In this document: in pieces, positions 1-64,000 of the stretch
How positions within the stretch are numbered: position 1 is the first letter of the stretch
How the letters are laid out: each line of letters starts with the position of its first letter
NCBI GenBank assembly: GCA_017405845.1
Contig: JAFQZQ010000041.1
Coordinates: 1-64,000 of the forward strand
Length of the DNA stretch: 64,000 bases
Direction: 5' to 3'
Source of the DNA: Mogibacterium sp.
GTDB lineage: Bacteria > Bacillota > Clostridia > Peptostreptococcales > Anaerovoracaceae
Position numbers and translations under genes: made by a program
Notes under the pieces: generated by a model
The model's database searches: none
What the model saw: only the letters and a program-made list of their open reading frames with translations
Told to the model about the DNA's origin: nothing

Positions 1-236
1 ACGCGGTCAAACGCCTCTTTTATCTCATCACGAAGATCGGGCGCTCCGCTATAGAACAGTTCAAGTATCTCCTCCTCGCTTAGTATCGCTATGTCGAGTT
101 CCTGCCAGTATCCGTTGCCGAATACCGCTTTGCCTATTCGGAGAGCTGTCTTCTCATCAAACAGCGATCTGAGATAGTCCATCCCATCGAAGCCCAGAAG
201 CACATTGCCTATGTCAAAAACTATGTTCCGGATCAT
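1..236 (-). CDS. HAD-family hydrolase, N-terminal part (cut by window edge)
   Basis: The gene begins with ATG at 236 and runs off the left edge, so only about 78 N-terminal residues are visible. They open with MIRNIVFDIGNVLLGFDG, a HAD motif I in which the usual second aspartate is glycine (DxG instead of DxD). The FDxGNV form is typical of YihX-like HAD phosphatases; E. coli YihX acts on alpha-D-glucose-1-phosphate. The start overlaps the stop of the upstream GH13-GH77 gene by 4 bases (ATGA), so the two are probably translationally coupled. A sugar-phosphate phosphatase at the end of a glycogen operon would fit, but substrate assignment is inference. Motifs II-IV lie outside the window. Confidence 0.75.
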   Translation of the reverse strand, partial: MIRNIVFDIGNVLLGFDGMDYLRSLFDEKTALRIGKAVFGNGYWQELDIAILSEEEILELFYSGAPDLRDEIKEAFDR

Positions 237-3200
237 TTGTCAGCTCCATTCCCGTGATCAGCCAGGCGGCCGGTACGATCTGCAAGAGCGTAGAACCATT
301 TAAGGCGCTGAGCAGACTCACTGAAGGCTTCTTCTACGTTGTCTCCCGGCATCTTCCACGTCCAGTTGCCCTCAGGGACTCCCGGCACGTTCATGCGGGC
401 TTCTTCTCCAAGCATCAGCACATCCTGTATCTGCAGCATTGCCAGTCCTGCCGGGCTCTCATATATCTTACGTATGACCGCGAGCGCCTCTACAGTGCTG
501 CCCATCTCTCTTGCTTCGCCTTCATGATATCCGTATTCTGCGAAGTTCTCGCCGGATCTCTCTCTCAGGTAACCGAGCAAGGTGTTGTTGTCGTGCGTTC
601 CGGTGTAGAACGCCCTGTGTGCAGCTTTTTCAGGCTTCTTCTCGCACATCTCCTTCATGTGATTTGCTGTGAACTGCCAGATGTCCATTCCCGGCAAACC
701 GCTGAGCTTCAGCAGGTTCTTTACACCGGCATCCAGATGTCCGAGATCTTCGACCAGAAGCTTCAGCCCGAAGCCTTCCGCTCTGAGTACACCGCGCACA
801 TCTGCCAGGAACCTGAGGCCTGCGCTGTGCTGCCAGCTTCCCTCCTTCGGGTCTCCCCCTTCAGGGATCGCATAGTACTCCGAGAGTCCTCTGAAATGGT
901 CTATCCTGAGTATGTCAAAGCGTTCTGCACACTGGCGGATACGCCTAAGCCACCATCCGTAACCGTCAGCCTTCAGCACATCCCAGTCGTATAGCGGGTT
1001 TCCCCAATCCTGACCTACATCGCTGAATGCATCAGGCGGTACTCCTGCGTGCACGCTCTGTATTCCTTCATCATTCATCCTGAAGATATGCTTGTTTGCC
1101 CACACATCGGCCGAATCCGCAGCCATGTACATCGGAAGATCGCCCATCATGCGTACTCCCTTTGAATTTGCGTAGGCTTTAAGATCGTTCCACTGCATGT
1201 AGAAGCAATACTGCTCACCAACAAGCTTACTGGCCTTAAGCCTTTGCTCCTCCGTAAGCGTGCTGATGAATTCAAGCGCATCAGCATTTCTGTATTTAAG
1301 CGGCCACTCATACCACGGCTTGCTTTCGTTCATTTCCTTCAGCAGGTTGAACGCGATGTAGTCGTTGAGCCAGTATGAGTTGTCCTTTATGAATCCGTAA
1401 TAACCTTCAGTGTCAGGGAGCTCATCATAGTCTATGAACGAAGGATCTCCCGCAAATGCAGCGAAGCTGCTGTATGGAGAGTTTCCCATGCCTGCAGGGT
1501 TCAGCGGAAGCACCTGCCAGATGGTGAATCCTGCAGAAGCTATCTTGTCGACGAAGTCTCTCGCACCCTTTCCGAGTTTTCCCTCAGGTAGTGAGCTTAT
1601 GTGGCATATAACACCGGCACTTCTGCCGAGTTCCTCGCCATCAGGCTTCTTTTCCCTGATGCTGATCACCATCGCGGAAAGGCTGTCCATGTGTATGACG
1701 CCGAGACTTCCCTCTTCATCGAGCGGAAGTTCCTCCGACGACAGCAGCTCGAGGGCATAAGCACCTTTGAGGGCATCAATGCCTCTAAGGTCTACTTCCG
1801 CCGGGCTGTATCTTCTGCTTGCAAGCACAAGGATGGTCTCCGCAGTACCGGCAGAATCCCTGCCCGTACGCGTGAATGCCATTATGTCTTCGTCTATTCC
1901 GTTAGTGCCGGAGAGGAACTCAAAGTCGCCGTCCTTAAGGGCGGGGTGTTCATCATACAGGAGGCCGAGCATCCTGTAGTGGTATCCGAGATCGAGGTTT
2001 TCAAAGCCCCATGGGAATCCGCTCCTGTTTGCCGGATCGGTTCCGCCCATCAGGCCGGCCTCATCACCGTAGTAAATGCACGGTACTCCCGGCAGGCAGT
2101 ACTGCAGTGTCGAAAGCACCTTCACCTTTTTGGTAGCAGCACTGTAATCTTCTTCGGCTGCCATCATGGTCATGATGCGGGCTCTGTCGTGGCTCCCGAT
2201 CAGATTGAGCGCTCCGTAGAGGTTCTCAGGCGGATAGTTCTCAGCAATGCTCATAAACCTGTCGACTGCCCCGGATGAACCTATGGTGTAGTTGATGTAG
2301 TCGAGCAGTATCTCTCTCAGCGGATAGTGCATCGTTGAATCGAGCTCATCGCCCATGAAGTATTTGCGGCGTTCACCATAGCTGATCTTGTTGCTGGCAT
2401 CCTCCCACACCTCGCCGAGCAGCAGCCCGTCAGGGTCGACAGCCTTTATTCTTACACGCGTCTCAGCAATAAACGAGTCCGGTAATTCGTCCGCAACATC
2501 GAGTCTCCATCCTGAAGCGCCCTTCTTCATCCAGTGAGCGACAACTCCGTCCTCTCCAAGGATGTATTTCCTGTAATCAGGATCATTCTCGTCCACTTCA
2601 GGCAGGTCCTCTACGCCCCACCAGCTGATATAACCGCAGCGCTGTGTCTTGTCGAACTTGTACCATTTTCTGTATGGCGAGTCCTCATTTCCCCAGGCTC
2701 CGGCTTCATGCTCTTCGTCAGGACGCATCCTTGAATAATTGCCTTCCTTATCGAAGTATATGCTGTCCGCACCAGTGTGGCTGAACACACCATCGAGTAT
2801 GATGCGCATGCCCCTCTCCCTTGCCGCAGCGGCCAGATCTTCGAAATCGGCATCTGTTCCGAGGGCGGCGTCTATGTGCATGTAGTTTCCGGTATCATAG
2901 CGGTGGTTCGAGGACGCCTCAAAGACAGGGTTCAGGTAAATGCAACTGACTCCAAGTGATTTGATATAGTCGAGCTTCTCCTCTATTCCCTTGAGGCTTC
3001 CGCCCATCATCGGCCACTCTGTCACCTTACCGGTCTCGTCGCGCACATAGAATGCTGCACGGGTCCAGTCCTCCTGGATGACGCGCTTCATATCGCTGCG
3101 CCTGTCATTGATTTTCTTATTAGCTTCTTCGGTTCTCTCGTGCCAGTCCTCATCACGGGCAAATCTGTCAGGGAATATTTGGTAGACTATACCGTCTTTG

Positions 3201-3592
3201 TACCATTCAGGCACTTCGGCTGCCTTGAATACCGTGATCTGATAGCGGTGAGGATCATCCAGATAGGTCCTTCCCTCACCTCCGAGATTCTCGGTATTGT
3301 TTCCATAGTATACGATTGCCCTGCTGTCATCTTGCTCGATTTCGATCTCGAATGCATACCAGACCAGGCAGCCTTCGTCAGGCAGCGGAAATGTCGCAGT
3401 GTATCTGCCGTTTCCGGCATCAGCCATTTCCTGATAGTGTATCTCCGTATCGTCTCCGAGCCAGAGCATGAGTCTCACGCTCTCCGGAACCGGATCTTTT
3501 ATGTCAATAGCAAGAGAGACCTTCGTGCCGGTTTCCGCCGCTCCGAAGGGCTCTCTGTATTCAGCTTTTCTTGAATTGTGTATTATCTTCAT
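233..3592 (-). CDS. Fused GH13 alpha-glucanase and GH77 4-alpha-glucanotransferase
   Basis: A 1119-residue two-enzyme fusion. Residues 1-125 look like an N-terminal beta-sandwich (CBM34-like). Residues 126-640 form a GH13 barrel of the cyclomaltodextrinase/neopullulanase type, with nucleophile D365 (GWRLD), acid/base E394 (GEVWE) and D469 (SHD). From about residue 658 a complete GH77 MalQ-type domain follows, starting at SAGVICHISSLP, with FDILRIDHFRG (nucleophile Asp), LLVEDLG (acid/base Glu) and GTHDNNT. The first half should hydrolyse branch points or short dextrins and the second should disproportionate maltodextrins, so one polypeptide could finish glycogen breakdown after phosphorylase. 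It lies 5 bases downstream of glgA. Fused debranching/MalQ proteins are known in Clostridia; the exact GH13 specificity is inference. Confidence 0.9.
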   Translation of the reverse strand: MKIIHNSRKAEYREPFGAAETGTKVSLAIDIKDPVPESVRLMLWLGDDTEIHYQEMADAGNGRYTATFPLPDEGCLVWYAFEIEIEQDDSRAIVYYGNNTENLGGEGRTYLDDPHRYQITVFKAAEVPEWYKDGIVYQIFPDRFARDEDWHERTEEANKKINDRRSDMKRVIQEDWTRAAFYVRDETGKVTEWPMMGGSLKGIEEKLDYIKSLGVSCIYLNPVFEASSNHRYDTGNYMHIDAALGTDADFEDLAAAARERGMRIILDGVFSHTGADSIYFDKEGNYSRMRPDEEHEAGAWGNEDSPYRKWYKFDKTQRCGYISWWGVEDLPEVDENDPDYRKYILGEDGVVAHWMKKGASGWRLDVADELPDSFIAETRVRIKAVDPDGLLLGEVWEDASNKISYGERRKYFMGDELDSTMHYPLREILLDYINYTIGSSGAVDRFMSIAENYPPENLYGALNLIGSHDRARIMTMMAAEEDYSAATKKVKVLSTLQYCLPGVPCIYYGDEAGLMGGTDPANRSGFPWGFENLDLGYHYRMLGLLYDEHPALKDGDFEFLSGTNGIDEDIMAFTRTGRDSAGTAETILVLASRRYSPAEVDLRGIDALKGAYALELLSSEELPLDEEGSLGVIHMDSLSAMVISIREKKPDGEELGRSAGVICHISSLPEGKLGKGARDFVDKIASAGFTIWQVLPLNPAGMGNSPYSSFAAFAGDPSFIDYDELPDTEGYYGFIKDNSYWLNDYIAFNLLKEMNESKPWYEWPLKYRNADALEFISTLTEEQRLKASKLVGEQYCFYMQWNDLKAYANSKGVRMMGDLPMYMAADSADVWANKHIFRMNDEGIQSVHAGVPPDAFSDVGQDWGNPLYDWDVLKADGYGWWLRRIRQCAERFDILRIDHFRGLSEYYAIPEGGDPKEGSWQHSAGLRFLADVRGVLRAEGFGLKLLVEDLGHLDAGVKNLLKLSGLPGMDIWQFTANHMKEMCEKKPEKAAHRAFYTGTHDNNTLLGYLRERSGENFAEYGYHEGEAREMGSTVEALAVIRKIYESPAGLAMLQIQDVLMLGEEARMNVPGVPEGNWTWKMPGDNVEEAFSESAQRLKWFYALADRTGRLADHGNGADK

Positions 3593-3597
3593 ATTCT

Positions 3598-5043
3598 CTA
3601 TTTCAGCAGGCCGGCGTATAGCTCGCGGTACTTCTCAGCTGATTCTTCCCAGCCGAAATGCATCGAAATCGCATTCTGCTGAAGTTCCTTCCAGGTATCT
3701 TTCTGGCCTGACCAGAGGCCGAGTGCAAGGTCTACTGCATTACGCAGGCCATTTGCGTCGAAATCCTTGAACGAGAATCCGTTAGCCATATTGCCGTAAT
3801 CCCAGTACCCCTTTACCGTATCTTTCAGTCCGCCCGTCTCTCTTACAAGAGGCAGCGTGCCGTAGCGCATGGATATCATCTGCGCAAGCCCACAAGGCTC
3901 AAAATCCGAAGGCATCAGGAACACGTCAGCTCCTGCGTAGAACCTTCTCGACAGCTTCTCGTCGAAGGTGATGCGTGCTGCAAACCTCGACTGATTATGA
4001 TAAGCAAAGTCAGCCAATGCATGCTCGTAGAGATAGTCACCTGTTCCGAGTATTGCAAGCTGCATGTTTCTCTCCCTGAATTCAGGCATCAGCTCAGCCA
4101 TCAGGTTTGCACCCTTCTGTGTTGTAAGGCGGCTCACCATGGCAAACAGCGGCACATCAGGATCCTCTTCGAGTCCGAGTTCCCTTTGAAGAGCCAGCTT
4201 ATTGTCTGTCTTCTTTTCAAGGCTGTTCCCATCGAAGTTGAACGGGATAGCCTTGTCTGTCTTCGGATCGAAACTCTTGAGATCGATGCCGTTGATGATT
4301 CCGCTCAGTTTGCTGTGGATCTGCTGGAACAAGCCCTCAAGGCCTTCTCCGTATCTGGCTGTGCATATCTCTTCTGCGTAAGTAGGACTTACTGTCGTAA
4401 CAGCATCAGAGTAGATGACCGCGCCTTTCAGGAAGTTGACCGCATCGAAGTGCTGCATCTGCTCTTCAGCAGGGGTCCCGCCCAGTCCGCATACATCGCC
4501 GGTTACATACTTGCTGTACATTCCCTGAAACTTCAGGTTGTGAATGGTGAACACAGTCTTTATTGGGTCAAACAGCGGATCACCGCTGTAAAGCTCCTTT
4601 AAATATACCGGTATCAATGCGGTATGCCAGTCATTGCAGTGTATAATATCCGGCTTGAAGTTCTTCGCAATGTACTTCACAGTCTCGATCACGGCTTTCG
4701 AGAAAAAAGCTACTCTTTCGGCATCGTCGAATTCGCCGTATACCTGACTGCGTTTAAAATAGTACTCGTTATCGAGGAAGTAGTACTTGACCCCGCCCCT
4801 CATGAGCGTAAACAGTCCGCAGTACTGATTTCTCCATCCCAGCGGCACCTCGTAACTCGTTACGAATTTCATCCTGCTTCTGTACTCCTCAGGTATTGAC
4901 CCGATGAGAGGCAGGATCACCCTCGCATCGAACTCATCATTCTTCAGATGGACAGGCAGAGCCCCGGATACATCTCCGAGGCCGCCGGTCTTTATGAAAG
5001 GTGATGCTTCAAATGCCGCGAAAAGTATATTTTTCTTAGCCAT
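3598..5043 (-). CDS. glgA: Glycogen synthase (ADP-glucose type)
   Basis: Transfers glucose from ADP-glucose to the growing alpha-1,4-glucan (GT5 family). The protein of about 481 residues has the ADP-glucose-binding KTGGLGDV motif at residues 18-25, the conserved HNDWH and HNLKFQG segments of the N-terminal GT-B domain, and the C-terminal PSDFEPCGL-type acceptor and nucleotide region. I chose the ATG at 5043 (MAKKNILF) because GGGG sits 6-7 bases before it. A frame-extending ATG at 5055 has no ribosome site. It lies 21 bases after glgD and 5 bases before the GH13-GH77 fusion, inside the glycogen operon. Confidence 0.95.
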   Translation of the reverse strand: MAKKNILFAAFEASPFIKTGGLGDVSGALPVHLKNDEFDARVILPLIGSIPEEYRSRMKFVTSYEVPLGWRNQYCGLFTLMRGGVKYYFLDNEYYFKRSQVYGEFDDAERVAFFSKAVIETVKYIAKNFKPDIIHCNDWHTALIPVYLKELYSGDPLFDPIKTVFTIHNLKFQGMYSKYVTGDVCGLGGTPAEEQMQHFDAVNFLKGAVIYSDAVTTVSPTYAEEICTARYGEGLEGLFQQIHSKLSGIINGIDLKSFDPKTDKAIPFNFDGNSLEKKTDNKLALQRELGLEEDPDVPLFAMVSRLTTQKGANLMAELMPEFRERNMQLAILGTGDYLYEHALADFAYHNQSRFAARITFDEKLSRRFYAGADVFLMPSDFEPCGLAQMISMRYGTLPLVRETGGLKDTVKGYWDYGNMANGFSFKDFDANGLRNAVDLALGLWSGQKDTWKELQQNAISMHFGWEESAEKYRELYAGLLK

Positions 5044-5064
5044 GTCATACCCCATTTTATTTAA

Positions 5065-6168
5065 TTAAATAGTCGTATTCTTGCCGATAATGACAGGCTC
5101 CCTCTCGCCGCCATAGATCTTTACGCCAGGATTGACCGTTACATACTTGTCTGCGATCACGTTGTCGAGTACTGCGCCTTCACCGATGGTGCCATGCATC
5201 ATGATTACAGAGTTGCGTACCACAGCACCCTTTGCGATGTGGCAGCTTCTGAAGATAACGCTGTTCTCCACTCTGCCCTCTACGATGCATCCGGTCGAAA
5301 TGACGGAATTCCTTACATCTGCTTCAGGATAGTGGAATACAGGCGCCTCGTCCTGTGCTTTTGTAAAGACTGGTCTTTCAGGGTTGCAGAACACCTCATT
5401 ACGGATATCGTAGTCTGTCATTCCCTGGTTTACCTTGAGGAACTCCCATGGATTCTTGATCTTTCCGAGATATCCCCTGAACTCGAAAGTACCGATGTCG
5501 ATGCTGTCCTTGTTATCACGGATCAGTTCGATCATATCCATGTATTCGAGCGCCTTATACCAATTCAGGAAGTCAACCATGTAAGTCCTGTTGATGATGA
5601 AACAGTCTGCAAAGTAGTTGGACCATCCGAAGCTCTCATTATGAATAGCAGTCACATCACCGTTTTCGTTGATGTCGAGGAAGTATCCGTGGAATTCCTC
5701 GCCTCTAGGTACCTTTTTGTACATCATGGTGATCTGCTTGCCGGATTCTGCATGAGCCTTGATGAACGGTGTGAAATCCATATTGCAGACATCTGTACTT
5801 CCAGACATTATTACGTAATCGGCATCATCTTTATAGAAGAATCTGTCGCACTTGAGCAGATCTCTCATGAGGAATCTGCTGCCTGACTTCTGCATGCCAT
5901 ATACTGAGCCCGGCATTACAAACAGACCGCCTCTTTTGCGGGCGAGTGACCATGGGTTACCTACGCCGATATGGTCAATGAGTGAGCCTGAATCAGCAGG
6001 CGCTATTACGCCGACAGTAGTAATGCCTGCGTTTGCCATATTTGAAAGTGCAAAGTCGATGAGCCTGTATCTGCCACCATAAGGGAGCGATGCCAGGGTT
6101 CTGTTTTCAAGCAGTTTGCCGAATTCGCTGCTGCCATAGTTTGCGGAAATAAGTCCGATCGTTTTCAT
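5065..6168 (-). CDS. glgD: GlgD, regulatory-type subunit of glucose-1-phosphate adenylyltransferase
   Basis: A 367-residue nucleotidyltransferase-fold protein with a C-terminal left-handed beta-helix (hexapeptide repeats in the last 100 residues). It is a paralogue of GlgC, encoded immediately upstream. The catalytic metal-binding aspartate of the GlgC-type SGDH motif is replaced (here MSGSTDV), and the N-terminal GGQGSRL loop is degenerate. These losses mark GlgD as the partner that modulates GlgC in a heterotetramer, as known from Firmicutes. Start at 6168 (MKTIGLISA) follows a strong AGGAGG 10 bases upstream; a longer frame to 6240 would overlap glgC and has no such site. Confidence 0.92.
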   Translation of the reverse strand: MKTIGLISANYGSSEFGKLLENRTLASLPYGGRYRLIDFALSNMANAGITTVGVIAPADSGSLIDHIGVGNPWSLARKRGGLFVMPGSVYGMQKSGSRFLMRDLLKCDRFFYKDDADYVIMSGSTDVCNMDFTPFIKAHAESGKQITMMYKKVPRGEEFHGYFLDINENGDVTAIHNESFGWSNYFADCFIINRTYMVDFLNWYKALEYMDMIELIRDNKDSIDIGTFEFRGYLGKIKNPWEFLKVNQGMTDYDIRNEVFCNPERPVFTKAQDEAPVFHYPEADVRNSVISTGCIVEGRVENSVIFRSCHIAKGAVVRNSVIMMHGTIGEGAVLDNVIADKYVTVNPGVKIYGGEREPVIIGKNTTI

Positions 6169-6187
6169 GTTCCTGTATCCTCCTTTC

Positions 6188-7318
6188 CTATATAGACAGA
6201 TTTGTCTTGCCGTAAACCTGTACGTTGCCGTCAGGATCACCGATTACTGCATTGTCTTCAACGACAGCGCCTTCATTGATGATCGCCTTCGTGATGCGGC
6301 AGTTGCGGCCTACCCATGCGTTAGGAAGGATGATCGAGTCCTCGATTACTGATCCGGCACTAACAACAGCGCCTGAACCCAGTATGGAGTGATTTACACT
6401 TCCGTAAACCGTGCATCCGTTGCAAATAAGCGAATTGCGGATATTGGCTTCGCGGCCGATATACTGCGGCGGGAACATGTTGGCATTGGAGAATACCCTG
6501 TCTTCTCCGGTGAAAACGTTGATGTTGTCTACGTTGTCCATCAGATCCATCTGACTGTCGTAATAACTCTGTACAGTACCGACGTCTCTCCAGTATCCGG
6601 CAAACCTGTATACCGTCAGTTTCTTTCCTTCGCCCAGAAGCTTCGGAATGAGATCTTTTCCGAAGTCGTGAGATGAGCCTTCTGTCTCATGGTCTTCAAG
6701 CAGTGCCTTGCGCAGGACATCCCATTTGAAGATGTAGATTCCCATCGAAGCGAGGTTGCTGTCCGGTTCCTTCGGTTTCTCGGAGAATTTAACGATATTG
6801 CCCTGATCATCGGCCGTCATGATTCCGAATCTGCTGGCTTCTTCCCAAGGTACCTCGATAACCGATACTGTAAGATCTGAATTGTTCTTTTCATGCTCTT
6901 CGAGCATGAGATTGTAGTCCATCTTGTAGATATGGTCTCCTGAAAGGATCAGTACGTTCTCAGGATTGTACATATCAATGAAGTCGATGTTGTGGTAGAT
7001 GGCATCTGCAGTGCCTTCATACCACTCTCCGCCTGTAGCTCCGGCATAAGGTGGCAGTATATGCACACCGCCGTCAGCAACAGCCATGTCCCACGATTCG
7101 CCTGTTCCGACGTATCTGTTAAGGATGAGTGGTTTGTACTGCACCAGTATTCCTACTGTGTCAATCCCGGAATTGACACAGTTCGAGAGGCCGAAGTCGA
7201 TGATACGATACTTGCCTCCGAAGGAAACCGCCGGCTTGGCAATATTGGTAGTCAGGTCGTAAAGCCTGCTGCCCTGCCCTCCGGCCAGGAGCATTGCTAA
7301 CATTTTTTTCTTTTTCAT
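6188..7318 (-). CDS. glgC: Glucose-1-phosphate adenylyltransferase, catalytic subunit
   Basis: Makes ADP-glucose from ATP and glucose-1-phosphate, the committed step of bacterial glycogen synthesis. The 376 residues contain the pyrophosphorylase signature AGGQGSRL (residues 12-19), the substrate-loop [15 protein letters not shown] and the catalytic [11 protein letters not shown] with its metal-binding Asp, all intact unlike in GlgD. The C-terminal part is a left-handed beta-helix. A GGGAGG ribosome site precedes the ATG at 7318. It lies between glgP and glgD in the same operon. Confidence 0.95.
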
Positions 7319-7344
7319 TCTTTCCGCCTCCCGTTCTGTTTAAA

Positions 7345-9768
7345 TTATATATTCCAGATATCTTTTGCGTATTCTGCGATGGTGCGGTCACTGGAGAAGA
7401 ATGCGGAGTTGGCGATGTTGGCCAGCGACATGCGAGCCCACTTTTCCTTTTCTCCATATATCTTATCCATGTTTTCCCACGCCTTTACATACGAATCGAA
7501 ATCTCCGAGCACAAAGTATTCGTCGTTGCTTCTGAGCAGAGCATCATAGATGCCCCAGAAGTTGTAGTCGCTGCGCTTGAATGTACCATCGATAAGCTGG
7601 TTCGTCATGCGCTGCAGCCTTGGGTCCTCACTTACGACATACTGCGCAAAGTATCCGCCGTGCTTGTAGTAGCTCTCAGTTTCTTCTGAAGAATAACCGA
7701 AGATGCAGATATTATCCATGCCTGCAAGCTGGCTGATCTCAACATTGGCTCCGTCCATGGTGCCGAGTGTGACCGCTCCGTTCATCATGAACTTCATGTT
7801 GCCCGTGCCGCTGGCTTCCTTGCCGGCTGTAGAGATCTGCTCACTTATGTCAGCTGCAGGATAGATGAGCTGAGCGTTGGATACGCAGAAATTCTCTATG
7901 AACACAACTTTGATCCTCTTGCTCACCTCAGGGTCGGAATTGACCATGTCTGCGAGGCTGTTGAGGAACTTGATAACTTCCTTGGCAAAGGCATAACCCT
8001 GTGCTGCCTTGCCGGCGAAGATGAATGTATAGTTGTGGATCGGAAGATTCGGATTCTCTTTAAGTCTGTTGTAGAGATCAAGAATCTTGAGTCCATTGAG
8101 GAGCTGCCTCTTGTAGGCATGTATCCTCTTTACCTGTACGTCGAATACCGAATCAGGATCAACTTCGATTTCCATGTGGTCTGCAATGTACTTGGCAAGT
8201 CTTTCCTTGTTCTTTCTCTTTACAGCCATCAGTTCATCGAGGAAGGCACTGTCCTGAGCGAATTCCTCGAGCCTCTTGATCTGCTCAAAATCAGTCTGCC
8301 AGTCGGTACCGATGTTGGTGTCGATGAGATGTGCCAGGCCCGGATTTGCCTGCATCATGAATCTGCGGTGGCTTATTCCGTTGGTCTTGTTGTTGAACTT
8401 ATTCGGCTGAAGCTCATAGAACTTCTGGAATACAGTCTTGGTAAGAATGTCGCTGTGAAGAGCCGATACTCCATTTACGGAATGGCTTCCGATCACAGAC
8501 AGGTTTGCCATCTTTACCTCATTGTCCCAGAGCGGCGATGTTTCGCGGCTCAGCACATGCCAGTCATCAGCTTCAAGCGGAAGACCTGCCTGCCAACGTC
8601 TGTTGATCTCGTCGATTATCATGTAGATCCTAGGCAGCAGCTGCTGGAAGCTAGGGATATTCCACTTCTCAAGAGCTTCCGGAAGTACTGTGTGGTTTGT
8701 GAACGAAGTAGCTGCTCTTACGATTCTCCAGGCATCGTTCCACTCGAGTCCTTCCTCGTCGATGAATACTCTCATGAGTTCCGGAATACACATCGTAGGA
8801 TGTGTATCGTTGATGTGGATCTGTATCCTTTCAGGGAACTTATCCCACTGATCCACTCCGTAGCGGGACTTATAATCTCTGATGATCATACCGATACCGG
8901 CAGCTACCAGGAAGTACTCCTGTCTGAGGCGCAGCTGCTTACCGATGCCGTTCGTGTCATCCGGATACAGAATGCTCGTAATTGCCTCTATTTCGCTGCG
9001 CTCTTTCATCGCTTCGCTGTAATTGCCGGCGTTGAAAGCGTTCATGTCAATGGTATCGTGTACCGGCTGAGCGTCCCAAAGGTGAAGAGTGTTGACCGTA
9101 CGGCCACCGAAGCCAAGAATAGGCACATCGTAAGGTACGGCTCTGATAGTCGTATAATCGACATGCTTATACTGCATCTCTCCATCCTTGAGTGATCTTT
9201 CGACCTTTCCGCCAAATCTTACGATTACGGAATCATACGGCTTTGCCTGCTCCCAGATGTAGCCTTCGTCGAGCCATGCATCCGGCTGCTCGATCTGATA
9301 TCCGCTGACTATTCTCTGCTTGAAAAGACCGAACTTGTATCTCAATCCCATTCCATCGCCCTTGATACCGAGCGCTGCCATTGAATCGAGGAAGCAGGCT
9401 GCAAGTCTTCCGAGACCGCCGTTTCCGAGACCCGGATCCGGCTCTACCTCGAGCAGTGTTTCGAGCTCTGTACCGAACTCCTTGAGACCTTCAGCAGCGT
9501 AGTCTGTAAGGCCGAGATTGAGCAGGTAATTCCCCATAAGCTTTCCGATAAGGAACTCCATGGAGAAGTAATAAACCTTCTTATCCTCGTTCTTCTTCTG
9601 TCCCGACAGTATTTCTACTGCGCTTGTTTTTTCAGCTGCCTCGCGCTCTACCAGTTTAGCGAGGACAGCGAATTTGTCCTTGTCATTCAGATGTTCAGGA
9701 TCTCTTCTGAACATTTTGTTTGCGATACGTTTGTACTCTTGTTTGAAATCGTCTTTGTTTCTAATCAT
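7345..9768 (-). CDS. glgP: Glycogen phosphorylase
   Basis: An 807-residue GT35 enzyme that releases glucose-1-phosphate from glycogen using phosphate and pyridoxal phosphate. The PLP-site segment EASGTGNMKFMMNGA, with its Schiff-base lysine, is present, as are the GNGGLGRLAACF and NDTHPTM family blocks. Length matches bacterial phosphorylases (about 800). An AAAGGA ribosome site begins inside the stop region of glgB, only 9 bases away, so glgB and glgP are tightly linked. Synthesis and breakdown enzymes in one operon indicate glycogen cycling rather than one-way storage. Confidence 0.95.
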   Translation of the reverse strand: MIRNKDDFKQEYKRIANKMFRRDPEHLNDKDKFAVLAKLVEREAAEKTSAVEILSGQKKNEDKKVYYFSMEFLIGKLMGNYLLNLGLTDYAAEGLKEFGTELETLLEVEPDPGLGNGGLGRLAACFLDSMAALGIKGDGMGLRYKFGLFKQRIVSGYQIEQPDAWLDEGYIWEQAKPYDSVIVRFGGKVERSLKDGEMQYKHVDYTTIRAVPYDVPILGFGGRTVNTLHLWDAQPVHDTIDMNAFNAGNYSEAMKERSEIEAITSILYPDDTNGIGKQLRLRQEYFLVAAGIGMIIRDYKSRYGVDQWDKFPERIQIHINDTHPTMCIPELMRVFIDEEGLEWNDAWRIVRAATSFTNHTVLPEALEKWNIPSFQQLLPRIYMIIDEINRRWQAGLPLEADDWHVLSRETSPLWDNEVKMANLSVIGSHSVNGVSALHSDILTKTVFQKFYELQPNKFNNKTNGISHRRFMMQANPGLAHLIDTNIGTDWQTDFEQIKRLEEFAQDSAFLDELMAVKRKNKERLAKYIADHMEIEVDPDSVFDVQVKRIHAYKRQLLNGLKILDLYNRLKENPNLPIHNYTFIFAGKAAQGYAFAKEVIKFLNSLADMVNSDPEVSKRIKVVFIENFCVSNAQLIYPAADISEQISTAGKEASGTGNMKFMMNGAVTLGTMDGANVEISQLAGMDNICIFGYSSEETESYYKHGGYFAQYVVSEDPRLQRMTNQLIDGTFKRSDYNFWGIYDALLRSNDEYFVLGDFDSYVKAWENMDKIYGEKEKWARMSLANIANSAFFSSDRTIAEYAKDIWNI

Positions 9769-9777
9769 CTGAATCCT

Positions 9778-11679
9778 TTAATGACCCTTTCTTTTATAGT
9801 TTTTCTTGAATATTGCAGCTCCGACAACAGGCATCTTTATTGTTATAGAATATGGCATGCCATGCCTTGGTTTCTTTTTGGCACGTACCTGACGTGTATT
9901 AACTCTGCCGCTTCCGGCATATTTTACATTGTCGGAGTTGATTATCTCTTTATAGTAGCCCGGTTCCGGTACACCTATCTCAAATTCATCGAACGCTTCA
10001 ACGCCCATGTTGAATGCGCATATGAGCAGTTCGCCCGGATCGTCTTCTGAGGTTCCTCTGGAGCGTCTCAGGAATGTGATCACTTTCTGCCTTCTGTCGT
10101 CCGGATCGATCCATTTGAATCCTTCCCAGCTGTTGTCATCCGACCACAGTGCCGGATTCTCAGTGTAGATGTGGTTGAGATCCTTAATGAATCTCTGATG
10201 CTTTTCGTGGTTCTCATATCCGAGGAGGAACCACTCCAGGCCTTCATACTCACGCCACTCAATGAACTGCGCTATCTCATGGCCCATGAAGTTGAGCTTT
10301 TTGCCCGGATGTGTCATCTGATACATCGCAAGCAGTCTCGTACCGGCAAACTGTCTCCAGATATCTCCAGGCATGCGCCCGATAAGGCTCTTCTTACCGT
10401 GCACTACTTCATCGTGCGAGAGTGGAAGGATATAGTTTTCGCTGTAAGCATACGTCATGGAGAACGTCAGCTTGTTGTGAGCGCCTTCTCTCCACGGGAA
10501 GTCGGTAGACATGTACTCAAGTGTATCATTCATCCAGCCCATATTCCACTTATAATGGAATCCCAGACCTCCGTTTGAAGGCGGCTGTGTGACCATAGGC
10601 CACGCTGTGCTCTCTTCTGCAACAGTAAAGACACCCTTGGTGTTGTTGCCGATCATGTAGTTGAACTCCTTAAGGAACTCTACTGCATCAAGATCGGTCT
10701 CGCCGCCGTATTCGTTGAATCTCATTTTCGATTTATCGCTGATACCGAAGTTCAGGTAAAGCATGCTTGTGACTCCGTCTACTCTGAGACCGTCGGCATG
10801 GTACTCATCGAGCCAGTACATCGCGTTCGAAAACAGGAAGCTCCTCACCTGAGGTCTGCTGAAATCGAATTTGTATGTGCCCCAGTCAGGATGCACAATA
10901 CTTTCATAGAGCTTGTCTCCATTGAAGTCTCTGAGGCCGTGATCGTCAGGGCAGAAATGTCCCGGAACCCAGTCAAGAATGACTCCAATGCCCTCCTTGT
11001 GGAACGCTTCGATCAGGTACTTGAGACCGTGTGCAGATCCATACCTCGAAGTCGGTGCGTAGAAGCCCGTTACCTGATATCCCCAAGAAGCGTCAAGCGG
11101 ATGCTCCATGACAGGCAGGAACTCGACATGCGTATATCCCATTTCTTTTACGTAAGGCACGAGCATGTCAGCAAGTTCTCTGTAAGTGTAGAATTTGTCT
11201 TCACCCTCAGGCTTCTTCCATGATCCGAGATGGCACTCGTAGATGTTCATCGGTGAAGTGAAGCTGTTCTTGGACTCTCTGGCTTTCATCCACTCCTCAT
11301 CGTGCCACTCATACCACAGCTCTGTAATGATAGAGTCAGTCCCGGGCCTTCTTACATTCATGAAGGCGAATGGGTCAGCTTTGGATAAGTGTGTACCCTT
11401 TGCTGTCTCTATCTCGTATTTATAGTGGTCTCCTGCCTTTGCACCAGGTACGAAGCAGGTCCAGACTCCTGTATCACCGATGGATTCCATAACAGCCGAA
11501 CTATCCCAGCCGTTAAAGTCGCCGGTCACTCTGACCGATCTGACATCAGGGGCCCACAGCGTGAACTGCACACCTCCGTCCGCTATATGCGCACCGAAAG
11601 TTCTGTAAGCGTGATAAAGTTTACCTGTGTTGTACAGATACAGGAGCTCATTTGTGATTTGTTCTCTTGTGTTGCTCAT
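9778..11679 (-). CDS. glgB: 1,4-alpha-glucan branching enzyme
   Basis: A 633-residue GH13 enzyme that transfers alpha-1,4 segments to create alpha-1,6 branches. An N-terminal CBM48-like region (about residues 20-110) precedes the barrel. Catalytic motifs are GLRVDGV (nucleophile Asp), FTVAEES (acid/base Glu) and LSHDEVV (transition-state Asp). The tail is basic (KKNYKRKGH). An AAGGG site lies 7 bases before the ATG. It is the first clearly glycogen-specific gene of the run, 19 bases after the prsW-like gene. Confidence 0.95.
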   Translation of the reverse strand: MSNTREQITNELLYLYNTGKLYHAYRTFGAHIADGGVQFTLWAPDVRSVRVTGDFNGWDSSAVMESIGDTGVWTCFVPGAKAGDHYKYEIETAKGTHLSKADPFAFMNVRRPGTDSIITELWYEWHDEEWMKARESKNSFTSPMNIYECHLGSWKKPEGEDKFYTYRELADMLVPYVKEMGYTHVEFLPVMEHPLDASWGYQVTGFYAPTSRYGSAHGLKYLIEAFHKEGIGVILDWVPGHFCPDDHGLRDFNGDKLYESIVHPDWGTYKFDFSRPQVRSFLFSNAMYWLDEYHADGLRVDGVTSMLYLNFGISDKSKMRFNEYGGETDLDAVEFLKEFNYMIGNNTKGVFTVAEESTAWPMVTQPPSNGGLGFHYKWNMGWMNDTLEYMSTDFPWREGAHNKLTFSMTYAYSENYILPLSHDEVVHGKKSLIGRMPGDIWRQFAGTRLLAMYQMTHPGKKLNFMGHEIAQFIEWREYEGLEWFLLGYENHEKHQRFIKDLNHIYTENPALWSDDNSWEGFKWIDPDDRRQKVITFLRRSRGTSEDDPGELLICAFNMGVEAFDEFEIGVPEPGYYKEIINSDNVKYAGSGRVNTRQVRAKKKPRHGMPYSITIKMPVVGAAIFKKNYKRKGH

Positions 11680-11698
11680 AGTTTTGCCCTTTTGCGTA

Positions 11699-12430
11699 TC
11701 AGATTTCTACGTCGTAATCTATTCTGCGTGCGCGAGGATAAAATCCCGCCCTGTAGTCAGCCGCCGACATCTTCTTAATTGTGGTAATCGCAGAGACGTA
11801 CAGTATCACTACGAATATAAGCAGCGGCATGGTGCCTCTCTCTCCCAGGAAAGCAAATGTATCGTACGTGCCGTGTATAAGCATCGGCACCAGAAGTGAC
11901 AGCAGTGTGTATCCGATTTTCGCACCATTGTTGCCGAGGATACTCGCTTTTTTGGAGTACGAGTAGAACACTCCCATGAAAACTCCGCAAAATGCGTGGA
12001 GCGGTATGGCAGTGAACGCTCTTACGACCGCTGTCTGGAATCCGTACATCGCTACATAGTTGATGTTTTCGTATATCGCAAATCCGACAGCAGACGACAC
12101 GCCATATACTATGCCGTCAAACCTGTAGTTAAAGCCCTGATAATTCCATGAGCCTAACTTCATGGCGATAAACTTTACTATTTCCTCAACTAATGCGGCC
12201 ATACAGAACGACGTGATAAGCGCGTATTCCAACGATCCCTTCGGATACTGCGGCAGGTACTGGCTCTCAAGCTGCTCCAGGAAGGCAGCGGCAAAGCAGG
12301 AAAGTACGCCGAAGAAGATGATCCTCATGATCAGACCGGCAGGCTCCTTCTCCACCTTGTCCTTTCTGTATACATAAATAATTATCAGCAGGCCGGGTAT
12401 GATGGCCAAAGCCATAAGACTTCTGTCCAT
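11699..12430 (-). CDS. PrsW-family intramembrane protease
   Basis: About 243 residues with seven or so hydrophobic segments. PrsW-family signature motifs are all visible: ALVEEIVKF with the paired glutamates, AIYENINY, AIPLHAFCGVFMG and a late MLIHGTYD. This places it in the CPBP/PrsW glutamic intramembrane protease group. B. subtilis PrsW cleaves the anti-sigma factor RsiW; the substrate here is unknown and no anti-sigma gene is near. I prefer the ATG at 12430, which has GGGGAG 10 bases upstream, over an in-frame TTG at 12436. It sits between a 31-residue membrane peptide and glgB in the same direction. Confidence 0.85.
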   Translation of the reverse strand: MDRSLMALAIIPGLLIIIYVYRKDKVEKEPAGLIMRIIFFGVLSCFAAAFLEQLESQYLPQYPKGSLEYALITSFCMAALVEEIVKFIAMKLGSWNYQGFNYRFDGIVYGVSSAVGFAIYENINYVAMYGFQTAVVRAFTAIPLHAFCGVFMGVFYSYSKKASILGNNGAKIGYTLLSLLVPMLIHGTYDTFAFLGERGTMPLLIFVVILYVSAITTIKKMSAADYRAGFYPRARRIDYDVEI

Positions 12431-12481
12431 TTGCAAATCACTCCCCTTTTTCTTCTAAATCCTCTGAACCCTACAGGAATG

Positions 12482-12577
12482 TCAGAGTTTATCTCTGTTG
12501 TTTCTGTAAAGCAGGAGTATGTACCAGATGCAGAATGCAAGAAGCACGCCTCCCAGTATTTTCAATATAATTGTCAT
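12482..12577 (-). CDS. 31-residue single-pass membrane peptide
   Basis: A short ATG-to-TGA frame reading MTIILKILGGVLLAFCIWY and ending in RNNRDKL. It has a hydrophobic span of about 20 residues (5-24) followed by a charged tail, giving a predicted N-out or membrane-anchored microprotein. A GGGGGA ribosome site lies about 7 bases before the ATG. The gene fills the otherwise unexplained gap between fbp (17 bases) and the PrsW-like protease (51 bases). I do not recognise a family. The hydrophobic pattern, ribosome site and operon position support it, but conservation could not be tested. Confidence 0.55.
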   Translation of the reverse strand: MTIILKILGGVLLAFCIWYILLLYRNNRDKL

Positions 12578-12594
12578 TAATTTCCCCCTTCGTA

Positions 12595-14544
12595 TCAGTA
12601 AATCTCTCTGATACCGCCTCCAACGAACTGATCGTACAGGGCCTCGAGAGTTTTGATCTGCTCACGGATCTCCGCGCCATTGTCTGTATCCCTGATCCTG
12701 AGTCTGACAGGTTCGGTGTGGACCAGATGCATTATCGGTCTGTGGAAATCCTGAGTGCCGTCTTCACGCATCGGCTCATAAGGCTGATGCTCGGCAAGGT
12801 ACATATGCTTCGAAGTCATTATTGCCGTATATCCGGCGATACCAGTCGTCTTGTGATATGCCTTTGAAATACCTCCGTCAATAACGAAGAGTTTGCCGTT
12901 GGCCTTGATAGGCGTTTCGCCCTTCACGAGCTTTACCGGAACATGTCCGTTCAGTATGACTCCGTGATCAGGATCAAGACCGAAATCCTTGAGGATCTTA
13001 ACAGCGATCTCTTCCTTGTCGATCAGTTTATAGTAAGATATCTTATTCTCTTTATGCGTTGACTTGTCTTCGATGAAATACCTCTCGAATGTTGTCATCT
13101 TATCCTTGCCGAACAGCGGGGAATCCTCGGAAAGCCACAGGTACCACATTATCGATGCTGCTTCTGCAGATGTTCTGCCATCAGGCTGCTTGCCGCGGGC
13201 GTCTCTGATCATCTGATCAAGCTTGCGCATATATGCGGCTCCTTTGTACTTCTTTCCTTCGATCTCCACCGGCTTGAAGTTGCCGCGCTCGTTGAGGATC
13301 ATGCATCCGTGATACAACAGGTTGCCGTTCTTGATCTTGAAGAGCGATCCGTGAGTGAACATGTAGTTGATGTGTCTCTGCAGCTTCTCCGAATTGAGTA
13401 TCGATGACTCGAGAGCTACCATTACCTCTTCTTCCTGCGCGGTCAGCTTGTAAGGGTCGTTAGGATCTACTGTCGGAAGGTTCATGTCCCTCATCGGCCA
13501 CTCAACTCCTTCGACCGTGACAGTTCCCTTTTCGAAGTCGATGGCTTCAAGGAGATTCCTGTGTTCGAGGTGATATTCAGGATGAGCCTTGATTTCCTGA
13601 CCTTCGATCTTGAACTGGATGATGGAGATCATCTTGTGCATCTTTGCAGCAAGTGAAGGCGGAATAGGGTCGTATTTATTGGTTTCAAGCACGTTAGGCT
13701 TGAAGAATTCGCAAGGATCGTCCTTGTATATATGCGCTGCCAGCGATGCAAGCGGACGCAGATTGAATCCGTAGCCTACTTCGAGCATATCGAAATTGTT
13801 GTAACGGACATTTATGCGGATCATCGTGGCTATGCACGCCCTGTTTCCGCAGGCTGCGCCCATCCACAGGATATCGTGGTTGCCCCACTGGATATCCACA
13901 CCGCGGTTGGCCATGAGATAATCCAAGACAACGTGGGATTTAGGACCTCTGTCGAAGATGTCTCCGATTATATGAAGCCTGTCGACAACCATATTGGCTA
14001 TGGTCTCTGTAATGTCGATAATGAACTCCCTGGCCGCATCGTACTCTATTATAGTATCGATGATCTCGTCATAGTATTTATGTCTGTCCAGAACATTATC
14101 GGCAAACAGGAGCTCGTCCATTATATATGACGAGAATACAGGCAGACGTTTCTTTACCTTAGATCTGGTGTACTTGTTGGATACAACACGGCAGATCGCG
14201 ATGAGTCTTCTGATCGACACCTTGCACCAGGCGTCAAAATCCTTCTCGCTCTTCTCCCGTCTTGCCATCTCTGCCTCAGGATTGTAAATAAGCGAGGCAA
14301 GAGCATCGCACTCACTTTCGGTCAGGATGTTGCCGAAGACCTCATCGATCCTCATGCGGATCATTCCCGAACCGCTTCTTACGAAGTGGTGGAAGGCATC
14401 GTACTCACCATGGATGTCGCTGAGGAAGAACTCAGTAGCCTTAGGAAGAGCAAGGATCGCTCTGAGGTTGATGATTTCGGTCCTTACGCTTCTGCGGTTT
14501 GGATATTTCTCCGCCAGGAGCTTGAGATAATTGATATCAGGCAT
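12595..14544 (-). CDS. fbp: Fructose-1,6-bisphosphatase, class III
   Basis: A 649-residue protein of the Firmicutes-specific class III family, which dephosphorylates fructose-1,6-bisphosphate in gluconeogenesis. It carries calcineurin-type metallophosphatase motifs: FLSDIHGEYDAF near residue 41, IIGDIFDRGP and QWGNHDILWMG, plus a late GHVPVK histidine block. Length matches the B. subtilis enzyme closely. A GGAGG ribosome site precedes the ATG at 14544, 22 bases after murA. Sitting directly upstream of the glycogen genes, it would supply hexose phosphate for storage when the cell grows on amino acids or organic acids. Confidence 0.95.
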   Translation of the reverse strand: MPDINYLKLLAEKYPNRRSVRTEIINLRAILALPKATEFFLSDIHGEYDAFHHFVRSGSGMIRMRIDEVFGNILTESECDALASLIYNPEAEMARREKSEKDFDAWCKVSIRRLIAICRVVSNKYTRSKVKKRLPVFSSYIMDELLFADNVLDRHKYYDEIIDTIIEYDAAREFIIDITETIANMVVDRLHIIGDIFDRGPKSHVVLDYLMANRGVDIQWGNHDILWMGAACGNRACIATMIRINVRYNNFDMLEVGYGFNLRPLASLAAHIYKDDPCEFFKPNVLETNKYDPIPPSLAAKMHKMISIIQFKIEGQEIKAHPEYHLEHRNLLEAIDFEKGTVTVEGVEWPMRDMNLPTVDPNDPYKLTAQEEEVMVALESSILNSEKLQRHINYMFTHGSLFKIKNGNLLYHGCMILNERGNFKPVEIEGKKYKGAAYMRKLDQMIRDARGKQPDGRTSAEAASIMWYLWLSEDSPLFGKDKMTTFERYFIEDKSTHKENKISYYKLIDKEEIAVKILKDFGLDPDHGVILNGHVPVKLVKGETPIKANGKLFVIDGGISKAYHKTTGIAGYTAIMTSKHMYLAEHQPYEPMREDGTQDFHRPIMHLVHTEPVRLRIRDTDNGAEIREQIKTLEALYDQFVGGGIREIY

Positions 14545-14566
14545 GACGTCCTCCGTTTCTTTCTGA

Positions 14567-15841
14567 TCAGTCGTTAGAAATCTTCATGATGTCGGCTCCG
14601 AGAGCCTTGAATTTGCCTACGAAATCTTCGTAGCCTCTTTCAATGTGATATATCTCGCTTATCTCTGTAGTCCCCTTCGCCGAAAGGCCGGCAAGAACCA
14701 TAGCCGCTCCGGCCCTCAGGTCGGTGGCTCTTACCTTTGCACCTTTGAGTTGCTTTCCTCCCGGTACAAGAGCTTCTCTGTTTTCAATTATTATGTCTGC
14801 TCCCATGCGGTTGAGCTCAACTACATGCATGAACCTGTTCTCGAATACGGTCTCCCTGACGACACTGCTGCCGTTGACCGTTGTGAGGAAGGCCATGAAC
14901 GGCGACTGAATGTCTGTAGGGAAGCCCGGATAAGGAAGGGTCTTGATGTCAGTAGCATTGAGCTCTCTGTCTCTCGCGTCAACATAAATGCCGTCCGGAG
15001 TGACTTCAACGTCTACGCCGCACTCCTTGAGCTTCGCCATGATAGGTCTGACGTGACCCGGGAGAGCATTCCTTATAAGGATGTCACCGCGTGTTATGGC
15101 AGCAGCGAGCATGAATGTTCCGGTCTCTATCCTGTCAGGGATAGCCGCGTGAATACAGCCCGAGAGCTTCTGAACGCCTTCGATGCGGATCATATCCGTG
15201 CCGGCGTATTTGATTCTCGCGCCCATCTTGTTGAGCTGGTTTGCGAGGTCGATGATCTCAGGCTCCTTGGCAGCGTTCTCTATGATAGTCGTACCTGTGG
15301 CTGTGGTCGCCGCCATGAGTATGTTTTCCGTTGCTCCTACGCTTGGGAAGTCGAGATAGATGACATCGCCCTTAAGCCCTTCCGGTCCGGCTGATACCGT
15401 TACCAGCTCGTTCTCATCATCTTCGACAACTTCTGCACCCAGAGCTCTGAATCCCTTAAGGTGAAGGTCGATTGGCCTTCTGCCTATGGTGCAGCCGCCC
15501 GGCATCGGCATTACGATCTTGCCGTGTCTGGCGAGCATCGGTCCCATGGTAAAAAGAGACGCCCTCATCTCCTGCACTAGTTCTCTGTCTCCTTCGCAGG
15601 ATATGATTTCGGGCGTGCTTATCCTGATGGTGCCCTCTTCGGCATCATCTATCTTTGCTCCGTACTTCAGGAGCATCTTCTTCATAACGCTGACATCTGC
15701 CAGATCGGGAACATCCTCGATCACGCAGGTGTCATCTGTCATTATTGTTGCGGCAAGAAGCGGAAGCACCGAATTCTTTGCTCCGCTTATCCATACCTCT
15801 CCATGAAGAGGTCCGCTGTTGTTAACTAGGATCTTTGCCAT
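14567..15841 (-). CDS. murA: UDP-N-acetylglucosamine 1-carboxyvinyltransferase
   Basis: First committed enzyme of peptidoglycan precursor synthesis; it adds enolpyruvate from PEP to UDP-GlcNAc in the cytoplasm. The 424 residues show the PEP-binding K22-N23 (SGAKNSVLPLL), R93 and the catalytic loop MPGGCTIGRRP with C117, the residue attacked by fosfomycin; it is not the Asp variant. The ribosome site AGGAGG lies 7 bases before the ATG. It is separated by only 27 bases from the lysine/alanine-rich protein upstream and 22 bases from fbp downstream. Confidence 0.95.
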   Translation of the reverse strand: MAKILVNNSGPLHGEVWISGAKNSVLPLLAATIMTDDTCVIEDVPDLADVSVMKKMLLKYGAKIDDAEEGTIRISTPEIISCEGDRELVQEMRASLFTMGPMLARHGKIVMPMPGGCTIGRRPIDLHLKGFRALGAEVVEDDENELVTVSAGPEGLKGDVIYLDFPSVGATENILMAATTATGTTIIENAAKEPEIIDLANQLNKMGARIKYAGTDMIRIEGVQKLSGCIHAAIPDRIETGTFMLAAAITRGDILIRNALPGHVRPIMAKLKECGVDVEVTPDGIYVDARDRELNATDIKTLPYPGFPTDIQSPFMAFLTTVNGSSVVRETVFENRFMHVVELNRMGADIIIENREALVPGGKQLKGAKVRATDLRAGAAMVLAGLSAKGTTEISEIYHIERGYEDFVGKFKALGADIMKISND

Positions 15842-15868
15842 TAATGGCCTCCTGTGACGATATTATTT

Positions 15869-16990
15869 TTATGCTGCGTCAGTTGCAGCGCTATTGGCCG
15901 CCTTTTTTTCTTTCTTTGCAGCCTTTTTGTCTGCATGCTTGGCATGAGCTTTTTTTATAAGCTTTCCGGCGCCCTTTGCAGCTTTAGATAAAACCTTTGC
16001 CTCGGTCTTGACTGCAACGGCAGCTACCTTTGCGCCGGCCTTAGCCAGCTTGAACCTTTTCTGCTCTTTCTTGATAGGCTTTACGGCCTTCTGAATCTTC
16101 TTTTCAGCCTTGGCTCCGGCTTTTTCAACTGCCTTCTTAGCCTTCTTTGCCTTTGCTTTTACAGCCTTCTTGTCGATTTTTGCTGCAAGCACAGCTGCGC
16201 TCTTTTCAGCCTTGGCTGCAGTCTTAACAGCCTGCTTCTCAGCTTTAGCTGCCTTAAGGGCGATCGCCTTTTCAGTTTTTAACGCCTTTGCTGCTACTGC
16301 TTTCTCGACCTTTGCTGCCTTCGCTGCCGCCTGCTTCTCAGTCTTTGCTATCTTTGCGCTGAGTGCGGCTGCTGCAGCGGCAGCTTTGAGCTCTTTTTTC
16401 TTCTCGGCCTTTTCTTTCTTCAGCATCAATGCTGCTGTGGCAGCGGCTGCTTTCGCTGCTGCGGCTGCTTCTTTTTTATCGATTTTGGCCTTCTTCCTGG
16501 ATGCCTTCTTGGATGCTTTTGCGTCCTGCTTCTCAAACTTCTTTGCCTTTTTTGAAGCTTTTTTGCGGGCCTTTTTCTCACGTTCAGCCTGCTTATTAAG
16601 CTCCTTTATGGTCTGCTGCGAAGCCTTGATCTCTTTTCTTGCTTTCTTGCGCTCTCTGGATGCAGCCATCGAAGCAAAGAGGCCTGTTCCGGTAAACATT
16701 CCGATGACAGCTTTTAAAAGTCCCCATGCCGTGATTCCAACGCCGGCTGCTGTCAGTGCCTTTACTGCTCCGGAAGTATCGGCTGCTATAGCATTGACCG
16801 CTCCGATAGCATCGTCGCTCAGCTTGTCGAATCTTCCCTTGACATCATCTACGGCTTCGTTGCCTTTATCGGTAAGAGCCTTGGTTTTCTTGAGCAGCTC
16901 TATTGCGTGCTTTGCCATGATAGCCAAAACTACAAGGAATCCAATCAGTACGGCAACAAGGCAGCATGCAATTATCTGATTGATAGTCAT
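15869..16990 (-). CDS. Membrane-anchored Lys/Ala-rich repetitive protein
   Basis: Of 373 residues, the first 30 include a hydrophobic anchor (residues 5-27), followed by an amphipathic stretch with helical, DUF948-like character and a second hydrophobic patch near 80-105. From about residue 112 to the end the protein is almost wholly Lys, Ala and Glu, built from irregular KA(E/A)K(A/Q)A-type repeats. The tail resembles histone H1/HU-type basic tails or a long charged helix. It could bind DNA, RNA or anionic wall polymers, or form a rigid rod at the membrane; none of this is shown. It follows the short protein at 17009-17296 in an operon and has an AAGGAG ribosome site. No family assignment. 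Confidence 0.8.
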   Translation of the reverse strand: MTINQIIACCLVAVLIGFLVVLAIMAKHAIELLKKTKALTDKGNEAVDDVKGRFDKLSDDAIGAVNAIAADTSGAVKALTAAGVGITAWGLLKAVIGMFTGTGLFASMAASRERKKARKEIKASQQTIKELNKQAEREKKARKKASKKAKKFEKQDAKASKKASRKKAKIDKKEAAAAAKAAAATAALMLKKEKAEKKKELKAAAAAAALSAKIAKTEKQAAAKAAKVEKAVAAKALKTEKAIALKAAKAEKQAVKTAAKAEKSAAVLAAKIDKKAVKAKAKKAKKAVEKAGAKAEKKIQKAVKPIKKEQKRFKLAKAGAKVAAVAVKTEAKVLSKAAKGAGKLIKKAHAKHADKKAAKKEKKAANSAATDAA

Positions 16991-17008
16991 TTTATCTCTC
17001 CTTATTCC

Positions 17009-17296
17009 CTACTTGATAACCTTATCTATCACCTTGCCGGCAATCTGGGTTCCTAAGGAAACCACACCGGAGGCAGCTCCTGTTACCTTGGAAACGCCAC
17101 CCTTTACAGCCTCTGCAGCGTTGTCCATTTTTTCCTTTGCGCCTGCTGCAGCGTTGGTGCTTCCGTCGATTATCGCATTGGCCTTTTTGATCGTGTCGGT
17201 CAGATTTGAAACCAGAACAATCAAGAACACAACAAGCACTATCAGCGCTATCAGAAGCACTCCGATCAGCACACCTTTCACACTTACTGAAATCAT
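17009..17296 (-). CDS. Small membrane protein with amphipathic tail
   Basis: A 95-residue protein: one strong transmembrane helix (about residues 7-30), then an Ala/Gly/Lys-rich amphipathic region with KANAIIDG and AAEAVKGG segments resembling YtxH/DUF948-type stress or envelope proteins. I chose the ATG at 17296 because AAGGAG lies 7 bases before it; another ATG at 17302 is too close to that site. It is the first gene after the promoter at 17361-17389 and probably partners the longer membrane-anchored Lys/Ala-rich protein that follows, whose N-terminus has the same organisation. Function unknown. Confidence 0.75.
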   Translation of the reverse strand: MISVSVKGVLIGVLLIALIVLVVFLIVLVSNLTDTIKKANAIIDGSTNAAAGAKEKMDNAAEAVKGGVSKVTGAASGVVSLGTQIAGKVIDKVIK

Positions 17297-17360
17297 ATGC
17301 ATTCTCCTTCTTTACCTATCCGGGCAGGCCATCCTGAAAAAGCCCGCAATTATTGATAAT

Positions 17361-17389
17361 ATTATATATAGAAGCGCCTCTCTATTCAA
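17361..17389 (-). promoter_or_regulatory. Sigma-70-type promoter for the 17.3-0 kb gene run
   Basis: On the minus strand, TTGAAT (17384-17389) and a perfect TATAAT (17361-17366) are separated by exactly 17 bases. Predicted transcription start is near 17354, giving a leader of about 57 bases to the ATG at 17296. No other equally good promoter or clear terminator is apparent in the short gaps down to position 1. Confidence 0.7.
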
Positions 17390-17473
17390 GCAAAGCGCCT
17401 TCTGCAAAACAAAAAGAGACACAAAAAACTGCGTTTCAGTTTCCGGATGGCCGCAAGTTTTTGCACCGTATTT

Positions 17474-18220
17474 TTACACTCTCTCATAATACTTGAGGAT
17501 GGCGTCCGTATATCCGCCGTCCTCTTCATGCACAGCTATCTGCGGCAGCAGGCGGAGCTCTGAACCTGCTCCCCTGATGCCGTGAATAAGCACTATATTG
17601 GCGGCAGCGCCTTCCTTAGGCACCACCATCTGCATCTCTTTCGGCTCTATGCCGGCTGTCCTTAACGCGTAAAAAATGTCTGCAAGCCTGTCCGGTCTGT
17701 GCACCATGTAAAGGTGTCCGCCTTCTTTGAGCATGCCCGCTGATACCGTTGCAAAATCAGATATATCTGCAGTAGTTTCATGCCTGGCTATATATCTTGC
17801 ATCCGGATCCTTTGCTCCCGGCTCATCAGGTGTGCGCCTGAAGTACGGCGGATTGCTGATCACAGCATCAAACTCTGCCGCTGCATCTATGTTCTTTATG
17901 TCGCAGCATACGAAGTCAATGTGCTCCGTGAGTCCATTCAGCACGCAGGCTCTGTTTGCTCTTTCGATCACATCGCCGTTCACATCGTATCCGGTGATCC
18001 TCGCTCCTCTGAGTTTATGAAAAAGAATAAAGGCTGCCACTCCGCAGCCTGTTCCGAGATCGGCTATGTGAAGCGTGCTGCCACCTGCTTTCACAGGCGC
18101 CTTTGCTCCGGTATCGCCCGCAGCAAAAGCGGCCAGAAGCACGGCATCCACTCCGTAGCCGGACCCCTTTGTCTGTATTACCCTTAGTCCGCCGAAACCC
18201 GTATCGTCAATGCGTTCCAT
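17474..18220 (-). CDS. tRNA1(Val) adenine-N6 methyltransferase (TrmN6/YfiC-like)
   Basis: A 248-residue class I SAM-dependent methyltransferase. It has the SAM-binding motif DLGTGCGVAAFIL, an acidic residue at GYDVNGDVIERA, and the adenine-N6 signature SNPPYF. The N-terminal GYGVDAVLLAAF block is typical of the YfiC/TrmN6 family, which modifies A37 of tRNA1(Val). Its start codon overlaps the ricT stop by one base (TGATG), a pairing frequently seen in Firmicutes (tmk-holB-ricT-yabB order as in B. subtilis). It is the last gene of that operon. Confidence 0.88.
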   Translation of the reverse strand: MERIDDTGFGGLRVIQTKGSGYGVDAVLLAAFAAGDTGAKAPVKAGGSTLHIADLGTGCGVAAFILFHKLRGARITGYDVNGDVIERANRACVLNGLTEHIDFVCCDIKNIDAAAEFDAVISNPPYFRRTPDEPGAKDPDARYIARHETTADISDFATVSAGMLKEGGHLYMVHRPDRLADIFYALRTAGIEPKEMQMVVPKEGAAANIVLIHGIRGAGSELRLLPQIAVHEEDGGYTDAILKYYERV

Positions 18221-19161
18221 CAGAACTCTCTCATCAGTTGTTCGAGCTCGCGGATCTCTTCCTCATCAACCTCGGCATCGAACATCACCTCGAGCGGCAG
18301 ATCATCACTGCGATCCTTGCCGGCATTCTTTCCGATGCGTTTGATTTCCTCTTTTCTGAAGGAATGGATCTCCTGCGAGAAGACTTCCTCGCCCGTTTCA
18401 GGATCCTTTTCTATAGCGCGGGTGTTGACCTTTCCGTTGAAATAATCAACATTGACTACCTTGGCAAGGCCATCAGGCGTTTCGACTCTTTCGTTATCCT
18501 TCGGCATTCCCTTGCGGAGTTCCTTGTAAGTCTTGTCCTCAAAGTTGAGGCAGCACATGAGCCTTCCGCATGTTCCTGATATCTTCGAAGGATTAAGCGA
18601 AAGATTCTGCTGCTTGGCCATCTTGATCGATACCGGGTGGAAGTCCGAGAGCCACTTGCTGCAGCAGAGAGGCCTGCCGCAGATGCCTATGCCGCCGAGC
18701 ATCCTTGCTTCGTCCCTTACACCGATCTGCCTGAGTTCTATCCTGTTTTTGAAGTGTCCCGCCAGATCCTTCGCGAGTTCTCTGAAATCGACTCTGCCGT
18801 CCGCAGAGAAGTAGAACACTATCTTGGAGCCATCGATCATGAATTCAACGTCGATCAGCTTCATCTCGAGTCCGTGTTTATCGATCTTCTCCTGGCAGAC
18901 CCTGAGCGCATCCTCTCTCTTTGCGAGGTTCTCCTTATATTTCTTGAGATCGGAGTCCGTCGCCTTGCGTGTGACAGGCTTCAGCTCCGCTACGAGCTCG
19001 GACTCATCTATGTCTCTGTTTGCAATGAGAATGTGACCCAGCTCCATGCCCCTTGCTGTCTCAACAATGACCATGTCTCCGAGTTCGAATGTCTGACCCA
19101 CCGGGTCAAAGTAATATGTTTTGCCGGTTTTGGCGAATCCTACTCCGACTATTTCAACCAT
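18220..19161 (-). CDS. ricT: RicT (YaaT/PSP1) regulatory iron-sulfur protein
   Basis: A 313-residue PSP1-domain protein. In B. subtilis RicT works with RicA and RicF, carries Fe-S clusters, and adjusts RNase Y processing and the Spo0A phosphorelay. The sequence shows the family cysteines in GICGRPLCCSKW and SGTCGRLMCCLNFE, which ligate the clusters. The N-terminal part (residues 1-75) is a small beta domain. An AGGAGG-like site (GGAGG) precedes the ATG. The gene order tmk-holB-ricT-methyltransferase is conserved in Firmicutes and supports the call. Confidence 0.93.
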   Translation of the reverse strand: MVEIVGVGFAKTGKTYYFDPVGQTFELGDMVIVETARGMELGHILIANRDIDESELVAELKPVTRKATDSDLKKYKENLAKREDALRVCQEKIDKHGLEMKLIDVEFMIDGSKIVFYFSADGRVDFRELAKDLAGHFKNRIELRQIGVRDEARMLGGIGICGRPLCCSKWLSDFHPVSIKMAKQQNLSLNPSKISGTCGRLMCCLNFEDKTYKELRKGMPKDNERVETPDGLAKVVNVDYFNGKVNTRAIEKDPETGEEVFSQEIHSFRKEEIKRIGKNAGKDRSDDLPLEVMFDAEVDEEEIRELEQLMREF

Positions 19162-19179
19162 TTTTGTATTTCCTCCGTA

Positions 19180-19968
19180 TCAATGCCCCGTGAGCTCCAG
19201 CCGGAGTCTCTTAAGGGCTTTGTTCTTGTCCATATCCCTTTCAATATCAGCACGTGCCTTTTCGCACAGCTCAAGCCTGTCAGCCATCGCCGCAGCCGAA
19301 TCCCCTGACATCATACGTTCCCGGAAACTCTCTTCCGCACAGTCTATTATCATCAGCGCATCGCTGCGCGTTTTGACACACTTTTCGATCGATTCCCTGA
19401 ATTCGCAGAAAGCGCCTTCCCCGCCGAGCAACGCTGCAGCTTTCCTGAATGCTTCAGCTTTTTCATTTTCCGCTTCGTCCGGTTCATCATGCTCAGCCTG
19501 CAGCCTTATGCTGCTGCATCTGGATCTTACCGTGCTAAGGAGATGATCGGGATTCGATGTTCCCAGAAGCAGAATGACATCAGGACGCGGTTCCTCGAGA
19601 GTCTTGAGGAGCTTGTTCTGCACGGTCTCACTCAGACTGTCCGCTTCATCAATTATGCCGATAAGATATCTGCCGTAGGCACCCATGTCGAGTCTGCTGC
19701 TGAAAGTATTGGCATCCTCTGTCTTATATCCGTTTTTGCCGCTCATCTGCATGTGAACAACATCCATTGAAGACCCCGCAGCCACCTGCCTGCATGCGTC
19801 GCAGCGTCCGCACGGCCTTTCCGATACTTCACTGCACCTGCATTCAAGGCCCATCGAAAGCCTTTTGATGAAGTCATCCCTGCTGCTTCCGGACTTGCCT
19901 TCCACTATGTACGCGTGAGCAGAACTCGATCCGCCCGCTATGCTTTTGATGATGGCGTTCAGATGCAT
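19180..19968 (-). CDS. holB: DNA polymerase III delta-prime subunit
   Basis: A 262-residue clamp-loader AAA-fold protein. The N-terminal nucleotide loop is degenerate (VEGKSGSSRDDF), as is usual for delta-prime, which does not hydrolyse ATP. Zinc-binding cysteines are present in CRCSEVSERPCGRCDACRQ, followed by IGIIDEADSL (Walker-B-like), LLKTLEEP and a sensor region with the SRC motif (TVRSRCSSI). Its frame overlaps the 3' end of tmk by 10 bases. The protein is short compared with about 330 residues in B. subtilis, so the C-terminal collar domain seems reduced. Confidence 0.9.
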   Translation of the reverse strand: MHLNAIIKSIAGGSSSAHAYIVEGKSGSSRDDFIKRLSMGLECRCSEVSERPCGRCDACRQVAAGSSMDVVHMQMSGKNGYKTEDANTFSSRLDMGAYGRYLIGIIDEADSLSETVQNKLLKTLEEPRPDVILLLGTSNPDHLLSTVRSRCSSIRLQAEHDEPDEAENEKAEAFRKAAALLGGEGAFCEFRESIEKCVKTRSDALMIIDCAEESFRERMMSGDSAAAMADRLELCEKARADIERDMDKNKALKRLRLELTGH

Positions 19969-20588
19969 CTTTCCCTGCAGAGCTCCTCCAGGCAGCTGTA
20001 AATCTTTTCCTTTATCTCCTCAATGGAGCCGGTAGCGTCTATCCTTTTAAATCTGTCAGGCTCAGCCTCCGAAATAGACTTGTAGCCTTCCCGGACCCTC
20101 CGGTGAAAATCAGAAGACTCAAGATCGAGTCTGTCAGGGCCTTTGTCGCCGGAAGCTCTGGCTTTGCCTGTTTCCGGGTCTATATCGAGCCATATCGTAA
20201 GATCCGGGCTGAGCCCTCCGGTAGCATACTTGTTAACCTCGGCTACCATGCTGCCCAGGTTCCTGCCGTATGCCTGATAAGCGATCGACGAGTCCACAAA
20301 TCTGTCGCAGATGACTATCTCACCACGCTCGAGAGCAGGTATCACCCTTTCTCTCACATGCTGTGCTCTCGCTGCAGCATAGATGAACATCTCCGTGACA
20401 GCTTCCATCTCTGTGTTTTCGGTATCGAGGAGTATCTCTCTGAGTTTCTCGCTTATACGCGGCCCACCCGGTTCTCTGGTATGCATCACAACGAGGCCTC
20501 TCTTGTTGAAGAAGCTTTCTATGTTTCTTATCTGTGTCGACTTGCCGGAACCGTCGCCGCCCTCAAGCGTAATGAACAAGCCCCTCAT
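19959..20588 (-). CDS. tmk: Thymidylate kinase
   Basis: A 209-residue P-loop kinase converting dTMP to dTDP. Motifs: EGGDGSGKST at residues 9-18, TREPGGP (dTMP-binding Arg), CDRFVDSSIAYQ (the DR motif) and a LID region with arginines near residue 150. The start overlaps the stop of the upstream small basic protein by 4 bases and its end overlaps holB by 10 bases, showing tight translational coupling with the clamp-loader gene. Confidence 0.95.
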   Translation of the reverse strand: MRGLFITLEGGDGSGKSTQIRNIESFFNKRGLVVMHTREPGGPRISEKLREILLDTENTEMEAVTEMFIYAAARAQHVRERVIPALERGEIVICDRFVDSSIAYQAYGRNLGSMVAEVNKYATGGLSPDLTIWLDIDPETGKARASGDKGPDRLDLESSDFHRRVREGYKSISEAEPDRFKRIDATGSIEEIKEKIYSCLEELCRERCI

Positions 20589-20806
20589 TTCTGATTCTCC
20601 TTCTTATCACTCTTCTTATTACTCTTCTTTTTGCTCTTCTTGCTGCTCTTGGCGGATTTCTCTTCGGCAGCGCTCTGTCTGATCGCTTCGTCTTCGATGC
20701 CGTTCTTCGCCTTGATATAGTTGAGCATCTGCGAGTAGAAGAATAACGCGAGCGCGATTACCGGCAGAGCTATCAGTATTATCAGTAAAATCTTAAAGAT
20801 AAACAT
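20585..20806 (-). CDS. Small membrane protein with Lys/Ser-rich tail
   Basis: A 73-residue protein with one hydrophobic segment (residues 4-25) and a strongly basic, Ser/Lys-rich cytoplasmic tail (residues 45-73). It is encoded between yitT (12-base gap) and tmk (4-base overlap) and so is very probably translated. I do not recognise a family. It resembles in design the two anchored basic proteins at 15.9-17.3 kb: a membrane anchor plus a lysine-rich tail. Confidence 0.7.
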   Translation of the reverse strand: MFIFKILLIILIALPVIALALFFYSQMLNYIKAKNGIEDEAIRQSAAEEKSAKSSKKSKKKSNKKSDKKENQK

Positions 20807-20818
20807 GTATGTATTCTA

Positions 20819-21697
20819 TCACTCCGTAAATCTCTTTTGGAAATTTCCAATCACTCTGATATTGTCGCTGATTATCATAAAGGCGTTTTCATCGTGCTCC
20901 GCGATCAGCTCCCTCAGATGAGGTTCCTCGTACTTGCTTATAACCGTGACCAGCACGTAGGTGCCTTCGCCGGTATACACTCCCTCACCATCCCATGCGG
21001 TGACTCCTCTTTTCAGATCGTGAAGTATGAGGTCTGAGAGTCCCGGTTTTTTGGTGAATATCATGCATTCCTGCTTTATGTTCTGCACATGCACCTTGTC
21101 GATGGCAAGACCTGTCACCACCGCGAAAATGATGGAGTACAGAACCGTCGGAATATCATAGATGAAGAGGCATATCGTATAAATGCAGATACTTATGATG
21201 ATGCCTATCGTGCCTACCTTGAAGTTAGGGTGGGTCTTGGCGAGGCACACTCCGATGACATCCTGCCCGCCCTGAGAGCTGCCGGCCCTGAGCACAAGGC
21301 CTGCTCCGATTCCGCTTCCGAGGCCTCCGACAACCGATGCCAGGATGCGGTCCTCAACGATAGGAACTGCCGGCACAGGAATGAGAGCCAGGAAAGCCGA
21401 CGCCATGGCGATCGAGATAAGAGTGGTGATGCAGAACTTGCGGCCCATAACCCGGTACGCCATGAAGAAGAGCGGGATATTGATGGCAAAGTATATGATG
21501 CCCATGTAATCCAGACCCGGTATCTCCGGAATATGCAGGAACTCTGTCATGAAAAGTCTTATGAGCTGTGTGATTCCCGTAAATCCTCCACTGTACAGGT
21601 GGATAGGGTTGATCATAAGGTTAACGCCGCATGCGTACAGCACGTTGCCTGCCACAGTCATCAGTATGCGGTCGATTCTCTTTTTGTTAAGTTCCAT
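20819..21697 (-). CDS. YitT-family membrane protein (DUF161 + DUF2179)
   Basis: A 292-residue protein with five or six transmembrane helices in residues 10-200, including the YitT signature NPIHLYSGGFTGITQ near residue 31 and a GSSQGGQDVIG block, followed by a soluble C-terminal DUF2179 domain (about 215-285) that folds like a small ligand-binding domain. Function in Firmicutes is not settled; transport has been proposed for some members. GGAAGG lies 7 bases before the ATG. It is the first gene of the tmk-holB-ricT operon and is divergent from the ABC exporter. Confidence 0.9.
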   Translation of the reverse strand: MELNKKRIDRILMTVAGNVLYACGVNLMINPIHLYSGGFTGITQLIRLFMTEFLHIPEIPGLDYMGIIYFAINIPLFFMAYRVMGRKFCITTLISIAMASAFLALIPVPAVPIVEDRILASVVGGLGSGIGAGLVLRAGSSQGGQDVIGVCLAKTHPNFKVGTIGIIISICIYTICLFIYDIPTVLYSIIFAVVTGLAIDKVHVQNIKQECMIFTKKPGLSDLILHDLKRGVTAWDGEGVYTGEGTYVLVTVISKYEEPHLRELIAEHDENAFMIISDNIRVIGNFQKRFTE

Positions 21698-21735
21698 TTC
21701 TGCGCCTTCCGGATGATAATATTTCTAACTGATTA

Positions 21736-21764
21736 ATTTTATTAGAAAAGGCTTCATTCTTCAA
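21736..21764 (-). promoter_or_regulatory. Promoter for the yitT-tmk-holB-ricT operon
   Basis: On the minus strand, TTGAAG (21759-21764) and TAAAAT (21736-21741) with a 17-base spacer. The same hexamers and spacer occur before oppA and before the CofE-like gene. Predicted start near 21729, about 30 bases before the yitT ATG. It overlaps the region of the divergent ABC-exporter promoter (TATAAT at 21774-21779 on the plus strand). Confidence 0.65.
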
Positions 21765-21788
21765 CAAATAATGTATAATTGCCTCATT

Positions 21789-23573
21789 ATGGAACAGAAA
21801 TCGATGTCAACAAAATACCTGCTGAAACGTTTTTACCCGTACTTTAAACCGTACTGGCACATACTCGTTTTTGACTTGTTCTGCGCATCGCTTACAAGCG
21901 TATGCGATCTTGTTCTGCCTCTGATAGTAAGGTTCATAACAAACACCGTGACGAACTCGCCGGCCGACCTCACTGTTGAGATAGTCGTGCGCATGACCGT
22001 GTTGTACATGATCCTGAGAATCATTGACGTTGCAGCCAACTACTACATGCAGAACCGCGGTCACATAATGGGCGCCCGCATCGAAAAGGACATGAGACGT
22101 GACCTCTTCGCGAAGTTCCAGGAGCTCTCATACGGATATTACAACAGCAACAAGACCGGTCAGCTGATATCCCGTATCACCACTGACCTCTTTGACATAA
22201 CCGAATTTGCTCACCACTGCCCTGAGGAGTACTTCATCGCTGCGGTCAAGATCGTTGTGGCCTTCACAGTGCTGATACAGGTGAATGTTCCTCTTACCCT
22301 GCTGCTTTTCGCACTCATACCTCTGATGCTTTTATGTGCGATGAAGTTCAGAGTACGCATGCGTAACGCATTCAAATGGCAGCGCTCAGAGCTTGGCGAG
22401 ATCAACTCCCACGTGGAAGACAGTCTCCTGGGAATACGCGTGTCAAAATCTTTCGCCAATGAGGATATAGAAGAAAAACGCTTCGAGGAAGGCAATGAGA
22501 GATTCCTCACAACAAAGAAGGTCGGCTACAGAAGCATGGCCGGATTCAGTGGTGTCACCCGTCTCTTCGACGGTCTCATGTACATCTCGATAGTATTCTT
22601 CGGCTCCATGGCATTGATTCGCGGTCACATAACAGCAGGCGATTTTATAGCTTATCTGATGTATGTGGCTGTGCTGCTGGAGTCAGTGCGCCGGGTGGTC
22701 CAATTCACCGAGCAATTCCAGCGCGGCATAACAGGCATCGAGCGATTCGTTGAGATAATGGATACCGAGATAGAAGTCGACGACCTTCCGGGCGCAGTGG
22801 AAATGCCTCAGGAAGTACACGGAGAAATAGAGTTCCGCGATGTGTCATTCACCTATGAAGCCGGTAAAGATGAAACAGAGCACAGCACAGCCGCCGGAGT
22901 TCCTGTGCTGAGCCACATAAACCTGAAAATCGCCAGCGGAGAAAACGTGGCGGTCGTCGGACCGAGCGGCGCAGGCAAGACTACGTTCTGCAATCTGATC
23001 CCGCGCTTCTACGACGTTACCGGCGGTGCCGTACTTGTGGACGGCAAAGACATCCGCGACTATAAGGTGCGTTCGCTACGTACGAAGATCGGAATGATGC
23101 AGCAGGATGTATACCTCTTCTCGGATACAGTTCTGGGCAACATAGAGTACGGCAGACCGGGCGCCAGCCGCGAGGATATTATCGCAGCGGCCAAACTCGC
23201 CGGTGCCGATGAGTTCATAAGTGAGCTGCCTGACGGCTACGACACCTACGTAGGTGAGCGCGGTGCAAGGCTCAGCGGAGGCCAGAAGCAGCGAATAAGC
23301 ATTGCGAGAGTCTTTCTCAAAAACCCGCCTATACTTATACTCGATGAAGCAACCTCATCGCTCGATAACGAAAGCGAGCGCTATGTGCAGGAATCTCTGT
23401 CAGAGCTTGCTAAGGGCCGTACAACAATCACCATCGCCCACAGACTTTCGACAGTCAAGAACGCCGACCGCATCGTGGTGCTGACCGAGGACGGCATTGT
23501 CGAGGAAGGCTCACACGATGAGCTTTTAAAGCAGGACGGCATTTATGCATCAATGTACAATTTAGCTTTATAA
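21789..23573 (+). CDS. ABC exporter, fused permease and ATPase
   Basis: A half-transporter of about 594 residues: six transmembrane helices (residues 15-310) and a C-terminal ATPase with Walker A GPSGAGKTT, Q-loop, signature LSGGQKQR and Walker B ILILDEATSSLD. This is the MsbA/LmrA-like type that works as a homodimer or paired with another half. Substrate is not readable from sequence. Start is uncertain: a TATAAT at 21774-21779 puts transcription near 21786, so the ATG at 21789 would be nearly leaderless, while the ATG at 21804 has a weak GGAA site; an ATG at 21771 lies upstream of the likely transcript start. The gene stands alone and is divergent from yitT. Confidence 0.9.
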   Translation: MEQKSMSTKYLLKRFYPYFKPYWHILVFDLFCASLTSVCDLVLPLIVRFITNTVTNSPADLTVEIVVRMTVLYMILRIIDVAANYYMQNRGHIMGARIEKDMRRDLFAKFQELSYGYYNSNKTGQLISRITTDLFDITEFAHHCPEEYFIAAVKIVVAFTVLIQVNVPLTLLLFALIPLMLLCAMKFRVRMRNAFKWQRSELGEINSHVEDSLLGIRVSKSFANEDIEEKRFEEGNERFLTTKKVGYRSMAGFSGVTRLFDGLMYISIVFFGSMALIRGHITAGDFIAYLMYVAVLLESVRRVVQFTEQFQRGITGIERFVEIMDTEIEVDDLPGAVEMPQEVHGEIEFRDVSFTYEAGKDETEHSTAAGVPVLSHINLKIASGENVAVVGPSGAGKTTFCNLIPRFYDVTGGAVLVDGKDIRDYKVRSLRTKIGMMQQDVYLFSDTVLGNIEYGRPGASREDIIAAAKLAGADEFISELPDGYDTYVGERGARLSGGQKQRISIARVFLKNPPILILDEATSSLDNESERYVQESLSELAKGRTTITIAHRLSTVKNADRIVVLTEDGIVEEGSHDELLKQDGIYASMYNLAL

Positions 23574-23581
23574 TTAATAAA

Positions 23582-23730
23582 AAAAGAAGGTCAGTAATGT
23601 CGCGCCCAGGCCGTCCGCAGCCGCCGGTGCTTAGCGATTGACGAGCCGGAGGCGAAGTCAGAGCTTAGCATCCGCTGCGAGCGAGGCAGAGCGAGAGCGC
23701 GTCTGGAAGTGACATTACTGACCTTCTTTT
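23582..23730. repeat. 149-bp inverted-repeat element between convergent genes
   Basis: Two 20-bp arms match perfectly as inverted repeats: 23582-23601 (begins AAAAGAAGG, ends ATGTC) and 23711-23730. They enclose 109 bases that are markedly GC-richer and contain further imperfect inverted and direct repeats (GTGCTTAGC near 23627 and GAGCTTAGC near 23662). The outer arms end in A-run on the left and T-run on the right, so either strand could fold into a stem with a U-tail: a bidirectional terminator for the ABC exporter and the convergent GNAT-like gene. The long structured loop is unusual for a plain terminator. A MITE-like or REP/BIME-like element is an alternative; no target duplication is clear. 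Confidence 0.75.
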
Positions 23731-23744
23731 ATATTCTTTAATTC

Positions 23745-24881
23745 TTACAGTTGCTTTATGAAGCAGCGTCTGCGTTTATGCGGTTCGATGTTGAACATCT
23801 TCCACTGATGATGCACGTTGGTATTGTACTCAAGTTGCGGGCCGGTCTCTGCCTTGCGAATGCCATTTTTGTTGCAGCCTGCGAAAAGGTGCTCCATAAT
23901 GACTCCGTTGAGACCTGTCTTCTGATACTCAGGCCTTACCGCTATCAGCAGAAGGTCGAGCGTATCTTTCTTCTGCATCAGGGCCTTTAACAGGCCTACC
24001 CATCCGAAAGGCATCAGGTGTCCGCCGCACTTGCGCATAGCATCAGCCGTTGACGGAGCTCCTACACCGAAGCCCATCAGCTTATCGTTGTCATCTACGA
24101 TAAGACATACAAAGTCCGGGTCTACCAGCGGCAGGAACTTGTTGGTGTACTTGGTGATCTGCCTTTCATTAAGCTCTACTACTCCGTAGAGATGCGCATA
24201 GGCAATATTTACAAGCTCAAATACCTGCTTGATGTATGGTTTGTACTGGGACTTGTGCTTGACCTGCACCTTATGGAAGCCGGTCCTTTTAAGCATGGCA
24301 TCAGAGATCCTCTTGAGCCTTACATAGTTAGGATCTTCCCATCCGTTAAGCGGTAAAAGGTGCTCTATCCAGTCGGTGTCTTTTTTGTATCCAAGAGCCT
24401 CAAGATGATCGAGATAGTACGGGTCGTTGTAGTAGGTGTAGAACATGCTGCGCTTGTCGAAACCTTCTACCAGCATGCCTTCCCTGTCGAGGTCGCAGAA
24501 TCCGAGAGGACCATGTACTTCGTTCATGCCCTTCTCTCTGGCCCAGTTCTCAACAGCATCAAAGAGAGCCTTTGACACTTCTCTGTCATCTATGAAATCG
24601 ACCTGGGAGAACCTCATTCGTTTTGTGCCCCACTTCTCATTCGAAGCATGGCTCAGAATAGCGCCGATGCGTCCTACTACTTCATCGCCTCTGTAAGCGA
24701 GCCACGACTTTGCCTCGCAGTACTCGAATGCAGGATTCTTTTTTTCGTCCCAGTCGTCAATGTCATCACCATAGAACGCAGGCACGAAATTTTCGTGATC
24801 GCGGTAAAGCTTGTTAGGATACTCTACAAACACTTTGCGCTCGGCTTTTGTTTTTACTTCTTTTATTATCAGATTTTCCAA
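23745..24881 (-). CDS. GNAT-like N-acyltransferase domain protein
   Basis: A 378-residue protein that I place in a family of long GNAT-fold proteins found in Clostridia and Bacteroidota. Visible features are the N-terminal FVEYPNKLYRDHENFVPAF segment, AYRGDEVVGRIGAIL (GNAT beta strands 2-3), a central conserved HGPLGFCDLDREGMLVEGF block and a C-terminal second acyltransferase-like half with LLLIAVRPEYQKTGLNGVIME, which resembles the acetyl-CoA loop. Substrate unknown. The start is TTG at 24881 after GGGGGA. It lies 22 bases downstream of the phosphofructokinase gene and may be co-transcribed with it. Confidence 0.75.
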   Translation of the reverse strand: MENLIIKEVKTKAERKVFVEYPNKLYRDHENFVPAFYGDDIDDWDEKKNPAFEYCEAKSWLAYRGDEVVGRIGAILSHASNEKWGTKRMRFSQVDFIDDREVSKALFDAVENWAREKGMNEVHGPLGFCDLDREGMLVEGFDKRSMFYTYYNDPYYLDHLEALGYKKDTDWIEHLLPLNGWEDPNYVRLKRISDAMLKRTGFHKVQVKHKSQYKPYIKQVFELVNIAYAHLYGVVELNERQITKYTNKFLPLVDPDFVCLIVDDNDKLMGFGVGAPSTADAMRKCGGHLMPFGWVGLLKALMQKKDTLDLLLIAVRPEYQKTGLNGVIMEHLFAGCNKNGIRKAETGPQLEYNTNVHHQWKMFNIEPHKRRRCFIKQL

Positions 24882-24903
24882 AAGGGTCCCCCGGTGGCTC
24901 TTT

Positions 24904-26151
24904 TTATTTGTGATTTCTCTTCTTTGTCATCGTCAGATGGATCGGAAGTCCGCCTGCTGTGTACGGCGCAACACGTCCGATGATGAACGGCCTTGCATAC
25001 TTCAGATACTCATCGCTGACGTATGTTCCGTCGTTGATGATCCAGTCCTGCGGCACCTTACGCTCAATGTTTGCTACCTCATGGATGTCAAACATGTCAT
25101 AAGTCTCAACGTAAGGCTCTCTGCAATCGACTTTGATGGTTACCATCTTGCCTGTATTGCCTTCAAATGCAGCCTTTGCAGCAAGGTATCCTACATTGTA
25201 AGCTTCGTCAGAGTCGCAGCGCGAAGCAAGGTGTGCTGCGCATCTCTGCAGTGACGAAAACTCGATGTAACGCGACTTAAGTCCTGTCTGGCTGGAAACC
25301 AGGCTTGCAAGATATGCAGCTGTTCCGGCGAGCTGCTTGTGTCCGAACGCGTCAACGTGATCGTTTACAGCTCCGAGCTCGCATACGAACTTGCCGTCTG
25401 CAGTCTTGAGTCCCTCAGATACGGCAACTACTACCGACTTCTTGGTCTTTGCCAGCTCCTTGATTCTCTTTATAAAGTCTTCGATATCGAATGTTACTTC
25501 CGGAAGATAGATCATGTCAGGGCCGGAGCAGTCGATGTCTTTCGCAAGGGCAGCTGCAGCTGCAAGCCATCCTGCATGGCGTCCCATGATCTCAACAATG
25601 CAGATAGTCGGCTTTGAAACGCCGTAGCTCTCGTTGTCTCTGATGATTTCCTTCATCGATGTTGCGATGTATTTAGCAGCTGAGCCATATCCAGGGCAGT
25701 GGTCAGTCATCGGCAGGTCGTTGTCGATGGTCTTCGGGATACCCATGAACTTCTGCTTCTTCTGATGCAGGGACGCATAGTCAGCAAGCTGCTTTATTGT
25801 GTCCATCGAATCGTTTCCTCCGTTGTAGAGGAAGAACTCGATGTTTCTTTTGTCGAGTATATCGAAGATCTTCTCGTAAACATCCTCGTGTCCTTCTATA
25901 GGAGGCAGTTTATAACGGCATGTTCCGAGGAACGACGATGGGGTTCTCTTGAGCAGCGAAAGATCCTGGCCGCTTGTAATATAGTCTTCTACATCAACGA
26001 TGTCTTCATTCAGCAGTCCCTCGATGCCGTAATGCATTCCGTAGATGCGTCTGATTCCGTACTTCCAGCATGCCTTGATTACTCCTGCGAGGCTGGAGTT
26101 AATAACAGCGGTAGGTCCGCCGGATTGTCCGATAATTAAATTTCCTTTCAT
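24904..26151 (-). CDS. pfp: Phosphofructokinase, PPi-dependent type
   Basis: A 415-residue PFK-family enzyme interconverting fructose-6-phosphate and fructose-1,6-bisphosphate. The phosphoryl-donor site reads GGNDS at residues 111-115 and PKTIDND at 139-145. An Asp at the position of E. coli Gly104 (D114) and a Lys at that of Gly124 (K140) are the established marks of pyrophosphate-using enzymes, because they block ATP. IMGRHAGW (substrate arginine and backbone) is intact. The PPi reaction is reversible, so with class III Fbp in the same window the cell has two routes toward gluconeogenesis. It is driven by the strong promoter at 26256-26284. Confidence 0.88.
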   Translation of the reverse strand: MKGNLIIGQSGGPTAVINSSLAGVIKACWKYGIRRIYGMHYGIEGLLNEDIVDVEDYITSGQDLSLLKRTPSSFLGTCRYKLPPIEGHEDVYEKIFDILDKRNIEFFLYNGGNDSMDTIKQLADYASLHQKKQKFMGIPKTIDNDLPMTDHCPGYGSAAKYIATSMKEIIRDNESYGVSKPTICIVEIMGRHAGWLAAAAALAKDIDCSGPDMIYLPEVTFDIEDFIKRIKELAKTKKSVVVAVSEGLKTADGKFVCELGAVNDHVDAFGHKQLAGTAAYLASLVSSQTGLKSRYIEFSSLQRCAAHLASRCDSDEAYNVGYLAAKAAFEGNTGKMVTIKVDCREPYVETYDMFDIHEVANIERKVPQDWIINDGTYVSDEYLKYARPFIIGRVAPYTAGGLPIHLTMTKKRNHK

Positions 26152-26255
26152 CTTTTTTCCCTTCTTAAACTGGTCTCTGCACCGCCGTGCTTAAGCGGTT
26201 ACCGACCCTCTCTTGCTTGATATTTCAATATTTTTCTATACAAAAATCATTTACG

Positions 26256-26284
26256 ATTATATGCTTATACACTTTTTGAGTCAA
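26256..26284 (-). promoter_or_regulatory. Strong promoter for pfp
   Basis: On the minus strand, TTGACT (26279-26284), 17-base spacer, perfect TATAAT (26256-26261). Predicted start near 26249, leaving a leader of about 98 bases that contains imperfect pairing (GGTC...GACC around an ACCGC/GCGGT stem, 26173-26208). I could not match the leader to a known riboswitch. Confidence 0.75.
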
Positions 26285-26430
26285 TGCCGGATGTGTTGTT
26301 TTTTGCGATTTTTGGCTATACATTTTGTTCAATGCAACAAAAAAAGATGTGCTCTGTCGTTAGTATGCCATAGTTGCAGCCATCGTTAACCGAGTTCCGG
26401 CTTTCATTCCCCGCGCTTGTGCTTTTTTAA

Positions 26431-26460
26431 GTGAACTATGTGCGCTATGTATGTTACAAT
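26431..26460 (+). promoter_or_regulatory. Extended -10 promoter for gltX
   Basis: TGTTACAAT (26452-26460) is an extended -10 element (TGn plus TACAAT), with a weak GTGAAC 18 bases upstream. Start is expected near 26467, about 36 bases before the gltX ATG. The remaining part of the roughly 350-base divergent gap (26285-26430) is AT-rich on its left side and shows no open frame, T-box or other recognisable element. Confidence 0.5.
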
Positions 26461-26502
26461 ATATGGCGCAAGTTAAAATGAACAAAGGGATTTACAAAAG
26501 AT

Positions 26503-28173
26503 ATGGATTATAAAGAATTAAGCGAACTCATATATCCGTCACTCGAACATACTCCTGAAGAGTACGAAGCGATGTACCCACAGAGAGATCTGCCTGACGG
26601 CGCAATGGTCACAAGGCTCGGACCGAGTCCTACCGGATTCATACATCTCGGTAATCTCTACGGAGCTTTCGTAGATGAAAGGCTGGCGCATCAGAGCGGC
26701 GGAGTCTTTTATCTGAGGATAGAGGACACGGATGACAAGCGCTATGTGGAGAACGCAGTGGAAACCATCATCGGATCTCTTGATTTCTTCGACATCCGCT
26801 TTGACGAAGGAGTTACGGAAACCGGTGACATCGGAAACTATGGTGATTATACCCAGAGTCACCGCGGCGAGATCTACCGCACATTCGCTAAGCGCCTTCT
26901 GTCTGAAGGTCTTGCCTACCCTTGCTTCCTGACAGAAGAGGAAATTTCCGCAATAAGAGAGAAGCAGGAGAGCGAAAAGATCGCTCCGGGCATCTATGCC
27001 GGTTGGTCGAAATACAGAGACTGGGACAAAGACGAGTCCGTAGAGGCTGAGATGGTCTCAAGGATCAAAGCCGGTGAGCCGTTTGTAATAAGGCTCAAGT
27101 CGCGCGGAGTGCCTAATGCTTCCGCAGAGGAGACCTCAAGACATACAGTCAATGACGCGATCCGCGGTGAGCTTTCCGTGCCTGACAACTTCCTCGATGT
27201 AGTCATCATAAAGCAGACAGGCATCCCTACATATCACTTCGCACACGTAGTTGATGATCATCTGATGCGTACAACTCATGTCGTCAGAGGTGAAGAGTGG
27301 CTTCCTTCGCTCCCTATCCACGTGGAGCTCTTCGAGGACCTCGGTTGGGACCTTCCGGTTTACTGCCACACGGCTCAGCTCATGAAGATCGGTGAGGACG
27401 GCAACAAGCGCAAGCTCTCGAAGCGTAAGGATCCTGAGCTTTCGCTCGACTTCTACCGCAATGAGGGCTACCACCCTGCAGCTGTCAGGGAGTACCTGCT
27501 CACCATACTCAACTCTAATTATGAGGAGTGGCGCATCGCGAATCCGGACGCTCCTGCTGAGGATTTCAAATTCACAACCGCTAAGATGTCGAGCAGCGGA
27601 GCTCTTTTCGATCTCGACAAGCTCAACGATGTAAGCAAGAACACTCTGCTGCACATCGATGCTCACGAGCTGGCTGCATGGCTGAAGTCGTGGTCTGATG
27701 AATTCGCTCCGGAGTACGGATACATGTTTGCAGACATGGATCATCTTGCAGAAATACTCGACCTCGGCAGACACGACGCCCGTCCGAGAGCTGACCTTGT
27801 ATATGCAAAGCAGATAATGGAATTCATCGGATACTTCTTTGATGAGTCCTTCGAAATCAAGGATGAGTATCCGGCAGAGGCGGCTGAAGACGCCAAAGAA
27901 ATTCTCAGGGCATACCTCGATTCGTACGATCACTCAGACGACAACGGACAGTGGTTTGAGAAAATAAGAGATATCGCCGTAAACATGGGATATGCTGCAA
28001 AACCAAAGGATTTCAAGAAGCACCCTGAAGATTACAAGGGACATGTCGGACATGTAAGCACTGTAATCAGAATAGCCCTTATGGGACGCGCGCAGTCCCC
28101 TGATGTATGGGCGATCCAGCAGATAATGGGCGAAGAGATGGTTCGCGCACGTCTGAACGCATCAATTAAGTAG
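26503..28173 (+). CDS. gltX: Glutamyl-tRNA synthetase
   Basis: A 556-residue class I synthetase. The HIGH motif appears as HLGN in GPSPTGFIHLGNLYGAF (about residues 44-60) and the KMSKS motif as KLSKRKDPELSLDFY near residue 305. An insertion-rich C-terminal anticodon domain makes it longer than B. subtilis GltX (about 480); such long forms are common in Clostridia. Whether it is discriminating or also charges tRNA-Gln cannot be decided here. Start is ATG 26503 with AAAGGG about 13 bases upstream, a rather long spacing. A nucleotidyltransferase gene follows 31 bases later. Confidence 0.93.
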   Translation: MDYKELSELIYPSLEHTPEEYEAMYPQRDLPDGAMVTRLGPSPTGFIHLGNLYGAFVDERLAHQSGGVFYLRIEDTDDKRYVENAVETIIGSLDFFDIRFDEGVTETGDIGNYGDYTQSHRGEIYRTFAKRLLSEGLAYPCFLTEEEISAIREKQESEKIAPGIYAGWSKYRDWDKDESVEAEMVSRIKAGEPFVIRLKSRGVPNASAEETSRHTVNDAIRGELSVPDNFLDVVIIKQTGIPTYHFAHVVDDHLMRTTHVVRGEEWLPSLPIHVELFEDLGWDLPVYCHTAQLMKIGEDGNKRKLSKRKDPELSLDFYRNEGYHPAAVREYLLTILNSNYEEWRIANPDAPAEDFKFTTAKMSSSGALFDLDKLNDVSKNTLLHIDAHELAAWLKSWSDEFAPEYGYMFADMDHLAEILDLGRHDARPRADLVYAKQIMEFIGYFFDESFEIKDEYPAEAAEDAKEILRAYLDSYDHSDDNGQWFEKIRDIAVNMGYAAKPKDFKKHPEDYKGHVGHVSTVIRIALMGRAQSPDVWAIQQIMGEEMVRARLNASIK

Positions 28174-28204
28174 CACGCCGCGCTGCGGCATTAAAGGAGA
28201 CAAA

Positions 28205-29113
28205 ATGGAACCTATTTTAGTAATAATGGCTGCCGGAATGGGCAGCAGATACGGCGGCAACAAGCAGCTCGATCGCATCACCGAGCAGGGCGACATCATT
28301 ATGGATTTCAGCCTCTTTGATGCTTATCAGGCAGGATTCCGCAGAGTATGCTTTATTATCAAGCACGACTTTGAGGAAATCTTCAGGGAGCATATCGAAA
28401 ACGGCGCAGGCAAAAAATATGAAGTCTACTACGCTTTCCAGGAGGGCGACGATCTTCCTGAAGGATTCACACTTCCTGAAGGCCGCACCAAACCTTGGGG
28501 AACAGGTCAGGCTGTGCTCTCCGCACGCGATATCATCGATGCTCCATTCGCTGTCATAAACGCTGACGATTATTACGGCAAGGAGGGATTCGTAAAAATT
28601 TATGAGTTCCTCACTACTAAGGCTGACGCTTCGCACAACTGCATGGTCGGATTCGAAGTAGAAAAGACTCTCTCTGAGAACGGCACCGTATCCCGCGGCA
28701 TATGCCAGGCCAAGGATGGTCATCTCACAGGTATCATTGAGCACCTTAAGGTCGGCAAGGAAGCTGACGGCACTATTACCGATACCCTGCCTGACGGCAG
28801 CAAGATGGTGATACCGGCTGACTCGCCTGTCTCGATGAATTTGTGGGGATTCGGCGCAGAGTACATGGCAGTTCTTGCAGAAGGCTTCAAGAATGCCCTC
28901 GGACGCATAATAGCGGAGAACCCTATGAGAGGTGAGTACTACATACAGAGTCCTATCAACCAGCAGATCGCAGATGGAAGCGCAACATACGAAGTGCTGG
29001 CATCGTCAGATAAGTGGTTCGGCGTTACTTATAAAGAGGATAAGCCGGAAGTGGTAGCGAAGTTCGCAGCCCTCAAAGCAGACGGAACCTATCCGCTTAA
29101 TCTTTGGGACTGA
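28205..29113 (+). CDS. Sugar-phosphate nucleotidyltransferase family protein
   Basis: A 302-residue protein with the nucleotidyltransferase signature MAAGMGSRYGGNKQLDRI at residues 8-25, a GTGQAVLSARD block and a metal-binding INADDYYG (D-D) near residue 120. These resemble UTP- or dTTP-dependent sugar-1-phosphate nucleotidyltransferases. The G-loop reads GMGSRYGG rather than the GGxGTRL of classical enzymes, a form I have seen in stand-alone clostridial NTP transferases. The specific sugar is unknown. AGGAG precedes the ATG; the gene follows gltX and ends at a perfect hairpin terminator. Confidence 0.8.
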   Translation: MEPILVIMAAGMGSRYGGNKQLDRITEQGDIIMDFSLFDAYQAGFRRVCFIIKHDFEEIFREHIENGAGKKYEVYYAFQEGDDLPEGFTLPEGRTKPWGTGQAVLSARDIIDAPFAVINADDYYGKEGFVKIYEFLTTKADASHNCMVGFEVEKTLSENGTVSRGICQAKDGHLTGIIEHLKVGKEADGTITDTLPDGSKMVIPADSPVSMNLWGFGAEYMAVLAEGFKNALGRIIAENPMRGEYYIQSPINQQIADGSATYEVLASSDKWFGVTYKEDKPEVVAKFAALKADGTYPLNLWD

Positions 29114-29128
29114 TACACTAAAAACGAA

Positions 29129-29157
29129 AGTCCCTTTGGCGTAATGCCAAAGGGACT
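29129..29157. terminator. Bidirectional hairpin terminator
   Basis: A perfect 12-bp stem (29129-29140 with 29146-29157) around a 5-base loop, flanked by AAAA on the left and a T-rich tract on the right. It lies between the convergent nucleotidyltransferase and Xaa-Pro aminopeptidase genes and can serve both. Confidence 0.85.
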
Positions 29158-29201
29158 GTATTATTTTATAAATCCTGATTCAATATAAATCGCAAAGAGG
29201 C

Positions 29202-30992
29202 TTATACGGCGCGCGTATATTCTCTTAGCCACGCATTCTCCTCATCAGTCATAAACGGGCTCAGCTTCTCGTAGCACTGTCTGTGGTAATCATTCAGCCA
29301 GTCTCTTTCCGCCTTGGTAAGTTCATCAGGCTCTATCGCGTCAAGGTCGATAGGTACAAAGGTAAGCATGTCGAAATGCATGAACTGACCGTATTTATTC
29401 TTCTCGCCCTTGACTGTCACCACATTGTTTTCAATGCGTATACCGAAATCGCCTTCCTCGTAGATTCCCGGCTCAATGGTCACACACATTCCCTCTTCAA
29501 ACTGATGCTGCTCATCCTTTCCCTCAGCAATGTACCACCTGAAACCGGTAGGCGGTTCATGTATGCTGCCAAGGTATCCGAATCCGTGGCCCGTACCGCA
29601 CTGGTAGTCGAGTCCGAGATCCCAGATAGGCTGACGGCAGAGCACGTCCAGCGACCATCCGTGATTACCGTAAAGGAAGTTTGCAGCAGCCAGATGCTGG
29701 CTTGCCCTGAAGACTGCTGTATAGTACTTCCTGAGCCTCGGTTCTATATGGCCGAGCACTGTAGTCCTGGTTATATCCGTTGAGCCCTCGAAGTAACCTC
29801 CGCCGGTGTCCGACAGAAGCATCTCTCCTTCCCTAAGCACAACGTCGGTCTCAGGAGACGGAGAGTAGTGCATCATTGCAGCATGCTCGCCGAATGCCTG
29901 CAGTGGCTCGAAGGAATCCCTTATATAGCCCTCCTGCTCGCGGCGGAGCGCGGTGAGCTTTTCCGAAGCTGACAACTCGGTAATCTCAGTCTTGTCATAA
30001 TTGTTCTTAACCCAGTAGATGAACTTTGTAAGAGCAACGCTGTCCTTGAGTTCGGCGTTCCTGATGTTCTGTATCTCAACCGGGTTTTTCATTGCCTTCA
30101 TCAGAACGGTCGGATTTTGGTCTTCGACTGTCCTGCAGCTTATCGACCTGTACAGTTCAAAATTGATCCTTGAAGGATCGATCAGCGCAGTCATTTCATC
30201 AGGCAGTCTTCTGATATCCTCATATATATCGTTATACGGATGGACTATCACCTTGTCTTCCGCGAAGCGCGCCTTTATCTCATCGTTCAGCTTGCGCTCG
30301 TCCATGTAAAGGTCAACATGGTCTTTCCATACAACAGCATACGACAGCACGAGCGGGAAGAAATCTATATCATCTCCGCGGAAGTTCAGCAGCCAGCACA
30401 CATCGTCTATGGTCGCGATGATGTGCACATCTGCCCCGCACTCCTCCATTTTTGAGCGTACTCTTTTAAGTTTGTCTGCCGTGCTCTCGCCGGTCCACTT
30501 CTCATCGAGATAGAAGCACGGTTTCACAGGCAGCGGCGGGCGATTCTTCCATATCTCATCAACCAGGTCCATTGAGCACTGTATGTTTATACCATGATCA
30601 GCCAGCACTTTTTCGTATTCTCTGCCCTCGCTAACCGGAACAACCCTTCCGTCAAATCCTACAGTGCCACCTTCAGGAATATTAGCGATAATCCATTCCG
30701 GGATGGACGGAGTACCTTCAACGCGGATCTTCATAAGGCGTATGCCGCTCCCCGCAAGCTCCTTTTCGGCCTGTGTGAAATAACGCCCGTCAGTCCACAG
30801 ACCGGCGTCATCTGCAGATATGACCGCAGTGCCGGCTGAGCCGGTGAAGCCTGTCATAAACACTCTGGCCTTGAAATGGTCACACACGTATTCGCTCTGG
30901 TGAAAATCGTCCGTAGGAATGATGTATGCATCTATCTTACGGGCTTTCATTAAATGCCTCAGTTCCTCTACCCTTACGGCTGCTTCATTCAT
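29202..30992 (-). CDS. Xaa-Pro aminopeptidase P, long three-domain form (M24B)
   Basis: A 596-residue M24 peptidase that removes N-terminal residues preceding proline. It has two creatinase-N-like domains (about 1-310) before the pita-bread catalytic domain. Metal ligands are visible: LLSDTGGGYFEGSTDITRT (two Asp), GTGHGFGY (His), VTIEPGIYEEGDFGIRIENN (two Glu). The C-terminal 60 residues form the family tail (M24_C). No signal peptide, so it acts in the cytoplasm on imported peptides. An GGGAG site precedes the ATG. It lies downstream of a second M24 gene and near the opp importer, which fits a proline-peptide salvage role. Confidence 0.92.
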   Translation of the reverse strand: MNEAAVRVEELRHLMKARKIDAYIIPTDDFHQSEYVCDHFKARVFMTGFTGSAGTAVISADDAGLWTDGRYFTQAEKELAGSGIRLMKIRVEGTPSIPEWIIANIPEGGTVGFDGRVVPVSEGREYEKVLADHGINIQCSMDLVDEIWKNRPPLPVKPCFYLDEKWTGESTADKLKRVRSKMEECGADVHIIATIDDVCWLLNFRGDDIDFFPLVLSYAVVWKDHVDLYMDERKLNDEIKARFAEDKVIVHPYNDIYEDIRRLPDEMTALIDPSRINFELYRSISCRTVEDQNPTVLMKAMKNPVEIQNIRNAELKDSVALTKFIYWVKNNYDKTEITELSASEKLTALRREQEGYIRDSFEPLQAFGEHAAMMHYSPSPETDVVLREGEMLLSDTGGGYFEGSTDITRTTVLGHIEPRLRKYYTAVFRASQHLAAANFLYGNHGWSLDVLCRQPIWDLGLDYQCGTGHGFGYLGSIHEPPTGFRWYIAEGKDEQHQFEEGMCVTIEPGIYEEGDFGIRIENNVVTVKGEKNKYGQFMHFDMLTFVPIDLDAIEPDELTKAERDWLNDYHRQCYEKLSPFMTDEENAWLREYTRAV

Positions 30993-31026
30993 TTTCCGTT
31001 CTCCCTTAACGTTCCACGCGAATGCA

Positions 31027-32268
31027 CTAACGCATCACGGCTTCTATATCCTCAATGCGGCGCGGTATTCCTGCTGAAAGATTCTCACATCCATCTTCTG
31101 TGATGAGGCAGTTATCTTCAAGTCTGAAGCCTATTCCCCATTCCTCATGATAAATGCCAACATCAATGCAGAACACCATGTCAGGTGCAATGAATTCAGG
31201 CGTTTCCACTACATCATGAACATCGAATCCGATGTGATGCGCGCCTCCGTGCCACATGTATTTGCGTATATTGCTCACATCATCCAGAACGCCTGCGTCT
31301 TTCAGCAGCTGCGCGTTATACTCCTTGATAGTTGCGTCAACGGCATCCATGCGCATGCCCGGTTTTACTATCGAGAACATATAGTCCGACGTAGCGAGTG
31401 CGCACTCATAGAGCAGCTTCTGCTTGTCCGAGAAGCGTCCGTTGCAAGGCCAGCTGCGGGATACGTCCGTGATGAGGAAGTCCCACATAACGCCGACATC
31501 GTTGAGTATCATATCGCCGTCCTGAGCCGTACCGTCATAGGCATAATTGTGGATGATAAAGTTGTTTTTGCCCGAAGAAATGATTGGCGGGAATCCGTAG
31601 ATGTACGGTGCATATTCGTGAATTGCCCTGTCAAATTCCGCCTTATACTGGTACTCCGGCATTCCCGGCCTGGAGTGCTTCATCATGGCCAGAATTCCTT
31701 CTCCGGTTATCTTCTCACCGTGCCTGAGAGCTTCTATCTCGCAGGCCTGTTTATACAGTCTGAGCCTTCTGAACATCGGATCGGAATTACCGATCATCAG
31801 GAAAGGCAGGTTGTGATGCACATAATGCTTAAAGTCGTGCTGTGCCCTGTCTCTGTTGGCATCATCCTGCTTATAGAGGTCGAGGTATATCTTCTCATAG
31901 TTACCCGACCAGGCAAGCTTCCTGAAGTCACTTATAAACACATCTGTGCTGCGTATATCCCTGACCCCTGACACCGCTTCTGCCTCCGCAGGCTTCACTC
32001 TCACTCCGGTCCAGCGCTCGGCGTAGAGATCAGGCGGCAGTATGTACAGACGCTCATTCACGCTCCCGTCTGCATCCTTGCTTGCAAGGAGTATCGCCTC
32101 CTTGCATGTGAGTCCCGTCAGATATACGAAGTTTCTGTCCGCAAAGAACGGAAAGTATTCATCATTTGTCTTGATGACATCTTTACCCGAAAAAACAGCC
32201 AGAAGCGAACCGGCCGGCAGCATCTGGTAAAGACTGTGTCTGTTTCCTATGTAAAAAGATTTGTCCAC
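31027..32268 (-). CDS. M24 aminopeptidase P-like protein with altered metal site
   Basis: A 413-residue M24 protein in the aminopeptidase P group, starting at GTG 32268 behind AGAGGA. The N-terminal domain (residues 1-165) is AMP_N-like (FFADRNFVYLTG, ILPPDLYAERW). In the catalytic domain the two Asp (NDVGVMWDFLITDVSR), the His (HHIGFDVHD) and the last Glu (GFRLEDN) are recognisable. The usual first glutamate block VEPGIY reads CIDVGIY, an Asp-for-Glu change at a metal ligand. It may still bind metal, since Asp can coordinate, but activity could differ. It sits between the opp operon terminator and the long Xaa-Pro aminopeptidase gene. Confidence 0.85.
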   Translation of the reverse strand: MDKSFYIGNRHSLYQMLPAGSLLAVFSGKDVIKTNDEYFPFFADRNFVYLTGLTCKEAILLASKDADGSVNERLYILPPDLYAERWTGVRVKPAEAEAVSGVRDIRSTDVFISDFRKLAWSGNYEKIYLDLYKQDDANRDRAQHDFKHYVHHNLPFLMIGNSDPMFRRLRLYKQACEIEALRHGEKITGEGILAMMKHSRPGMPEYQYKAEFDRAIHEYAPYIYGFPPIISSGKNNFIIHNYAYDGTAQDGDMILNDVGVMWDFLITDVSRSWPCNGRFSDKQKLLYECALATSDYMFSIVKPGMRMDAVDATIKEYNAQLLKDAGVLDDVSNIRKYMWHGGAHHIGFDVHDVVETPEFIAPDMVFCIDVGIYHEEWGIGFRLEDNCLITEDGCENLSAGIPRRIEDIEAVMR

Positions 32269-32294
32269 TTGTAATTCCTCTGCTTACGTGACAA

Positions 32295-32326
32295 CCGGAT
32301 CCCGCAGCATGACTGCAGGGATCCGG
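32295..32326 (-). terminator. Hairpin after the opp operon
   Basis: An inverted repeat of 13-14 bases per arm with a single bulge (CCGGATCCC...GGGATCCGG) lies 21 bases downstream of the oppF stop. The following U-tract on the minus strand is weak (TTGTCACG), so read-through into the M24 gene at 31027-32268 is possible. Confidence 0.6.
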
Positions 32327-32347
32327 TACACTTTAAAAATACGTTTT

Positions 32348-33319
32348 TTATTTGTCTTCCATAAGATGGCATGCAACGATATGGCCCGGAGCCATTTCCC
32401 TTGCAACCGGCATCTCATTGAAGCATCTTTCCGTAGCAAATTCACATCTGCTTGCAAATCTGCAGCAGTTCTTAGGATTGATCGGGCTCGAGATCTCGCC
32501 CTTAATAGGTATGCGTCTGTTTTCCTTGGCCTTGTCAGGATCCGCTTCAGGGATCGACGAGAGAAGCGCCTTTGTATAAGGATGCATCGGATTAGAATAC
32601 AGCTCTTCTGACGTAGCTGTTTCTACCAGTGTACCAAGATACATTACTACTACTCTGTCTGAAAGGTACTTTACTACTGACAGGTCATGCGCAATGAACA
32701 GATATGTAAGTCCCAGATTATCCTGAAGCTCGTTGAGCATGTTGAGCACCTGAGCCTGGATGGATACGTCCAGAGCTGAAATCGGCTCATCACAGATAAT
32801 GAACTCAGGATCGACAGAAAGCGCTCTTGCAATACCGATACGCTGTCTCTGTCCGCCGGAGAACTCATGAGGGAATCTCGACATGTGATCCTTGTTGAGT
32901 CCGACCGTTTTGAGGAGTTCCTCGACTCTTGCCTCGATCTCGCTGTTTGACTTGCCCTGAAGCTTAAGTCCTTCCCCGACGATCTCCTTGACAGTCATAC
33001 GCGGATTCAGCGACGCATACGGATTCTGGAATATCATCTGCACGCGGTGGCAAAAATCCTTTTGCTCCTGCTTCGTCAGCTTTGTGACATCCTTGCCGTC
33101 GAAAATGACCTGACCGCTTGTAGGCTCATATAGTCTGATGAGGCATCTGCCTGCAGTGGACTTTCCGCAGCCTGACTCACCTACAAGTCCGACAGTTTCA
33201 CCCTTATAGATGTCGAACGAAACTCCGTCAACAGCCTTCAGAGTAGCATGTCTGCCTACCTGGAAGTACTTACAGAGGTCTTTGACCTGAACGAGAGGTT
33301 CTGCATTATAATCTACCAT
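32348..33319 (-). CDS. oppF: Oligopeptide ABC importer ATPase, OppF type
   Basis: A 323-residue ATPase of the OppF/DppF type. Walker A GESGCGKST, signature FSGGQRQR, Walker B FIICDEPISALD, and the C-terminal oligopeptide-transporter extension with a cysteine cluster (CCRFASRCEFATERC) are present; that cluster is typical of Opp/Dpp ATPases and in some members binds an iron-sulfur cluster. Start overlaps the oppD stop by one base (TAATG). It powers peptide uptake together with OppD. Confidence 0.93.
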   Translation of the reverse strand: MVDYNAEPLVQVKDLCKYFQVGRHATLKAVDGVSFDIYKGETVGLVGESGCGKSTAGRCLIRLYEPTSGQVIFDGKDVTKLTKQEQKDFCHRVQMIFQNPYASLNPRMTVKEIVGEGLKLQGKSNSEIEARVEELLKTVGLNKDHMSRFPHEFSGGQRQRIGIARALSVDPEFIICDEPISALDVSIQAQVLNMLNELQDNLGLTYLFIAHDLSVVKYLSDRVVVMYLGTLVETATSEELYSNPMHPYTKALLSSIPEADPDKAKENRRIPIKGEISSPINPKNCCRFASRCEFATERCFNEMPVAREMAPGHIVACHLMEDK

Positions 33320-34347
33320 TATTTCACATCTCCTTTCGTCCTTTTGAATTCTGTATCAGGTGCCATCTCATGCTGGAGCCAGCATCTTGTCATGTGCTCG
33401 TCCGAGAGCATGTATTCTTCTGGCGGATACTGATTGCATACATCCATGCAGTAGTCGCATCTTGCAGCAAACGGACATCCTACCGGCGGCGAGAACAGAT
33501 CAGGCGGTGTTCCTTCGATTGGTGAAAGCTTCTCGCCTCTGTTTGTCTCGAGCCTTGCGATGGAATGCATCAGTCCGCTTGTGTAAGGGTGCGCGGTCTC
33601 ATAATAAATTTCTCTTACGGTACCCTTCTCTACGATCTTGCCGCCGTACATTACGACTACTCGGTCGCAGATCTTGGCGATAACACCGAGGTCATGAGTG
33701 ATCATGATGATCGATGTTCCCAGTGTCTCCCTGAGTTCGAGCAGAAGCTCAAGTATCTGAGCCTCGATGGTTACATCGAGTGAAGTCGTCGGTTCGTCGC
33801 AGATGATAACACTTGGTCTCGATACGAGAGCTATTGCTATCATGACACGCTGCTTCATACCACCGGACAGCTCATGAGGATACTGGTTGAATCTCTTCTC
33901 TGTATCGGAGATGCCGACCAGCTTCATAATCTCGATAGCTTTCTGCTTAACCTCCTGCTTGGAGATTCCCTCTCTGCCATGGAAGACTTCCATGATCTGC
34001 TTTCCGACCTTCATTGTCGGGTTCAGTGATGTCATAGGGTCCTGGAATACGAATCCTATCTCACCGCCTCTGATTTTACGGATAGCTTTGTTATCCATCT
34101 CGAGGATGTTTTCACCCTTGTAGATGATCTCTCCTCCTTCGAAGAAACCCGGTGGCTCAGGATTGAGCCTGAGAATGCACTGAGCGGTAACGCTCTTTCC
34201 GCATCCGGACTCACCTACGATACCGAGCACTTCTCCGGCGCGTACATCGAAGCTGACATCACGTACAGCCTTGACCTCTCCGCCGTATGTCTTGAAGGAG
34301 TATACAACATTCTTTAATTCAAGAATGGTTTCTTTCTTTTCTGCCAT
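33319..34347 (-). CDS. oppD: Oligopeptide ABC importer ATPase, OppD type
   Basis: A 342-residue partner ATPase with Walker A GESGCGKSVTAQ, signature LSGGMKQR, Walker B VIICDEPTTSLD and a C-terminal CPFAARCDYCMDVC cysteine motif like that in OppF. Lies 14 bases after oppC with AGGAGG upstream. OppD and OppF together form the heterodimeric motor of the importer. Confidence 0.94.
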   Translation of the reverse strand: MAEKKETILELKNVVYSFKTYGGEVKAVRDVSFDVRAGEVLGIVGESGCGKSVTAQCILRLNPEPPGFFEGGEIIYKGENILEMDNKAIRKIRGGEIGFVFQDPMTSLNPTMKVGKQIMEVFHGREGISKQEVKQKAIEIMKLVGISDTEKRFNQYPHELSGGMKQRVMIAIALVSRPSVIICDEPTTSLDVTIEAQILELLLELRETLGTSIIMITHDLGVIAKICDRVVVMYGGKIVEKGTVREIYYETAHPYTSGLMHSIARLETNRGEKLSPIEGTPPDLFSPPVGCPFAARCDYCMDVCNQYPPEEYMLSDEHMTRCWLQHEMAPDTEFKRTKGDVK

Positions 34348-34361
34348 GATACTCCTCCTTT

Positions 34362-35285
34362 CTATTCAGTTCCTCTCAACTTTGGATCGACTGCGTCACG
34401 CAGACCGTCGCCGAGCAGGTTGAGAGCCAGCATTGTAGTACAGATGATGAGAGCCGGAATAGCTACTTCATGCGGATGTACTCTCAGATATGCAATACCT
34501 TCCTTCGCCAGGATACCCCAGCTGCACCTCGGAGGCGCGATTCCGAGTCCGATATATGACAGGAATGCCTCCTGGAAGATAGCGCCCGGGATAGCAAGGC
34601 AGAGATTTGTTACAAGCATGCCCACGATGTTCGGGATGATATGCTTGATGATGATTGCAAAATCTGAAACTCCGAGCACCTTTGCAGCCATTACAAAGTC
34701 CTGCTCTTTGAGTCTGTATACCTCGCCTCGTACGAAACGGCAGGTGCCTATCCATCCGACCACGCACAAAGCTACGATCAGCGGCGCAACGCCTTTTCCG
34801 AGAACCATCATGACCAGGATCGTGATGATCAGGCTAGGTATGCCGTAAAGGATATCTACGATACGCATCACTATCATATCGAGCTTGCCGCCGTAGAATC
34901 CGCAGAAACCTCCGATGACCGCGCCTACACACATATTGATGGTTGCTGCAAAGAGTCCGATTGAAAGCGATACTCTCGCGCCCATCCATGTACGTACCCA
35001 CTGGTCACGGCCCGTTGCGTCTGTGCCGAACCAGTGCGCAGCCGAAGGAGCAGCATGCTGATGTGCTGCGTCCATCGTGGAGAATCCGTACTTGCTCAGC
35101 ATAGGAGCGAATATGGCAAGTAATACATAAACCAGAATAATGCAGAGTCCTACGAACGCTGCTTTATTCTTGCGGAATCTTCTCCATGCGTCCTGCCAGA
35201 AAGACAGAGACGGCCTGGAAATAGTTTCCATCTGTTCTACATTTTTGCCTTTGATGGCAAACATATCTTTATTCAAATCCATCAT
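34362..35285 (-). CDS. oppC: Oligopeptide ABC importer permease, OppC type
   Basis: About 307 residues with an OppC N-terminal domain (first transmembrane helix after SFWQDAWRRFRKNKAAF) followed by five more helices and the EAA-type coupling loop (VRGEVYRLKEQDFVMAAKVLG). I prefer the ATG at 35285 (MMDLNKD), which has AGGTGG 5 bases upstream, to the GTG at 35294 that abuts the oppB stop. It pairs with OppB to form the membrane channel. Confidence 0.93.
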   Translation of the reverse strand: MMDLNKDMFAIKGKNVEQMETISRPSLSFWQDAWRRFRKNKAAFVGLCIILVYVLLAIFAPMLSKYGFSTMDAAHQHAAPSAAHWFGTDATGRDQWVRTWMGARVSLSIGLFAATINMCVGAVIGGFCGFYGGKLDMIVMRIVDILYGIPSLIITILVMMVLGKGVAPLIVALCVVGWIGTCRFVRGEVYRLKEQDFVMAAKVLGVSDFAIIIKHIIPNIVGMLVTNLCLAIPGAIFQEAFLSYIGLGIAPPRCSWGILAKEGIAYLRVHPHEVAIPALIICTTMLALNLLGDGLRDAVDPKLRGTE

Positions 35286-35294
35286 GTCTGCCAC

Positions 35295-36215
35295 CTACTT
35301 CTTTCCTATACGGACACGAGGATCCGCAACACCGTAGAGAATATCTACGATCAGATTTGCTGTAACGAGGAATATACCATAGAACACTGTCATACCCAGG
35401 ATCATGGAATAGTCATTGTTATTTACACTCTCAACGTAATACTTACCCATGCCAGGGATAGCGAAGATAGCCTCAATAACGAAGGTTCCGGTAAGTACCG
35501 AAGCAACGGTAGGTCCCAGTATTGTCATGACCGGCATGATAGCATTCCTTATCTGATGCTTTACTGTTATTCGAGCTTCAGAAAGGCCTTTTGACCTTGC
35601 GGTCTTGATATAATCCTGCGATGTTACTTCGAGCATGCTCGCACGCATGATACGGGATACAGACGCAAGCGTATAGAACGCAAGCGCAGTCGCAGGAAGA
35701 ATCGTGTATTCAAATCCTTTATATAAAGCTACCGGCAGAAGTCCCCACTTGATACCGAAGAAGTACTGCAGCAGAGCTCCCATGATGAAGTCAGGAATAC
35801 TTGTTCCGATTATCGCGATGATAACGCAGAAGAAGTCGATCTTTGTGCCTCTCTTACGTGCGGCGAGGATACCCAGCACCAAACCGAAAGAAATCGCCAG
35901 GCACAGCGCTCTAATACCGAGATCCGCTGAGAACGGGAACGTCTGTCCGATAATGTAATTTACTGTTTTATTGGTGTACTTCATCGAAAATCCGAAGTCA
36001 CCGTGAATCAGATTGCCCAGATACTGGAAGTACTGAACAATCAGTGGTTTGTCGAAGCCATAGTACTTTGTCATATTTTCTATGACCTGTGGAGTCAGCT
36101 TCGGGTTGGTGAACGGTTCTCCCGGCATCAGCCTGGTAAGGAAGAAAACTATGGTCACCAATGCCCAAAGAGTCAATATGGCTGCGATGACACGTTTTAT
36201 TACATACTTTGTCAT
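35295..36215 (-). CDS. oppB: Oligopeptide ABC importer permease, OppB type
   Basis: A 306-residue inner-membrane permease with the family start RVIAAILTLWALVTIVFFLTRLMPG, six helices and the coupling loop RASMLEVTSQDYIKTARSKGL. AGGAGG precedes the ATG. It follows oppA after a 79-base gap that holds a strong hairpin, so permease and ATPase messages are likely less abundant than the oppA message. Confidence 0.93.
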   Translation of the reverse strand: MTKYVIKRVIAAILTLWALVTIVFFLTRLMPGEPFTNPKLTPQVIENMTKYYGFDKPLIVQYFQYLGNLIHGDFGFSMKYTNKTVNYIIGQTFPFSADLGIRALCLAISFGLVLGILAARKRGTKIDFFCVIIAIIGTSIPDFIMGALLQYFFGIKWGLLPVALYKGFEYTILPATALAFYTLASVSRIMRASMLEVTSQDYIKTARSKGLSEARITVKHQIRNAIMPVMTILGPTVASVLTGTFVIEAIFAIPGMGKYYVESVNNNDYSMILGMTVFYGIFLVTANLIVDILYGVADPRVRIGKK

Positions 36216-36239
36216 CGTGTTCCTCCTAAAGGTTTAAGT

Positions 36240-36267
36240 AAAGCCCCGGTATTGCTGCCGGGGCTTT
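36240..36267 (-). terminator. Intercistronic hairpin between oppA and oppB
   Basis: A perfect 10-bp stem (36240-36249 with 36258-36267) around an 8-base loop. On the minus strand it follows the oppA stop by about 28 bases and ends in ACTTAAACC rather than a U-run, so partial termination or 3'-end stabilisation of the oppA message is more likely than a full stop. Confidence 0.7.
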
Positions 36268-36294
36268 GGTTATTCAGCGTTTTGCTATAACTGA

Positions 36295-37941
36295 TTATTC
36301 TGCTACGTCAGCGTATGCCCAGTCGATATTGATGCTGAATGAGTAGAATGTTACATCCTTCATCTTAGGGCTCAGCAGGTAGGACTGATTCCTTGCCTGG
36401 AGAGGTACCCATGCACCATCCTCGATCAGGATCTGCTCAGCTTCGTTCAGAAGATCCATTCTTGCGTTAGGATCATCAACTTCCTTCATAGCTGCATCGA
36501 GCTTAGCGTCGAAGTCCTTGTTGCCATAAGGTGTGTACCAGTTGATGTCTGATCTGAAGAGGTTGAGGTATGTTGTAGGGTCGTCGAAGTCAGGGCCCCA
36601 TCCTGCGTATCCGATCTCATAGTCGAACTTAGGATATACTTCGCCGTAGATATCAGCGTAAGTTACCTGACGGATGTTAACCTTGATGCCGAGAGCGTTC
36701 TGCCACTGCTCCTGCAGTACCTCAGCGATCTTCTTGTTGGACTCAGCGTCTGTTGTTACGAACTCGATCTCGATCTGGGAAGGATCAGAGATGTTGAGTG
36801 CCTTCATCGCTGCATCGAGATGCTCCTTAGCCTTATCTAAATCGCCTTCCATAGGGTATGCATATGAATCAACATCATATGTCTCGCCGTATGTCTTGCC
36901 GTCCTTGCCGGAGAGGCCAGGGAAGCAGAGAGCGTTGTAAGGATTGTAGAGTCCGCTGTTAGCAAGCTGGTTGTACTCAACTCTGTTGAGTGCATAGTTC
37001 AGAGCGAGTCTGAAGTCCTTGTTAGCCCATACAGGGTTGTCACTGTTAGGGTTGATGTAGCAGTAGTCTACGTTACCATTGAGGTATACGCCGTAATCAT
37101 CGTTGTCCTTGTAGTTCTCAACAACAGCGTTGTCAAGTCTTACAAAGTCGAGTTCGCCGTTCTCATACATAGCGAGCTGTGTATCAGGCTTCTCAATGTA
37201 GTTGAGCTCAACTCTGTCGAGCTTGATGTTGTCTGCATCCCAGAACTCAGGGTTCTTCTCGAATACATACAGGTTGTTCTCTGTTGATGTGAGAACGAAT
37301 GGTCCGGAGTATACGTTCTTGTCAGCTGTAGCAGCAAACTCGTCTCCATACTGCTCAACGATGTCCTTACGGAGCGGAGCAAGGTTCGACTGCATGCCGA
37401 GAGCCGAAAGAAGTACTGTCATAGGCTGTGAAAGCTTGACTTCCAGAGTCTTGTCATCGATAGCCTTGATACCGAGTTCACTTGGATCCTTCTCACCTGC
37501 TTCAACAGCAGCTGCGTTCTCTACGCAGATTGTGTCGAGGAACCATGAATAAGGTGAACCGACGTTAGGGTCTACCAGTCTCTGCCAGCTGTAAACGAAG
37601 TCGTTTGCAGTGATAGGCTGTCCGTCACTCCATTTTGCATCACGGAGATGGAATGTATAGACTGTACCATCCTCAGAGATGTCCCAGGATTCAGCGATAC
37701 CAGGAGTAACTTCACCGCCTGTGTTACGTGTGAGTCCCTCTGTGATAGCATGCTGGATCTCGTTATCTCCGATGCTGTTGCCCTTTGTAGGATCGAAAGT
37801 AGTAGGCTCAGTATTTACAGCATACTTGAAAACCTTCTCTCCTCCAGCCGAGCCACTGTCGCTACCCGGTGTGCTGCAGCTTGCAAGAGTTGCAAGAATC
37901 ATGATTGCAACCATAGCAAGAGCAAATAGTTTCTTCTTCAT
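36295..37941 (-). CDS. oppA: Peptide-binding lipoprotein, OppA type (SBP family 5)
   Basis: A 548-residue extracellular binding protein. Signal peptide MKKKLFALAMVAIMILATLASC with lipobox LASC gives a lipid-anchored Cys at residue 22, followed by a Ser/Gly linker. The body has the SBP_bac_5 features FDPTKGNSIGDNEIQHAITEGLTR, AESWDISEDGTVYTFHLRD and KWSDGQPITANDFVYSWQRL. Specificity cannot be read; in this neighbourhood Pro/Hyp-containing peptides are plausible. It has AGGAGG and its own promoter (38026-38054), preceded by a TetR-like palindrome. Confidence 0.94.
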   Translation of the reverse strand: MKKKLFALAMVAIMILATLASCSTPGSDSGSAGGEKVFKYAVNTEPTTFDPTKGNSIGDNEIQHAITEGLTRNTGGEVTPGIAESWDISEDGTVYTFHLRDAKWSDGQPITANDFVYSWQRLVDPNVGSPYSWFLDTICVENAAAVEAGEKDPSELGIKAIDDKTLEVKLSQPMTVLLSALGMQSNLAPLRKDIVEQYGDEFAATADKNVYSGPFVLTSTENNLYVFEKNPEFWDADNIKLDRVELNYIEKPDTQLAMYENGELDFVRLDNAVVENYKDNDDYGVYLNGNVDYCYINPNSDNPVWANKDFRLALNYALNRVEYNQLANSGLYNPYNALCFPGLSGKDGKTYGETYDVDSYAYPMEGDLDKAKEHLDAAMKALNISDPSQIEIEFVTTDAESNKKIAEVLQEQWQNALGIKVNIRQVTYADIYGEVYPKFDYEIGYAGWGPDFDDPTTYLNLFRSDINWYTPYGNKDFDAKLDAAMKEVDDPNARMDLLNEAEQILIEDGAWVPLQARNQSYLLSPKMKDVTFYSFSINIDWAYADVAE

Positions 37942-38025
37942 AAAAGCCTCCTTAGTTAAATCACATTTGTTTAATGTCCACTTTTATCAGCTTCTTTAGC
38001 ATTTAGTATATTAATGCACAAAACC

Positions 38026-38054
38026 ATTTTAACTGTTTTTACAAGCTTCTTCAA
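38026..38054 (-). promoter_or_regulatory. Promoter for oppA and the opp operon
   Basis: On the minus strand TTGAAG (38049-38054), 17-base spacer, TAAAAT (38026-38031). Predicted start near 38019, leader about 78 bases. A palindrome resembling the hypE operator lies 29 bases upstream of the -35 element. Confidence 0.65.
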
Positions 38055-38083
38055 TTTTTTTATGCCAAAAACTGCATATTTTT

Positions 38084-38097
38084 TAGAACGCAGTCTA
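38084..38097. promoter_or_regulatory. Candidate second TetR operator upstream of oppA
   Basis: TAGAACGCAGTCTA is a 14-bp near-palindrome flanked by TTT and AAA. Over 20 bases (38081-38100) it matches the hypE operator region (52386-52405) at 17 positions when both are read on the plus strand. It lies 24 bases past the P5C dehydrogenase stop and upstream of the opp -35, so it could also be a weak hairpin, but the match argues for a shared regulator. Confidence 0.45.
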
Positions 38098-38121
38098 AAA
38101 CACAGTTACCCTTTGTAGAAA

Positions 38122-39672
38122 CTACTTTGTAAGATCTTCAGAAATCGACTTCAGATACATGAAGTTAGTCAGATAGTTCGGTGTACCTGTCTTGTGATCT
38201 GTACCCGAGAGATTGAATCCTCCGAACGGATGCTGCAGAACAACAGCTGCGGTGCACTTGCGGTTGAAGTACAGGTTTCCTACGTTGAATTCATTCTTTG
38301 CCTTGATCACGTTCTCTCTTGTTTCGCTGTATACGGAGCCGGTGAGACCGTACTCTGTCTGGTTTGCGATATCGAGAGCTTCATCGAACGAGTCTACTGC
38401 GATTACTGCTACTACAGGTCCGAAGATCTCCTCATTAGCTACGCGGTCCGTGCGGCTGATTCCATCGATGATTGTAGGATCAATGAAATATCCCTTCTCG
38501 TCACTGTATGTGCCGCCGTATACGATGTTTCCTTCGCCTCTTCCGATCTCAATGTATTTTGCGATCTTGTCGAATGCTTCCTTGCTGGATACAGGGCCGA
38601 TGGTCTTGTCATCTCTGCCTGCACCCTGATTAGCCTTGAGAGCCTTGGCTTCTTCGATGAGAGCCTCAACGAATTCATCGTGAACGTCTCTCATAACGAT
38701 AGCTCTGGAGCATGCCGAGCACTTCTGTCCCTGGAATGTGAATGCCGAGCTTGCAACTCCCTGAGCAGCTTTCTTTACATTAGCTGAAGAGTCGATGATG
38801 ATGGCGTTCTTTCCGCCCATCTCTGCAACTACTCTCTTGAGCCATTTCTGACCAGGATTTACCTTTGCTGCTCTCTCATAGATGCGGCATCCGACTTCCT
38901 TGGAACCGGTGAAGTTGATGAATCTTACGAGAGGATGGTCTACGATAAGATCGCCGATATCCGAACCTGCGCCAGGCAGGAAGTTGATGACGCCTGCAGG
39001 AATTCCGCACTTCTCCATAACTTCAAAGAATTTGAATGCCGAGATCGGAGTGTTGGATGCCGGCTTGTTTACGCTGGTGTTTCCTGTGATTGCAGCAGCG
39101 ATCAGCATGTTTGCGAAAAGACCGACAGGAAAGTTCCATGGCGATACTGTTGTGCCAACTCCCATTGGGATGTATACGCACTTGTTGTATTCCTTTGTCT
39201 GGATGCAAGGGATACCCTTATCGAGTTCCTGCATGTGTACGCAGTAAGAGTTGATGAAGTCGAGAAGCTCGCAGAGCTCGCCGTCTGCTTCGCCCCAGTT
39301 TTTGCCGCTCTCCTCAACGTTCCATGCATCGAGATAGAATCTGTTCTCGTCAAGCAGCTGAGCCAGTTTGCGCATGCAGCGTATTCTCTCGTCAAGAGAA
39401 GTATTCTTCCATGTCCGGAAAGCCTCGTGCGCTGTCTTTATAGCCAGGTCGCACTGCTCTGCACTTGCCGAGCTGGAATATCCGAGTACTTCCTTAGTGG
39501 ATGGATTGAGAGATTCGAACTTCTTCTCTGTGAAGATCCTCTCACCGCCGATGATAAGCGGGCATGTGAGACCTTTCTCTTCATCTACCTGCTTAAAAGC
39601 CGCAAGCATCTTTTCCCTATTCTCAGGAATGCTGAAATCGACCTCAACTGCGTTGGCAAATCCTTTGTACAT
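38122..39672 (-). CDS. Delta-1-pyrroline-5-carboxylate dehydrogenase (RocA type)
   Basis: A 516-residue aldehyde dehydrogenase of the P5CDH/RocA type, oxidising P5C (as glutamate-gamma-semialdehyde) to glutamate with NAD(P)+. Motifs: SPWNFPVG, NFTGSKEVG (cofactor loop), VAEMGGKNAIIID with the general-base Glu, FTFQGQKCSACSR with the nucleophilic Cys near residue 320, and EEIFGPVVAV. The C-terminal substrate region HPFGGFNLSGTDHKTG fits P5CDH rather than general ALDHs. AGGAGG lies 8 bases before the ATG. No fused proline dehydrogenase is present; the HypD product of this locus is exactly its substrate, which makes it the link from hydroxyproline to glutamate. Confidence 0.9.
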   Translation of the reverse strand: MYKGFANAVEVDFSIPENREKMLAAFKQVDEEKGLTCPLIIGGERIFTEKKFESLNPSTKEVLGYSSSASAEQCDLAIKTAHEAFRTWKNTSLDERIRCMRKLAQLLDENRFYLDAWNVEESGKNWGEADGELCELLDFINSYCVHMQELDKGIPCIQTKEYNKCVYIPMGVGTTVSPWNFPVGLFANMLIAAAITGNTSVNKPASNTPISAFKFFEVMEKCGIPAGVINFLPGAGSDIGDLIVDHPLVRFINFTGSKEVGCRIYERAAKVNPGQKWLKRVVAEMGGKNAIIIDSSANVKKAAQGVASSAFTFQGQKCSACSRAIVMRDVHDEFVEALIEEAKALKANQGAGRDDKTIGPVSSKEAFDKIAKYIEIGRGEGNIVYGGTYSDEKGYFIDPTIIDGISRTDRVANEEIFGPVVAVIAVDSFDEALDIANQTEYGLTGSVYSETRENVIKAKNEFNVGNLYFNRKCTAAVVLQHPFGGFNLSGTDHKTGTPNYLTNFMYLKSISEDLTK

Positions 39673-39747
39673 TAGTGTCCCTCCTTTTTACTAATAAAAA
39701 ACCTGTTGTGGTAAGAATAGCACCTGTTTATGCTCTCTGAAAAGTGA

Positions 39748-41391
39748 TTATTTATTGAAATATACGCGATAACACTCTTTATCTATAAGAAATAGCGGCT
39801 TAAGGCATTCCCCTTTGTCAGATACGTCTGCTAGAAGGTATGGTCCGCGGGCTATACAGTAATATCGGCTGTCAGATGCAGGTATCTCCCGGATATCTAC
39901 CGGCAGCCGGAGAGTCACAATCTCATCCTTTTTAAGCCTGCCGAAGCTTAAATATCCCTGCTCAGCCTCAGGGAAGCTATCCCTCGCCCACACCGGTATC
40001 CTCACAGCAAGCTCCCTCTTCATGTCAGCACACGCGCTGATCTCGAAAGTACCGTCTTCCGAGAAACTGACACTCAGCTTTTCTTCATCATCGAGCGTCG
40101 ATGAGACAGGCAGATCTACCCTTACGACATCGTCCTCGTACGAGTATATATCAGCCATGAATCTGAAGCGGCTCTCCATTCCCGTACCATGGCAGCAGCT
40201 GTTTTCTTCAGTTTCGTAGTGCTTGCAACTCCCCGGGGCAAGAGGCAGAAAGTATGTAGTGCCTCCGTCCGCGCAGTGGCTCCAGGACATTAGGATATGA
40301 TTGAAAAGAGTGAGCTCGTAATAATCCATAAGCCCGCTCCGCGCTGACTGCTCATACTCAAAGAGCCTTGAGGTGAGTCTGAGCATGTTGACGCTAGCAC
40401 AGCTCTCGGCAGTCTTTTCTGTCAGATAGCCGCATTCGCTGTCCGGAGCACGGAAGCGTTCCTCATCACCCGTTCCACCTATTGAATAACAGTGGTGCCC
40501 GGTGACTATGCTGTGAAAATTGCGGGCTATATCGAGATACTTCGCGTTTCCTGTTGCAGCATAGAGCTCTACCGCACCTATTATCTGCGGGATATGCTGG
40601 TTGGCGTGCATATTATCGAGCTCATCCCTGCCGGCAAGCATCGGATCAAACAGTCTTGCGTTCTCAAACATCATTGCGGCTTCAAGGTGCTTTTCACTGC
40701 CGCTGATCCTGTGAAGCCTCACAATAGTGCCTATCATTCCTCCGTATTCTCCGGCAATATACGTGTCCCACATCTGCGCTCTAAGCTCTTCACTCAGGCG
40801 TGAAAGGCGCTCATATACCCAGTCTCCTAATGGCAGCAGAATGTCCAAAGCCTCGGTTATATCCGCAAGCTCATATGCATCCAGAAGCCCTGACATTATC
40901 TTGTCGAGAGTGTAGTATGGCGCCCATATTTCCGGGTATTTGGTAAGCTTCTCCAGCAAGTCGAACTGCTCTTCATCATATGCGCTCAAGAAGCCCGGAT
41001 GTACCCGTCCGCCTGCAGCAAAGGCCGTCTGGCATTCAGCAAGTCCGTCAACCAAAGCAGAAGCTTTTGCCCTGAGCCTTTCATCGCCTGTGACTGCATA
41101 CGCCAGAGACAGCCCGGACAGGTAATGCCCGGTCGTATGCCCTTTCAGCTTGCACTCCGGTGCATCCCAGCCGGTCATAGGCTGTGCACCACCTGTCGGC
41201 ACGCCGGCAGCAACGCGGAAATTGTACAGCATGCTGTCTGTATCCTGAACAAGCAGATACCTGAGCATGTTCTGCTGCCCTTCATAGAAAGCTGTGCCCG
41301 GCATTAATCTGACACTGCAAAGCGGAGGATGACTCCTCCGCTGCTTTACAGCATCCACTGATATTGATTTGTTTACACCGGATACTGTCAT
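39748..41391 (-). CDS. GH127-like beta-L-arabinofuranosidase (DUF1680)
   Basis: A 547-residue (alpha/alpha)6-barrel protein of the DUF1680/GH127 type. Family blocks include WDAPECKLKGHTTGHYLSG (residues 75-93), FYEGQQNMLRYLLVQD and GGTGDEERF. The zinc and catalytic set of B. longum HypBA1 (Glu, Cys, Cys-Cys) seems intact: Glu310/311, C331 in AESCASV, C399-C400 in NSCCHGTGM, with one of the paired cysteines acting as nucleophile. No signal peptide, so it would act in the cytoplasm. HypBA1 removes beta-L-arabinofuranose from hydroxyproline-linked arabinosides of plant extensins. The gene begins 6 bases after the proline iminopeptidase gene, hinting at a joint role on Hyp glycopeptides. Other GH127-clan specificities cannot be excluded. 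Confidence 0.82.
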   Translation of the reverse strand: MTVSGVNKSISVDAVKQRRSHPPLCSVRLMPGTAFYEGQQNMLRYLLVQDTDSMLYNFRVAAGVPTGGAQPMTGWDAPECKLKGHTTGHYLSGLSLAYAVTGDERLRAKASALVDGLAECQTAFAAGGRVHPGFLSAYDEEQFDLLEKLTKYPEIWAPYYTLDKIMSGLLDAYELADITEALDILLPLGDWVYERLSRLSEELRAQMWDTYIAGEYGGMIGTIVRLHRISGSEKHLEAAMMFENARLFDPMLAGRDELDNMHANQHIPQIIGAVELYAATGNAKYLDIARNFHSIVTGHHCYSIGGTGDEERFRAPDSECGYLTEKTAESCASVNMLRLTSRLFEYEQSARSGLMDYYELTLFNHILMSWSHCADGGTTYFLPLAPGSCKHYETEENSCCHGTGMESRFRFMADIYSYEDDVVRVDLPVSSTLDDEEKLSVSFSEDGTFEISACADMKRELAVRIPVWARDSFPEAEQGYLSFGRLKKDEIVTLRLPVDIREIPASDSRYYCIARGPYLLADVSDKGECLKPLFLIDKECYRVYFNK

Positions 41392-41397
41392 AATATT

Positions 41398-42288
41398 TTA
41401 CCTGTCGTGTGCATTCATCCATTTGATGAGCTCTTTGCAATAGTCATCATGTCTGTCTACAAAGCACGTATGCCTTGCTCTCTCCCAGAGTATCCACCAT
41501 GAACCCGGTATGCCGTCGTTCATGGTCTTTGCAACCAGAGGCGAGCAAAGATCGGATATACCGCTCATAATGAGTGTCGGTATCTCAATCTCGCCGAGGC
41601 GGTCAATGTACTCAAAGTCCTTCAGTGTACCTGTCGGGGCAAATTCATTAGGTCCCCAGCCGCACACATAAGCCTCACTGCCTGCCCTTTTAGGCCTCGA
41701 ACAGCACTCCGGCACATCATCACCAAGCCAGTAATTGCAGTATCTGTCCATGTATTCTTCGACAGCTGCGTCATACGCCTCTCCCGTGAAATCACCCGTC
41801 TCGAGAGCCTTGTTGATCGCATCCTGCATGTCAGGAGGCATCATTTTAATCCTCCTGAGACCTTCTCTTTCCCAAAGGCTGCTCGAAGGGTGACCGCTGC
41901 TTATGATAAACGACCTGATGCCTTGCGGCTTACGGTCTACTGCATATGCAATCTGCTGCATTCCGCCCCACGACTGACCAATGATGTGGCACTCGTCAAG
42001 GCTGAGATGCTCTCTTATCGCCTCGAGCTCGTCGAGCCAGACCTCCTTGTTCCACAGCTCAGGATGACCATCAAGGTAGGAGTTGCCGCAGCCTATCTGA
42101 TCGTACATTACTATCATGCGGTCATCATCGTCAGCCAGATTATCCAGTACCTCAAAGTAATTGTGAGTGGATCCCGGTCCTCCGTGCAGGCAAAGCAGCG
42201 GGGCTTTGTTGCCCTTCTTCTCTCCTGTTATTCTATAGTAGGTCTTATAACCCATGAACGGCATATAACCTTCTCTGATTTCAGCCAT
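41398..42288 (-). CDS. Proline iminopeptidase (S33 alpha/beta hydrolase)
   Basis: A 296-residue S33 peptidase that removes N-terminal proline from short peptides. LHGGPGSTHNYF forms the oxyanion region (residues 34-45), GQSWGG holds the nucleophile S106, SGISDLCSP the Asp and ARHTCFVD the His. MYDQIGCGNS is typical of proline iminopeptidases, as is the helical cap (residues 135-215). Cytoplasmic. Ribosome site GAGGTG precedes the ATG. It lies between the Xaa-Pro dipeptidase and the GH127 gene; together the peptidases could take apart Pro- or Hyp-containing oligopeptides. Confidence 0.9.
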   Translation of the reverse strand: MAEIREGYMPFMGYKTYYRITGEKKGNKAPLLCLHGGPGSTHNYFEVLDNLADDDDRMIVMYDQIGCGNSYLDGHPELWNKEVWLDELEAIREHLSLDECHIIGQSWGGMQQIAYAVDRKPQGIRSFIISSGHPSSSLWEREGLRRIKMMPPDMQDAINKALETGDFTGEAYDAAVEEYMDRYCNYWLGDDVPECCSRPKRAGSEAYVCGWGPNEFAPTGTLKDFEYIDRLGEIEIPTLIMSGISDLCSPLVAKTMNDGIPGSWWILWERARHTCFVDRHDDYCKELIKWMNAHDR

Positions 42289-42321
42289 TTTTCACCTCAT
42301 TGAATCAAGCACTGCCGCAGG

Positions 42322-43410
42322 TTATTCCTCCGGCACCACGATCATCTCTTCCTTAGGGTAATTGTTAAGCGTTACACAGCCATCCTCTGTTATGAGAACT
42401 ATGTCCTCGATACGGACTCCGATGCCCTCGTCATAGAGATAGATGCCCGGTTCAACCGAGAAGCACTGTCCTACTTCGATAATCTCATCGTTTGCGGACG
42501 ATACATCACCTGTTTCATGGCATTCCATTCCAATGGAGTGACCTGTTCTATGCGTGAAGTATTCGCCAAAGCCCTTCTCTGTAATATAGTCTCTTGCGGC
42601 TTTGTCCACATCGCTCATCTTTGCGCCAGGCTTCGCAGCAGCTATTCCGCGCTTGTTAGCCTCGAGTACTATGTTGTAGATTTCTTTCTGTCTGTCGCTG
42701 TACTCTCCGATAAATACTGTTCTGGTCATATCCGAGCAGTAGTTCTTCCATACACCGCCGATGTCAAGGATGACGCAGTCGCCGTGCTTGCCCTTGCTGT
42801 CATCTGTTATATGATGAGGGTCTGCAGCTCCTCTGGCGTATGCCGTTATAGGATCGAATGAACGGTCCTCAAAACCCTCTTCCTTGAGGAGTTCAATGCA
42901 TTTAGCATTAAGTTCTTTCTCGGAAAGGCCTTTAACGACCCATGGGATCAGTTTGCCCATTACACTGTCGAGCATCGCTCCGGATTCCTTCATCAGCTTC
43001 TGCTCTTCTTCGCTCTTGATCTGACGCACCTTGTCAAAGATCACCGATCCGTTGCAGTAAGCGCTTGCAGCACCGAGTTCCTGCAGTCTCAGCAGGAATT
43101 TTGAAGGCAGATTCTTGTCGATGCCCAGAGCTGCGTCTTTATCTGTGAACTGTGCCATTACAGCGACACCGTCATCAATATCATCGTAATATGTTACAGG
43201 CACTCCCAGATCTTCGTTCTGAGGGAAAAGCCTGTTCATGACAAAGTGATTATCCCCGTTGGTATTGATATAAAGAGCGTGGAATCTCTCGCCCGGGAAT
43301 ATCCACTTTTCGATAAGATAGAAAATTGAGACCGGGTCTGAGACGATCATCTGCGAGAGACCCTTCTCCTGCATTTTTGCTGTGATTCTGTTAAGTTTGC
43401 TCTTATCCAT
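42322..43410 (-). CDS. Xaa-Pro dipeptidase/aminopeptidase (M24B)
   Basis: A 362-residue two-domain M24 peptidase. N-terminal creatinase-like domain (1-125), then catalytic domain with ligands DIGGVWKNYCSDMTRT (two Asp), RTGHSIGMECHE (His), FSVEPGIYLYDEGIGVRIED (two Glu); all five standard ligands are present, in contrast to the M24 protein at 31027-32268. Start at 43410 (MDKSKLNRI) follows GGAAAGAGAG. A longer frame to 43569 would run into the upstream permease gene and is discarded. Prolidases of this type also accept Xaa-Hyp, which would release the free hydroxyproline that HypD uses. Confidence 0.9.
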   Translation of the reverse strand: MDKSKLNRITAKMQEKGLSQMIVSDPVSIFYLIEKWIFPGERFHALYINTNGDNHFVMNRLFPQNEDLGVPVTYYDDIDDGVAVMAQFTDKDAALGIDKNLPSKFLLRLQELGAASAYCNGSVIFDKVRQIKSEEEQKLMKESGAMLDSVMGKLIPWVVKGLSEKELNAKCIELLKEEGFEDRSFDPITAYARGAADPHHITDDSKGKHGDCVILDIGGVWKNYCSDMTRTVFIGEYSDRQKEIYNIVLEANKRGIAAAKPGAKMSDVDKAARDYITEKGFGEYFTHRTGHSIGMECHETGDVSSANDEIIEVGQCFSVEPGIYLYDEGIGVRIEDIVLITEDGCVTLNNYPKEEMIVVPEE

Positions 43411-43435
43411 CGTAATCTCTCTTTCCAGACAGAAA

Positions 43436-43465
43436 CCGGGACACTCTGAATATTCAGCATCCCGG
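43436..43465 (-). terminator. Hairpin between the permease and Xaa-Pro dipeptidase genes
   Basis: CCGGGA...TCCCGG arms with an inner CTGAATATTCAG palindrome. On the minus strand the hairpin ends in TTTCTGT, a weak U-tract. Partial termination at the end of the ABC-transporter genes is likely. Confidence 0.5.
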
Positions 43466-43493
43466 CTTCCTCCATTTTTGATTAGTTTTCTGA

Positions 43494-44846
43494 TTAGCCG
43501 GCGATCACTGTCTGATCTGATGCAGCTTCTTCCGGCATCTTCAGCTGAGCTCTCTTGTTTGCACGCCATACGTACAGTCCGAGTGACAGGCCGATAACGC
43601 CGTATACCATGAATGTACGGAAGTATTCACCGAGAGCCGCCTGACCAAACAGGGCTTTACCGATTTCAGGGCTCAGGATGAACATCGCATGGAAGAGAAG
43701 GCATCCGGTGATGGACTGACCGATGGTGGCCTTGTCTACCGAAGCTCCTCCTACCAGGATGGCAGCAACCGAGAAGTAACCTACGTTGTTATGCGCTGTG
43801 TATGTGTTCAGTGTTCCCATGTTCTGGAGATAGATTACCATTCCCCATGCAGCAAGAACAGTTGAAATGATAGTCGCGATTACACGTGTACGGTTAACGT
43901 TGATTCCGTTAGCCTCAGCGATAGTCTGGTTCATTCCGCATGAACGGAAATCCTGACCGAGCTTTGTATTCATGATCCATTTGATGAATACTGCCAGTAC
44001 GGCAACTACCAGCATCAGCACTACAGGTACGTCACGAACCTTGTTAAGAACGCTGCCGGTAACGAGCTGGATGATAAAGTATACCATCACAGCAGCGCAG
44101 AGTACTGTATAAACAGCAAACGCGAGAACGTTAAGCTTGGTCGAACGTCCGTCTGCCTTAGGCTTGCGCAGGAACTGGTTCCAGAGAAGGAACAGCAGTA
44201 TGACTGCGGATGCGCCTATCATGAACGGAACAAACGGTATCTGAAGAATCTTGTCGAGAGAGTAAGTTACACTTCCCATGTCGACGCTCATACGGATACC
44301 AACGCCATCATACAGGATCATCGGGTGGCTGAGCGCTACAGGAATGACAGCTCCGATAACGAACAGTACGATGAACTGATAAACACCGTTACCGAAGTAG
44401 CCTACAATCAGTGAGGCTATCATTTCCTGTCCTTTGGTCTTGTTATAAAGCGTTCCTGTGAGCCATCCGATCAGAACTGCGATAGGCAGCGAGATTAGGA
44501 TCATCAGCATGAAACCGGTGAGGCCGCCGAATGACTGTTCATTGGCAGCTATACCCCAGTAACGTACTGCTATGACTGCGAGCTGACCCGCGATAGCTCC
44601 TACAACGATACCGAAGTTGAGTCCCAGACCGGCAACTACCGGGATGATCAGCGACAGGATCAGGAAGATATTACGGTAGAATCTGTTGCACAGCTCCGTA
44701 AAGAATCCGTCCATTGTGAGATTCTGTGCTGTCAGAAGGCCCAGGATGATGAAGGCCCAGAACAGAATGGTTACGATATGGTCGAGTATCCATGTTTTAA
44801 GGTCGAATGAAGGCTGACCTGTGACCTTTGCTATCCAATTATTCAT
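43494..44846 (-). CDS. ABC importer permease (branched/BMP-like type), second subunit
   Basis: A 450-residue permease with about ten hydrophobic helices, of the RbsC/YufPQ class (BPD_transp_2). Characteristic blocks are GLNFGIVVGAIAGQLA, GLTGFMLMILISLPIAVLIG, KLGQDFRSCGMNQTIAEANGINVNRTR and VAAILVGGASVDKATIGQ. Longer than most members at its N-terminal and C-terminal ends. The start overlaps the preceding permease stop by one base (TAATG). The partner permease and the double ATPase lie directly upstream, so the three form one transporter. Confidence 0.9.
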   Translation of the reverse strand: MNNWIAKVTGQPSFDLKTWILDHIVTILFWAFIILGLLTAQNLTMDGFFTELCNRFYRNIFLILSLIIPVVAGLGLNFGIVVGAIAGQLAVIAVRYWGIAANEQSFGGLTGFMLMILISLPIAVLIGWLTGTLYNKTKGQEMIASLIVGYFGNGVYQFIVLFVIGAVIPVALSHPMILYDGVGIRMSVDMGSVTYSLDKILQIPFVPFMIGASAVILLFLLWNQFLRKPKADGRSTKLNVLAFAVYTVLCAAVMVYFIIQLVTGSVLNKVRDVPVVLMLVVAVLAVFIKWIMNTKLGQDFRSCGMNQTIAEANGINVNRTRVIATIISTVLAAWGMVIYLQNMGTLNTYTAHNNVGYFSVAAILVGGASVDKATIGQSITGCLLFHAMFILSPEIGKALFGQAALGEYFRTFMVYGVIGLSLGLYVWRANKRAQLKMPEEAASDQTVIAG

Positions 44847-45895
44847 TAACGGTCACCTCCACTCTTTACTTTTGTCAGTGCGTACAGGATTACACCATTC
44901 TGGATGATGATACGCATGATATCCGAAAGGTCTGTTCCTGTGAACAGCTGGTTCATTACCGGCATAGCCGTTGTCATCAGGCCCTGGAAGAGGCACACAC
45001 CTATCAGTACGTTAGGGATGCTTGCCTTGCTTGCAGTAGCGCCTCCTACGAGTACGGCAGCAACTGCAGGGAACGCCATGTTCAGCGGTCCGTTATACAG
45101 CTGGGCATATCCGTAACCCTGTGAGTAAATGATAATACCGATACCGGCTAAAATTGTTGAAATGATATTCGCGATAACGCGGTTACGGTCAATGTTGAGA
45201 CCGGATGCTTCAGCGAATCTCGGGTTCTGTCCTCCCGCGAAGATGGCCATACCTGTCTTTGACTGGAAGAACATCCATACCAGGAAGCAGAACAGAGCAA
45301 ATACGAGCATCATACCGAATGGTATCGCAACGCCTGCAATCTCGATCTTCAGAAGATCAGAGATGATTCTGCTGGCGTTGAAGTTCTTGAACTGAATCGT
45401 TTCTCTGAGTCCGTTTCCGAGCATCCAGCCCATCTTACGGTTGGAGAACGGAATGGCGAGCCAGAAAATGTTGAAGAACGCTACGATAGAGAATCCGGAG
45501 TATGTAGCGATGGTCATCTCCGCGCCTTTTACAGCGTTCATCAGCTTGCCGTAAAGCCATCCGAGGATCGTGCAAAGCACTACGCTGAGAAGGAGCGATG
45601 TGAAGATGAGGAACCATCCGCTGAAGTCGAACTGCATGCAGATCATGAGAGCCATGAGTCCGCCTTCGATACCTACAGGCAGAGCGAAGTTAGGACCTGT
45701 ACCCGACTTGATGGCAGGCACCATCGCGAGTACGAGAAGACCGTTCATGCCTACACGGTTCAGGATATCGGTGAGCAGTGTCGGTATGGACTGACCCTGT
45801 ACACCGGCTGTTATCAGCAATACCAGCAGCAGTAATCCGACCGCAAAGGTTGGAATGCCGATCCTGTTGATCGCTTTTCCTATTGAATTAGTCAT
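44846..45895 (-). CDS. ABC importer permease (branched/BMP-like type), first subunit
   Basis: About 349 residues, same BPD_transp_2 family as its neighbour (NFALPVGIEGGLMALMICMQF, FAGGQNPRFAEASGLNIDRNRV, VAAVLVGGATASKASIPN). I choose ATG 45895 (MTNSIGK), which has AGGAGGTGG 5 bases upstream and overlaps the ATPase stop by 8 bases; an in-frame start at 45913 lacks a site. Two different permeases plus one double ATPase indicate a heterodimeric channel. Confidence 0.9.
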   Translation of the reverse strand: MTNSIGKAINRIGIPTFAVGLLLLVLLITAGVQGQSIPTLLTDILNRVGMNGLLVLAMVPAIKSGTGPNFALPVGIEGGLMALMICMQFDFSGWFLIFTSLLLSVVLCTILGWLYGKLMNAVKGAEMTIATYSGFSIVAFFNIFWLAIPFSNRKMGWMLGNGLRETIQFKNFNASRIISDLLKIEIAGVAIPFGMMLVFALFCFLVWMFFQSKTGMAIFAGGQNPRFAEASGLNIDRNRVIANIISTILAGIGIIIYSQGYGYAQLYNGPLNMAFPAVAAVLVGGATASKASIPNVLIGVCLFQGLMTTAMPVMNQLFTGTDLSDIMRIIIQNGVILYALTKVKSGGDR

Positions 45896-47507
45896 TCGGA
45901 CCACCTCCTGCATTCATAGAAGCTTTGATTGCTTCTTCTTTTGTCATGCCGGACATCATCATGCCGTAAACTTCATCTGAATCTGTAGGTGACAGTTCGC
46001 CGGCGACTTTACCCTCGCATATGATAAGAACTCTGTCGCAAATGCTTCGGAGTTCTGCAAGTTCAGAACTCGTCATGATAATTGTCATGCCCTGCTCTTC
46101 AGCCAGAGTCTTGAGAAGATCGAGTATCAGCTTTTTAGCTCCGATATCGATGCCTCGTGTAGGCTCGGATACCAGCAGCAGATCAGGATCAAGCGCAAGA
46201 GCCTTTCCGACGCAGACTTTCTGCTGGTTACCACCTGACAGTGCGCCTGCATTCTGTGCTATGGAAGTGCAGCGGATGTCGAGGTCCTTGACCATCTTCT
46301 CTGCGTTTGCCTTGATGGCAGCTGTATCTGTAAATGTGAATGGTCCGATTTTCTTTAGGAACTTACCCTGTACCTCCATAGCGTTGAAAGCTATGTTGAG
46401 GTCGATAGGGCTCGTAAGCAGGAGACCTACGCCCTTTCTGTCTTCCGACAGGAAGGCGATTCCCTTTTTCAGCGTCTCGTCTGTTTTGGAGACATCGATC
46501 TTTTCGCCCTTGAACTCGACATCTCCTACTACCGGGTACATGCCCATAAGGCCATTGGCAATACCAAGCTTGCCCTGACCGGCAAGGCCTCCGATACCGA
46601 GGACTTCGCCCTTGCGTACGCTGAATGTTACGCCCTTGACTTCCTCACCCGGCATGTTGACAAGAAGATTATTGACTTTGAGGATCTCCTCGTCGCTGAT
46701 CTTTCGCTCAGTCTCTGAACGATCAAGAGTAAGTGCACGGCCGACCATGAGACGTGCTATCTCAGCGGCTGTGATATTTTTTGTTTCTTCTGTGGCTACC
46801 CACTCTCCGTCACGGAGAACGGTAACTCTGTCGGACAGTCTGATGATTTCATCAAGACGATGGCTGATGAAAATGATACCGATGCCCTGTGCGGCCAGCT
46901 TACGGATCGCATCGAGCAGGTGCTCGGTTTCGCTCTCTGTCAGAACGGCAGTAGGCTCGTCGAATACCAGGAAGCGTATTCCGGTCTTATCGATCTCACG
47001 AGCGATCTCAACGAACTGCATGTGTCCTACAGGAAGGCCATGTACCCTGGTGTACTCCTCGATATCCATGCCCATGGTATCAAGAGCTTTTCTGGCATCC
47101 TGAGCCATGTGTTCGTGGTCGAGTGTCTCAAGGCGCTTTCCGAAAATCTTGGACATAGCCGAGCTCTTCGTGGTCTCACGGTTGAGCTTGATGTTCTCAG
47201 TGATTGTGAATCCCGGTATAAGCATGAATTCCTGGTGCACCATACCGATTCCGGCTTCCATGGCGTCACGCGGGTTCATGATATTGGCATTTTCACCACC
47301 GATACGTACCTCTCCCGTGAATCCACCAGTTTCGTGGATCACCGGCATACCGAACAGGATGTTCATCAGTGTGGACTTACCCGCGCCGTTTTCGCCGATA
47401 AGAGCATGAATCTCGCCAGGACGTACGTCCATGTTGATCCCCTTCAGAACGGCATGACCCGAGTATTCCTTTCCGACATTGATAAATTCAAGAATCCCGT
47501 TGTTCAA
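45888..47507 (-). CDS. ABC importer ATPase with two nucleotide-binding domains
   Basis: A 539-residue RbsA/YufO-like protein. First domain: Walker A GENGAGKST near residue 39, signature region LPVGHMQFVEIAREI, Walker B FLVFDEPTAVLTESE. Second domain: Walker A is degenerate (GLAGQGKLGIANGL, with G-K-L instead of G-K-T/S), signature ALSGGNQQKV, Walker B LLLVSEPTRGIDIGAKK, where the usual catalytic region reads SEPTRG as in most RbsA-type second domains. Start is TTG at 47507, preceded by AAGGGG. Such ATPases energise sugar, nucleoside or autoinducer uptake; substrate here is set by the DUF3798 lipoprotein and unknown. Confidence 0.9.
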   Translation of the reverse strand: MNNGILEFINVGKEYSGHAVLKGINMDVRPGEIHALIGENGAGKSTLMNILFGMPVIHETGGFTGEVRIGGENANIMNPRDAMEAGIGMVHQEFMLIPGFTITENIKLNRETTKSSAMSKIFGKRLETLDHEHMAQDARKALDTMGMDIEEYTRVHGLPVGHMQFVEIAREIDKTGIRFLVFDEPTAVLTESETEHLLDAIRKLAAQGIGIIFISHRLDEIIRLSDRVTVLRDGEWVATEETKNITAAEIARLMVGRALTLDRSETERKISDEEILKVNNLLVNMPGEEVKGVTFSVRKGEVLGIGGLAGQGKLGIANGLMGMYPVVGDVEFKGEKIDVSKTDETLKKGIAFLSEDRKGVGLLLTSPIDLNIAFNAMEVQGKFLKKIGPFTFTDTAAIKANAEKMVKDLDIRCTSIAQNAGALSGGNQQKVCVGKALALDPDLLLVSEPTRGIDIGAKKLILDLLKTLAEEQGMTIIMTSSELAELRSICDRVLIICEGKVAGELSPTDSDEVYGMMMSGMTKEEAIKASMNAGGGPND

Positions 47508-47580
47508 AACGTATCCCCTTTCATTGTCTGTAATTGAAAAGTTGTCTAGTCGGTCTAATCAATCCTCATAAAGTAACGAA

Positions 47581-47608
47581 CAGGGACACCGCATCAGCGG
47601 TGTCCCTG
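47581..47608 (-). terminator. Hairpin between DUF3798 lipoprotein and ABC ATPase genes
   Basis: A perfect 12-bp stem (47581-47592 with 47597-47608) around a 4-base loop, about 46 bases past the lipoprotein stop. The U-tract is poor (TTCGTTACTTTAT). As with oppA-oppB, it probably lowers expression of the membrane genes relative to the binding protein. Confidence 0.7.
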
Positions 47609-47654
47609 CGGTCTTACTTAATCTTGATTATTAAACTTGATTGATCCTAAAGGA

Positions 47655-48902
47655 TTATCTGTCCCTTGTTGGCTCGCCGAAGTTCAGGAATCCCTGAAGA
47701 TATACGAGGTAGTTGTCGAACTTCTCGTGTGAATCCGGATCTTCGTAAGGAACGAGGCTAACCTCTGTGTTGCAGTAATCAGCAAGCAGATCCTGGATGG
47801 TCTGTGTGTCGCACTTGTCAACTTCGCCATTCATCCAGAGGAATGCATACTCTGTGCAAGCTACTGTGTTAGCGATGGAAGCAGGTACACTCCATGTTGA
47901 GAAGTGTCCGCTGAGTCCGTCCTCTTCGAGCTTTGTGTTGATAGCGTCGATTGTTGTCTGGAGACCATTTACAAGATCCTCAGGGCTCTCGATACCAAGA
48001 GCACTCGGGAATCCGTGGTATGGGCTCGGGCAGCATGGGAGTGCATAGTATGCACCGCTGTCATGAACAGCCTCGATCAGAGGAACCTGCATAGCGCAGT
48101 TTGTCGAGAAGAAGCATGTGTCAACTCCGTACTTCTCAACCATCTTTGGAACGTCCTCGAGGATGAACATCTGAGCTCCGGAAACTCCTGCGTCAGAAGT
48201 TGGGTCCGGTGCAGTAGCGTCTACGAACTCGATTCCGAGCTCTTCGCACTTAGCCTTGATGAGGTCACGGCATCCAGCGAGAGGAGCCTGTGCCATGTGA
48301 CGTGGGAAGCTGTAGTGAACGAATGTCTTGCAGCCCATGTCATAAGCCTGCTGAGCGATAGCTGTACCCTTGTTGATCTCGTCGATCGAGAGGATGATGT
48401 CAGCACGCTTAACGATATCGTCAGCATTCTCCTGTGGTGTGCAGTATGCGATCAGAAGATCGTCTTTCTCTCTTGACTCAAGTACTTTGTCGATAGAAGC
48501 GTTCGATCCCGGGCAAGCCTGGTTGATAATGATAGCCTTATACTCAGGGTCTGCACCGTACTTGCTTACTACAGCAACGAACTGCTCCTGCTCTGTCATG
48601 AAGTTGTCAGGCATTACATCGTGAGTAATGCGGTCAGCACCGTATTTCTCAACCATGAAGTCTGCCGAACGGAACTCTTCCTCATTCTGTGAAAGAGTAT
48701 TTGTGATGATAGCGATCTTACCTTCGCTGGCATCTCTTGCAGCCATTACACGCTGCTCGAGCTCACTAAGCTCTGCAGTTGCTTCAGGAGCTTCAGCTGA
48801 TTCTTCAGCTGGCTCTTCCGACTGGCCGCCGCCGCATGCTGTAAGAGCGAATACCATTACCGCTACTACCAGCAGGCTGAGAAACTTCTTGAATCTCTCC
48901 AT
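47655..48902 (-). CDS. DUF3798 lipoprotein, putative substrate-binding component
   Basis: A 415-residue lipoprotein: signal peptide MERFKKFLSLLVVAVMVFALTAC (lipobox LTAC), an acidic Glu/Ala/Pro linker (residues 24-45), then a periplasmic-binding-protein-like fold with KIAIITNTLSQNEEEF, ADIILSIDEINKGTAIAQQA, MGCKTFVHYSFPRH and FFSTNCAMQVPLIEAV. I assign it to DUF3798, whose ligand is undetermined. Start 48902 has AGGAGG 8 bases upstream; the frame extends to 48935 without a ribosome site. Its neighbours are an RbsA-like ATPase and two permeases, so it is very likely their ligand receptor. It sits between the Xaa-Pro dipeptidase side and hypD. Confidence 0.85.
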   Translation of the reverse strand: MERFKKFLSLLVVAVMVFALTACGGGQSEEPAEESAEAPEATAELSELEQRVMAARDASEGKIAIITNTLSQNEEEFRSADFMVEKYGADRITHDVMPDNFMTEQEQFVAVVSKYGADPEYKAIIINQACPGSNASIDKVLESREKDDLLIAYCTPQENADDIVKRADIILSIDEINKGTAIAQQAYDMGCKTFVHYSFPRHMAQAPLAGCRDLIKAKCEELGIEFVDATAPDPTSDAGVSGAQMFILEDVPKMVEKYGVDTCFFSTNCAMQVPLIEAVHDSGAYYALPCCPSPYHGFPSALGIESPEDLVNGLQTTIDAINTKLEEDGLSGHFSTWSVPASIANTVACTEYAFLWMNGEVDKCDTQTIQDLLADYCNTEVSLVPYEDPDSHEKFDNYLVYLQGFLNFGEPTRDR

Positions 48903-48947
48903 AAAATTATCCTCCTTAAGATTATAAATATCCACTTTAAACAGTGA

Positions 48948-49020
48948 AAACTACTAAGGGGATGATATCACATGAGGAATGTCTTTTCAACAATGTGAAA
49001 AAACATACAACAAGTGAAAA
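48948..49020 (+). repeat. Three GTGAAAA repeats around the DUF3798 promoter
   Basis: CAACAATGTGAAAAAA (48989-49004) and CAACAAGTGAAAAA (49008-49021) are near direct repeats spaced about 19 bases, so on nearly the same helix face; a shorter CAGTGAAAAC (about 48950-48959) lies beyond the -10. They could be half-sites for a regulator of the transporter genes. Evidence is sequence pattern only. Confidence 0.35.
48962..48990 (-). promoter_or_regulatory. Promoter for DUF3798 lipoprotein operon
   Basis: On the minus strand TTGAAA (48985-48990), 17-base spacer, TATCAT (48962-48967) with a TGn extension. Predicted start near 48955, leader about 53 bases. GTGAAAA-type repeats lie across and upstream of the -35. 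Confidence 0.65.
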
Positions 49021-49045
49021 ACCGGCCTTCTAAAAGGCCGGTTTT
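49018..49045 (-). terminator. Terminator after hypD
   Basis: A perfect 12-bp stem AAAACCGGCCTT with AAGGCCGGTTTT around a 4-base loop, 15 bases past the hypD stop. The minus-strand right arm ends in UUUU followed by CACUUGUU. Confidence 0.85.
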
Positions 49046-49059
49046 AATGGTTCTTTACC

Positions 49060-51432
49060 TTAGAACGACTGAGCTGTTCTGTTTATGATCTCGTTCTGCA
49101 GTTCTTCGTCGAGGTTTCTGAAATAGTCGGAGTATCCGGCTACACGGACGATCAGATCCTTGTAGTCATCCGGATGCTTCTGTGCCTCAAGCAGTGTTTC
49201 CTTATCGAATACGTTGAACTGGATGTGGTGACCGTCCATAGCAAAGTATGTACGGATCAGGCTTGCGAGGTTCTCGAGGCCTGTGTCACCTGCGAGTGCG
49301 CTCGGAGTGAACTTCTGGTTGAGCAGAGTTCCGCCGGTTGAGCAGTGATCCATCTTAGCGCAGCTCTTGATAACAGCTGTAGGTCCGTTTGTATCTGCGA
49401 ACTTCTCAGGCGAGATTCCCTCGGATACAGGCTTCTTGGCAAGTCTGCCGTTAGCTGTAGCTCCGATAACTTCGCCGAAGTAGATGTGGCATGTTGTAGG
49501 CAGCATGTCAACGTGATACTGTCCGCCGCACATCGTTGGGCGTCCGGTTACTTCGTCCCTGTACTGTCTGAATACATCCTGCATGATATCGTCAGCGTAA
49601 TCGTCGTCGTTACCATACTTAGGAGTCTTGTTCTGTACCATGTTGAAGATCTCCTCATGTCCGACGAAGTTGTCGTCCATTGCCTCGATGAGTTCCTTCA
49701 TTGTGAAGTTCTGGTTGTCGAATACGTTGTATTTGATTGCAGCGAGGCAGTCTGTAACTGTTCCGATACCAACGCCCTGGATGTATCTGGTGTTGTATCT
49801 TGAACCGCCGTTGTTGTAGTCCTTGCCCTTCTTGATGCAGTCGTTGGTAACGATTGACAGGCATGGAGCAGGCATATACTTGGCGTAAAGCTTTTCAATG
49901 ACGTTGTTTCCGCGAACCTTTACGTCTACCATATGCTTCAGCTGGATCGTGAACGCGTTCCAGAGTTCATCGTAAGTCTTGAAGTCCCATGCATAACCGG
50001 TTTCAGGTCCGAGCTGCTTTCCGCTCTGATCGTCAAATCCGTTGTACAGAGTCAGCTGGAAGATCTTAGGAATGTTGAGGTATCCAGTGAGGATGTAAGC
50101 CTCATTGCCCCACGAACCTGTTTCAACGCATCCGGACGAACCGCCCTGACGTGCGTCTTCGAGGGTCTTTCCTGCGTTCAGCAGCTCCTGTACGATCTCG
50201 TCAGTATTATAGAATGCAGGCTGGCCCCATCCTTCTCTCGAGATCTCGCAGGCTCTCTTGAGGAACTTGTGAGGTGTCTTTTTGCTGATCTGTACGTTGG
50301 AATTAGGCTGTACCAGCTTCATCTCGTCCATGCAGTCGAGGATGAGGTAGCTGACAGCGTTAACGCCGTTTGTGCCGTCTTCCTTGATTCCGCCGGTATT
50401 GATGTTTGCGAAATCTGTATATGTACCGCTCTCCTTGAGAGTAACGCCTACCTTAACAGGCGCCGGCTGGTTGTTGAACTTGACCCAAAGGCACTCGAGA
50501 AGCTCGAGAGCCCTTTCGTCGTCGAGGATGCCTTCCTTAGTGTCTTTCTTGTAGTATGGATACAGATGCTGGTCGAGTCTTCCCGGGCTGAAAGCGTCCC
50601 AAGGGTTGAGCTCTGTAGTTACGGCAAGGTGTGTGAACCAGTAGAGCTGGATCGCTTGCCAGTATGTCTGAGGAGCATGAGCAGGAACGACGTCAAGGTT
50701 TGCAGCCATCTGCTCGAGTTCTGCCTTGCGTACAGGATCCTCGCACTTTTCAGCCTCAGCCTTCAGCAGCTTCTGATATCTCTCGCCGAGGATCATTACT
50801 GCGTCGCAGTCGATGAGCATTGCCTCGAGTTCATCCTTCTTATCTACCGCTTCCGGGTCATTCATGAAATCAAGAGCGTCGATTGCTGCCTGGATCTCTT
50901 CTTTATAATCAGCGTATCCCTTTATGAATACGTTCTTTCCGCCACATGTATGTCCCGGGCCTCTCTGTTCCATGAACTCAGTGAACATGCCGGCTGCATA
51001 GCACTTTCTCCACTCGTGTGTCATGCCTGCGATCAGCTTGTCTCTCATGGACTTTCCCTTCCAGTAAGGGATGATTATCTCTTCCTGGTCCTTGAGGTCC
51101 TGTTTTGTTACGGTGTAGTTAACAACAGCACGGTCGTTCATGATGTACATGTCTTCGATCGTGTGGCATGTGAGCTCAGGGAATGTCGGCGAGGACTGTG
51201 GGTCCTTACCCTTTTCACCTACGATGAGCTCGCCCTCTCCGAGATAGAGAGTCTTCTTGCTGAAGTACTCCTTGAGTACCATAGCTCTAAGTACAGGAAG
51301 GGATACCTTGTCTTCCCATTTCTTGTACACTTCAGTCTCGATTATCGCTCTTTCAAGATCGATGTGAGGCTGAGTCTCCATGCTGACCTTTCTGAGAGCT
51401 TTGATTCTTGCGTTCATTCCACGTTCTTCCAT
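49060..51432 (-). CDS. hypD: trans-4-hydroxy-L-proline dehydratase (glycyl-radical enzyme)
   Basis: A 790-residue glycyl-radical enzyme that dehydrates trans-4-hydroxy-L-proline to (S)-delta-1-pyrroline-5-carboxylate. The radical site RVAGYSDYF puts the glycyl residue at G766; the thiyl site GSSGCVETG puts Cys at C435 with the general base E437. Other substrate-pocket positions of HypD appear in place: F153 and H161 (TEFMEQRGPGHT), D279 (NPWDAFSPG). Each is one residue later than in the C. difficile enzyme (789 residues) as I remember it, and long blocks such as VKFNNQPAP and KVGVTLKES match that family rather than PFL, glycerol dehydratase or CutC. GGAGG lies 6 bases before the ATG. It follows its activase HypE, 17 bases away, and ends at a strong terminator. 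Confidence 0.88.
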   Translation of the reverse strand: MEERGMNARIKALRKVSMETQPHIDLERAIIETEVYKKWEDKVSLPVLRAMVLKEYFSKKTLYLGEGELIVGEKGKDPQSSPTFPELTCHTIEDMYIMNDRAVVNYTVTKQDLKDQEEIIIPYWKGKSMRDKLIAGMTHEWRKCYAAGMFTEFMEQRGPGHTCGGKNVFIKGYADYKEEIQAAIDALDFMNDPEAVDKKDELEAMLIDCDAVMILGERYQKLLKAEAEKCEDPVRKAELEQMAANLDVVPAHAPQTYWQAIQLYWFTHLAVTTELNPWDAFSPGRLDQHLYPYYKKDTKEGILDDERALELLECLWVKFNNQPAPVKVGVTLKESGTYTDFANINTGGIKEDGTNGVNAVSYLILDCMDEMKLVQPNSNVQISKKTPHKFLKRACEISREGWGQPAFYNTDEIVQELLNAGKTLEDARQGGSSGCVETGSWGNEAYILTGYLNIPKIFQLTLYNGFDDQSGKQLGPETGYAWDFKTYDELWNAFTIQLKHMVDVKVRGNNVIEKLYAKYMPAPCLSIVTNDCIKKGKDYNNGGSRYNTRYIQGVGIGTVTDCLAAIKYNVFDNQNFTMKELIEAMDDNFVGHEEIFNMVQNKTPKYGNDDDYADDIMQDVFRQYRDEVTGRPTMCGGQYHVDMLPTTCHIYFGEVIGATANGRLAKKPVSEGISPEKFADTNGPTAVIKSCAKMDHCSTGGTLLNQKFTPSALAGDTGLENLASLIRTYFAMDGHHIQFNVFDKETLLEAQKHPDDYKDLIVRVAGYSDYFRNLDEELQNEIINRTAQSF

Positions 51433-51449
51433 TTTGTCCTCCGTGCGGC

Positions 51450-52373
51450 CTACCCGCCGATCTTGATATTAGTGAAACCTGCTTTTTCCCATTGTTCAAC
51501 GAATGATTGCATTTCTTCGTCAGAAGGAGCCGTAAGCTCTTCTGCTTCATATGCTCTACCGAGCTTGCCGTACTTGTGTGAGCCTGTGCTGTGATAAGGC
51601 AGGAGGTTCACCTGCGCCGGTCTTATGTCGTTTTCCTTGAGGAAGTCTATTACGGCTGCCATCGATTCGGTATCGCCGTTGACCTCCTTTACTGTAGGTA
51701 TTCTGATGAATATCCTTGCACCCGTCTTTGCGATTTTTTTAAGGTTGTCGAGTATGAGCTCGTTGCCCGTACCGATATACCTTTTGTGCTTTTCGTTATC
51801 TATCGCCTTGATGTCATAGAGCCAGGTGTGTACATACGGAAGTATGGCCTCAAAATTCGAATACGGTGCCTGGCCGCAGGTATCTATCGCAACATCCACC
51901 CCTTCTCTGTACAGCCTTTTTACAAGCTGCCGGATGTAGTTGCTGTCCATCGCCATGACTTCGCCGCCCGAAAGGGTTACGCCGCCGCCTGACTGCTCGT
52001 AAAACATCTGGTCCTGCAGACATATCTTTACGAGCTCATCGACAGAGTATTCCCTGCCGACCAGAACCCTGTAATTTCCAAGGCATGCATCGACGCACTT
52101 TCCGCACTTGATGCATTTGGAGCGGTCAAGCTGAGATTTTCTTCCCTCTGCAGTCGGCTCTAACATCGTTATGGCGCCGGTCGGGCATACCGCCTCGCAC
52201 CTTCCGCAGCCCGTGCACTTAGGAATGTCTACCTGAAGCTCTTTCTCGAATCTCTGCGTCTCAGGATTGTGGCACCATACGCATTTGAGAGGACAGCCCT
52301 TAAAGAATACGGTTGTCCTTATGCCGTCTCCGTCGTGTATTGAATACTTCTGTATGTTAGTAACTGAATTCAT
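51450..52373 (-). CDS. hypE: Glycyl-radical activating enzyme (HypE)
   Basis: A 307-residue radical-SAM enzyme that installs the glycyl radical on the dehydratase encoded just downstream. The SAM cluster motif CxxxCxxC is C27-C31-C34 (GCPLKCVWCHNPE). Two ferredoxin-type clusters follow: C53/C56/C59/C63 and C87/C90/C93/C97, as usual for GRE activases outside the PFL type. GGGVTLSGGE (SAM-binding) and DIKAID are present. GGGG lies 7 bases before the ATG at 52373. Its own promoter (52417-52445) with a palindromic operator just downstream makes it the first gene of a hypE-hypD operon. Confidence 0.9.
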   Translation of the reverse strand: MNSVTNIQKYSIHDGDGIRTTVFFKGCPLKCVWCHNPETQRFEKELQVDIPKCTGCGRCEAVCPTGAITMLEPTAEGRKSQLDRSKCIKCGKCVDACLGNYRVLVGREYSVDELVKICLQDQMFYEQSGGGVTLSGGEVMAMDSNYIRQLVKRLYREGVDVAIDTCGQAPYSNFEAILPYVHTWLYDIKAIDNEKHKRYIGTGNELILDNLKKIAKTGARIFIRIPTVKEVNGDTESMAAVIDFLKENDIRPAQVNLLPYHSTGSHKYGKLGRAYEAEELTAPSDEEMQSFVEQWEKAGFTNIKIGG

Positions 52374-52388
52374 TTTTTAACCCCGTTT

Positions 52389-52402
52389 TAGACCGCGGTC
52401 TA
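52389..52402. promoter_or_regulatory. Perfect 14-bp palindromic operator before hypE
   Basis: TAGACCGCGGTCTA is a perfect palindrome placed at about +9 to +22 of the transcript from the promoter at 52417-52445. It lies between the TetR gene and hypE, the classical location for a TetR-family operator. A related site occurs at 38084-38097 upstream of the opp promoter. Confidence 0.7.
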
Positions 52403-52416
52403 ATAATTTCAGCTAC

Positions 52417-52445
52417 ATTATATATTGTCGCTCTCAGCAAATCAA
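52417..52445 (-). promoter_or_regulatory. Promoter for hypE-hypD
   Basis: On the minus strand TTGATT (52440-52445), 17-base spacer, perfect TATAAT (52417-52422). Start near 52410, leader about 37 bases containing the palindromic operator. It begins inside the last bases before the tetR stop region, so hypE-hypD can be expressed independently of tetR. Confidence 0.72.
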
Positions 52446-52454
52446 TAAGCAGCT

Positions 52455-53030
52455 TCACTGTTTTTTGAGACCTTGCATCATTATAGGAAAGAGCTTTCTG
52501 CTGTACTCTCCAAATGAAAAGCTTCCGTTCTGCATGCACCACTCTGTAACAAGAGCTCTCTCGCCCATACTGAAAAAGCTGACCATCTCGCTTACTGTCA
52601 TTTCATCAGTCAGTTCGCCGTTTTTCTGCCCCTCATACATCAGCCTTTCGACATACCTGTAATAGTATCTGTTGCGGTTGAGCAGACTTGAGAAGTCTTC
52701 CTTTATTATCTGAGCAGAATAAAGATACGAGAGCAGTCTGTAGTCTATGTTCTTCTCCATGAACGAGTGGACTTCATAATTGAGCCACATCAGCTTATCG
52801 AAACAGCTCAAGTCCTGAGGCTCAATGCCATCCAGTCTTTCATACTCACGGTCGAGTATTTCGGACAGCGTATCGAGCAGGTCATCCTTACTCCTGAAGT
52901 AATAATAAAACGTTCCCTTCGAAATGCTCGCCTCGTTGATGATATCGTTGATGGTCGCCTCGGCGAAGCCCTTCTCTCTGAACAGTTTCCATGCCGCGCC
53001 TATGATGCGTTCTCTTCTGTCATTTGCCAT
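52455..53030 (-). CDS. TetR/AcrR-family transcriptional regulator
   Basis: A 191-residue regulator. The N-terminal DNA-binding domain (residues 1-50) has the typical helix-turn-helix ATINDIINEASISKGTFYYYF. The C-terminal all-helical domain would bind an effector; its identity is unknown, but hydroxyproline, P5C or a peptide would make sense. It is transcribed in the same direction as hypE and lies 82 bases upstream, with the operator palindrome between them. A hairpin (53050-53076) separates it from the CofE-like gene, so it may be expressed by read-through or from a weak own promoter. It probably represses hypE-hypD and perhaps opp. Confidence 0.88.
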   Translation of the reverse strand: MANDRRERIIGAAWKLFREKGFAEATINDIINEASISKGTFYYYFRSKDDLLDTLSEILDREYERLDGIEPQDLSCFDKLMWLNYEVHSFMEKNIDYRLLSYLYSAQIIKEDFSSLLNRNRYYYRYVERLMYEGQKNGELTDEMTVSEMVSFFSMGERALVTEWCMQNGSFSFGEYSRKLFPIMMQGLKKQ

Positions 53031-53049
53031 ATCTGCTCCTGAATATGTA

Positions 53050-53076
53050 GAGTGTCCGGCTATATACCGGACACTC
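53050..53076 (-). terminator. Hairpin between the CofE-like and TetR genes
   Basis: A perfect 10-bp stem (53050-53059 with 53067-53076) and 7-base loop, 27 bases past the CofE-like stop. No U-run follows on the minus strand, so it may act as a weak terminator or attenuator in front of tetR. Confidence 0.55.
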
Positions 53077-53102
53077 CTGTGAATTCATTGTTTTATTTAT
53101 CT

Positions 53103-54308
53103 TTATCTTCCGCTCGTGTAGTTATCGAAGTAACCCTGAATATAAACAACAGGTGTACCCTTGTCGCCCGAGCCCGATGTGAGGTCGCAGAGCGATCCGA
53201 TCAGGTCAGTAAGTCTTCTTGGTGTTGTTCCTTCAGATACCATGTTACCAACCAGGCTCTCCTGTGGCTTGTCAGCGATGGCCTTCGAGATAGCCGCTCT
53301 GAGCTCCTCACCGGTAAGATTTGCGAAATCGTTGTCTGCGAGGTACTTGAGCTTGAGCTCATTCGGTGTTCCCTCGAGGCCCGGTGTATAGAACGGTGAT
53401 ACTACAGGGTCAGCGAGCTCCCAAATTTTTCCGACAGGATCCTTGAAAGCTCCGTCGCCGTAGATCATAACCTCTACGCACTTACCTGTCTTCTCAAGCA
53501 TCTTTGCCTGGATATCATTAACGATATGCTGAGCGTCTCTTGGGAACAGCTTTACAGTATTCTCTGTTGCCTTATTGGAACCGAGCAGTCCGTAATCTGC
53601 GTTGAATCCGCTGCCGTTTACAGGAGCATCGAGGATGTCATCAAGTCCGTAAACATTTGCGCCCTTTGCCTTGAGTATTCTCTTTGTGCGTGCGCGTGTG
53701 TGGATGTCGCAGTTGATGACGTTGTCTGTGTAATTGAGGATCTCCTCAGCATGGTTTGCGAAGATGATCTCAGCCTCTGCGCCTGCTTCTCTGATGAGGT
53801 CGCCGTAGTATGCCACATAGTCAACACCTGTGAACTGATGCTTGTTTTCTCCGAAGAGCTCTCTGTATTTTTCAACAGTGAGTACATCGCTGTACGGGTT
53901 GATTCCCGACTCATCTATCTGATCCATGGTGAGAAGTGCGTTGCCTACTTCGTCCGAAGGATAGCTGAGCATGAGGACTACTTTTTCCGATCCCATGGCG
54001 ATTCCTCTCAGGCAGATCGCAAATCTGTTCCTGGAAAGGATAGGCCAGATAACTCCAACTGTCTTTCCGCCGAGTTTTGCCTTTACGTCTGCTGCGATGT
54101 CATCAACGCTTGCGTAATTGCCCTGGCATCTTGCAACTACCGATTCTGTGATACAGACTACGTCTCTGTCCTTTACGTCGAATCCGTCATCGGACGCAGC
54201 TGCCTCGAGCACGCTGTCTACTACCATCTGTGCAAGATCATCTCCTTCGCGGAAAATCGGGCATCTGATGCCACGCGATACCGTACCAACTCTTCTTTCT
54301 GTACTCAT
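53103..54308 (-). CDS. CofE-like ligase (F420-0:gamma-glutamyl ligase family)
   Basis: About 401 residues matching the CofE fold family: an N-terminal VGTVSRGIRCPIFREGDDL segment, DRDVVCITESVVARCQG (the conserved CofE strand and nucleotide region), a central domain with DIHTRARTKRILKAKG, and a C-terminal CVEVMIYGDGAFKDPVGKIWELADP block. True CofE adds glutamate to coenzyme F420-0. No other F420 gene is in this window and most Clostridia lack F420, so the real substrate may be another gamma-carboxylate or amine. Start 54308 has GAAGGG 8 bases upstream; a GTG at 54326 is less likely. It is directly upstream of tetR-hypE-hypD in the same direction. Confidence 0.75.
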   Translation of the reverse strand: MSTERRVGTVSRGIRCPIFREGDDLAQMVVDSVLEAAASDDGFDVKDRDVVCITESVVARCQGNYASVDDIAADVKAKLGGKTVGVIWPILSRNRFAICLRGIAMGSEKVVLMLSYPSDEVGNALLTMDQIDESGINPYSDVLTVEKYRELFGENKHQFTGVDYVAYYGDLIREAGAEAEIIFANHAEEILNYTDNVINCDIHTRARTKRILKAKGANVYGLDDILDAPVNGSGFNADYGLLGSNKATENTVKLFPRDAQHIVNDIQAKMLEKTGKCVEVMIYGDGAFKDPVGKIWELADPVVSPFYTPGLEGTPNELKLKYLADNDFANLTGEELRAAISKAIADKPQESLVGNMVSEGTTPRRLTDLIGSLCDLTSGSGDKGTPVVYIQGYFDNYTSGR

Positions 54309-54374
54309 AATTTTTTCCCTTCTCACCCTTGCGGTTTAGTTCTAACGTAAAAAGCACATAACTTTGACTATATA

Positions 54375-54403
54375 ATTTTAGCACCAGCTTTAAACCACTT
54401 CAA
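54375..54403 (-). promoter_or_regulatory. Promoter for the CofE-like gene
   Basis: On the minus strand TTGAAG (54398-54403), 17-base spacer, TAAAAT (54375-54380): the same hexamers as the opp and yitT promoters. Start near 54368, leader about 60 bases. Confidence 0.65.
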
Positions 54404-54405
54404 TA

Positions 54406-54434
54406 ATACAGCCGCCCTTTTTGGACGGCTGTAT
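54406..54434 (-). terminator. Terminator after pyk
   Basis: ATACAGCCG...CGGCTGTAT stem of 12 bp with one mismatch and a 5-base loop, 10 bases beyond the pyk stop. U-tract on the minus strand is short (TATTATTG). Confidence 0.65.
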
Positions 54435-54444
54435 CATACTTATT

Positions 54445-55869
54445 TTATAGCTCTATTATTTTCATTGTGTTGGTTTGTGACCTCTGATAGCTGTGTCTTC
54501 CGCTTACGACACCGGCGATAAAGACCAGAATATCTCCGGTAGCTGACAGTCCCTTTTCTCTCATTATCTCGAGACAATCCTCCATAAGCTCATCTGTGGT
54601 ATGCGCCCTCTCAGACAGCATAGGTTTTACTCCCCAGAGAAGATTCATCTGCCTTACAACCATCGGTTCAGGCGAGAACGCGTAGATATCAGAGTCCGGT
54701 CTGCATTTGGATACCTGCACAACTGTAGCGCCTGATGAAGTCGGCGCAAGGATAGCTCTTGCCCTGAGCTCTTTAGCAGCCTTCACGGCAGCCATGCATG
54801 TGGTGGTAGAAACGGAGACAGTACCATCATTACGCAGTATGTGCTGGTTTCTCGCAAATATTTCTGTGTACTCTGTAATAGAGACCATCATCTTCAGCGC
54901 CTCTACAGGGTACTCACCGCTCGCTGTCTCTCCGGACAGCATCACTGCGTCAGATCCATCATATACAGCGTTGGCTACATCCGTTACCTCTGCTCTTGTT
55001 GGACGAGGGTTTCTCATCATGGAATCAAGCATCTGTGTAGCTGTGATGACAATCTTTCCTTTTTCATTGCATCTGGCTATCATCTCGCGCTGAAGCTGAG
55101 GTATCATCCTGGCCTCGACCTCAACGCCAAGGTCTCCTCTTGCCACCATGACGCCGTCTGCAGCATCTACGATCTCTTCGAAATTATCAATACCTTCTCC
55201 GGATTCTATCTTGGCGATAATCTTAATGCGCGAGCCGTACTCTTTAGCTAGTTTACGGATCTTGTTTATGGTACCGGCGTTTCTTACAAAAGAGGCAGCA
55301 ATGAAATCATATTCATTCTCGAGTCCGAATCTGATATCTTCATAGTCTTTTTCGGTAAGATCAGGCAGGCCCACCTTGATTCCTGGCAGATTTACACCTT
55401 TTCTCTCTGAAACCACACCACCGTTGATTATGCGGCAGCTCAGCTCGCCTCCTTCTATAGACTCAACTCTGAGTTCGATGGCTCCGTCATCGATCAGGAC
55501 AGTATCTCCCGGAGAAAGATCATCTGCAATGCCTTTGTAAGTGACATAAAGATGCGCTGCATTTCCCTCTGCTGCAGGGTCCTCAGCATATGAAATAGCT
55601 ACTGTTTCGCCCTTGACGAGTTTTACACTTTTGTGATCTTCGAGCAATCCCGTACGGATCTCCGGTCCTTTTGTATCGAGAAGCATGGCTATAGGTCTGC
55701 CGGCTTCCTTTGCAGCTTTTCTGACACGTGTCAGCATTTCCAGATGACTCTCATGAGTTCCGTGCGAGAAGTTGAATCTGGCAACGTCCATCTCCTTCGC
55801 GAGTTCAGCGAGAATAGCATCATCGGACTCTCTCGGTCCCATAGTACATACAATTTTGGTCTTTCTCAT
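54445..55869 (-). CDS. pyk: Pyruvate kinase
   Basis: A 474-residue glycolytic enzyme converting PEP and ADP to pyruvate and ATP. It starts with RKTKIVCTMGP, and contains ARFNFSHGTHESH, LLDTKGPEIRTG, KIIAKIESGEGIDNFEEI (catalytic Lys and metal Glu), MVARGDLGVE and the signature PTRAEVTDVANAVYDGSDAVMLSGETASG. The C-terminal extra PEP-utilising domain found in B. subtilis Pyk is absent, giving the short form. GGGG precedes the ATG. It has its own extended -10 promoter and stands alone. Confidence 0.95.
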   Translation of the reverse strand: MRKTKIVCTMGPRESDDAILAELAKEMDVARFNFSHGTHESHLEMLTRVRKAAKEAGRPIAMLLDTKGPEIRTGLLEDHKSVKLVKGETVAISYAEDPAAEGNAAHLYVTYKGIADDLSPGDTVLIDDGAIELRVESIEGGELSCRIINGGVVSERKGVNLPGIKVGLPDLTEKDYEDIRFGLENEYDFIAASFVRNAGTINKIRKLAKEYGSRIKIIAKIESGEGIDNFEEIVDAADGVMVARGDLGVEVEARMIPQLQREMIARCNEKGKIVITATQMLDSMMRNPRPTRAEVTDVANAVYDGSDAVMLSGETASGEYPVEALKMMVSITEYTEIFARNQHILRNDGTVSVSTTTCMAAVKAAKELRARAILAPTSSGATVVQVSKCRPDSDIYAFSPEPMVVRQMNLLWGVKPMLSERAHTTDELMEDCLEIMREKGLSATGDILVFIAGVVSGRHSYQRSQTNTMKIIEL

Positions 55870-55923
55870 AACAAACCCCTTTTGCTATCACATCCCGTAA
55901 TAACCAATTTTTAAAGATGATTT

Positions 55924-55932
55924 ATTATACCA
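55924..55932 (-). promoter_or_regulatory. Extended -10 element for pyk
   Basis: On the minus strand TGGTATAAT, an extended -10 with perfect TATAAT (55924-55929). No convincing -35 at 17 bases. Start expected near 55917, leader about 48 bases. Confidence 0.55.
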
Positions 55933-56093
55933 CAGAAAGATGCCGGCTTTGTCAGACTTCAGTACTAAACGGAGCCAATATTTAAACCTTTTTCAAAAAA
56001 AGTGCCGGGTACAAAAGAAAGTGATTTTTTTGCAGGATTAAGGGCGATTCCCGTTCGACTTATTTAAACCGCTTCGTTATCATTACTGCATGA

Positions 56094-56390
56094 GCAAAGC
56101 ATTATTATCTGAAGAAACAAGGTGTTCCCGGCAAGCATTATCTCGGAAAGAACAATGCTGAGATCATTAAGAATATTAAAGCTGCCCGTTATTATAAGAA
56201 GCTGAAACAGGTCATCGATAAGGACATCAGCATCCTGGAATCCGTATCACAGAACTATATCGTGCCCGATCCGGCCGCTATTAACAATCTGCTCCCAAAA
56301 GTCTACAGGAGTGAAGCGCCTCCGCTTCCGGGAGCATATAATGAGACCCAGGCATTTTTATCCTTTTTTCGTTATGCACCAAGCCATTGA
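56094..56390 (+). pseudogene. Decayed gene fragment of unknown family
   Basis: A 98-codon open stretch with no start codon: it begins right after an in-frame TGA (56091-56093) and ends at TGA 56388-56390. The peptide reads AKHYYLKKQGVPGKHYLG at its beginning, then NIKAARYYKKLKQVIDKDI and NNLLPKVYRSEAPPLPG. Codon use and amino-acid composition look like genuine coding sequence. It resembles in style a group of hypothetical proteins in Lachnospiraceae-like genomes that open with a KYY..KxxGxxxHYLGK pattern, but I cannot confirm this. The rest of the roughly 670-base gap (55933-56538) holds the pyk upstream region, several TTCGTTAT repeats and the terminator at 56454-56480. Confidence 0.5.
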
Positions 56391-56453
56391 AAAATTGAAA
56401 ATAACGAAATATCCTTTATAGCCTTGTTTTTTTCGTTATCACGAATTAAAAAC

Positions 56454-56480
56454 GCCACGGAGCCCCTAAGGCTCCGTGGC
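56454..56480 (-). terminator. Terminator after the acetyltransferase gene
   Basis: A perfect 11-bp stem GCCACGGAGCC with GGCTCCGTGGC and 5-base loop, followed on the minus strand by GTTTTTAATT. It ends the nagB-glmM-acetyltransferase transcript. Confidence 0.85.
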
Positions 56481-56538
56481 ATACTCTTTGATATCTTTGT
56501 GAGGCTGCCACCCCGGCTATTATGCAGTTGCCTGCGGA

Positions 56539-57201
56539 CTATTCATGTTTGCCGGTGATCTCGCCGCTGTTCTTCCAGATGCTGTTTTCAGGAATAACTC
56601 CCCTTACGCAGGATGTTGGATATACATTCGAATTGCGTCCTATCACAGTACCCGGGTTGAGAACTGCGTTGCATCCTACCTCAACGTGGTCGCCAAGCAT
56701 GGCTCCGAACTTCTTTATACCTGTCTCGATCTGCTCAGTACCATTATGCACTATTACCAGCTTCTTGTCGGCCTTCACGTTTGATGTGATCGAGCCGGCT
56801 CCCATGTGGCTGAAGTGTCCGAGGATCGAGTCACCTACATAATTATAATGAGGTGTCTGAACGTTATCGAAAAGGATGACATTCTTGAGCTCAACGGAGT
56901 TGCCGACAACGCATTTGCGGCCAACAAGAGCCGAACCTCTAATGAACGCGCAATGTCTTACCTCAGTCTCAGGTCCGATAATGCACGGAGCACCGAGATA
57001 TGCGCTCGGGAATACCTTTGCAGTCTTGTGGACCCAAACGTTCTCACTTACTTCTTCATACTCTTCAGGATCGAGCGTCGGACCGAGCTCGAGGATGAAA
57101 TCCTTAATACCCTTCAGAGCTTCCCAAGGATATGTGAACTGCGAAAGATAGTCTTTAGCCAGTGTATGGTCTAAGTCGTATAAATCATTAATAGTATACA
57201 T
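56539..57201 (-). CDS. Left-handed beta-helix acetyltransferase, GlmU C-domain-like
   Basis: A 220-residue hexapeptide-repeat protein: repeats such as VFPSAYLGAPCIIGPETEVRHCAF run from about residue 60 to 200, with HYNYVGDSILGHFSHMGAG (the GlmU acetyl-CoA and catalytic-His type region) and GAMLGDHVEVGCNAVLNPGTVIG. It lacks the N-terminal nucleotidyltransferase half of GlmU. It is often annotated as a UDP-GlcNAc pyrophosphorylase, but the visible domain can only supply the N-acetyltransferase step. Location 20 bases after glmM supports a role in acetylating glucosamine-1-phosphate; a separate uridylyltransferase would be needed. Confidence 0.85.
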   Translation of the reverse strand: MYTINDLYDLDHTLAKDYLSQFTYPWEALKGIKDFILELGPTLDPEEYEEVSENVWVHKTAKVFPSAYLGAPCIIGPETEVRHCAFIRGSALVGRKCVVGNSVELKNVILFDNVQTPHYNYVGDSILGHFSHMGAGSITSNVKADKKLVIVHNGTEQIETGIKKFGAMLGDHVEVGCNAVLNPGTVIGRNSNVYPTSCVRGVIPENSIWKNSGEITGKHE

Positions 57202-57221
57202 TGTTCACCTTCTTTTTGAGA

Positions 57222-58571
57222 TTATTCAACAATATGCCCTTTGGCGCGAATCACATCGATGATCTGGTCAACGTACTTCTCGCACTCTTCCTCAGACGGA
57301 GCTTCAGCCATTACGCGAACAACCGGTTCTGTGCCGGACTCACGCAGCAGGGTACGGCCCTTGTCGCCAAGCGCCTTCTTAGCTGCAGCGTCAGCAGCGA
57401 GAACGTCAGGGTCATTCATGCAGTCTGCTTTGCTCTTTACTCTGATGTTTTTGAGCACCTGTGGATAGAAGACTACAGGAGCAGCGAGTTCGCTCATCTT
57501 CTTTTTCTTTGCAAGCATGGCCTCCATCAGCTTGAGTGATGTGAGGATTCCGTCACCTGTAGTAGCGTACTTGGTGAAGATGATATGTCCGCTCTGCTCT
57601 CCGCCGATGCGGTGTCCATTCTGCACCATGTTCTCATAAACGTATTTGTCGCCGACCTTTGTCTGCTCGTACTCAATGCCTTCCGCGTCGAGAGCCTTGT
57701 AAAGGCCGAAGTTGGACATTACAGTCGTAACCACCTTGTTATTGAGCAGTTTGCCTCTCTCCTTCATGTAGCGTCCGTAGATGTAGAGGATGTGGTCTCC
57801 TGTTACGACGTTGCCCTTCTCGTCTACGCAAAGGCATCTGTCAGCGTCGCCGTCATATGCGAATCCTACATCGAGCCCATTGTCTACAACGAACTTCTGC
57901 AGGTGCTCGATATGTGTGGAGCCGCAGTTTGTGTTGATATTGTAGCCATCCGGTTCATCGTTCATTACATAGGTCTTTGCTCCGAGTGCATCGAACACGC
58001 CCTTTGCGATCATCCATGCTGCACCATTAGCAACGTCGAGTCCGACCTTGACGCCCTTGAAGCTGAACTTGGACATCGAGATGAGGTATCCGACATAGCG
58101 GTTACGTCCGGATACGTAGTCGACCGTGCGTCCGATATCCTCACGCTCTGCCATAGGAACTTCCATTTCACCGTCGAGATATGCTTCGATCTTGAGCAGT
58201 GTCTCCTCGTCCATCTTCTCGCCGTTGTTGTTGACGATCTTGATGCCGTTGTCATAGTACGGATTGTGGGATGCCGAGATCATGATACCGCAGTCGAAGT
58301 CGTCTACTCTTGCAATATACGATACGGACGGAGTCGTGGTTACGTGCATGATGTAAGCATCAGCTCCGGATGCCATAAGGCCTGTGCAGAGAGCGTACTC
58401 AAACATATAGCTCGATCTTCTTGTATCTTTGCCGATGACTACCTTTGCCTTGCGGTCGAGTCTCTTTCCATAATACCAACCGAGATAGCGGCCGATCTTT
58501 ATTGCGTGGTCAAACGTAAGGTTCTTGTTGGCTTCGCCGCGGAAGCCGTCTGTTCCGAAATATTTACCCAT
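57222..58571 (-). CDS. glmM: Phosphoglucosamine mutase
   Basis: A 449-residue alpha-D-phosphohexomutase interconverting glucosamine-6-phosphate and glucosamine-1-phosphate. Phosphoserine loop ISASHNPYYDNGIK near residue 100, metal loop FAYDGDADRCL, sugar-binding GGEQSGHI and phosphate-binding RESGTEPVVRVM are all intact; GEQSGH distinguishes GlmM from glucose-type enzymes. It overlaps the nagB stop by one base (TAATG) and has AAGGAG. Confidence 0.94.
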   Translation of the reverse strand: MGKYFGTDGFRGEANKNLTFDHAIKIGRYLGWYYGKRLDRKAKVVIGKDTRRSSYMFEYALCTGLMASGADAYIMHVTTTPSVSYIARVDDFDCGIMISASHNPYYDNGIKIVNNNGEKMDEETLLKIEAYLDGEMEVPMAEREDIGRTVDYVSGRNRYVGYLISMSKFSFKGVKVGLDVANGAAWMIAKGVFDALGAKTYVMNDEPDGYNINTNCGSTHIEHLQKFVVDNGLDVGFAYDGDADRCLCVDEKGNVVTGDHILYIYGRYMKERGKLLNNKVVTTVMSNFGLYKALDAEGIEYEQTKVGDKYVYENMVQNGHRIGGEQSGHIIFTKYATTGDGILTSLKLMEAMLAKKKKMSELAAPVVFYPQVLKNIRVKSKADCMNDPDVLAADAAAKKALGDKGRTLLRESGTEPVVRVMAEAPSEEECEKYVDQIIDVIRAKGHIVE

Positions 58572-59362
58572 TACAGTCTCTCCTTTTTCTCGATGTCGAG
58601 GAAGTATTTGTAAGTGTCAACTGTCAGCTCGCCGCATGCTTCTTCGTCACATGCGATGATTGCCGCATTGTGAAGCTGGAGTGCGCTGCATGTCCACTTC
58701 TGGCTGACTCCGCCCTCTACTACAGCTGCCATGGCTCTTGCCTTGTTGTGTCCGCTGATGAGAACGAGTACTTCCTTAGCGTCTGTGACTGTGCCGATTC
58801 CTACGGACAGAGCCTGAGCAGGAACAGCTTCAGGGTCTCCGCCGAAAAATCTTGAATTAACGATTCTTGTATCTGTTGTAAGGTCTCTCAGGCCTGTACG
58901 CGATGAGAGCGATGTGTATGGCTCATTGAAAGCAAGATGTCCGTCTACTCCGATACCGCCCATGAAAAGATCAATGCCGCCGTAAGAAGCGATCTTCTCC
59001 TCATATCTTGCGCACTCGCCTTCAGGATCATCTGTCATTCCGTTGAGGATGTTGATGTTTGCAGGATCCATGTCTACGAGGTGATCGAAGAAGTTGTCGT
59101 GCATGAAGTACCAGTAGCTCTGGTCATGTTCATGAGGAAGTCCGAGATACTCGTCCATATTGAATGTGACGACATTCTTGAACGAAACTTCGCCGGCCTT
59201 GTTCTTAGCGATAAGGTTCTTGTATACGCCGATCGGAGATGAACCGGTCGGGAGTCCGAGTACGAACGGTCTGTCTTCTTTATGGTTGTTGATCTTGTCT
59301 GCAATGTAATCTGCAGCCCATTTGCACATTTTTTCATAATCGTCCTGGATGACTACTCTCAT
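58571..59362 (-). CDS. nagB: Glucosamine-6-phosphate deaminase
   Basis: A 263-residue enzyme converting glucosamine-6-phosphate to fructose-6-phosphate and ammonia (reversible). Family blocks: LGLPTGSSPIGVYKNL, FNMDEYLGLPHEHDQSYWYFM, FMGGIGVDGHLAFNEPYTSL with the catalytic Asp/His region. GGGG precedes the ATG. Being first in an operon with glmM and a GlmU-like acetyltransferase, it may work in the biosynthetic direction, linking fructose-6-phosphate to UDP-GlcNAc, rather than in catabolism. No glmS or nagA is nearby. Confidence 0.94.
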   Translation of the reverse strand: MRVVIQDDYEKMCKWAADYIADKINNHKEDRPFVLGLPTGSSPIGVYKNLIAKNKAGEVSFKNVVTFNMDEYLGLPHEHDQSYWYFMHDNFFDHLVDMDPANINILNGMTDDPEGECARYEEKIASYGGIDLFMGGIGVDGHLAFNEPYTSLSSRTGLRDLTTDTRIVNSRFFGGDPEAVPAQALSVGIGTVTDAKEVLVLISGHNKARAMAAVVEGGVSQKWTCSALQLHNAAIIACDEEACGELTVDTYKYFLDIEKKERL

Positions 59363-59429
59363 TATTCTTACCCCTTTCAGTTAAATGAGTATGGTTCTCT
59401 TTGTGGCGATGCCTTTTAACACAGATAAT

Positions 59430-59458
59430 ATTTTAACATCCGGTATTTGTCCGGTAAA
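59430..59458 (-). promoter_or_regulatory. Extended -10 promoter for nagB operon
   Basis: On the minus strand TGT followed by TAAAAT (59430-59438) forms an extended -10; a weak TTTACC (59453-59458) lies at 17 bases. Start near 59423, leader about 60 bases. Confidence 0.5.
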
Positions 59459-59461
59459 TGT

Positions 59462-59490
59462 GTTAAAAGCAAATACATTGATATTATACT
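59462..59490 (+). promoter_or_regulatory. Promoter for the DUF3990-HTH pair
   Basis: Weak GTTAAA (59462-59467), 17-base spacer, good TATACT (59485-59490). The palindrome 59487-59502 overlaps the -10 and the expected start. Confidence 0.5.
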
Positions 59491-59502
59491 CCCATGGGAG
59501 TA
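59487..59502. promoter_or_regulatory. Perfect 16-bp palindromic operator
   Basis: TACTCCCATGGGAGTA is a perfect palindrome overlapping the -10 box and the predicted transcription start of the DUF3990-HTH operon. This is the position expected for autorepression by the HTH protein of a toxin-antitoxin pair. Confidence 0.6.
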
Positions 59503-59544
59503 CACTATTAACAAAGCATAAGAAATCAAGCATTCAGGAGTGCC

Positions 59545-60210
59545 ATGGACAAAAAGATTTATCACGGAGGAGACACAATAGTGAGGTCTCCCGCCTTTGG
59601 GATCGGAAGGCCTTACAATGATTTTGGACTCGGCTTTTACTGCACCGAATTCCCGCAGTATGCTGCCGAATGGGCTGTAGAGCCGGGCAAAAACGGTTTT
59701 GTTTCAGCCTACTCCATAAACTATGACGGTCTCCGCATCATCAATCTGTGCAGCTCGCAGTACACGCCCCTTCACTGGATCGGACTGCTTTTCAATTACC
59801 GCGAATTCGATCTTTCATCAGATACTGCCTACAGGGCAAGAGAATACATCAATAAGTATTTCCCGGTGGATCATCAGGCATGCGACTGCATCATTGGATA
59901 CCGTGCTGACAACAGATGCTTTATGTTCGCCCAGGAATTTCTTGACGACAGACTCTCATATAAAAGCTTCCGAAGCGCTCTTGTGGGCGATGACTCCAAC
60001 AGACAGTTCGTACTTAAGAGCAACCGCGCTTTCGACAGGATCAGCTTTTTGGGATACGAGACGGCTATCAGCGAAACATCCTTCCCTGTCAGCAGAAGCC
60101 GTGAGATAAGAGCCCTTAAAAGCATCAGGCCTTCTGCAGGAAGCAACGATTTCTTCATCACCGATCTTATCGAGGAGGAGGTACGTCCTTATGACACACG
60201 CTTACGATAA
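59545..60210 (+). CDS. DUF3990 protein, ADP-ribosyltransferase-like (candidate toxin)
   Basis: A 221-residue protein beginning with KKIYHGGD and GRPYNDFGLGFYCTE, the hallmark N-terminal blocks of DUF3990: a YHG motif followed by a DFGxGFYxT motif and AAEWA. DUF3990 belongs, as I recall, with ADP-ribosyltransferase-fold families, where the His in YHG and the Tyr/Thr of GFYxT line the NAD pocket. The C-terminal part (FAQEFLDD, YKSF) could supply the third catalytic position, but I cannot identify it with certainty. Start ATG 59545 has AGGAG 5-6 bases upstream. Its 3' end overlaps the next gene by 20 bases, indicating coupled translation. Confidence 0.82.
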   Translation: MDKKIYHGGDTIVRSPAFGIGRPYNDFGLGFYCTEFPQYAAEWAVEPGKNGFVSAYSINYDGLRIINLCSSQYTPLHWIGLLFNYREFDLSSDTAYRAREYINKYFPVDHQACDCIIGYRADNRCFMFAQEFLDDRLSYKSFRSALVGDDSNRQFVLKSNRAFDRISFLGYETAISETSFPVSRSREIRALKSIRPSAGSNDFFITDLIEEEVRPYDTRLR

Positions 60211-60907
60211 GATATGCCTCGAAAGAGCCGCTGACACGCTGGGACGAATGCTCGACTATTCTTCCTACAGCCTTCATTACGATATCAGCACAATGATGGA
60301 TCTGTTCATCGCATCCGGCACCGCCGCTCTGCTTGAACGCGGAGATATCCGCGCTATAGCAGGCATGTCGGGAGTCGAGCTGGCATATGAGGTGCTTGAA
60401 AGAAGCGGCATGACATATGAAAGAACCCAGCCGCGATATACAAAAGGTCTGAGCGCAGAATACTGGTGCGGTAACGCTCTGACTCACATTCAGTGGGAAA
60501 CCTGCATGTCTTTCGACAGGATCATGGCAGCCTTTTCAGCCCAGGCGTTTATCTCTGAGTACGGAAGGAGCAGGCTGTCCTTTCTTGATGCTCTGCCGCT
60601 CAGCATAAGCGACGAAGAACGTTCCGCAAAGATCAGGTCATTTGGCAGACAGTTTGCTGATGAAGCAGTGGCTAAATACATATCGTCGGGCGAAGCCTCA
60701 GGCAACGGCAAATCCGGCGATACTCCGCTCAAAAAAATGCGCATAAAAAACGGCCTCAGTCAGAGCGGTCTGGCTAAGGCCAGCGGTATTCCTTTGAGAA
60801 CTATCCAGCAGTATGAGCAGCGTCAGAAGGATATATCAAAAGCCCGTGCCGAATACCTTATAGCACTCTCACGGGCTCTGTCTTGTGATCCCTCACTTCT
60901 TATTTAG
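60191..60907 (+). CDS. HTH-domain protein, candidate antitoxin/autoregulator
   Basis: A 238-residue protein. The N-terminal 110 residues form a helical domain (MMDLFIASGTAALLERGDI, AGMSGVELAYEVLERSG) like the DUF3791-type domains often encoded beside DUF3990. The C-terminal 60 residues are an XRE/Cro-like helix-turn-helix: MRIKNGLSQSGLAKASGIP then RTIQQYEQRQKDI. Strong GGAGGAGG lies 8 bases before the ATG, within the end of the DUF3990 gene. It likely neutralises its partner and binds the palindrome at 59487-59502. Its 3' end overlaps the convergent cdaR stop by 4 bases with no terminator between. Confidence 0.8.
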   Translation: MTHAYDKICLERAADTLGRMLDYSSYSLHYDISTMMDLFIASGTAALLERGDIRAIAGMSGVELAYEVLERSGMTYERTQPRYTKGLSAEYWCGNALTHIQWETCMSFDRIMAAFSAQAFISEYGRSRLSFLDALPLSISDEERSAKIRSFGRQFADEAVAKYISSGEASGNGKSGDTPLKKMRIKNGLSQSGLAKASGIPLRTIQQYEQRQKDISKARAEYLIALSRALSCDPSLLI

Positions 60908-61857
60908 TTTTTATCTTCCTCTTCCGGTTCAGGCTTCTCCACGACCTTGAGCTTCAGAGTCATGTTTTCCTGCCCGTCCGCGATAGACACTCCTTCAGGC
61001 AGATCATACTCGATTGGTATTTCGCTGTCCTCGTAGTAGTTGCTGATATTTATCTCGTTAGCAGTTATGCCCGTGAACGCGTCTACAGTGCTCTTTCTGC
61101 CTTTTATAATTATGGTTTCCGGAACGGTGTAAGTTCTTTCGTACGAATCGTCCGAATTATCCTTTACGGGCACCACCAGCCTTACTTCCTTGACGTAACC
61201 GGCAGCCGCTCTGAACGATACGGTCTCAGGATAAACGACTACATTTATGACCTTGTTGCCTTCTTTGTCGAGAGCTGCCAGCTCGAGAGTCATGGCCTGG
61301 AACTGCTCATTCAGATCGTCAGGATCGATGACCGCTGCCACCCTGTCTATCTCAGCCAGCTCCTTCTCGGTAGCTATGACCGTAGCATTTATTACAGACA
61401 TGTTTTCTACAAGAGGCACCGCGTTCTCTTCAGGCTCCTGAGAGTACTCAACGCTTATCGGCATCTCTACACTCGCGGCACTTGCTATCTCTACCGTGAC
61501 AGTCTTTACCGAAACATCTTTCACCAAAGCGCCTTCCGGCCCCGTTACATGGAGCGAAACGACGTTTTCTCCTGTTGAAAGACCGCTCACATCCGCAGTG
61601 ACGGATATGTCTTCGGCCGATATGCTGGTTGTATCTATTCTTCTCTGCTGGAGCTTTACCTCAACATTCTTGTGGTTTGCTTCAGCTACGGCGTAGCCTC
61701 TGTTGGCAAGAGTGTCGAGTCCGGTATACGTAATAGGTACGCCGGTATATCTGACGTCCGTCATAGGGTCATAGTTGTAGACCACGAAGAACCATGCTCC
61801 GATCGCGACAACCAACGCAAGTATTATGTTGAACATCTTCTGGCCTTTTTCAGTCAT
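60904..61857 (-). CDS. cdaR: CdaR-like YbbR-domain regulator of diadenylate cyclase
   Basis: A 317-residue membrane-anchored extracytoplasmic protein: one N-terminal helix (FNIILALVVAIGAWFFVVYNY, residues 9-29) followed by repeated YbbR beta-domains (three or more, e.g. VEVKLQQRRIDTTSI, VTADVSGLSTGENVV, NVVVYPETVSFRAAAG). In Firmicutes CdaR binds and modulates CdaA. Its start overlaps the cdaA stop by 8 bases and uses GGAGG inside cdaA. The tail is acidic. Confidence 0.9.
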   Translation of the reverse strand: MTEKGQKMFNIILALVVAIGAWFFVVYNYDPMTDVRYTGVPITYTGLDTLANRGYAVAEANHKNVEVKLQQRRIDTTSISAEDISVTADVSGLSTGENVVSLHVTGPEGALVKDVSVKTVTVEIASAASVEMPISVEYSQEPEENAVPLVENMSVINATVIATEKELAEIDRVAAVIDPDDLNEQFQAMTLELAALDKEGNKVINVVVYPETVSFRAAAGYVKEVRLVVPVKDNSDDSYERTYTVPETIIIKGRKSTVDAFTGITANEINISNYYEDSEIPIEYDLPEGVSIADGQENMTLKLKVVEKPEPEEEDKN

Positions 61858-62689
61858 CGCGTCTGCCTCCTTTCAGCAATTTGAATCTGGAAAGCAGATC
61901 ATGTTCATCAGATGACGGCAGATAAATGTCGAGCAGCATCTTCTCGAGTGTCTTAAGGTCGAGGAAACGCTTGAACTCACCGTTCTGCGCGACCGAAATA
62001 GCTCCGGTCTCCTCGGAGACCACGATTACGAAAGCGTCTGAAACCTCGCTGAGGCCCAGTGCGGCTCTGTGTCTTGTCCCTAGATTCTTACCAATATTCT
62101 GTCTTTCTGTAAGCGGCAGTACACAGCTTGCCGCGTGAACCCTGTCACCCCTGATAATTACAGCTCCGTCGTGAAGCGGGGATCCCTCGTAAAACAGATT
62201 GCCGAGGAGTCTTACAGAAATCTCAGCATCGACAATAACTCCGGTCTCACTTATATCGGTAAGCATTGTTTCGCGCTCAATAGCCATAAGCGCGCCCGTC
62301 TGTGTAGACGAGAAATCATCTACCGCATCTACGATCTTATGTACAGTCGCGTACATTTCTTCTTTGCCCATGTCGCGGAACTGCCTGCTCAGTACGCCTC
62401 TGCGGCCTATCTGCTCGAGAGCCCTTCTTATCTCAGGCTGGAACAATATGACGACCGCGATAAGACCGACTGTGATGAGCTTCGTGAAGAGCCAGTTAAG
62501 CAGACTCAGGTTTAAGACCTCTGAAACAAGGAAAAAAGCGATAATCAAAAGGATACCCCTGAACAGCTGCTGAGCGCGAGTCTCTTTGATAAACCCGAGC
62601 AGCCTGTAAAGCAGGTAAGCAACAATAACGATGTCTATGACATCGGTTACCTTTATGCTCATTAGGATTCCCATTAAATTATCAATCAT
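61850..62689 (-). CDS. cdaA: Diadenylate cyclase (c-di-AMP synthase)
   Basis: A 279-residue enzyme making c-di-AMP from two ATP. Three N-terminal transmembrane helices (residues 15-85) precede the DAC domain (about 95-240) with the catalytic DGAVIIRG motif and GTRHRAALGLSE (the RHR motif). c-di-AMP controls potassium/osmolyte balance and wall homeostasis. AAGGA precedes the ATG. The downstream neighbour is cdaR; the usual third gene glmM lies elsewhere in this window (57.2 kb) with nagB. Confidence 0.95.
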   Translation of the reverse strand: MIDNLMGILMSIKVTDVIDIVIVAYLLYRLLGFIKETRAQQLFRGILLIIAFFLVSEVLNLSLLNWLFTKLITVGLIAVVILFQPEIRRALEQIGRRGVLSRQFRDMGKEEMYATVHKIVDAVDDFSSTQTGALMAIERETMLTDISETGVIVDAEISVRLLGNLFYEGSPLHDGAVIIRGDRVHAASCVLPLTERQNIGKNLGTRHRAALGLSEVSDAFVIVVSEETGAISVAQNGEFKRFLDLKTLEKMLLDIYLPSSDEHDLLSRFKLLKGGRRDD

Positions 62690-62732
62690 TTATTGTCCTT
62701 TTGTTTTTTGAGATTATTTGCAGTTACTTGTC

Positions 62733-64000
62733 CTATTCGCCGGAAGCCACCGTCACCATACCGTCTTCATCAGTCTGAAGATCCTGTCCTTCAAGCACGG
62801 CATTTATAAGTGTCTTGGCGTTTTCTATGCTTGCAGAGTCCTGCGTCATTACATACGCATATTCCCCGCCTGTTGAATATGTAGGCAGCATGCCGTCTCC
62901 GCCCACTACTGAATTCTTGAATATCTTCCACTCCGGATCCTTGGCCAGCTGGAACTTGACAAGTTTTCTGATTTCGCGCGAGCTGAAGCTCATTTCGAAG
63001 TAGTTGCGCAGGCTCGAGAGCACCTTGTTATAACTGAGGATCATGGTGCGGCTGCTTGTTGCCTTCTTGATAAGAGCCTCAAACACCAGTTGCTGGTTTT
63101 TGATTCTCTGGTGGTCTCCTGTCGGGAACGCCTTACGCTCTCTGGCAAATGCCAGCGCCTGTTTTCCGTTCATGTGGTTGACGCCTTCTTTTACAGTCCA
63201 GTCCTTCATCTTGACAGGATTGAATTCGTATTCGGATTCGACATCAACTCCGCCTATCGCATCTATGAACCTTTCGACAGTCGTGAAATTGACCTTTACG
63301 TAATAGTTGACTTCCGTTTCGAACAGCTGCTCCTCGGCTGCGATTGTGGTAGGCACACCGTAGAACCCGGTGTGAGTAAGCTTGTCCATGGCATTGTCGA
63401 ATTCAGCCATGTAGATCTCATAGTCACGCGGGATAGAGGTCATCAGAATCTGCTGTGTCTTAGGGTTGACCGTCACCACCATGTTTACATCGCTTCTGCC
63501 TTCTTCATCGATGGTGCCATCGACGTCTATACCCGTAATGATAAAGTTGAACGGATGCTTGGTGACATCGGCGACCGCGCTCTCATTCTTAACAGAGCTG
63601 CCGCTGAGGAACGATAGCGTGCCCAGCGCATAGGCGGTACCCACTCCGTAGAATACTATGAGCACCATCGCGGCAAGTGTCGCAAGCACCTTACCCCAAT
63701 TCTTGCTCTTCCTGCTGCGGGTCTGTATCAGTATGACCAGACTGAGCAGCAACAGAACTCCGAAGAGTGCTGCACTCACGTCGATAGGAAGCACGTTCAT
63801 GAATATCATCGAAGCCGCAAATACGCCAAATGCGATTATGTATATCGTAGTAAGCACTCTGTGGAAGCCGTTGACCCTTTTACGGCCCTGGCTTTTCTTC
63901 TCTATTTTGTTTTTGTTTTTTGTGTAGTTGCTTCTGTATCTGTCGTAGGCTTCCTGCGATGCCTGCTTGATCGCCTCTATCTCCTTGACATTGTGATGAG
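62733..64000 (-). CDS. LytR-CpsA-Psr (LCP) family protein, start beyond window
   Basis: The open frame continues without a stop to the right edge, so the 5' end is missing; a GTG at 63857 inside it is not needed as a start. At least 50 N-terminal residues are hydrophilic and basic (cytoplasmic), followed by three hydrophobic helices, then the extracellular LCP domain with FIITGIDVDG, EEGRSDVNMVVTVNP, SIPRDYEIYM (the conserved Arg/Asp), GVDVESE and ALAFARERKAF with GDHQRIKNQQ. LCP enzymes attach wall teichoic acid or capsule polymers to peptidoglycan. Stop at 62733 lies 43 bases before the cdaA start, so both may share a transcript. Confidence 0.88.
   Translation of the reverse strand, partial: HHNVKEIEAIKQASQEAYDRYRSNYTKNKNKIEKKSQGRKRVNGFHRVLTTIYIIAFGVFAASMIFMNVLPIDVSAALFGVLLLLSLVILIQTRSRKSKNWGKVLATLAAMVLIVFYGVGTAYALGTLSFLSGSSVKNESAVADVTKHPFNFIITGIDVDGTIDEEGRSDVNMVVTVNPKTQQILMTSIPRDYEIYMAEFDNAMDKLTHTGFYGVPTTIAAEEQLFETEVNYYVKVNFTTVERFIDAIGGVDVESEYEFNPVKMKDWTVKEGVNHMNGKQALAFARERKAFPTGDHQRIKNQQLVFEALIKKATSSRTMILSYNKVLSSLRNYFEMSFSSREIRKLVKFQLAKDPEWKIFKNSVVGGDGMLPTYSTGGEYAYVMTQDSASIENAKTLINAVLEGQDLQTDEDGMVTVASGE

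Follow-up and report, generated by a model that had tools for sequence, protein, structure and literature searches.

Introduction

Removal of β-L-arabinofuranose (β-L-Araf) from the hydroxyproline (Hyp) of plant HRGPs is known from Bifidobacterium longum, which possesses HypBA1, HypBA2 and HypAA (GH127, GH121 and GH43, respectively), together with the GH146 enzyme Bll4HypBA1. Two GH146 enzymes, Bll4HypBA1 and XeHypBA1 of Xanthomonas euvesicatoria (GH127 in the original paper), are active on Araf-β-Hyp (PMC10850190, PMC6085000), while for other GH146 members arabinan-derived oligosaccharides (BT0349) or β1,3-Araf (Bll3HypBA1) were reported as substrates (PMC10850190). Catabolism of Hyp itself is known from gut Clostridiales using HypD and P5C reductase, a pathway that has been described for Hyp from the diet and from collagen (PMC7077986). 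HypD has been described as one of the glycyl radical enzymes most abundant in the healthy human gut, and collagen or dietary Hyp has been discussed as its substrate in a paper whose main text does not contain the word "plant" (PMC7077986).

Here we describe a bacterial locus where these two activities may meet. In the window, i.e., the whole stretch of 64,000 nucleotides of Mogibacterium sp. DNA that was analyzed, the gene of a PF07944 glycosidase (GH) lies in one block with genes for HypD, prolyl peptidases and a peptide importer. Sequence comparisons strongly support that this glycosidase is connected with the catabolism of hydroxyproline and peptides, and we consider it likely that the locus imports and degrades arabinosylated Hyp peptides of plant cell-wall glycoproteins, for example extensins.

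Organization of the Locus

The host genome of the window (2.34 Mb, 52 contigs, 94.9% complete) has Mogibacterium and uncultured Clostridiales MAGs as its nearest named relatives, several of which are of sheep or goat gut origin. From 53.0 down to 29.2 kb, the minus strand carries a single co-directional block that runs from a TetR-type regulator through two terminal M24 peptidases. The regulator (52455..53030), which accompanies HypD in other genomes too, is followed by the HypD radical-SAM activase (51450..52373; NF043069, 430 bits against a cut-off of 425) and by HypD, the trans-4-hydroxy-L-proline dehydratase of the glycyl radical enzyme family (49060..51432; NF043068, 1440 bits against a cut-off of 1100). 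All ten residues assigned to catalysis or Hyp binding by mutagenesis or structure in the Clostridium difficile enzyme that were checked (H161, D279, S335, D340, F341, C435, E437, Y451, T646 and G766) are kept, and the HypD that the initial annotation had placed in this locus is thus real.

Downstream of HypD lies an ABC cassette consisting of a DUF3798 lipoprotein (47655..48935), likely its binding protein, an RbsA/XylG-type double ATPase (45888..47507) and two permeases (44846..45913 and the RbsC-like 43494..44846), the second of which is overlapped by the start of the ORF of an M24 Xaa-Pro peptidase (M24c, 42322..43569; profile match). The coupling of a "sugar-type" ABC transporter with a prolyl peptidase suggests that the ligand is unusual. 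Next come the S33 proline iminopeptidase (PIP, 41398..42288), which carries the nucleophile motif GQSWGG and scores 460 bits against the NF045945 equivalog (cut-off 400), and the glycosidase (39748..41391), about 8 kb downstream of the full HypD and activase pair. The TAA of PIP is separated from the ATG of the glycosidase by six bases. The block continues with L-glutamate gamma-semialdehyde (P5C) dehydrogenase (38122..39672; NF002852, 677 bits, cut-off 648), an OppA-type oligopeptide-binding lipoprotein whose orthologue co-occurs with the glycosidase (36295..37941), the OppB, OppC, OppD and OppF components of the peptide importer (32348..36215) and two M24 Xaa-Pro aminopeptidases, M24b (31027..32268) and the long form M24a (29202..30992). 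A simple scan placed terminator-like hairpins on both sides of the DUF3798 gene, so the block may correspond to several transcripts; the same scan saw no such hairpin on the coding strand from M24c to P5C dehydrogenase.

Two further genes deserve mention. A PF01996 (F420-0:gamma-glutamyl ligase-like) gene (53103-54326) is the neighbor of the TetR-type regulator gene, as it also is in two other HypD genomes (L132 and L134; 72-73% identity). A second HypD-like glycyl radical enzyme (G000:C19:119019-121367; 540 bits, below the cut-off) is encoded on the same contig, outside the window at a distance of about 68 kb.

The Glycosidase Belongs With GH146

The glycosidase ORF encodes 547 amino acids without an internal stop and matches PF07944 with 300.6 bits (cut-off 24.9). 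No variation is seen among 30 homologues at E329, C331, C399 and C400 or at E311, which occupies the position of the acid/base Glu, and in the alignment these residues coincide with the Zn/Cys site of Bll4HypBA1, BT0349 and Bll3HypBA1, in agreement with the description of this site in GH146/GH127 (PMC10850190). The protein therefore carries the GH146 signature, a Glu-x-Cys ... Cys-Cys Zn/nucleophile set plus the acid/base Glu, and the initial annotation was right in reporting an intact Glu/Cys/Cys-Cys enzyme six bases after PIP. As we saw no strong hydrophobic segment at its N-terminus, the enzyme is probably cytoplasmic, as had been proposed. Homologues of about 760 amino acids contain an additional atrophied Ig domain (PF20578) that is missing from the Mogibacterium-type proteins; our earlier placement of this extra domain at the C-terminus was discarded, as the Pfam scan locates it at the N-terminus.

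The initial annotation had labeled the enzyme GH127-type. Sequence, profile and fold all led us to reject this membership. In a single-sequence search the best solved relative was the GH146 enzyme BT0349 (203 bits), and HypBA1 was not among the matches at E<=0.001. A profile built from 30 subfamily sequences scored 412 bits for BT0349 and 310 for Bll3HypBA1, as against 90 for the GH127 enzyme Ara127N and 62 for HypBA1. The GH127 C-terminal domain PF20737 was not found in the glycosidase, whereas a true GH127 protein encoded at another locus (L056) does have it. The solved structure closest to an AlphaFold model of the glycosidase (pLDDT 90.9) is that of BT0349 (5OPJ; Z 42.2, rmsd 1.9 Å over 514 residues), with HypBA1 more distant (Z 32.3, rmsd 3.2 Å over 480 residues). 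By these sequence, profile and model-based comparisons the glycosidase belongs with GH146, with a predicted β-L-arabinofuranosidase activity. This relabeling leaves the proposed connection to Hyp unharmed, since XeHypBA1 and Bll4HypBA1, which cleave L-Araf-β-Hyp, are themselves GH146 enzymes.

Placement on the GH146 side is thus clear, but the order among the GH146 references is weakly supported, as a tree calculated without XeHypBA1 has a weak backbone, with long branches that may affect the order of its references. For the comparison of specificities, the Bll4HypBA1 sequence was taken as the other GH146 gene (L095:9315-11858) of the genome regarded as B. longum JCM 1217, which carries a 100% match to Bll3HypBA1. 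The window enzyme scores 260 bits (33%) against Bll4HypBA1 and 174 bits (27%) against the β1,3-specific Bll3HypBA1, while in the alignment its identity to each of the characterized GH146 enzymes compared (BT0349, Bll3 and Bll4) is similar, at about 31-34%. The motifs HANQHIP, GGTG, AESCA and MW-YI-GEYGG are common to the window enzyme and Bll4HypBA1 and are not found in BT0349 or Bll3HypBA1, and the motif IWAPxYT is likewise common to the window enzyme and Bll4HypBA1. We regard this closeness in score and motifs as a lead toward Araf-β-Hyp specificity and not as proof of it.

Gene Neighborhoods of the Subfamily

GTDB species genomes were scanned for the GH subfamily and 80 loci were taken with flanks of up to 10 kb; 20 other PF07944 genes from Lachnospiraceae served as control loci. 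In the pooled count of neighbors, the SDF, POT, ProC and one M24 query were drawn from the subfamily loci themselves, and we base our conclusions on the counts for Opp, M24 and HypD, whose queries came mainly from the window. HypD occurs in the flanks of nine of the 80 loci. Five of these are Mogibacterium-type (L010-L013, L017), while in the four others (L048, L049, L052, L057), which belong to Clostridium, Faecalicatena, Ruminococcus and Muricomes, the genes are arranged differently, as HypD activase, HypD, ProC, TetR, GH and OppABCDF. Faecalicatena contorta (L049) and Muricomes intestini DSM 29489 (L057) are cultured carriers of this set. The two sets fall into separate clades of the GH tree, so that adjacency to HypD is seen in two clades. 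Opp genes lie within 10 kb of the glycosidase gene in 25/80 subfamily loci against 0/20 controls, and identical counts were obtained for M24 prolyl peptidases. Note also that 28 of the 80 loci lack any tested peptide or proline neighbor, that some adjoin ABC permease pairs of a type unmatched by the Opp queries, and that the GH gene lies away from HypD in several relatives, among them a genome of the same genus (G170) and another of the same family (G091).

One might suppose that this is an ordinary locus for unglycosylated, collagen-type Hyp/Pro peptides, in which the glycosidase was inserted by chance and retained for an unrelated reason. PIP, M24, Opp and HypD would indeed suffice for such peptides, and HypD loci without the glycosidase exist. 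However, all five nearest loci (L010-L013, L017) retain the PIP-GH pair, with a glycosidase dN/dS of about 0.06-0.10 (dS being close to saturation) that indicates purifying selection, the window-type Opp accompanies the glycosidase in other families in which PIP is lacking, and Opp or M24 genes were found near none of the HypD loci of 24 GH-less genomes (0/24). We therefore hold the collagen-type explanation to be very improbable, and chance adjacency of the glycosidase was rejected on the basis of the control loci and of the co-occurrence data given below.

Divergence from L010-L013 and L017 is very uneven within the window locus: identities are about 92-100% for HypD, P5C dehydrogenase and Opp, as compared with 81-85% for the activase, about 80% for PIP, 77-79% for TetR and 70-73% for the glycosidase. 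GH36 α-galactosidases, which are common enzymes, adjoin the glycosidase gene in eight other loci. In PMC5371791 and PMC4908140 the Ser of extensins is described as α-galactosylated, with which the GH36 neighbors show a weak fit.

Genome-Wide Co-occurrence

The co-occurrence of GH and HypD across genomes, which the initial annotation had named as a check, was indeed found. HypD above its curated cut-off is present in 40/49 Clostridia genomes that carry the subfamily (a count that took in 49 of 55 candidate loci), as compared with baselines of 24/299 evenly drawn Lachnospiraceae and 16/248 genomes of the window's own family. When the subfamily was delimited in the Lachnospiraceae sample at >430 bits (next match 349), a line set after the scores were seen, all seven GH carriers were HypD-positive, against 17/292 of the others (Fisher p=9e-9), this and the following p-values overstating the independence and strength of the evidence because the counted genomes are samples of related genomes. 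Within the window's own family the corresponding figures are 3/3 and 13/245 (p=2e-4). In two of these three carriers GH and HypD reside on different contigs, and the association is thus not merely one of linkage. The OppA orthologue (E<1e-100), found in seven of the 299 Lachnospiraceae, is present in 6/7 GH carriers and in 1/292 others (p=5e-11), and the single OppA-positive genome without GH is itself HypD-positive. The link between GH and OppA persists among HypD-positive genomes only (p=3e-4). When the five genomes that the scan had already yielded were left out, p was still 7e-5 for GH-OppA and 0.004 for GH-HypD.

Outside Clostridia, HypD was found in 4/24 GH carriers and is absent from those of Paenibacillus, the Lactobacillus group and Buttiauxella; as most non-Clostridia carriers lack HypD, the subfamily also has a HypD-independent use. 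Four Bifidobacterium species (G605, G606, G610 and G611; loci L077, L078, L082 and L083) were unexpectedly found to encode HypD above the curated cut-off, at about 1290 bits.

A variant of the preferred explanation is that free Ara-Hyp, rather than a glycopeptide entering via Opp, is imported as such, for example by the RbsA-type/DUF3798 cassette. In the window the five-gene DUF3798/RbsA-type/two-permease/M24 cassette (42322-48935) lies between HypD and PIP, whereas in L012 (12053-18500) it is located between GH and OppA, directly beside GH. Furthermore, at L031, L034-L036, L038, L039, L041, L043, L046, L050 and L081 the GH gene is preceded by that of a symporter of the SDF family (sodium:dicarboxylate/amino acid), mostly with a divergent AraC regulator, an SDF-GH order that is seen in Paenibacillus, Clostridium and Buttiauxella; a POT peptide transporter is found at other GH loci (L047, L061, L075 and L085). 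The SDF family includes amino-acid transporters, and the SDF and POT proteins are candidates for the uptake of amino-acid glycosides. Against this variant, the cassette is not near GH in L010, L011, L013 and L017, and OppA tracks GH genome-wide in Lachnospiraceae; import of free Ara-Hyp thus appears unlikely, although it deserves some weight.

Substrate and Host Metabolism

The glycosidase could also act on other β-L-arabinofuranosides, such as pectic arabinan, AGP or RG-II oligosaccharides, in which case its adjacency to the peptide and Hyp genes would reflect a shared plant-cell-wall niche and not one pathway. The GH146 membership of the arabinan- and β1,3-Araf-active BT0349 and Bll3HypBA1 (PMC10850190) favors this possibility, as do the permease pairs escaping the Opp queries. 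A shared niche, however, predicts HypD in other carriers of PF07944, and only 1/45 Lachnospiraceae genomes with other PF07944 genes only were HypD-positive; a general link between PF07944 and HypD was rejected on the same count. The empty control loci argue in the same direction. Moreover, a search for L-arabinose catabolism, which the initial annotation had suggested, yielded no match to the L-arabinose isomerase AraA (PF02610) in the 94.9% complete window genome. The two FGGY kinases present are GlpK and an XylB-like protein, and no second PF07944 gene was detected in this genome. Because AraA is missing and the kinases are of these types, the host probably does not metabolize arabinose in the usual way and probably discards it. 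Substrates other than Hyp-arabinosides are consequently rather improbable in our opinion.

Under the preferred explanation, degradation of arabinosylated Hyp peptides, longer Ara2-Ara4 chains would presumably be trimmed outside the cell by other community members, and OppABCDF would take in Hyp-rich peptides still bearing β-L-Araf. The cytoplasmic GH146-like enzyme would then strip β-L-Araf off Hyp, PIP and the three M24 Xaa-Pro peptidases would free Hyp and Pro, and HypD with its activase would convert Hyp to P5C. The latter may be oxidized to glutamate by P5C dehydrogenase, or reduced to proline that would feed D-proline reductase, of which PrdA is present in the window genome. While genes, catalytic residues and cross-genome associations are observed directly, we infer the β-Araf-Hyp substrate, the uptake as glycopeptide and the sequence in which glycosidase and peptidases act. 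The initial proposal that the locus processes Hyp-glycopeptides stands as regards the link to Hyp and peptide catabolism (co-occurrence with HypD and OppA and, in at least two lineages, repeated adjacency to Opp, M24 and HypD), and falls as regards the GH127/HypBA1-like identity of its enzyme. We lean slightly toward a dedicated pathway for plant HRGP (extensin) glycopeptides in anaerobic gut Clostridia, in which a specific Opp, a cytoplasmic GH146 and prolyl peptidases feed HypD, the amino acid being kept and, in the window genome, arabinose discarded.

Comparison With Known Systems

All the enzyme families involved are known, but a predicted intracellular Hyp-arabinosidase of GH146 that is coupled to HypD and to the import of peptides appears to be undescribed in the searchable open literature. 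In that literature, outside which most subscription journals lie, we found no paper joining HypD or glycyl radical enzymes with the plant wall, extensin or GH127/GH146, in line with the initial statement that no pathway of this kind was known. The recurrence of the gene set in other gut bacteria points to plant cell-wall proteins, besides collagen, as a source of Hyp. If this is true, arabinosylated plant wall proteins would constitute a major hidden Hyp supply, for which the unlocking enzyme is now named and can be directly tested, and in herbivore guts the plant cell wall, rather than collagen, would be a main Hyp source for HypD. It would also imply a new role for a glycosidase family associated with sugar release, namely deglycosylation of an imported peptide to reach the amino acid, and the GH-OppA-HypD triad would serve as a genomic marker of plant-glycoprotein feeding.

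With the B. longum system, the window locus would share the removal of β-L-Araf from Hyp of plant HRGPs by a cysteine glycosidase whose Zn site is of the Cys3-Glu type. In B. longum, arabino-oligosaccharides are degraded and imported for sugar, and we found no described link to Hyp catabolism, whereas the window glycosidase is predicted to be intracellular and is encoded in a peptide-import/HypD locus of a host without AraA. XeHypBA1 acts mainly on Araf-β-Hyp (PMC6085000), the predicted substrate of the window enzyme, but it has a signal peptide and belongs to the HRGP-degrading set of a plant pathogen, with no HypD link described. BT0349 offers the nearest solved fold, but shares 32% identity and is part of an RG-I/arabinan locus. 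The HypD and P5C reductase pathway of gut Clostridiales has the same dehydratase and activase, the same P5C product and the same link to proline Stickland metabolism; differently from that pathway as described, the window locus carries alongside HypD a peptide importer, prolyl peptidases, a P5C dehydrogenase and a predicted Hyp-arabinoside glycosidase.
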